Virus record (IMG/VR): IMGVR_UViG_3300021963_000748
Location: 1 to 21,671 of that record
Reading direction: 5' to 3' (one strand)
Source of the DNA: a virus
Length of the DNA stretch: 21,671 nucleotides
How positions within the stretch are numbered: the first letter of the stretch is position 1; each line of letters begins with the position of its first letter. The notes under the pieces were generated by a model. It saw nothing but the letters and a program-made list of their open reading frames with translations. It was not told the origin of the DNA and searched no databases. The position numbers were made by a program, and so were the translations under genes. Of the stretch, positions 1 through 21,671 are shown piece by piece.

Positions 1-968
1 CTGTGCGAGTTACTCCGGGCAGCGCAGTTCATTTCAGTTACAATACTACGGGCGCAACTCGCATCAGCGAAACCAGTCTGCTGGCCTTTGTCAGCACATC
101 GTCGGCTATGACTCGAACCTGGACTACGAGTTGGACTACAGCAGCGGGCGGACCAGCGGTCATTGACAGCATACCGGGCGGCAATGGTCCGCGTCTCAAT
201 ACCTGGTACTATATTTTCTTATTAGGTAATGCCACCAATGGCGCCGTAGATTTTGCCATGAGTGCCAATCGCGACGTTGCTACGGTCAGCAGTCTGGTGT
301 TTACTGCTGCTGCCACTAGCAGCATTCAGGTTGTGCGTCGCATCGGCGCTGTGTTGACCGACGCTGCCAGCACTGGTAGTTTTGTGCGATTCAACACTCA
401 ACGCGGCGGCGGCAACGTCATTAAATTTAACTGGTTAGCCACCAACGGTTCAGTTCTGCTCGGGGCTGGTACCAGCGCAGGCGTACAGGTAGCTCTAGGC
501 GATACCAAACTTACTACCGTAGTTGGAACACAGGCCACCACCACATCGTTGATGTTGGTGATTGGCAGCAGCACCACCCTCACCAACTACAACGAATTTA
601 CAGCCACCACAATTACACAGATTCCGCCCATGCCCGGTGTTACTGCGAGACTTCAAGTGGTGCATAATCCGGGTTCGTCGGCAGCAGTATTGTTTGTTTT
701 TGGCGAAGCATATTTTAGCAGCAACACTGCGGCCGCTAGATCGCCAACATACCAGGCAGTACGATCCCTGACTACGTCAGTGTTGAACTATCACAGCATC
801 ACAGTACCCATGGTGCCAGACAACAACGTAATCAGCGATGCGCAGATCGGCAATGTTACTACAACATCTGGTGCGCGCATTCGACAGATTTTTGTTTCGC
901 CGTCTAATCAGAGATTCACCAGCAATAGCCTGCATTATATTTGCGAGGGCTTTGATCTTGCAAGATAA
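1..968 (+). CDS. Tail-fibre / receptor-binding-like structural protein, 5' partial
   Basis: The open frame enters from the left edge and ends with TAA at 966-968; about 321 residues are visible. The protein is rich in Ser, Thr, Ala, Gly and Asn and looks beta-structured, with no membrane segment or signal peptide. A stretch reading 'NTWYYIFLLGNATNGAVDF' followed later by 'RRIGAVLTDA' resembles a pattern common in the C-terminal, host-binding parts of phage fibre proteins. That comparison is from memory, not a search. A GTG at positions 3-5 could in principle be a start, but no ribosome site can be seen, so I treat the gene as truncated by the window. It sits directly before the small terminase gene, whose start codon overlaps its 3' end. 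It is likely an exposed late virion component; adhesin or decoration protein are alternatives. Confidence 0.6.
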   Translation, partial: VRVTPGSAVHFSYNTTGATRISETSLLAFVSTSSAMTRTWTTSWTTAAGGPAVIDSIPGGNGPRLNTWYYIFLLGNATNGAVDFAMSANRDVATVSSLVFTAAATSSIQVVRRIGAVLTDAASTGSFVRFNTQRGGGNVIKFNWLATNGSVLLGAGTSAGVQVALGDTKLTTVVGTQATTTSLMLVIGSSTTLTNYNEFTATTITQIPPMPGVTARLQVVHNPGSSAAVLFVFGEAYFSSNTAAARSPTYQAVRSLTTSVLNYHSITVPMVPDNNVISDAQIGNVTTTSGARIRQIFVSPSNQRFTSNSLHYICEGFDLAR

Positions 969-1386
969 AACGACATTTGCGGCGCTGGATCAGGCCTTCG
1001 GCACTGATGTTACGCCAGTGCCGAAGCGTCCTTTGACTGCACCCATGGTGGAAGACGATTTTGATCAGGCCCGACAAACTTTGAAACGACTCATCGACAA
1101 AGGTGAATCTGCTCTGGACGATATGATGTCAGTGGCTCGACAAAGCGATCATCCACGAGCCTTTGAAGTTACTGGGCAGTTGATTAAAACTGTGGCAGAA
1201 ACTGCCAAGGATCTCATGGCCCTGCAGAAAGCCAAACGTGATCTCACTGCGCCCGAAGAAGCCAAACCCCAGCAAATTGGCACACAAAACAACATTGTAT
1301 TTTCTGGCAACACCACTGATCTTATAAAAATGCTGCGTCAACGAAATGAGCACATCATTGAAACTCCTGCCACAAAGACGACCTAG
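958..1386 (+). CDS. 16: Terminase small subunit (T4 gp16-like)
   Basis: Encodes about 142 residues. It should bind the DNA concatemer and regulate the large subunit during packaging. I chose the TTG at 958-960 because GAGGG at 945-949 gives an 8-nt spacing and because the protein then begins 'LQDKTTFAALDQAFGT', the kind of N-terminus seen in T4-like small terminases. A longer reading from 838 would run backward through the fibre gene in another frame and looks spurious. An ATG at 1045 is a shorter alternative. The middle (residues 40-100) is predicted helical and fits the central oligomerising coiled coil of gp16. The gene overlaps the fibre gene end by 11 nt and the gp17 gene by 41 nt, and its position immediately before gp17 is the strongest evidence. 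Sequence similarity in this family is low, so the name rests partly on synteny. Confidence 0.8.
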   Translation: MQDKTTFAALDQAFGTDVTPVPKRPLTAPMVEDDFDQARQTLKRLIDKGESALDDMMSVARQSDHPRAFEVTGQLIKTVAETAKDLMALQKAKRDLTAPEEAKPQQIGTQNNIVFSGNTTDLIKMLRQRNEHIIETPATKTT

Positions 1387-3049
1387 TTACAATGGCAACA
1401 ATCGCCTAAAACAACTTGGGTTTGCCATTGACTATGAAGTCTGGCAAATTGAAGAAATTCTTCGCTGCACGGAAGACCCCATCTACTTCATAGAAACCTA
1501 CTGTAAAATTGTGAGCCTGGATCGTGGTCTGGTGCCGTTCACGCTGTATGACTGTCAAAAAGAAAAAGTCAACATCATAATCAATAATCGCAAGGTTATT
1601 CTCATGGAGGGTCGACAGCAGGGCAAAACCATTACGTCGGCTGCCTGCATTCTTTGGTATACCCTGTTCCAAGACAGCAAAACCGTGGCCATCCTGGCCA
1701 ACAAGGCTGCAGCGGCACGTGAGGTATTGAACCGATATCAGGGCATGTATGAGAATTTGCCCATGTGGTTGCAGCAGGGTGTGAAAGAATGGAACAAGGG
1801 CAGCATTGAACTGGAAAACGGCAGCAAGGTATTCACCGCAGCCACGGCTGCCAGCGGTATTCGAGGCCGATCCGTGAACTGGTTGTACATTGACGAAGCT
1901 GCCATCATACCCAACAACATAGCCGAAGACTTTTTCACCAGCACCTACCCCACCATCATGGCCGGTGAAACCACCAAGGTGTTGATGTCATCCACTCCCA
2001 TGGGCTACAACCACTTCTGGAAGTTCTGGAACGACAGCGAACAGGGCATCAACGATTTCATCAGACTGTATATTCCCTACACTGCCATACCAGGTCGCGA
2101 CGATCGTTGGGCTGAAGAACAACGAGCCATTTTGGGCGATGTTAAATTTACACAGGAAGTTCTGTGTCATTTCCTGGGTTCCAGCTATACTCTCATAGAT
2201 GCCAAAACACTGGGCAACATGAGCCCAACAAGCTATGTGTACAGCAAAGATGATTTTGATGTCATTGAAGAACCTGTGCGCGGCGAAAAAGATGCTGCTG
2301 GTGCCATTGTGCGTCCCGACAACACCTATGTACTGTGTGCCGATACCAGTCGCGGTGTGGGCAATGACTATCATGCCTTCACCGTAATTGACATCACCGC
2401 CAATCCTTATCGTGTAGTGGCCAAATATCGCAACAATCGAGTAGCTCCGGTGTTGTATCCGAGCTTTATTCACACTGTGGCCAAGAACTACAACAATGCC
2501 TTTGTATTAATCGAAATCAACGACAACGGTCAACAGGTTGCCGACATCATGTACAACGAACTGGAATATGAAAATCTCCTGTTTGTCACGCGTGATACTC
2601 AGGTTGGTCAACTGGTGGGCGGCGGATTTGGTCGTCATGGACAGACTCAAAATGGTGTGCGCACCGACAAAAAGGTCAAACGCATTGGATGTTCCATGTT
2701 GAAGACCTTGATTGAAAGTGGTCGACTCGAAGCCCGGGATCGCGACATTATCGCAGAATTTGCCACCTTCATTGAAAGCAAGGACAGTTACGCTGCCGAC
2801 GAAGGTTACCACGACGATTTGGTGATGACTTTGGTGCTGTTCAGCTGGTTGACCACCAACAGTTATTTCCGCGATCTGACCGACATCAATATTCGCACCA
2901 GCATATTCGAAAACCAGATTCGACAAATTGAATCTGAACTTACACCATTTGGGTTTATTGACGATGGACAGGTTGAAAACGAGCCTAAATACATTTTAGA
3001 AAACGGAGATCTATGGACCGTCGAAAAACGAGCCGAAAATTGGCTCTAA
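1346..3049 (+). CDS. 17: Terminase large subunit, packaging ATPase and nuclease (T4 gp17-like)
   Basis: 567 residues, against 610 in T4. It cuts concatemeric DNA and pumps it through the portal into the prohead. The N-terminal ATPase shows an adenine-binding segment around 'LYDCQKE' (68-74), Walker A 'GRQQGKT' (89-95), Walker B 'WLYIDEA' (179-185) with catalytic E184, and the coupling motif 'SSTPMG' (215-220). The C-terminal RNase H-like nuclease shows its acidic residues at D333 (CADTS), E390 (VLIEIN) and D490/D491 (YHDDLVM), so both activities look intact. The ATG at 1346 lies 41 nt inside the gp16 gene and has no clear ribosome site, which suggests translation coupled to gp16. The stop is followed by a late promoter for the sheath gene. 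Confidence 0.97.
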   Translation: MSTSLKLLPQRRPSYNGNNRLKQLGFAIDYEVWQIEEILRCTEDPIYFIETYCKIVSLDRGLVPFTLYDCQKEKVNIIINNRKVILMEGRQQGKTITSAACILWYTLFQDSKTVAILANKAAAAREVLNRYQGMYENLPMWLQQGVKEWNKGSIELENGSKVFTAATAASGIRGRSVNWLYIDEAAIIPNNIAEDFFTSTYPTIMAGETTKVLMSSTPMGYNHFWKFWNDSEQGINDFIRLYIPYTAIPGRDDRWAEEQRAILGDVKFTQEVLCHFLGSSYTLIDAKTLGNMSPTSYVYSKDDFDVIEEPVRGEKDAAGAIVRPDNTYVLCADTSRGVGNDYHAFTVIDITANPYRVVAKYRNNRVAPVLYPSFIHTVAKNYNNAFVLIEINDNGQQVADIMYNELEYENLLFVTRDTQVGQLVGGGFGRHGQTQNGVRTDKKVKRIGCSMLKTLIESGRLEARDRDIIAEFATFIESKDSYAADEGYHDDLVMTLVLFSWLTTNSYFRDLTDINIRTSIFENQIRQIESELTPFGFIDDGQVENEPKYILENGDLWTVEKRAENWL

Positions 3050-3096
3050 ACCAGGCTTTTTATAAATAAACGGATATCAAAATAATACCTGGCTTT
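3050..3096 (+). repeat. Imperfect 10-nt direct repeat flanking the late promoter
   Basis: ACCAGGCTTT at 3050-3059 and ACCTGGCTTT at 3087-3096 differ at one base and bracket the TATAAATA box in the short gap between the terminase and sheath genes. The CCAGG/CCTGG cores could also pair as a 5-bp stem with a long loop, but that is weak. It may be chance. Confidence 0.35.
3061..3068 (+). promoter_or_regulatory. T4-type late promoter box before the tail sheath gene
   Basis: An exact TATAAATA lies in the 79-nt gap between the terminase and sheath genes. This is the single -10-like element read by RNA polymerase carrying gp55, and gp55 is encoded later in this window. Transcription would start a few bases downstream, giving a leader of roughly 55 nt before the sheath start. 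Confidence 0.85.
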
Positions 3097-3128
3097 ACCT
3101 TTGATGGTTCTAAAATAAGGAGATTACC

Positions 3129-5054
3129 ATGCCTTTCCAAGTTTCGCCAAACGTTCAAGTTCAAGAACGTGACGTTAGCTTGTTCGTACCGCAGATCGCG
3201 AACACCGCGGGTGCATTTGTCGGCAACTTCGCCTGGGGTCCGTGCGAAGAATTCACACTGATCGACGGTGAACAAAGTTTGTTTGCCACCTATAGCCGAC
3301 CTAACGACAATAATTTTAAGTTTTGGTTTACTGCTGCTAACTTTTTAAGCTACGGCAACAACCTCACAGTAAATCGCATTGCTGACATTGCGGCTCGCAA
3401 TGCCAGTGCTGCTGGCACTGCACCGCTGGTTCGCAACAATGATAACTACGATGGTGCTTTGGGATATACTGCACCTACGCTGACCAGCACAGAATATATT
3501 GCACGGTTCCCTGGTGAATTGGGCAACAGTTTAAAAGTCAGTGTCTGCGATTACAACAGCTACAGTTTCAGCGCACAACTTAGTTCAGTGTTGACTACTG
3601 GTGCCACAGTGGCTACGTTGTCACGTCCTGTGCCACGCGGCAGTTGGTTGGAGACCGTAGTCAACGGCATTACCTATCGTTGGCAAACTACATCGGACGC
3701 TAGCAGTGGTGCTACTACGTTGTCGTTCACCAATCTTACTGGCGCCAGCACCTCAGTGAGTGGCGTAGTTAATGCCACCATCCTGTGGGAATTCTGGGAT
3801 CAGGTAGAAAGCCGTCCTAGCAACAGCCGGTATGCGTTAAGCAAAAACAACGCAAGTTCCAGTGCCACCATTTATGACGAACTGCATGTGGTTGTAGTTG
3901 ATGAAGATGGCACCATCACTGGAACTGCTGGTACTGTGTTAGAGAAATATGTTGGTGTTAGCAAAGCCAGCGATGCATTTTCCAGTGATGGCAGTGGCAA
4001 CTATTATCGCACTCGCATCAACGAAGACAGCAACTGGATTAGATTTGGTAGTCACGCTGCGGGATCACTGCTTGGCACCGCTGCAGTAGCCTGGGGCAGT
4101 CCCGTGCCTGCTGCCAGCACTGGATTCACCACCATGGCCAGTGTACAGAGCCGCAGCCTCAGCGGCGGCGTAGATGTTACTCCGACCGATGGTTTGTTGC
4201 AGACCGAGTATTTTAAATTAGCCAATACCGAACTTTACGATGTTAGTTTACTGCCCGTAGTTGGTGTGAATGCCGACAACGCCACAGCTCGGTTTGTGTT
4301 GGACAACATAGTGGATGTGCGTCGTGACTGTGTATTATTTACTGGTCCGACATCACAAAACTTAACCAACTCCACCGCCGTAGTCAACGATCGCACTACA
4401 TATTTCAACAAAGATTCAACCTATGCTGTGTATGACAGTGGTTGGAAATATCAGTACGATCGCTACAATGATTCCTATCGTTGGATGCCCTTGGCTGGTG
4501 ACATTGCTGGATTGTGCGCGCGCACCGATCAGGTTGCCGAAGCCTGGTTCAGTCCCGGTGGTTATACCCGTGGTCAAATCAAGAATGTAGTTAAATTGAA
4601 TTGGACACCAAGCAAAACCGAACGCGACATCTTGTATCGCAATCAAATCAATCCAGTAATTACACAACCTGGTTTGGGTACTTTGTTGTTTGGTGATAAA
4701 ACTCTGAGCGCCAAACCCAGTGCATTCGATCGCATCAATGTTCGTCGATTGTTCATTATTCTTGAAAAAACCATTGCAACTGCGGCCAAGTTCCAGCTGT
4801 TTGAATTCAACGATGGATTTACTCGCAGTCAATTCCGCGCATTGGTAGAACCATTCCTGCGTGATGTGCAGGGTCGTCGTGGCATCATTGATTTCCGTGT
4901 GGTTTGCGATGACACCAACAACACTGCAGAGGTAATTGACCGCAACGAATTTGTGGCTGATATCTATATCAAGCCGGCACGTTCGATCAACTTCATTAGC
5001 TTGAATTTCATAGCAACTCGTTCAGGTATTAGCTTCGAGGAAATTGGAGCATAA
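3129..5054 (+). CDS. 18: Contractile tail sheath protein (T4 gp18-like)
   Basis: 641 residues, near the 659 of T4 gp18. It polymerises around the tail tube and contracts at infection. The start 'MPFQVSPNVQVQERDVS' and the C-terminal region containing 'RRLFIILEKTIATAAKF' and 'NEFVADIYIKPARSINFI' are typical of T4-like sheath N- and C-terminal domains, which form the handshake between sheath rings. The Ser/Thr-rich middle (about 140-330) would be the protruding, variable domains. The ATG is preceded by AAGGAG (3117-3122) at 6 nt, so the start is firm. It lies in the standard 17-18-19 order and is driven by the late box at 3061. Confidence 0.95.
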   Translation: MPFQVSPNVQVQERDVSLFVPQIANTAGAFVGNFAWGPCEEFTLIDGEQSLFATYSRPNDNNFKFWFTAANFLSYGNNLTVNRIADIAARNASAAGTAPLVRNNDNYDGALGYTAPTLTSTEYIARFPGELGNSLKVSVCDYNSYSFSAQLSSVLTTGATVATLSRPVPRGSWLETVVNGITYRWQTTSDASSGATTLSFTNLTGASTSVSGVVNATILWEFWDQVESRPSNSRYALSKNNASSSATIYDELHVVVVDEDGTITGTAGTVLEKYVGVSKASDAFSSDGSGNYYRTRINEDSNWIRFGSHAAGSLLGTAAVAWGSPVPAASTGFTTMASVQSRSLSGGVDVTPTDGLLQTEYFKLANTELYDVSLLPVVGVNADNATARFVLDNIVDVRRDCVLFTGPTSQNLTNSTAVVNDRTTYFNKDSTYAVYDSGWKYQYDRYNDSYRWMPLAGDIAGLCARTDQVAEAWFSPGGYTRGQIKNVVKLNWTPSKTERDILYRNQINPVITQPGLGTLLFGDKTLSAKPSAFDRINVRRLFIILEKTIATAAKFQLFEFNDGFTRSQFRALVEPFLRDVQGRRGIIDFRVVCDDTNNTAEVIDRNEFVADIYIKPARSINFISLNFIATRSGISFEEIGA

Positions 5055-5087
5055 TTAAGAGTCGAACAATTTAAACAGGAGAGATAA

Positions 5088-5660
5088 ATGGCCGAGCAAT
5101 CGTTTTTCAATATAGATAATTTCAAAAGTGCCTTAACTGGTGGGGGCGTTCGCGCCAACCAGTTTGTTGTGCGATTGAATTATCCGGATTCTGTGGTGCC
5201 AAATGCAGCGTTCACAACCGCTGGTTTGCAGAGTGATTTTTTAGTTACTGCCGCTGCCTTGCCGGGCAGCGTGGTGAACCCCACCATTGTACCATATCGT
5301 GGGCGAGAAGTAAAATTTGGTGGTGAGCGAATATTCCAACCCTGGACAATTACTGTGCTCAATGATGCAAGTTTCAGTGTTCGCAACAACATGGAACAAT
5401 GGATGGCGCAGATAAATGATCCAGTAAACAACGGGGGTCAATTAAAGCCCCTAGACTATCAAACCGATTTAACCGTTACACAGTTAGATCGCAATAGTTT
5501 GCCGCTCAAGGAATACAAAATCGTCAACGCTTTTCCTATCGACATCAGTGACATCGCGCTGAGTTTTGGCGACAACGATACCATTGAAACATTTACTGTA
5601 ACATTCCAGTATCAGCACTACGAAACTTCCTATGCACCACAATACTTCAATTTTGGCTAA
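5088..5660 (+). CDS. 19: Tail tube protein (T4 gp19-like)
   Basis: 190 residues against 163 in T4. It stacks as hexameric rings to form the inner tube through which DNA leaves. The pattern of an N-terminal helix, 'NQFVVRLNYPD', an 'ALPGS' turn, 'PWTITVLNDASFSVRNNMEQWM' in the middle (given here only as a landmark) and a closing 'FTVTFQYQHYE' strand is the tail-tube fold. AGGAGA at 5077-5082 lies 5 nt before the ATG. It follows the sheath gene with a 33-nt gap and no new promoter, so the two are likely co-transcribed. A related tube-fold protein is encoded at 11257-11826. Confidence 0.94.
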   Translation: MAEQSFFNIDNFKSALTGGGVRANQFVVRLNYPDSVVPNAAFTTAGLQSDFLVTAAALPGSVVNPTIVPYRGREVKFGGERIFQPWTITVLNDASFSVRNNMEQWMAQINDPVNNGGQLKPLDYQTDLTVTQLDRNSLPLKEYKIVNAFPIDISDIALSFGDNDTIETFTVTFQYQHYETSYAPQYFNFG

Positions 5661-5667
5661 TTAAACC

Positions 5668-7290
5668 ATGGCAGATCTTACATTATTTGGCTATACCCTG
5701 ACGAAGAAGAAGCCTGAAGAAAAACAACAGAGCTTCATTCCTCCGCTTAACGACGACGGAGCCACTAGCATTAATGCTAGTGGTTTCTTCGGCACCTACT
5801 TGGATATTGATACTGTAGCTAAAAGTGAAAACGATCTAATCAGTCGTTATCGTGATGTGGCCAGTTATCCAGACTGCGACAGCGCCATTGAAGACATTGT
5901 TAACGAAGCCGTAGCCGCTGCCGACGATGAAGTGATTGTTAAACTGGATCTGGAAAAAGTCGAACTCAGCAAAAACATTAAAAAACAAATCGAAGAAGAG
6001 TTTAATAATGTTTTGAAGCTCATGGACTTCAACAGCAAGAGTCACGATATTTTTAAACGCTGGTACATCGACGGACGCACCTATTATCATAAGATAGTGG
6101 ATGTTGGTCAACCCAAAAAAGGCATACAGGAACTTCGCTACATTGATCCACGTAAGATCAAAAAAGTTCGCAAGGTAAACAAGAAAAAAGATCAAAAAAC
6201 CGGCGTAGAGTTCATTGAGAGCATCGAAGAATTTTTTGTGTACAATGAAAAGGGACTGATGGCCACGGTGCCTAGCACAGCCACCGCAGCTCAGGGCATC
6301 AAAATTGCGCCCGACAGCATAGCCTATTGCACCAGCGGTCTTTTGGACTTGGATCGCAACATGGTGTTGAGTCATCTACACAAAGCCATCAAGATTGTGA
6401 ACCAGCTGCGCATGACCGAAGATGCACTGGTGATTTACCGCATGAGCCGAGCACCAGAACGCAGAATTTTCTACATCGATGTAGGCAATTTGCCCACCGG
6501 CAAAGCCGAACAGTATGTTAAAAACATCATGGATCGTTATCGCAACAAAACGACCTATGATGCCACCACTGGCGAAATGCGAGATGAAAAACGCACACTG
6601 AACATGCTGGAAGATTTCTGGATGCCACGGCGCGAAGGCGGCAAGGGCACAGAAATCACCACATTGCCTGGTGGTCAAAATCTCGGCAACATCGAAGACG
6701 TAGAATATTTTCAAAACAAATTGTATCAGGCCATGAATGTTCCAGCAAGTCGCATGCGAGCAGAAAATAGTCTGAACTTTGGTCGGCAAAGCGAAATTAC
6801 TCGTGATGAAATTAAGTTCAGCAAATTTATTAGCCGTGTTCGTAAAAAGTTCACTGAACTGTTTGACGATCTGCTGAAGACTCAGTTATTGCTCAAAAAC
6901 ATCATGAGCGAAGAAGACTGGAACAAAATCAAAGAAGACATCTATTACGAATTTACGCAAGATGTGTATTTTGCCGAAGCCAAACAAGCTGAAATAATTC
7001 GTAATCGTGTTGACCTGCTGAACGCAATTCAACCACATGTTGGTACGTATTTTAGTCGCGAATATGTGTACAACAACATCCTGCACTTTGACGAAGAAGA
7101 TGTGGAAAAAATGCAGCAAGAGATTGACAACGATCCCAAGTTGCAACAAATGCTGACCGCACAACAAGGGCAGCCTGGGCAGGATCAACCTCTGACTCAA
7201 CCCAACGGACAAACACCGGCACCCTACGACCCCAATAATCCGGTTGTAGAAGACACCATAAATAATGTAAGAGTATTACGAGGATCCTGA
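5668..7290 (+). CDS. 20: Portal vertex protein (T4 gp20-like)
   Basis: 540 residues, close to the 524 of T4 gp20. It forms the dodecameric portal at the unique capsid vertex, nucleates head assembly and docks the terminase. Visible family landmarks include 'RYRDVASYPDCDSAIEDIVN' near residues 60-80, 'RYIDPRKIKKVRKV' near 160, 'RAPERRIFYIDVGNLP' near 265-280, and 'YFQNKLYQAMNVPASRM' near 355. The C-terminus is rich in Gln and Pro and looks disordered. The ATG at 5668 begins 7 nt after the tube stop and has no clear Shine-Dalgarno site, so translation may depend on ribosomes ending the tube gene. Confidence 0.96.
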   Translation: MADLTLFGYTLTKKKPEEKQQSFIPPLNDDGATSINASGFFGTYLDIDTVAKSENDLISRYRDVASYPDCDSAIEDIVNEAVAAADDEVIVKLDLEKVELSKNIKKQIEEEFNNVLKLMDFNSKSHDIFKRWYIDGRTYYHKIVDVGQPKKGIQELRYIDPRKIKKVRKVNKKKDQKTGVEFIESIEEFFVYNEKGLMATVPSTATAAQGIKIAPDSIAYCTSGLLDLDRNMVLSHLHKAIKIVNQLRMTEDALVIYRMSRAPERRIFYIDVGNLPTGKAEQYVKNIMDRYRNKTTYDATTGEMRDEKRTLNMLEDFWMPRREGGKGTEITTLPGGQNLGNIEDVEYFQNKLYQAMNVPASRMRAENSLNFGRQSEITRDEIKFSKFISRVRKKFTELFDDLLKTQLLLKNIMSEEDWNKIKEDIYYEFTQDVYFAEAKQAEIIRNRVDLLNAIQPHVGTYFSREYVYNNILHFDEEDVEKMQQEIDNDPKLQQMLTAQQGQPGQDQPLTQPNGQTPAPYDPNNPVVEDTINNVRVLRGS

Positions 7291-7291
7291 C

Positions 7292-7471
7292 ATGACATAT
7301 GACCAACTAATCAACACCATGCTGCAAAACATCGGCGACGATCGTCCAGCAGAGGCACAGCAGAATTTCAATGATCTTATGAGCGCAAAAATTAACGCAG
7401 CTTTAGATCAACACAAGCAACAAATAGCCATGAATTTTGGATCAGAAGATTCCGACCACACGGAGAACTAA
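7292..7471 (+). CDS. 67: Small prohead core protein (T4 gp67-like)
   Basis: A 59-residue gene starting MTYDQLINTMLQNIG and ending GSEDSDHTEN. AGGA at 7281-7284 stands 7 nt before the ATG, and the ATG follows the portal stop by 1 nt. In T4-like genomes a short, charged, helical prohead core protein (gp67) lies between portal and protease. The 'NDLMSAKINAALDQHKQQIA' segment (about residues 28-47) has the F-x-x-L-M-x-x-K-I-x-x-A-L pattern I associate with gp67 homologues. In T4 gp67 is cut to peptides by the prohead protease and helps set head length. The reading frame, ribosome site and location are seen; the name rests on synteny and this short motif. Confidence 0.75.
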   Translation: MTYDQLINTMLQNIGDDRPAEAQQNFNDLMSAKINAALDQHKQQIAMNFGSEDSDHTEN

Positions 7472-7474
7472 CAA

Positions 7475-7882
7475 ATGGCCGTAACAACCACAATTATTAA
7501 AAATGATCGTCAGCGTGCAGTGGTGCACTTTCATGCCACCACACCGGGCGACAGCGCCACCGTCACTCTGCTAAGTCTGCGTCGTGACGAAGAAATTGCA
7601 TTTTCCACCACCAGTCAATTATCGGTCAGCATTTCCAATGCTTATTCCAATTCGCCGGCCAGCGCCGACAGCAGCATTACTGTGCGGCGCGGCAGCAGCA
7701 GCGGCCCAGTGGTGTTGGATCTGCATGGCTTCACCGAATATCCTGGGGGACAACAACTACCGGCATTGGCCATAAGCAGCACCAGCAGCATTCACGTTAC
7801 CTTTGAAGCTCAGGGCATGTTGGTGTTGGATCTGCGCAAAATTGGTGGCTACGAAGGTCCCAACACCAACGTCGGAGTATAA
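7475..7882 (+). CDS. Beta-rich unknown protein between gp67 and gp21
   Basis: 135 residues beginning 'MAVTTTIIKNDRQRAVVHF'. GGAG at 7462-7465 lies 9 nt before the ATG, and the start is 3 nt after the gp67-like stop. The protein alternates hydrophobic and polar residues through its length, is rich in Ser and Thr, and has no membrane segment, catalytic motif or cysteine. A hypothetical gene is often found at this point in cyanophage-type T4-like genomes. Its position inside the head-assembly block suggests a virion or head-associated protein, such as a decoration protein, but nothing in the sequence proves it. Confidence 0.85.
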   Translation: MAVTTTIIKNDRQRAVVHFHATTPGDSATVTLLSLRRDEEIAFSTTSQLSVSISNAYSNSPASADSSITVRRGSSSGPVVLDLHGFTEYPGGQQLPALAISSTSSIHVTFEAQGMLVLDLRKIGGYEGPNTNVGV

Positions 7883-7885
7883 TCG

Positions 7886-8545
7886 ATGAAACTCATCACA
7901 GAACAAGTACAGGAAGTTCGCTACCTTACTGAAAAAAAGGAAGAAGGCGGCAAGGCTTATTATATTGAAGGTCCGTTCCTACAAACTGAAATAGCCAACA
8001 AAAACAATCGCCGTTATCGCAAAGACATCATGGAGCGAGAAGTACAGCGCTACATTAAAGAGTTTGTGGAAACTAAACGTGCATTTGGTGAACTTGGTCA
8101 TCCTGATGGACCTGGCATCAATTTAGATCGTGTAGCCATCATGATCAATAGTCTCAAAGAAGATGGCAATAACTACATCGGTCGCGCCAAGGTAATGACC
8201 GAAACACCCATGGGTCGCATTGTCAAGAATTTAATTGACGAAGGTGCGCAGCTTGGTGTTAGCTCTCGTGGAATGGGTTCATTGAAAGAAACAAAGGACG
8301 GAGTAAGCGAAGTTCAGGATGACTTTTATCTGGCAACTGCGGCTGATATTGTTGCTGATCCAAGCGCACCCGATGCATTTGTTAGAGGCATCATGGAGGG
8401 CAAGGAATGGATGATGGTTGAAGGTCGTTGGATGGCACGGGACTACGAAGAGGCTCGTGACTCCATCAAACGTACACGCTCAGGCAATCTGCAGGAGCAA
8501 CAGATCAAAGTTTTCCAAGATTTTCTTCGTAAGATATCAAACTAA
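7886..8545 (+). CDS. 21: Prohead maturation protease (T4 gp21-like)
   Basis: 219 residues, against 212 in T4 gp21. This serine protease (peptidase family U9/S80 type) sits in the prohead core and cleaves scaffold and capsid proteins after an L/I-x-E sequence. The fold landmarks are 'NRRYRKDIME' (41-50), the catalytic His in 'GELGHPDG' (H72) and the catalytic Ser in 'GVSSRGMG' (S126 or S127), all in the expected order. GGAG at 7874-7877 stands 8 nt before the ATG, which follows the previous stop by 3 nt. It is followed by a late promoter for its substrates, the scaffold and capsid. Confidence 0.96.
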   Translation: MKLITEQVQEVRYLTEKKEEGGKAYYIEGPFLQTEIANKNNRRYRKDIMEREVQRYIKEFVETKRAFGELGHPDGPGINLDRVAIMINSLKEDGNNYIGRAKVMTETPMGRIVKNLIDEGAQLGVSSRGMGSLKETKDGVSEVQDDFYLATAADIVADPSAPDAFVRGIMEGKEWMMVEGRWMARDYEEARDSIKRTRSGNLQEQQIKVFQDFLRKISN

Positions 8546-8552
8546 AGATTTT

Positions 8553-8560
8553 TATAAATA
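8553..8560 (+). promoter_or_regulatory. T4-type late promoter box before the scaffold gene
   Basis: An exact TATAAATA lies in the 43-nt gap between the protease stop and the scaffold start. It would give a leader of about 20 nt that contains the GGAGG ribosome site. This gives the abundant scaffold and capsid proteins their own gp55-dependent start. Confidence 0.85.
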
Positions 8561-8588
8561 ATTCGAAAACCTATTCTTAGGAGGCATA

Positions 8589-9848
8589 ATGTCAGTAGAA
8601 CGCAAAATTCGCGAGCTTCTAGAAGCTAAAAAAGCCAAGGCTCAGGCCTTGAACGAAGCCGACGCTGGTAAAACCAACGACGGCGACGCCATGAACTCTC
8701 ACATGCAGGGTGATAGCCAAAAAGCTAGCTGGAACGAAATCGATCCTCACACTGGTGCAGCAGTCAATCCTCAGGACACCAGTCTGAAGAAAGGCGCCGG
8801 CGATGCAACACAACCCATGCAGGGCAGCAGTAAAAAGGCCGATGTGCAAAGCACAGATGCTCAGAGCATGAACAGCAACACTCCGGACACTAGTCTGCGC
8901 AAAGGCAGCAGTGAGCCACAGCACATGCAGGGCAATAGCCGCAAAGCCACTGTTAAAGTAGCCACCGGCAAAGGCGTAACACCCGGCACATTCGAACAAC
9001 CTGGTGCCAGCGGTGAAGGTGAAATTCCTTTCAAAGAGGAAGATCAACTGGACGGTGAAGTCATTACCGAAGAAGACATCGAGGAAGTCGTTGAGCCACG
9101 TCGCATCGACATGGCAATGGAAGACCTCCGCAAGGATATTGCCAGCGTATTTGCCGGCGATGAAACACTTAGCGAAGAATTTAAAACACAGGCTGGCGCA
9201 ATTTTTGAAGCCGCTGTAATTGCCCGTGTCAACAATGAAATTGAAAAAATTACCGAAGAGCTTGCCGAACAAGCTGCTGCGGAGATTGAAACTATCAAAG
9301 AAGGTCTTGTTGAAAAGGTTGATTCATATCTAAATTATGTTGTTGAACAATGGATGCAGGAAAATGAGGTTGCTGTGGACACAGGTCTGCGTGCAGAAAT
9401 TGCCGAAGACTTTATGCTTGGTCTAAAGAACCTATTCCAAGAACACTACTTTGAAGTGCCGGACGATCGCGTCGATGTCTTGGCTGATATGTCAGGAAAA
9501 GTTGATGAGGCAGTATCTGCGCTCGATGAAGCCATCGAAGCAAATATTGCGTTGAAGGCTGAACTTGATAACATCAAGCGCGAACAACTCGTAGCCGAGG
9601 CCAGTCGCAACCTAACAGCAACTGATGCCGAAAAATTGGCCAAGCTGCTGGAAGGCGTGGAATTTGACAATGCAAAACTTTTCGAAGAAAAAGTTAAAGT
9701 AGTCAAAGAAAATTATTTCCCAGCCAATGCTCCGGCCAGTCCAGAGCGTATGCTTGAGGAATCAGTGCAAAATGGCGACAAGCCTGCAGACACATCGCCC
9801 ATCATGGAGCGTTATATGCAGACCATCAGCCGTGCAGTTAAAAAGTAA
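8589..9848 (+). CDS. 22: Prohead core scaffold protein (T4 gp22-like)
   Basis: 419 residues, against 269 in T4 gp22. It forms the internal scaffold on which the capsid shell assembles and is then degraded by gp21. It is very acidic and helical, with long Glu/Ala-rich coiled-coil-like stretches (about 155-260 and 285-390). The N-terminus 'MSVERKIRELLEAKK' is followed by a repeat-bearing low-complexity segment (about 34-122). This segment and the adjoining one to about 150 account for much of the extra length. GGAGG just before the ATG gives a strong start. Several L/I-x-E sites could be protease cuts. The identity follows from composition and from its place between gp21 and gp23. Confidence 0.92.
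   Translation: MSVERKIRELLEAKKAKAQALNEADAGKTNDGDAMNSHMQGDSQKASWNEIDPHTGAAVNPQDTSLKKGAGDATQPMQGSSKKADVQSTDAQSMNSNTPDTSLRKGSSEPQHMQGNSRKATVKVATGKGVTPGTFEQPGASGEGEIPFKEEDQLDGEVITEEDIEEVVEPRRIDMAMEDLRKDIASVFAGDETLSEEFKTQAGAIFEAAVIARVNNEIEKITEELAEQAAAEIETIKEGLVEKVDSYLNYVVEQWMQENEVAVDTGLRAEIAEDFMLGLKNLFQEHYFEVPDDRVDVLADMSGKVDEAVSALDEAIEANIALKAELDNIKREQLVAEASRNLTATDAEKLAKLLEGVEFDNAKLFEEKVKVVKENYFPANAPASPERMLEESVQNGDKPADTSPIMERYMQTISRAVKK
8688..8950 (+). repeat. Degenerate protein-coding repeats in the scaffold N-terminus
   Basis: Three copies of the pattern M-Q-G-x-S-x-K-A occur at residues 39-46, 77-84 and 113-120, and two copies of D-T-S-L-[K/R]-K-G at residues 63-69 and 100-106. The period is about 36-38 residues (roughly 110 nt). 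Codons differ between copies, so the duplication is old or held by selection on the protein. Confidence 0.8.
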
Positions 9849-9875
9849 AAATTAATTCAACCCAAGGAGCAACAA

Positions 9876-11159
9876 ATGTTTCTATCCGAACAAGCACAAC
9901 AAAAATGGGCTGGTATCATCAACCACCCAGATCTTCCAGAGATCAAAGATTCATACAAACGCGCAGTAACAGCAACTCTGCTGGAAAACCAAGAAAAGGC
10001 TTTGACTGAAGAGCGTCAGGCTCTGTGGGAAACCACTCCAGCCAACGCCATCGGCGGCGGCTTCAGCGGCCAAGTCAACGGTTCGCCAAACACCAACATG
10101 GCTGGTTACGATCCAATTCTGATCAGCCTGGTGCGTCGTGCCATGCCTAATCTCATGGCGTATGATGTCTGCGGCGTGCAGCCCATGACAGGCCCTACCG
10201 GCCTGATCTTCGCCATGAAGAGCAACTACACCAGCCAGGGCAACACTGAGGCACTGTTCAACGAAGCCGACACCGACTTCGCTGGTTCCAGCCTCACAGC
10301 TCACGCTGGCGCCAACCCAGTTGGCAGTCCATACACCACTGGTGTGGGTTTTGCCACTGGCGATGCCGAACAACTCGGCGACACCTATGCGTTCAACCAG
10401 ATGGCATTCTCGATTGAGAAGACCACAGTTACTGCCAAGACACGTGCTCTGAAGGCCGAGTACACCGTCGAACTGGCACAAGACCTGAAGGCAGTGCATG
10501 GTCTGGATGCCGAAGGCGAACTGAGCAACATCCTGAGTCAGGAAATTCTGTTCGAAATTAACCGTGAAGTTATCCGTACCATCTATGCTGCGGCCAAGCC
10601 AGGTGCAGACACTGGTGCCACCACAACCTACGGTACCTTCGATCTGGATGTGGACGCAAATGGCCGTTGGAGCGTTGAGCGTTTCAAAGGCTTGCTGTTC
10701 CAAATCGAACGTGATGCCAACAACATTGCTCAGCAAACACGTCGTGGCAAAGGTAACTTCATCATCTGCTCCGCAGACGTTGCAAGTGCACTGAGCATGG
10801 CCGGTATCCTGGACTACACTCCAGCACTGAGCACCAGCCTCAACGTTGATGACACTGGCAATACCTTTGCCGGCGTGCTCAACGGTAAGATCAAGGTCTA
10901 CATCGACCCATATTCGGCTAACCTCAACACCGCCAACCAGTTCTATGTTGTCGGCTACAAAGGCACAAACCCATATGATGCTGGTATGTTCTATTGCCCA
11001 TATGTGCCGCTGCAGATGGTGCGCGCTGTTGACCCAAGCACCTTCCAACCAAAGGTCGGCTTCAAGACTCGCTATGGTTTAGTAGCAAATCCATTTACAA
11101 GTCTGTCAGCAAACAACAACACCTACTATCGTCGCGTCAAGGTCACAAACCTGATGTAA
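9876..11159 (+). CDS. 23: Major capsid protein (T4 gp23-like)
   Basis: 427 residues, against 521 in T4. It builds the hexameric lattice of the head and has the HK97 fold. The N-terminus 'MFLSEQAQQKWAGIINHPD' and the block 'PILISLVRRAMPNLMAYDVC' (about 80-99), followed by 'VQPMTGPTGLIFAMKS', are hallmark gp23 sequences. A probable gp21 cleavage site is L50-W51-E52, just before 'TTPANAIGGGFSG'. It fits the L/I-x-E rule and lies just before an IGG-containing sequence, as in T4; cutting there would leave about 375 residues. AAGGAG at 9864-9869 is 6 nt before the ATG. The gene follows the scaffold by 27 nt and ends in a strong terminator. Codon use favours C/G third positions more than its neighbours, as expected for the most highly expressed gene. 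Confidence 0.97.
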   Translation: MFLSEQAQQKWAGIINHPDLPEIKDSYKRAVTATLLENQEKALTEERQALWETTPANAIGGGFSGQVNGSPNTNMAGYDPILISLVRRAMPNLMAYDVCGVQPMTGPTGLIFAMKSNYTSQGNTEALFNEADTDFAGSSLTAHAGANPVGSPYTTGVGFATGDAEQLGDTYAFNQMAFSIEKTTVTAKTRALKAEYTVELAQDLKAVHGLDAEGELSNILSQEILFEINREVIRTIYAAAKPGADTGATTTYGTFDLDVDANGRWSVERFKGLLFQIERDANNIAQQTRRGKGNFIICSADVASALSMAGILDYTPALSTSLNVDDTGNTFAGVLNGKIKVYIDPYSANLNTANQFYVVGYKGTNPYDAGMFYCPYVPLQMVRAVDPSTFQPKVGFKTRYGLVANPFTSLSANNNTYYRRVKVTNLM

Positions 11160-11194
11160 GAGTTAGTAAGCTCCCAGTTATAAGAGAGCACTTT

Positions 11195-11221
11195 AAAGAG
11201 GACCTTCGGGTCCTCTTTTTT
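11195..11221 (+). terminator. Rho-independent terminator after the capsid gene
   Basis: A 10-bp perfect stem has left arm 11195-11204 (core GAGGACC), a TTCG tetraloop at 11205-11208 and right arm 11209-11218, and runs into T residues through 11221. The extra-stable UUCG loop and the T tract make it a textbook intrinsic terminator. It closes the late head-protein unit. Confidence 0.95.
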
Positions 11222-11226
11222 ACTAT

Positions 11227-11234
11227 GATAAATA
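11227..11234 (+). promoter_or_regulatory. Variant late promoter box (GATAAATA)
   Basis: GATAAATA differs at one base from the TATAAATA late box. It lies between the terminator and the gene starting at 11257, exactly where that gene needs a new promoter. A transcript from it would start near 11240, with a short leader holding the GCGAGGAC ribosome site. The placement is good and the box imperfect. Confidence 0.6.
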
Positions 11235-11256
11235 GTGATTATTGCGCGAGGACATC

Positions 11257-11826
11257 ATGGCCACCAACGTCACCCTAACCAGCAACGTAGTTGATAAAAC
11301 TACACCAACATCAGTCAATTATTTAAAACCCAATAGTTTTAAATTCTTGGTTGCAAAATTACCCAATGTTACCTATACGTGTCAGAGTGCAAATCTGCCG
11401 GCTTTGGGACTTGGAGTAGCAGTGCAAAATACTAGATTTGCGGATGTGCCACATCCAGGCGATAAATTAAGTTTTGGTGATTTCACCATTAGATTTCTAA
11501 TCAACGAAGACATGAGTAATTATAAAGAACTCTACGATTGGATGGTGGGATTGGGCACACCAGAAAGTGGCGCGCAATGGGCCAGAGTTTTACAGCAACG
11601 CAATCTCTACAACATCAATGGCCGTGATCCATATCCCGGTGTATTCAGTGATGCCACATTGCTGGTGTTGGACAGCAACAACAATCCCACTATTAGTTTG
11701 GAATTCAAAGACGCATTTCCCACCAGTCTGGAGGGTTTAGACTTCGATATTACATCAGCGGGCATGGAATATTTCATCGGCATAGCCAACTTCCGATATT
11801 CTCGATTCACAGTAAATACATTGTAA
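11257..11826 (+). CDS. Second tail-tube-fold protein (gp19 paralogue; possibly gp3 or other tail protein)
   Basis: 189 residues. The layout parallels the gp19 protein encoded at 5088: 'NSFKFLVAKLP', a 'SANLPALG' turn, 'VPHPGDKLSFGDFTIRFLIN' with 'YKELYDWMVGLGTPE', and a final 'YFIGIANFRYSRF' strand. It therefore probably has the tail-tube fold shared by gp19, gp54 and tail terminators. In cyanophage-type genomes the gene after gp23 is often annotated as gp3, the tail-completion protein, or simply as structural. I cannot decide between these, so I give no symbol. The ATG at 11257 is supported by GAGGA at 11248-11252; an upstream TTG at 11242 in the same frame is unlikely. It lies alone between a terminator and an early promoter. 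Confidence 0.8.
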   Translation: MATNVTLTSNVVDKTTPTSVNYLKPNSFKFLVAKLPNVTYTCQSANLPALGLGVAVQNTRFADVPHPGDKLSFGDFTIRFLINEDMSNYKELYDWMVGLGTPESGAQWARVLQQRNLYNINGRDPYPGVFSDATLLVLDSNNNPTISLEFKDAFPTSLEGLDFDITSAGMEYFIGIANFRYSRFTVNTL

Positions 11827-11828
11827 CA

Positions 11829-11857
11829 TTGACTCTTGATCGGATATCCATTATAAT
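11829..11857 (+). promoter_or_regulatory. Consensus sigma-70 promoter for uvsY-uvsW-gp55
   Basis: TTGACT (11829-11834), a 17-bp spacer and TATAAT (11852-11857) match the host housekeeping consensus at 11 of 12 positions. Transcription would start near 11864, about 20 nt before the uvsY ATG. No T4-type MotA box is evident, so it should be active early with unmodified host polymerase. Confidence 0.85.
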
Positions 11858-11883
11858 TATGGTATCTGAAATGGAGATATATC

Positions 11884-12321
11884 ATGAAATTGACCGAAAT
11901 TCAAGAAATGTGGGCCCAGGACTGTCGCATCGACGAAACCAATTTGGGTCGAGCCAGCGCCAACGTACCAGTGCTGCACAGCAAATATCTCAACCTTTTA
12001 ACCACCAGTCGACTGCAACTGCGTAAATCCGAAAGCGATTTGGCTCGGTTGCGTCGCACCAAATATCGATATTTTCGAGGCGAACTTACTCGCGAAGAAT
12101 TAACCGAATTAGGCTGGGAGCAATATCAGGGAGTCAAGCCCATAAAAAATGAAATGGATGAATTTCTCAGCACTGACGAAGATCTTATTCAACGATCCGA
12201 CAAAGTAGAATATCTTCGCACCGTGTATTTTCAACTGGAAAGCATACTCAAAAGCATCAGCAGCAGAACCTGGGACATCAAGTCCAGCATTGAGTGGCAC
12301 AAATTTACCAATGGCGTGTAA
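11884..12321 (+). CDS. uvsY: Recombination mediator UvsY
   Basis: 145 residues, against 137 in T4. UvsY loads the UvsX recombinase onto single-stranded DNA coated by gp32. The N-terminus 'MKLTEIQEMWAQDCRID' with 'LHSKYLNLLT' (32-41) matches T4 UvsY, as does the helical, Lys/Arg-rich middle and the C-terminal 'SISSRTWDIKSSIEWHKF', whose T4 counterpart reads 'AIKSRGFAIKHIQDMRAF'. GGAG at 11873-11876 stands 7 nt before the ATG. Its stop TAA shares one base with the uvsW ATG (TAATG), so the two recombination genes are translationally coupled, as expected from their joint role in recombination-dependent replication. Confidence 0.93.
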   Translation: MKLTEIQEMWAQDCRIDETNLGRASANVPVLHSKYLNLLTTSRLQLRKSESDLARLRRTKYRYFRGELTREELTELGWEQYQGVKPIKNEMDEFLSTDEDLIQRSDKVEYLRTVYFQLESILKSISSRTWDIKSSIEWHKFTNGV

Positions 12322-13802
12322 TGACCGATCTCGTAATTAAAAGCAAAAATCAAGTTTACTGCATAGTAGAAAGCGCCGATGTGGGTGTGATGCAGGAACT
12401 CAATGACTTTTTTACCTATGAAATGCCCAATGCGCGTTTCATGCCGCAGTACCGAGCTAAACTTTGGGATGGCAAGGTTAGACTTTATAATTTGTTTAGC
12501 CGTGAACTCTACGTAGGACTCATACCCTATGTCAAGGAATTTGCCGCAAAAAACAACTACACCGTAGCCGACGAACAACAGCCTTTGCCGCAACCTTACT
12601 TTGATGTCAGAGAATATGTGGAGGCTTTGAATCTCCATGCGCGCGGACAACCCTTGGAAATTCGCGACTATCAATTGGATGCGGTTAATCACGGCGTACA
12701 TCAGCATCGATGTTTATTGCTAAGTCCCACGGGTTCAGGCAAAAGCATGATCATTTATACTTTGATGCGCTACCATTTAGAACAAAATCGTCGCATTTTG
12801 ATCATTGTACCCACAACATCGTTGGTGGAGCAATTATACACTGACTTTCAGGACTATAGTTCGGCCAATGGTTTTCGAGTCAGTGACCACATACATCGAG
12901 TTTATGCTGGACGTGATCGTGATGCTGACTATGAGGTAATCATCAGCACTTGGCAAAGTTTGTATAAATTACCCAAACAGTATTTTGCTAAATTTGATGT
13001 TGTATTTGGTGATGAAGCTCACGGGTTCAAAGCCAACAGTTTGACCGGCATACTAAATAAAATGCCACAGTGCGCATATCGCATCGGCACCACTGGTACA
13101 TTGGATGGATTGAAAACACATCGGTTGGTGTTGGAGGGAATCTTTGGTGCTGTGTACAAGGTCACCACCACCAAACAGCTGATTAAAAATCAGACTTTGA
13201 CTGATCTAAAAATACAGTGCCTGACTTTGAAGTATCCAGATTCAGTGTGCAAGGATCTGCGTCAATTGACCTATCAGGAAGAAATGGACTGGTTGGTTAC
13301 TCATCCGGGACGCAATCGCTTTGTGCGCAACCTTGCCTTGGCACAGGAAGGCAATACTCTGGTGCTGTTTCAGTTTGTGGAAAAGCATGGCATACCTCTG
13401 CATGAAATGATTCAAGCCAAGGCAGCCGAAGGCAGAAAAATATTTTTAGTGCATGGCGGTACTGAGACTGCGGATCGCGAAGCCATCCGAGCCATCACAG
13501 AAAAAGAAGACAATGCCATAATTGTGGCCAGCTACGGTACATTTTCAACGGGGATAAATATACGTAGACTGCATAATATTATATTTGCAAGTCCAAGCAA
13601 AAGTCGTATTCGCAATCTTCAGAGCATAGGTCGTGGGCTTCGAACCAGCGAAGATAAACGACAGTGCAATCTCTATGATGTTGGTGATGACCTTAGCTAC
13701 AAAACTCATAGAAATTTTACATTGCTGCATTTAGCGGAACGCATTCGTATCTACAACGAAGAGCATTTCGACTATAAACTCATAAAGGTGAACATGCAAT
13801 GA
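12321..13802 (+). CDS. uvsW: Recombination helicase UvsW
   Basis: 493 residues, near the 503 of T4. UvsW is a superfamily 2 helicase that drives branch migration, fork regression and removal of R-loops at origins. Seen are the N-terminal domain with 'RFMPQYRAKLWDGKVRLYN' (39-57), Walker A 'SPTGSGKS' (135-142), Walker B 'DEAH' (231-234, where T4 has DECH), motif III 'TTGT' (257-260), motif V in 'IIVASYGTFSTGINI', and motif VI 'QSIGRGLRTSED'. The segment starts and ends align along T4 UvsW. I chose ATG 12321, which overlaps the uvsY stop; an in-frame upstream codon at 12294 lies inside uvsY and adds a non-homologous tail. The stop overlaps the next start as ATGA. Confidence 0.97.
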   Translation: MTDLVIKSKNQVYCIVESADVGVMQELNDFFTYEMPNARFMPQYRAKLWDGKVRLYNLFSRELYVGLIPYVKEFAAKNNYTVADEQQPLPQPYFDVREYVEALNLHARGQPLEIRDYQLDAVNHGVHQHRCLLLSPTGSGKSMIIYTLMRYHLEQNRRILIIVPTTSLVEQLYTDFQDYSSANGFRVSDHIHRVYAGRDRDADYEVIISTWQSLYKLPKQYFAKFDVVFGDEAHGFKANSLTGILNKMPQCAYRIGTTGTLDGLKTHRLVLEGIFGAVYKVTTTKQLIKNQTLTDLKIQCLTLKYPDSVCKDLRQLTYQEEMDWLVTHPGRNRFVRNLALAQEGNTLVLFQFVEKHGIPLHEMIQAKAAEGRKIFLVHGGTETADREAIRAITEKEDNAIIVASYGTFSTGINIRRLHNIIFASPSKSRIRNLQSIGRGLRTSEDKRQCNLYDVGDDLSYKTHRNFTLLHLAERIRIYNEEHFDYKLIKVNMQ

Positions 13803-14200
13803 ATATTTATTACAAGGCCGCAAAATTAACCACCGGTGAGTTATTGGCCTTTAAAACTGAGCAGGAAATCACCAGCAAATATTTAAACGAATCTCGCTAC
13901 ATAGATATTCAACATCCCGTGGCGTTTTATAGTTTTCGGTTTCTCGAGGATGGTAAATTAAATGAAGTAGTGGGCATGCAACCCTGGGTACCCATCACAC
14001 ATGACGAACATTACCCATTGGCTGTGCGAAGCATCATAACCATTGCCGACATGGATGCAAGAGCAATTGCCAGTTATGAACAGTACATCAGCAACGACAT
14101 GGAAGAAACTGAATTGGATTACAATGAGGGAGAAGAGATGGAAGAGATGGAAGAGGAAATAATAATGCTTGGTGAACTGGATCCGAATACATTGCATTAA
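13799..14200 (+). CDS. Unknown small protein with Sm-like pattern and acidic tail
   Basis: 133 residues, coupled to uvsW by an ATGA overlap. The first part, 'YKAAKLTTGELLAFKTEQEI' then 'YIDIQHPVAFYSFRF' and 'MQPWVPITHDEHYPLAV', has the strand pattern K-L-x-x-G-E ... P-V seen in small Sm-like beta-barrel proteins of other T4-like phages. That is an inference from pattern alone. From about residue 100 the protein becomes strongly acidic with runs of Glu and Met, coded in part by a 9-nt tandem repeat. Hypothetical genes of this kind often lie between uvsW and gp55 in exo-T-even genomes. It could bind RNA or polymerase, but no function can be assigned. Confidence 0.85.
   Translation: MNIYYKAAKLTTGELLAFKTEQEITSKYLNESRYIDIQHPVAFYSFRFLEDGKLNEVVGMQPWVPITHDEHYPLAVRSIITIADMDARAIASYEQYISNDMEETELDYNEGEEMEEMEEEIIMLGELDPNTLH
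14132..14158 (+). repeat. 9-nt tandem repeat coding an acidic tail
   Basis: GAAGAGATG occurs at 14132-14140 and 14141-14149, followed by the degenerate copy GAAGAGGAA at 14150-14158. It encodes Glu-Glu-Met units and is a likely site of slippage-driven length change in steps of three residues. Confidence 0.85.
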
Positions 14201-14268
14201 CTAACCACACCGTGATTATAGGTGGTGTGTCAATAGAAGTCAATAACAGTATCGAAAGTGAGCATAAC

Positions 14269-14841
14269 ATGGAAGCCGTGAAGCAGGGAAATCATTACAT
14301 CAATAATCAGGAATTTCTGGCAGCCCTGATTGCCTATCGAACCAGTGTCGAAGCAGCAGCGCAGAACGGTGAACAACGACCACAGGTACCGGAATACATC
14401 GGCGAGTGTTTCATTAAAATCGCTCGACACTTGAGTTATAAATCGAACTTCATCAATTATAGTTTCAAAGATGAAATGATCAGTGATGCCATTGAAAATT
14501 GTCTGAGTGTAGTCAGCAATTTCGATCCGGCTAAGAGTAAAAATCCTTTTGCGTATTTTACTCAGATTACATTCTATGCCTTTGTGCGACGCATCCAGCG
14601 TGAAAAGAAACAGCTGGAAACCAAGTATCGATACATTGATCAGTTGGACCTCAACGAAATCATTACGCAAGAACATGACAACGGCGATTTCCAAAATCAA
14701 TTCATCGACTATTTAAAAAATCAAATGGATGGCTACGACTATGCTCGTGTAGTCAGTTTGCCCGTCAAAGTTCAACAAACCCCCGAAGATGTTGCGCAGT
14801 TGGAGTTTCAAGAAGATATTGACAAACAGGATAAAAACTAA
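14269..14841 (+). CDS. 55: Late-transcription sigma factor (T4 gp55-like)
   Basis: 190 residues, against 185 in T4. It replaces the host sigma factor on RNA polymerase and reads TATAAATA late promoters. The core 'DEMISDAIENCLSVVSNFDP' (68-87) and 'KNPFAYFTQITFYAFVRRIQ' (91-110) is the conserved sigma region 2-like segment of gp55. The start ATG 14269 aligns 'HYINNQEFLAAL' with the T4 N-terminus 'NYVNNKELLQAI'; a GTG at 14212 in the same frame would add 19 residues absent from T4. The ribosome site is weak (GTGAG near 14258). The C-terminus, where T4 has a 'SLDFLYE' sliding-clamp-binding motif, reads 'QLEFQEDIDKQDKN', so clamp contact may be weaker or different. Exact late boxes at 3061 and 8553 are its expected targets. 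Confidence 0.96.
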   Translation: MEAVKQGNHYINNQEFLAALIAYRTSVEAAAQNGEQRPQVPEYIGECFIKIARHLSYKSNFINYSFKDEMISDAIENCLSVVSNFDPAKSKNPFAYFTQITFYAFVRRIQREKKQLETKYRYIDQLDLNEIITQEHDNGDFQNQFIDYLKNQMDGYDYARVVSLPVKVQQTPEDVAQLEFQEDIDKQDKN

Positions 14842-14847
14842 TATAAT
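14819..14847 (+). promoter_or_regulatory. Perfect sigma-70 promoter for queE
   Basis: TTGACA (14819-14824), a 17-bp spacer and TATAAT (14842-14847) match the consensus at all 12 positions. The -35 box is inside the last codons of the gp55 gene and the -10 box just after its stop. The start would be near 14854, giving a leader of about 15 nt with the GAGGTG ribosome site. Confidence 0.9.
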
Positions 14848-14868
14848 TAGGCTTTATATGAGGTGAAT

Positions 14869-15786
14869 ATGTCAAAAAAGATACGATATTCTGAAATTTT
14901 TTATAGTTTTCAAGGCGAAGCAGAGCTCGCTGGCAAACCCAGTGTTTGGCTGCGTTTCTTTGGTTGTAACCTGGAATGCAATGGCTTTGGTCAGAAGGAC
15001 CCCACCAATCCCGAAACCTATGTTCTGCCCTATGCCAGTTTTGATGTTAGCACTGTAAACCGCATCGAAGATTTGCCGGTGTGGGATCATGGCTGCGATT
15101 CAAGCTACAGCTGGAGTGCCAAGTATAAAAATCTAGCACACGATGCTGATGCTGCCAGAGTCTGCGATCTGCTGACAGATCAGCTACGGCATAAAACCAA
15201 TCCCCATGGCGAATGGGTGCATCCCGTAACTGGACAGGATGCACAACTTTGTTTTACTGGCGGTGAGCCCATGATGTGGCAAAAAGCCATGTTGGCTATA
15301 TTGCAGGAACTCAAGGCTCGAGGAAATCTTCCTCGCACAGTCACAGTAGAAACCAATGCCACACGCCCACTGACTGACGAATTGCAGGAATTCATCAACG
15401 AAGAATTTCCGCAGGACGGCGGCAGTCGTTGGCACTGGGCCATGAGTCCTAAACTTTGGACCGTGGCTGGCGAAAAAGATGCAGTCAAAGACGATGTTAT
15501 TTTTGAATATTCCACCAAAACCTTTAGCACATCGATTTTAAAGTTTGTTTGTAATGGCAGCACAGAATGTTGGTCTGAACTGGATGGGCATGCAGATCGC
15601 ATTCAACGCATGTTCGGTCAAGCTGGTTTTTACAGTCCGGATATTTGGGTCATGCCCGTGGGTGCAACCAAGGATGCGCAGGAAGATGCCATGGTTGCGA
15701 ATATTGCTGTTGAAGCCATGCAGCGCGGCTACATGGTGTCTACGAGGAATCATTGCTATGTCTTTGGAAACGTCATTGGTAAATAA
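14869..15786 (+). CDS. queE: 7-carboxy-7-deazaguanine synthase QueE, radical SAM enzyme
   Basis: 305 residues. QueE converts 6-carboxy-tetrahydropterin to 7-carboxy-7-deazaguanine using S-adenosylmethionine and an iron-sulfur cluster. The start 'YSEIFYSFQGEAELAGKPS' with 'VWLRFFGCNLEC' is the QueE signature, and 'CFTGGEPMMW' is the radical SAM GGE motif. The cluster cysteines are C33 and C37, and then C76 in 'GCDSSYSW', which matches the usual 'CDTxYxW'. The normal C-x3-C-x2-C is thus opened by an insertion of about 36 residues, which helps explain why the protein is longer than a typical QueE of 200-250. GAGGTG stands just before the ATG. The next gene starts 29 nt before its stop. With folE and the DpdA-like gene it makes a deazaguanine route. 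Confidence 0.92.
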   Translation: MSKKIRYSEIFYSFQGEAELAGKPSVWLRFFGCNLECNGFGQKDPTNPETYVLPYASFDVSTVNRIEDLPVWDHGCDSSYSWSAKYKNLAHDADAARVCDLLTDQLRHKTNPHGEWVHPVTGQDAQLCFTGGEPMMWQKAMLAILQELKARGNLPRTVTVETNATRPLTDELQEFINEEFPQDGGSRWHWAMSPKLWTVAGEKDAVKDDVIFEYSTKTFSTSILKFVCNGSTECWSELDGHADRIQRMFGQAGFYSPDIWVMPVGATKDAQEDAMVANIAVEAMQRGYMVSTRNHCYVFGNVIGK

Positions 15787-16021
15787 ACGCTGGACCGTTA
15801 CTGTTGAATATGATAATGAAAGCGGCGACTATGTTTTGCCGTTGAATGATGAAGTGCTCAAAGGATTGGATTGGCAGGTCGGAGATACTTTGGAATGGAT
15901 CAACAATCATGATGGTAGCTGGACTCTGCGAAAAAAACAAAATATATTGACATACATTAAAAAATATACTACAATACTACGTAATATGTTCAAAAGGAGC
16001 AACAATGGCAATGTCCGATAA
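15758..16021 (+). CDS. Small AbrB/MazE-like protein
   Basis: 87 residues. The first half, 'KRWTVTVEYDNESGDYVLPL' then 'DEVLKGLDWQVGDTLEWINN' and 'DGSWTLRKK', follows the pattern of short phage proteins with an AbrB/MazE swapped-hairpin domain: W-x-V-x-V, G-D-x-x-L-P-L, L-G-W-x-x-G-D-x-L-x-W. Such domains bind DNA or act as antitoxins, but many phage examples have no known role and no toxin is seen beside it. GAGGA at 15744-15748 is 9 nt before the ATG, and the gene overlaps the queE end by 29 nt. After 'RKK' a basic tail of about 27 residues is coded by the sequence that holds the folE promoter and ribosome site, so the tail may be an accident of overlap. Confidence 0.8.
   Translation: MSLETSLVNKRWTVTVEYDNESGDYVLPLNDEVLKGLDWQVGDTLEWINNHDGSWTLRKKQNILTYIKKYTTILRNMFKRSNNGNVR
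15947..15975 (+). promoter_or_regulatory. Sigma-70 promoter for the folE-to-glycosyltransferase unit
   Basis: TTGACA (15947-15952), a 17-bp spacer and TACAAT (15970-15975) match 11 of 12 consensus positions. It lies wholly inside the 3' end of the AbrB-like gene. The start would fall near 15982, about 23 nt before the folE ATG. No other clear promoter appears until 21330, so it probably serves the whole chain of coupled genes. Confidence 0.85.
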
Positions 16022-16676
16022 AATCCGTCAGCGCATCCAAGCCAGCGGAAAAAGATTTTTTAGCAACGACAACATCAGTGAATTCATCGAACATCCCCGT
16101 GAGTTGGATAAATTAACCGAAGAAGTAGCAAAAAAGATGGAGGCTGTGCTACAAAGCCTGATTATTGATACTGATAACGACCATAATACGCAGGACACTG
16201 CACACCGAGTAGCCAAGATGTTTGTGCAGGAAACCTTCGGAGGACGATATCGAGCTGCACCAAAAATTACTGCCTTTCCCAATGTCACACAATACGACCA
16301 ACTCTACGTCACCGGACCCATCACAATACGTTCTACGTGTGCTCATCACCTCCAAAATATTGTGGGGCGTGCCTATATCGGAGTCTATCCTGGAAAAAAC
16401 GTCATTGGACTTAGTAAGTTCAATCGCCTTGCGGATTGGATTGCCAGCCGTCCTCAAATCCAGGAAGAAATGACTGTGCAGATTGCGGATGCTGTGGAAG
16501 CCGAAACGCAGGCCGAAGGTGTGGCTATTTTGATTCAGGCCGAACATCATTGCATGACTCATCGCGGTGTCAAAGAACATGAGAGCGATATGACTACTGC
16601 CATCATGCGCGGTATATTCCAAAGCGACAAGAGTCTGAAAAAAGAATTCTACGACATCGTTGCTAAAATGAAATAA
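16005..16676 (+). CDS. folE: GTP cyclohydrolase I (FolE)
   Basis: 223 residues, the same size as E. coli FolE (222). It opens GTP to dihydroneopterin triphosphate, the first step of both folate and 7-deazaguanine synthesis. The zinc and active-site residues are present: 'STCAHHL' (C112, H114, H115), 'VIGLSKFNRLADWIASRPQI' (133-152) and 'AEHHCMTHRGV' (H182, C183). The usual CEHH is CAHH here. AAGGAG at 15994-15999 lies 5 nt before the first ATG; a second ATG at 16011 is possible. Standing with QueE and a DpdA-like enzyme rather than folate genes, it most likely feeds deazaguanine production for DNA modification. Confidence 0.95.
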   Translation: MAMSDKIRQRIQASGKRFFSNDNISEFIEHPRELDKLTEEVAKKMEAVLQSLIIDTDNDHNTQDTAHRVAKMFVQETFGGRYRAAPKITAFPNVTQYDQLYVTGPITIRSTCAHHLQNIVGRAYIGVYPGKNVIGLSKFNRLADWIASRPQIQEEMTVQIADAVEAETQAEGVAILIQAEHHCMTHRGVKEHESDMTTAIMRGIFQSDKSLKKEFYDIVAKMK

Positions 16677-16686
16677 GGAGATTGCT

Positions 16687-17004
16687 GTGAACAAATTACT
16701 TTCTGGTATGATGGACCGAGCCAATTTGATTGCGGTGGATCAAGACCCCAATCCTAAAAATGAAGCTCAACAGGACGAGGCCGCTAAGAATTTTCGGCCT
16801 AACCGTGCACAACGGCGAGCCATGAACAAAATGCGCACCGAAAAACGCTGGGATAAAAAACTAGCAGATCACTATGGCATTGGCAAGGCATTTCGCATGC
16901 ATGCCAATCGACACGGCGGTTCTGTGGAAATGGTACTCAGCGAACTGCTGCAGCAAGGCGCAATTAAATACCGACCCATGGCTGAAGATGGCAATACTAA
17001 CTGA
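16687..17004 (+). CDS. Unknown basic protein
   Basis: 105 residues, started by GTG at 16687 with AAGGAG (16675-16680) 6 nt upstream, which makes the non-ATG start convincing. The centre 'FRPNRAQRRAMNKMRTEKRW' (about 36-55) is strongly basic, followed by a likely helix pair ending 'VEMVLSELLQQGAIKYRP'. No cysteines, membrane segments or known motif are visible. The basic patch would suit nucleic-acid or acidic-protein binding, but I do not recognise a family. It follows folE by 10 nt and overlaps the next gene by 17 nt, within the deazaguanine-linked transcription unit. Confidence 0.8.
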   Translation: MNKLLSGMMDRANLIAVDQDPNPKNEAQQDEAAKNFRPNRAQRRAMNKMRTEKRWDKKLADHYGIGKAFRMHANRHGGSVEMVLSELLQQGAIKYRPMAEDGNTN

Positions 17005-17329
17005 CCCCTGGCTGGATGATATCTATGATCCAACACATCAATTAAATCACATAAAAACCACAGACCTAGCCATTGGTGGTAAAATAGTGCAGGCGCGATT
17101 TGACCTACCAGATATCGACCTTATGAAGTTTGGATCTGACCAAACATTTCGCGATGAAATAAAACGCCGGCTCGTCACTGAGCTGGTGCAATATCTGCTT
17201 GCCAATCGGTTTGTAGAATGCACCACCATGCGCATGGCAGAGTCTGGTCGTACCTCGGTTGCTGCTCGATTGTGTGTCACCCCCGATGAGCAAGTTAGAT
17301 TATTAAGATTGCACGGAGTAGAAAAATGA
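16988..17329 (+). CDS. Unknown protein before the exonuclease gene
   Basis: 113 residues, 'MAILTDPWLDDIYDPTHQLN' at the start. The ATG at 16988 lies inside the preceding gene and has no clear ribosome site, so translation is probably coupled. A longer upstream reading to 16874 is possible but runs antagonistically through the previous gene and looks unlikely. The middle and end, including 'FRDEIKRRLVTELVQYLLAN' (about 55-74), look helical. Its stop overlaps the exonuclease start as ATGA. No family is recognised and no catalytic motif is visible; the tight coupling suggests it may work with the exonuclease. Confidence 0.75.
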   Translation: MAILTDPWLDDIYDPTHQLNHIKTTDLAIGGKIVQARFDLPDIDLMKFGSDQTFRDEIKRRLVTELVQYLLANRFVECTTMRMAESGRTSVAARLCVTPDEQVRLLRLHGVEK

Positions 17330-17829
17330 TCAATGTAATGATTGACCTGGAAACCTATAGCACCAGAAGCAATGCTGCCATAGCCAGCATTGGCGCAGTA
17401 AAATTCGAAGGCAATGAAATCATTGATAAATTTTACTGCACCGTAGATCCAGCTACCTGCAAGGCTGCTGGTCTGCATTTTGAAAAGTCTACGCTGGAAT
17501 GGTGGAGCAAACAAAGCAAGGAAGCGCGTGATGCCTTGCTCAAAGATAATCTTCCCCTGGAAGAAGCTCTGACCAATTTTGAAGCCTGGTATGGATCAAA
17601 GAGTTTACCTACCTGGGGCAATGGTGCGAGCTTTGATAATGTCATCATGGAAAATGCCTATCGAGCCTTGGACAGAAAACGACCTTGGTTACCCTGGGAA
17701 GATCGTTGTTATCGCACAATGAATAACCTTGTGAAGATTCCCATTGACAAACGCGAGGGAGTATATCATAATGCTTTAGATGATGCACTTACTCAGACCA
17801 AACATCTGCAGAAAATTCTAGGAAGTTGA
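17326..17829 (+). CDS. DEDDh-type 3'-5' exonuclease (RNase T / Rv2179c-like)
   Basis: 167 residues. It should remove nucleotides from 3' ends of DNA or RNA using two metal ions. The motifs are Exo I 'MIDLET' (D7, E9), Exo II 'NGASFDN' (D104) and Exo III 'YHNALDDA' (H148, D152/D153), with 'AAIASIGAVKF' (17-27) as the usual second strand. The size and the 'HFEKSTLEWWSKQSKEARDA' segment resemble the small single-domain exonucleases related to mycobacterial Rv2179c that occur in many phages. It overlaps the previous stop (ATGA) and is followed after 1 nt by the DpdA-like gene. Whether it attacks RNA, host DNA or recombination intermediates cannot be told. Confidence 0.88.
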   Translation: MINVMIDLETYSTRSNAAIASIGAVKFEGNEIIDKFYCTVDPATCKAAGLHFEKSTLEWWSKQSKEARDALLKDNLPLEEALTNFEAWYGSKSLPTWGNGASFDNVIMENAYRALDRKRPWLPWEDRCYRTMNNLVKIPIDKREGVYHNALDDALTQTKHLQKILGS

Positions 17830-17830
17830 T

Positions 17831-19081
17831 ATGTTTGAATACGTTGCCAGCGGCAGCAGTTATGTTAAATTGATGTACCAAGAAAGTCTCAGTCCGCAGA
17901 ACATGGATTGGTTCTGTCGTACCTTTGGTGCCTTGAACAACACCAATAACCATCGTGTAAGCCTGTTGTACAATGCCTTTGTGGAAAAACGCATCGGCGA
18001 ATGGATGGGTGAACACTACAGACCACACGTACACAGCATTCATGCCGACAGCGGCGGACTGCAGATGATCACATTGGGTAAAACCATTACCAATGAACTT
18101 AAAGAAGATGTCTATGCCAGTCAAGCTAAAAATTCTACTATTGCCATGTGTTTTGATGTCATACCTGTGCGCACTCTGGATAGTGGACGTAGTGAACGGC
18201 TTGACCTTAGTAATCGGCGGTTTGATCGCAGCGATCTTGAACGCTGTGCCAGAGAAACAGGAAGAAATCTTCGACGACAGATAGATTATTTTCAGGAAAA
18301 GGGCAGTGCGGCTCGACCCATGTTGATTGCTCAAGGCAACGACTATGACTCTTATATGAAGTGGGTGGAGTATATTGTAGATGAATTAACGCCGGATCAT
18401 GTTCGAAAGATCGGCGGCATAGCCATGGGAGCAGCAGCTCTGGGCAAAGGCAGTTTAGAAGACATCAAACGAGCCTTTTATTATTCACAGCTTCCTGTAG
18501 ACTTGGAAAGTCGACATCTGCACTTATTGGGGGTGGGCTCAGTGTATCGTATGCTGCCACAGATTATTATGATGCAGAACGGAGTATATGATAATGTAGA
18601 AATGAGCTACGACTCAACTACTCATACCAGTGGTGTGGTTCAAGGTCGTTACTACATGAATGACACCACCTATACTTTTACTCGAGCCTTTGACGACAGT
18701 TATCGCATTGTGCTGGAAGACATCAAACGCAACTATCCATTCTATGAACTGGATGTAGACACTTTCTATGAATGTTTGAATCTCAGCAGTCGTAAATACG
18801 AAGCCAAGCATGGTAGTATAGATAACAGCCTGCAGACCTATGTTGTCTATGTTGCCAGTTGCATCAAGAACTTTATTGAACAGGTAAACCGAGTAAGTCA
18901 AAGTCGCGAAGCCGTAATGAAGTTTGCCAAAGGACTTGACAAGAATGCCTTTGATAGTTTATACTCAGTACAGACAGCCACAGATTTTGATCACTGGCTG
19001 CGACATGTTGGGCCCTACATGGACACACAACCTGTGCTGGAATATACCGAACTCAACACCTTGGAAGGATTGTTTGTATGA
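17831..19081 (+). CDS. dpdA: DpdA-like guanine transglycosylase (TGT superfamily)
   Basis: 416 residues. TGT enzymes exchange a guanine for a 7-deazaguanine base; the phage DpdA branch does so in DNA. Conserved TGT positions appear in order: 'ADSGGLQM' (D73), 'MCFDVIPV' (D109), 'IAQGN' (166-170), 'GIAMGAAALGKG' (196-207, the TGT 'G-x-A-x-G' loop), 'LLGVGS' (232-237) and 'SYDSTTHTSG' (259-268), where D261 would be the nucleophile. The C-terminal zinc-binding C-x-C-x-x-C motif of tRNA enzymes is missing, which favours a DNA-acting or otherwise divergent member. AGGA at 17820-17823 precedes the ATG. With folE and queE nearby, DNA base exchange is the best reading; a tRNA-acting enzyme is the alternative. 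Confidence 0.85.
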   Translation: MFEYVASGSSYVKLMYQESLSPQNMDWFCRTFGALNNTNNHRVSLLYNAFVEKRIGEWMGEHYRPHVHSIHADSGGLQMITLGKTITNELKEDVYASQAKNSTIAMCFDVIPVRTLDSGRSERLDLSNRRFDRSDLERCARETGRNLRRQIDYFQEKGSAARPMLIAQGNDYDSYMKWVEYIVDELTPDHVRKIGGIAMGAAALGKGSLEDIKRAFYYSQLPVDLESRHLHLLGVGSVYRMLPQIIMMQNGVYDNVEMSYDSTTHTSGVVQGRYYMNDTTYTFTRAFDDSYRIVLEDIKRNYPFYELDVDTFYECLNLSSRKYEAKHGSIDNSLQTYVVYVASCIKNFIEQVNRVSQSREAVMKFAKGLDKNAFDSLYSVQTATDFDHWLRHVGPYMDTQPVLEYTELNTLEGLFV

Positions 19082-19473
19082 TGATACGCCGATGGATTGA
19101 AGTAACTTTTCAGCGCGAAGGTATACATAAGTATCCTGCAGCCGCTACTGATCCCAACCTAGCCACTGGAGATGAATATGATGTATCGTTCCTTGCTCAC
19201 CCTCACCGTCATATTTTTCATTTTAGGGTGCGTATCAATGTCGAACACAACGACCGCGACATCGAATTCATCCAGTTCAAACGCTGGCTTGAAGGATTGT
19301 ATTCGAGCCAACAAAATATACTGCAGCTTCACTACAAGTCCTGCGAGATGATTGCCGAAGAATTAATTGAAAAAACTGCGGACCGATATCCAGGACGCGA
19401 CATGGTGGTGGAAGTATCTGAGGACGGAGAAAACGGAGCAATTTTACAATATTGGGCGAGGCCAGCATTATGA
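19078..19473 (+). CDS. Unknown protein with T-fold (QueD/PTPS-like) pattern
   Basis: 131 residues, coupled by ATGA overlaps to both the DpdA-like gene before it and the nucleotidyltransferase gene after it. The order 'FLAHPHRHIFHFRVRINVEH' (38-57), 'RDIEFIQFKRWLEGL' (60-74), 'KSCEMIAEELIEKT' (87-100) and 'VVEVSEDGENGAILQY' (110-125) parallels 6-pyruvoyl-tetrahydropterin synthase/QueD: His-rich strand for zinc, D-F-x-x-L-K helix, P-T-x-E-x-x-A helix, and the strand with the pterin-binding Glu. The loop that carries the catalytic Cys of QueD seems absent. It may be a degenerate or altered QueD, or only a structural look-alike. I therefore give no symbol. Confidence 0.8.
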   Translation: MMIRRWIEVTFQREGIHKYPAAATDPNLATGDEYDVSFLAHPHRHIFHFRVRINVEHNDRDIEFIQFKRWLEGLYSSQQNILQLHYKSCEMIAEELIEKTADRYPGRDMVVEVSEDGENGAILQYWARPAL

Positions 19474-20258
19474 GCGAAAAAGAAATTAAAAAAATAGTAT
19501 TAGTCACCGGTGGATTTGATCCTATACACAGTGGACATATTACCTACATGGATTATGCTGCCAAACTTGGTGATGGATTGATTGTGGGTTTAAACAGTGA
19601 TGCCTGGCTTTGTCGTAAAAAGGGTCGGGAGTTCATGCCCTGGGAAGAACGTGCAGAAATTATTCGACATCTGCGCGGTGTGGATGGCGTCATAGAATTT
19701 AACGATGATGATGGTACGGCATGTCATGCCATTGATCGAGTCCGTGAACTGTTTCCTGATCCCACAGTAGAAATTGTTTTTGCCAACGGCGGTGACAGAG
19801 TTGAAGGAAACATCAATGAACAAAATCATGTTGATCCCAATCTAAGTTTTAGATTTGGTGTGGGTGGCGAACATAAAAAGAACAGCAGCAGTTGGATTTT
19901 ACAGGAATGGAAAGCTCCAAAGACAGAACGTCCCTGGGGCTATTATCGAGTATTGCATACAGTTGGCGACCAGACCAAGGTCAAGGAATTGACTGTGGAG
20001 CCTGGCCATCGACTCAGCATGCAGAAACATCAACAACGAGCCGAACATTGGTTTGTGGCCGACGGTACTGCCACTGTATTAACCATTGATGAAAAATCTA
20101 CTGACGTGGACCTTGTGGGCATATATAATAAGCATGAATATGTGCACATACCTCGCACACAATGGCATCAGCTGTGCAACGACACTGACCAACCTTTGAA
20201 GATGATTGAAATTCAATACGGCGATAGCTGCATTGAAGAGGACATTGAACGCCGATGA
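19470..20258 (+). CDS. Cytidylyltransferase-like domain fused to ManC-type cupin
   Basis: 262 residues. Residues 7-110 form a nucleotidyltransferase of the HIGH family: 'TGGFDPIHSGH' (13-23), 'LNSD' (41-44) and 'PWEERAEIIRHL' (57-68), as in RfaE/HldE or TagD enzymes that join a sugar or alcohol phosphate to a nucleotide. Residues 153-255 are a cupin of the type found at the C-terminus of ManC: 'RPWGYYRVL', 'KVKELTVEPGHRLSMQKHQQ' and 'RAEHWFVADGTA'. It thus probably makes or isomerises an activated sugar. The ATG at 19470 overlaps the previous stop (ATGA) with GAGG upstream; a TTG at 19452 is less likely. It precedes a glycosyltransferase and gmd. Confidence 0.9.
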   Translation: MSEKEIKKIVLVTGGFDPIHSGHITYMDYAAKLGDGLIVGLNSDAWLCRKKGREFMPWEERAEIIRHLRGVDGVIEFNDDDGTACHAIDRVRELFPDPTVEIVFANGGDRVEGNINEQNHVDPNLSFRFGVGGEHKKNSSSWILQEWKAPKTERPWGYYRVLHTVGDQTKVKELTVEPGHRLSMQKHQQRAEHWFVADGTATVLTIDEKSTDVDLVGIYNKHEYVHIPRTQWHQLCNDTDQPLKMIEIQYGDSCIEEDIERR

Positions 20259-21340
20259 GAACACTTTATATTGTTGATATTGAGCCATTGGATAATCGTT
20301 ACACCAAACAATGGCAAACCTATTTTCCGCACATCGCTGAAGGACATCTTGGTGATGTTTTTAACGTGCAGAACATCAGCGGTGAAGCCGAGGGATATGA
20401 TGCTCCACAGACCGGCGCATTTTTTAATTTTGCCGGGACCTGTGAATACAAGGCCAGCCAGGCTACTAAAATAGCAAAGATGTTTGGCGACGGTACAGTG
20501 AAAAAAGGCGATTATTTTCTGTTCACTGATGCCTGGAATCAGACCGTACACTTTGTAAAATACATGAGCGAGCTCACTGGCATCAAAGTCTACATGGGTG
20601 GTATTTGGCATGCAGGCTGGTATGATCCCACAGACATTCTTGGTGCCACCATTGAGAATAAGAACTGGGCTCGATCCATGGAAGTTAGCATGTACTATGC
20701 GTTGGATCAAAACTTTTTTGGCACACAGCATAATTTAAATCTTTTTCTTAAAACTCTGGATTTAAGAAATGTAGAATCCAAAGAACAAAGATGCTTCAGT
20801 CCCGGAGTATATCCTTTGGAATGGATTAAAAATCTTCGCAACACGCAACCAAAAAAAGACATTGTTGTTTTTCCACATCGGTTAAATTACGACAAGGCTC
20901 CCTGGATCTTCGATGAACTTCGAGACGAAGTACAACGCACACATCCCGAAATTCAATTTGTTAAAACTCAAGAACAGAATTTCAGCAAAGACCAATACTA
21001 TGAATTTCTAAAATCCTGCAAGGTAATATTCTCTGCCAACAAGCATGAAAATCTCGGCATCGGAACTTTTGAGGCCATGAGTGCAGGATGTCTGCCCATT
21101 GTACCCAATAAACTTTCTTATAAAGAAATCTACGATGCACCGTTCAAGTATGAAGTGGATGAAGACTTCTACAGCAATTTTGCCATAGCCAAGCCTGCGC
21201 TGGCCAATCGCATCATTGACTTTGTTGAAAACTATGACAACTATCGTATTCATCTCGAAACTCAGTTGGATCGAATTCAATCTACCTTCTTCAGCGGCGA
21301 CAAAATGTTCAAAGACATTCACAGCTTTATTGACAAATAA
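20255..21340 (+). CDS. Glycosyltransferase-like protein (GT-B fold)
   Basis: 361 residues, coupled to the previous gene by an ATGA overlap. The C-terminal half has the GT4-type donor-site pattern: 'DIVVFPHRLNYDKAPWIFDE' (202-221) opening the second Rossmann domain, then 'SANKHENLGIGTFEAMSAGC' (260-279), which contains E-x7-E (E265, E273), and 'LPIVPNKLSYKEIY'. The N-terminal half (1-180) has strand-helix repeats and 'GDYFLFTDAWNQTVHFVKYM', suiting an acceptor domain. The acceptor is unknown: lipopolysaccharide, a virion protein or modified DNA are all possible. There are no membrane segments, so it is cytoplasmic. It ends where the gmd promoter begins. Confidence 0.85.
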   Translation: MRTLYIVDIEPLDNRYTKQWQTYFPHIAEGHLGDVFNVQNISGEAEGYDAPQTGAFFNFAGTCEYKASQATKIAKMFGDGTVKKGDYFLFTDAWNQTVHFVKYMSELTGIKVYMGGIWHAGWYDPTDILGATIENKNWARSMEVSMYYALDQNFFGTQHNLNLFLKTLDLRNVESKEQRCFSPGVYPLEWIKNLRNTQPKKDIVVFPHRLNYDKAPWIFDELRDEVQRTHPEIQFVKTQEQNFSKDQYYEFLKSCKVIFSANKHENLGIGTFEAMSAGCLPIVPNKLSYKEIYDAPFKYEVDEDFYSNFAIAKPALANRIIDFVENYDNYRIHLETQLDRIQSTFFSGDKMFKDIHSFIDK

Positions 21341-21358
21341 ACGCTGATATTCTATAAT
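21330..21358 (+). promoter_or_regulatory. Perfect sigma-70 promoter for gmd
   Basis: TTGACA (21330-21335), a 17-bp spacer and TATAAT (21353-21358) match all 12 consensus positions. The -35 box lies in the last codons of the glycosyltransferase gene. The start would fall near 21365, about 19 nt before the next ATG. Confidence 0.9.
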
Positions 21359-21383
21359 AAGTTTTTAATCATGGAGGAATGAC

Positions 21384-21671
21384 ATGCGTCGAGCAATTGT
21401 CACAGGTGTTACTGGCCAAGATGGTGCCTATCTTGCTAAACTTCTATTAGACAAGGGGTATCAGGTATTTGGTGCATACCGACACACCAGCGCGCCAAAC
21501 TTTTGGCGCATCAAAGATCTTGGCATCGAAAATCATGAACGACTGCAACTTGTAGGTTACGATTTGACCGACTTTAGCAGCATACTGCGCCTTATTCAAA
21601 ATGCCGTACCCGATGAAATATACAATCTGGCAGCGCAGAGTTTTGTTGGCCTGAGTTTTGAACAGCCATTG
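21384..21671 (+). CDS. gmd: GDP-mannose 4,6-dehydratase, 3' partial
   Basis: The first 96 codons are in the window and the frame is open at its right edge. Gmd turns GDP-mannose into GDP-4-keto-6-deoxy-mannose, the precursor of GDP-fucose and related sugars. The N-terminus '[20 protein letters not shown]' holds the NAD(P)-binding T-G-x-T-G-Q-D-G loop that distinguishes Gmd from most short-chain dehydratases. 'YDLTDFSS' and '[19 protein letters not shown]' follow as expected. GGAGGA at 21373-21378 lies 5 nt before the ATG and a perfect early promoter stands upstream. Together with the preceding nucleotidyltransferase-cupin and glycosyltransferase it suggests a nucleotide-sugar module. The rest of the gene is outside the window. 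Confidence 0.93.

What the first reader, a model, noticed from the sequence alone, without database searches (positions are those of the whole stretch)
19078..19473. Possible cryptic QueD: T-fold-like protein coupled to the DpdA-like gene
The order of a His-rich strand, a D-x-E-F-x-x-F-K helix, an S-C-E helix and an acidic E-x-S-E-D strand mirrors PTPS/QueD, the one step missing between FolE and QueE here. The loop with the QueD catalytic Cys looks deleted. Either this is a new QueD variant using another residue (C89 is the only cysteine), or a structural protein that helps the transglycosylase.
Basis: inference. Interest (0 to 1): 0.6.

Follow-up and report, generated by a model that had tools for sequence, protein, structure and literature searches.

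The report
QueD-fold phage protein replacing QueC
This small phage protein has the fold of the queuosine enzyme QueD but lacks QueD's catalytic residues, and the phage carries a separate ordinary QueD just outside the window; it takes the place of another enzyme (QueC) in a pathway that rewrites guanine in phage DNA, and usually travels with a sugar-attaching enzyme, so it may belong to an undescribed kind of phage DNA modification.

Summary
The ORF is real (phrog_17812, function unknown; at least 595 IMG/VR relatives). The claim that it is a cryptic QueD filling the missing step fails. A contig 99.99% identical to the window continues past its end and carries a canonical QueD 1.25 kb further on. 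QueD is also found in 10 of 11 isolate genomes that carry this family. All 193 distinct members have Leu where QueD has its catalytic Cys, and the Asp-His loop is gone; the three zinc histidines and the base-binding Glu remain. What the family replaces is QueC: 47 loci with this DpdA type and enough flank carry the family and no QueC, 3 carry QueC and no family, none both or neither. Best reading: a QueD-derived T-fold enzyme acting on 7-carboxy-7-deazaguanine (CDG) beside DpdA, probably removing the carboxylate (perhaps the predicted decarboxylase DpdL; paper not held). In the window's lineage it comes with a GT4-type glycosyltransferase and nucleotide-sugar genes, so a glycosylated 7-deazaguanine is possible. 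The chemistry is inferred.

The parts
19078..19473 (+). QueD-fold (T-fold) protein, phrog_17812 family, 131 aa: the finding
19126..19128 (+). codon of His17, equivalent of first QueD zinc His
   Evidence: invariant in 54 sequences; position inferred from motif alignment and the QueD fold match
19192..19194 (+). codon of Leu39, the position of QueD's catalytic Cys (4 residues before HxH)
   Evidence: Leu in all 193 distinct members; QueD has Cys
19204..19212 (+). codons of His43-Arg44-His45, equivalent of QueD HGH (zinc)
   Evidence: HxH in all 193 distinct members counted, HRH in 189; hmmsearch places it on HGH of 2dj6
19339..19347 (+). codons of Ser88-Cys89-Glu90, at the place of QueD P-T-x-E; only Cys of the protein
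   Evidence: SCE in all 193 distinct members
19420..19422 (+). codon of Glu115, equivalent of QueD's base/pterin-anchoring Glu
   Evidence: invariant; aligned with E of 2dj6/QueD
17831..19081 (+). DpdA-like guanine transglycosylase (416 aa), phrog_10773, with TGT-type DSGGLQ and SYDS motifs
14863..15786 (+). QueE (7-carboxy-7-deazaguanine synthase)
   Evidence: phrog_2076 E 7e-48
16005..16676 (+). FolE (GTP cyclohydrolase I)
   Evidence: PF01227 E 9e-49
19470..20258 (+). cytidylyltransferase fused to mannose-6-P isomerase-type cupin (nucleotide-sugar chemistry); ATGA overlaps with both neighbours
20255..21340 (+). GT4-type glycosyltransferase co-occurring with the family in most lineages
   Evidence: AlphaFold pLDDT 92.1 and Foldseek to BshA/MshA; co-occurrence
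21384..21671 (+). start of GDP-mannose 4,6-dehydratase, cut by the window's end
   Evidence: full copy in L198, PF16363 453 bits

Best explanation
The protein is a QueD paralogue that has kept the T-fold, the zinc-binding histidines and the base-anchoring glutamate but has lost QueD's catalytic Cys and Asp-His pair, so it is not the QueD step. The phage makes 7-carboxy-7-deazaguanine (CDG) with FolE, a separate canonical QueD and QueE, and has no QueC. This protein stands in QueC's place, between QueE and the DpdA transglycosylase. I think it most likely binds CDG at the zinc site and removes the carboxylate (a CDG decarboxylase giving 7-deazaguanine); DpdA then swaps the base into phage DNA. 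In the window's lineage a GT4-type glycosyltransferase fed by phage nucleotide-sugar genes acts in the same pathway, perhaps adding a sugar to the modified base. Shown: fold, residue losses and retentions, presence of QueD, exchange with QueC, operon with DpdA and GT. Inferred: zinc binding, CDG as substrate, decarboxylation, insertion into DNA, glycosylation.
For: Fold: AlphaFold pLDDT 92.9; Foldseek top hits E. coli QueD (E 1.5e-4, prob 1.00, TMt 0.70); VIA-align Z 11.8, 94 residues, 2.2 A with 2dtt. Profile-profile score with QueD 50.4, against at most 25.9 for 60 column shuffles, the reversed profile and 26 other family alignments from these loci and A4/A5; an independent QueD set gives 36.0. 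Residues: HxH, Leu at the Cys position and SCE in 193 of 193 distinct members. QueD present: L198, L014, 10 of 11 isolate genomes and 13 of 18 long IMG/VR records. Exchange with QueC: pf16, YB07, nt-1 and F86 have DpdA beside QueC and no family member. Loci with at least 3 kb on both sides: 47 family only, 3 QueC only, 0 both, 0 neither. L250/L256 are DpdA sisters (support 100/97) in syntenic phages: L256 has family+GT where L250 has methyltransferase+QueC. GT: 76/80 and 41/42 IMG/VR loci. Bacterial chromosomal GT-family-DpdA-QueD operon in Magnetospirillum.
Against: No experiment and no substrate shown. I know of no proven decarboxylase among T-fold enzymes. 7-Deazaguanine has no obvious handle for a glycosyltransferase, which fits badly with decarboxylation in GT-bearing phages; keeping or activating the carboxylate would fit GT better. 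The phiST-type clusters lack the GT, so the GT cannot be part of the core step. Vibrio phage D479 has the family and a divergent QueC-like gene. The loci compared share ancestry, so the counts are not independent: the tree forces at least two family/QueC changes, and several long branches make it unsure.
Confidence: 0.45

Rival explanations
1. Non-catalytic or carrier subunit: the protein binds CDG (or another 7-deazaguanine base) and hands it to DpdA, or adapts DpdA to a carboxylated base, so that dCDG enters DNA and the GT makes a sugar ester on the carboxylate.
For: ATGA-overlap with DpdA in the window, adjacency in many loci, GT in nearly all loci of the window's lineage, GT that folds like GT4 enzymes. 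A kept carboxylate gives the GT a handle.
Against: Invariant His triad, R60, E63, SCE, E115, D116 and E118 down to 32% identity look catalytic. DpdA of the same type works with QueC and without this protein in other phages.
Confidence: 0.25
2. A T-fold enzyme doing another change at the 7-position of CDG (e.g. reduction towards a hydroxymethyl group, or activation) that creates the group on which the GT puts a sugar.
For: GT and nucleotide-sugar genes; an alcohol-dehydrogenase gene near the family in 26 loci and a database protein in which the domain is fused to an alcohol dehydrogenase N-terminal domain (BFVD A0A6J5LEZ6). QueF, also a T-fold, is a reductase (established knowledge).
Against: No NADPH motif recognised; the ADH gene is in a minority of loci; the phiST-type clusters have the family without GT or ADH.
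Confidence: 0.15
3. New QueD variant that makes CPH4 with another residue.
For: QueD fold, zinc histidines and base-anchoring Glu kept; C89 invariant.
Against: Canonical QueD with Cys and Asp-His in the same virus, in the syntenic L014 and in 10 of 11 isolate genomes; 90 of 91 QueD ORFs in these loci keep CxxxHG[HYM] and xDH. Cys and Asp-His are absent here.
Confidence: 0.04
4. Partner subunit of the phage QueD: most of these QueDs have HGY instead of HGH, and this protein, with a full histidine triad, completes a hetero-oligomer.
For: HGY in 69 of 81 distinct QueDs from family-bearing loci; PTPS-type active sites lie at subunit interfaces (established knowledge).
Against: pf16 has an HGY QueD and no family member; 12 QueDs beside the family have HGH; the family tracks QueC, not QueD.
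Confidence: 0.06

Closest known systems
QueD (6-carboxy-5,6,7,8-tetrahydropterin synthase), E. coli 4ntk/4ntm; PTPS family PF01242
   Same: T-fold monomer, three histidines, base-anchoring Glu, same biosynthetic neighbourhood
   Different: catalytic Cys is Leu, Asp-His loop missing, extra conserved His57, Arg60 and SCE; coexists with a true QueD; no Pfam PTPS match by sequence
QueC (7-cyano-7-deazaguanine synthase, PF06508)
   Same: takes the same slot: last base-making gene beside DpdA2-type transglycosylases
   Different: unrelated fold and sequence; QueC uses ATP and ammonia; the two replace each other among phages
DpdL, predicted CDG decarboxylase (Cui et al. 2023, doi 10.1093/nar/gkad657; name and role recalled from memory, text not held)
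   Same: would act on CDG in phages without QueC, giving dDG
   Different: I could not obtain DpdL's sequence, so identity or non-identity with this family is untested
QueF / QueF-like (T-fold nitrile reductase / archaeosine synthase)
   Same: T-fold acting on 7-deazaguanine; weaker fold match (5k0p)
   Different: closest fold matches are QueD/PTPS; QueF motifs not seen
Phage DpdA/7-deazaguanine clusters with FolE, QueD, QueE, QueC (Hutinet et al. 2019, PMC6884629)
   Same: FolE, QueD, QueE and DpdA2-type transglycosylase
   Different: no QueC; this family, plus glycosyltransferase and nucleotide-sugar genes

Membership tests
QueD / PTPS-I | T-fold of the PTPS type | tested here: met
   profile-profile with controls
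QueD / PTPS-I | three zinc-binding histidines (H16, H31, H33 in 4ntm numbering) | tested here: met
   H17, H43, H45 invariant in A3; HxH in 193/193. Metal binding itself not tested
QueD / PTPS-I | catalytic Cys 4 residues before HxH | tested here: not met
   Leu in 193/193
QueD / PTPS-I | catalytic Asp-His pair (D70-H71) | tested here: not met
   loop absent; helix 60-76 is followed directly by the SCE helix from 89
QueD / PTPS-I | only QueD in its pathway | tested here: not met
   canonical QueD in L198, L014 and 10/11 isolate genomes
QueD / PTPS-I | CPH4 synthase activity | not testable with these tools
   needs assay or queD complementation
DpdL (predicted CDG decarboxylase) | sequence homology with published DpdL | not testable with these tools
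   paper and sequences not held
DpdL (predicted CDG decarboxylase) | occurs with FolE, QueD, QueE and DpdA and without QueC | tested here: met
   one ambiguous case, D479
DpdL (predicted CDG decarboxylase) | decarboxylates CDG / dDG in the DNA of carriers | not testable with these tools
   needs assay or LC-MS
QueC | PF06508 homology | tested here: not met
   no PF06508 match
QueF | closest fold and QueF signature | tested here: inconclusive
   QueF-like 5k0p appears with lower rank; the QueF signature was not scanned for

The most novel reading that the evidence does not exclude
Hundreds of phages carry a glycosylated 7-deazaguanine in their DNA: a QueD-derived T-fold enzyme, swapped in for QueC, prepares CDG; DpdA inserts the base; a dedicated GT4-type glycosyltransferase with phage-made nucleotide sugars decorates it. 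This would be the guanine counterpart of T4's glucosyl-hydroxymethylcytosine.
Probability: 0.3. Interest if true: 0.82.

Novelty: new variant of a known kind. Interest (0 to 1): 0.56.

Why it matters
The finding removes a supposed gap (missing QueD) and replaces it with a sharper question: what do phages make from CDG when they drop QueC? A widespread, unannotated QueD paralogue, QueD-fold but without QueD's catalytic residues, sits at that point and exchanges cleanly with QueC. If it is the CDG decarboxylase, it gives a gene for dDG-type DNA. If the linked glycosyltransferase works on the same base, it points to a new class of hypermodified, sugar-bearing guanines that would protect phage DNA from restriction. 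Isolates such as ACP17, X1, PA5oct and phiST make this testable by mass spectrometry of phage DNA.

Tried and rejected
Pfam and NCBIfam scans of single members gave only chance matches; sequence search of solved structures gave only weak hits, one of them a PTPS, 2dj6. Single-sequence IMG/VR scans with the phiST and Ahp1 members found nothing. 'Missing QueD' was rejected. Weak PF06508 matches in family-bearing records: three read by eye as NAD-synthetase-like, others as generic ATP-pyrophosphatases, and D479's as a divergent QueC-like protein. A QueD-partner role based on HGY QueDs was weakened by pf16. PADLOC gave no match for the window proteins or the Magnetospirillum cassette. Literature: Cui et al. 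2023 is not held; no held paper mentions DpdL together with DpdA. VIA-align lists many other T-folds (DHNA, urate oxidase, GTP cyclohydrolase) at Z 8-10; these show the common fold, not membership.

Full report
What is there. The ORF 19078-19473 (+) encodes 131 aa. It is the second gene of a run with 4-nt ATGA overlaps: DpdA-like (17831-19081), this protein, a cytidylyltransferase-cupin protein (19470-20258) and a glycosyltransferase (20255-21340), followed by the start of a GDP-mannose 4,6-dehydratase (21384-). QueE (14863-15786) and FolE (16005-16676) lie upstream. The window is a 21.7 kb virus record with T4-like structural genes. The protein belongs to phrog_17812, unknown function, E 1e-35. 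It is found in 26 isolate phage records and at least 595 IMG/VR stretches, and in 19 contigs of bacterial or archaeal genome assemblies.

Fold. An alignment of 54 diverse members (A3) gave an AlphaFold model with mean pLDDT 92.9, pTM 0.83 and order beta-beta-alpha-alpha-beta-beta. Foldseek's best hits in the PDB are E. coli QueD (4ntk, E 1.5e-4, probability 1.00, TM 0.65/0.70) and other PTPS enzymes. VIA-align gives Z 11.8 (94 residues, 2.2 A, 24% identity) with P. horikoshii PTPS 2dtt and Z 11.2 with 4ntk; other T-folds such as DHNA and urate oxidase follow at Z about 10. Sequence profiles agree: profile-profile score 50.4 (probability 95%) against a QueD alignment. 60 column shuffles reach at most 19.2; other gene families of the same loci reach at most 25.9; an independently built QueD set scores 36.0.

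Active site. By motif and profile alignment the zinc histidines correspond to H17, H43 and H45, and the base-anchoring glutamate to E115. The QueD Cys position (4 residues before HxH) is Leu39. Across 193 distinct members all counted have HxH, Leu at the Cys position, and SCE. QueD's Asp-His loop is missing: helix 60-76 is followed by the SCE helix from 89 with a short link. The exact superposition of side chains was not available to me; the mapping is inferred from alignment. The protein therefore fails two defining features of QueD.

QueD is not missing. L198 (IMG/VR 3300021962_011886) matches window 7831-21671 at 99.986% without gaps and runs on. After the dehydratase and a cytidylyltransferase it encodes a canonical QueD (L198 15089-15625, equal to about 22919-23455 on the window scale) with SHCSLLHGY, FDHT and an FEHNANSA end, PF01242 51.7 bits. 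The syntenic L014 (75% DpdA identity) has QueD in the same place. Whole-record searches found PF01242 over its cut-off in 10 of 11 isolate genomes that carry the family and in 13 of 18 long IMG/VR records. The window simply ends before queD.

What it replaces. Within family-bearing loci no QueC was found with five QueC queries, the only hits being in the control phage 9g. In whole records the only QueC-like gene is a divergent one in Vibrio phage D479. In contrast, phages whose DpdA is of the window's type but that lack the family (pf16, YB07, nt-1, F86) have QueC next to DpdA. Among DpdA loci with at least 3 kb on both sides, 47 have the family without QueC, 3 have QueC without the family, none has both or neither. 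A DpdA tree needs three label changes, at least two forced by well-supported branches; long branches limit it. The clearest pair is L250/L256 (DpdA sisters, 100/97; same downstream genes): L256 has QueD-QueE-family-GT-FolE-DpdA, while L250 has QueD-QueE-FolE-DpdA-methyltransferase-QueC. The family thus stands in for QueC, which acts on CDG, and CDG is the likely substrate (inference).

The glycosyltransferase. A GT was found in 76 of 80 and 41 of 42 IMG/VR loci and is always on the same strand. Its model (pLDDT 92.1) resembles GT4-type enzymes BshA, MshA and PglA. Nucleotide-sugar genes (GDP-mannose dehydratase, epimerase, DegT aminotransferase, cytidylyltransferases) and a phosphoribosyltransferase are frequent neighbours. 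In Magnetospirillum chromosomes, not far from an integrase gene, there is a compact GT-family-DpdA-QueD operon. Clusters of the phiST type (phiST, MA9V-3, Ahp1, D479, RHph_I1_18, Bakedbeans) lack the GT near the family, so the GT is an addition to a core step.

Mechanism. I favour CDG decarboxylation: the pathway stops at CDG, a guanine-like pocket and metal site are kept, and the retro-aldol machinery of QueD is lost. An enzyme named DpdL was predicted for this reaction (Cui et al. 2023; recalled, not readable here), and this family may be it. The chief difficulty is the GT, for which 7-deazaguanine offers no obvious handle. A carrier role with glycosylation of the carboxylate, or another change at position 7, remain open. 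Confidence that it is not QueD: about 0.95. That it acts on CDG or an equivalent 7-deazaguanine base in place of QueC: about 0.7. That it decarboxylates: about 0.4.

Verdict. Observation confirmed; interpretation right on fold and coupling, wrong on the step. The object is a widespread, unannotated QueD paralogue at the branch point between preQ0-type and other 7-deazaguanine DNA modifications.

Noticed in passing
window 20255-21340 and L014, L016, L018, L140, L150, L151: GT4-type glycosyltransferase plus nucleotide-sugar genes regularly linked to the DpdA cluster; possible glycosylation of a 7-deazaguanine base.
   Followed up: partly
L015:6317-6841, ACP17 gp122 and relatives in 95 of 141 loci: A roughly 175-aa protein without any Pfam match lies just upstream of the family in 95 of 141 loci; a further unassigned member of the system.
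   Followed up: no
L010 8326-8805, L012 8312-8782, L007 9558-10103, L009 9307-9876; L149 9998-10894: In phiST-type clusters a P-loop nucleotide kinase (and in phiST a MazG-type gene) sits beside the family; L149 reads as a family-MazG fusion.
   Followed up: no
L198 15089-15625 and 69 distinct QueDs: Most QueDs of these phages have HGY in place of HGH, and RQ in place of the AAH motif, so two of the usual zinc histidines appear changed although Cys and Asp-His remain.
   Followed up: partly
L143, L145, L141, L146 about 8817-12914: GT-family-DpdA-QueD operon on Magnetospirillum chromosomes, with an integrase gene 3-5 kb downstream and a CoiA-nuclease-like gene upstream in L143/L145; a bacterial copy of the system.
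   Followed up: partly
L176 3708-4514 (Vibrio phage D479): Divergent QueC-like gene next to a nicotinamide phosphoribosyltransferase-like gene in the one isolate genome that has the family and no QueD over the cut-off.
   Followed up: partly
BFVD A0A6J5LEZ6 and A0A8S5V119; L006 7221-8369; L012 7431-8309: Family domain apparently fused to an alcohol dehydrogenase N-terminal domain, to an AAA-type protein, and to other N-terminal domains.
   Followed up: no
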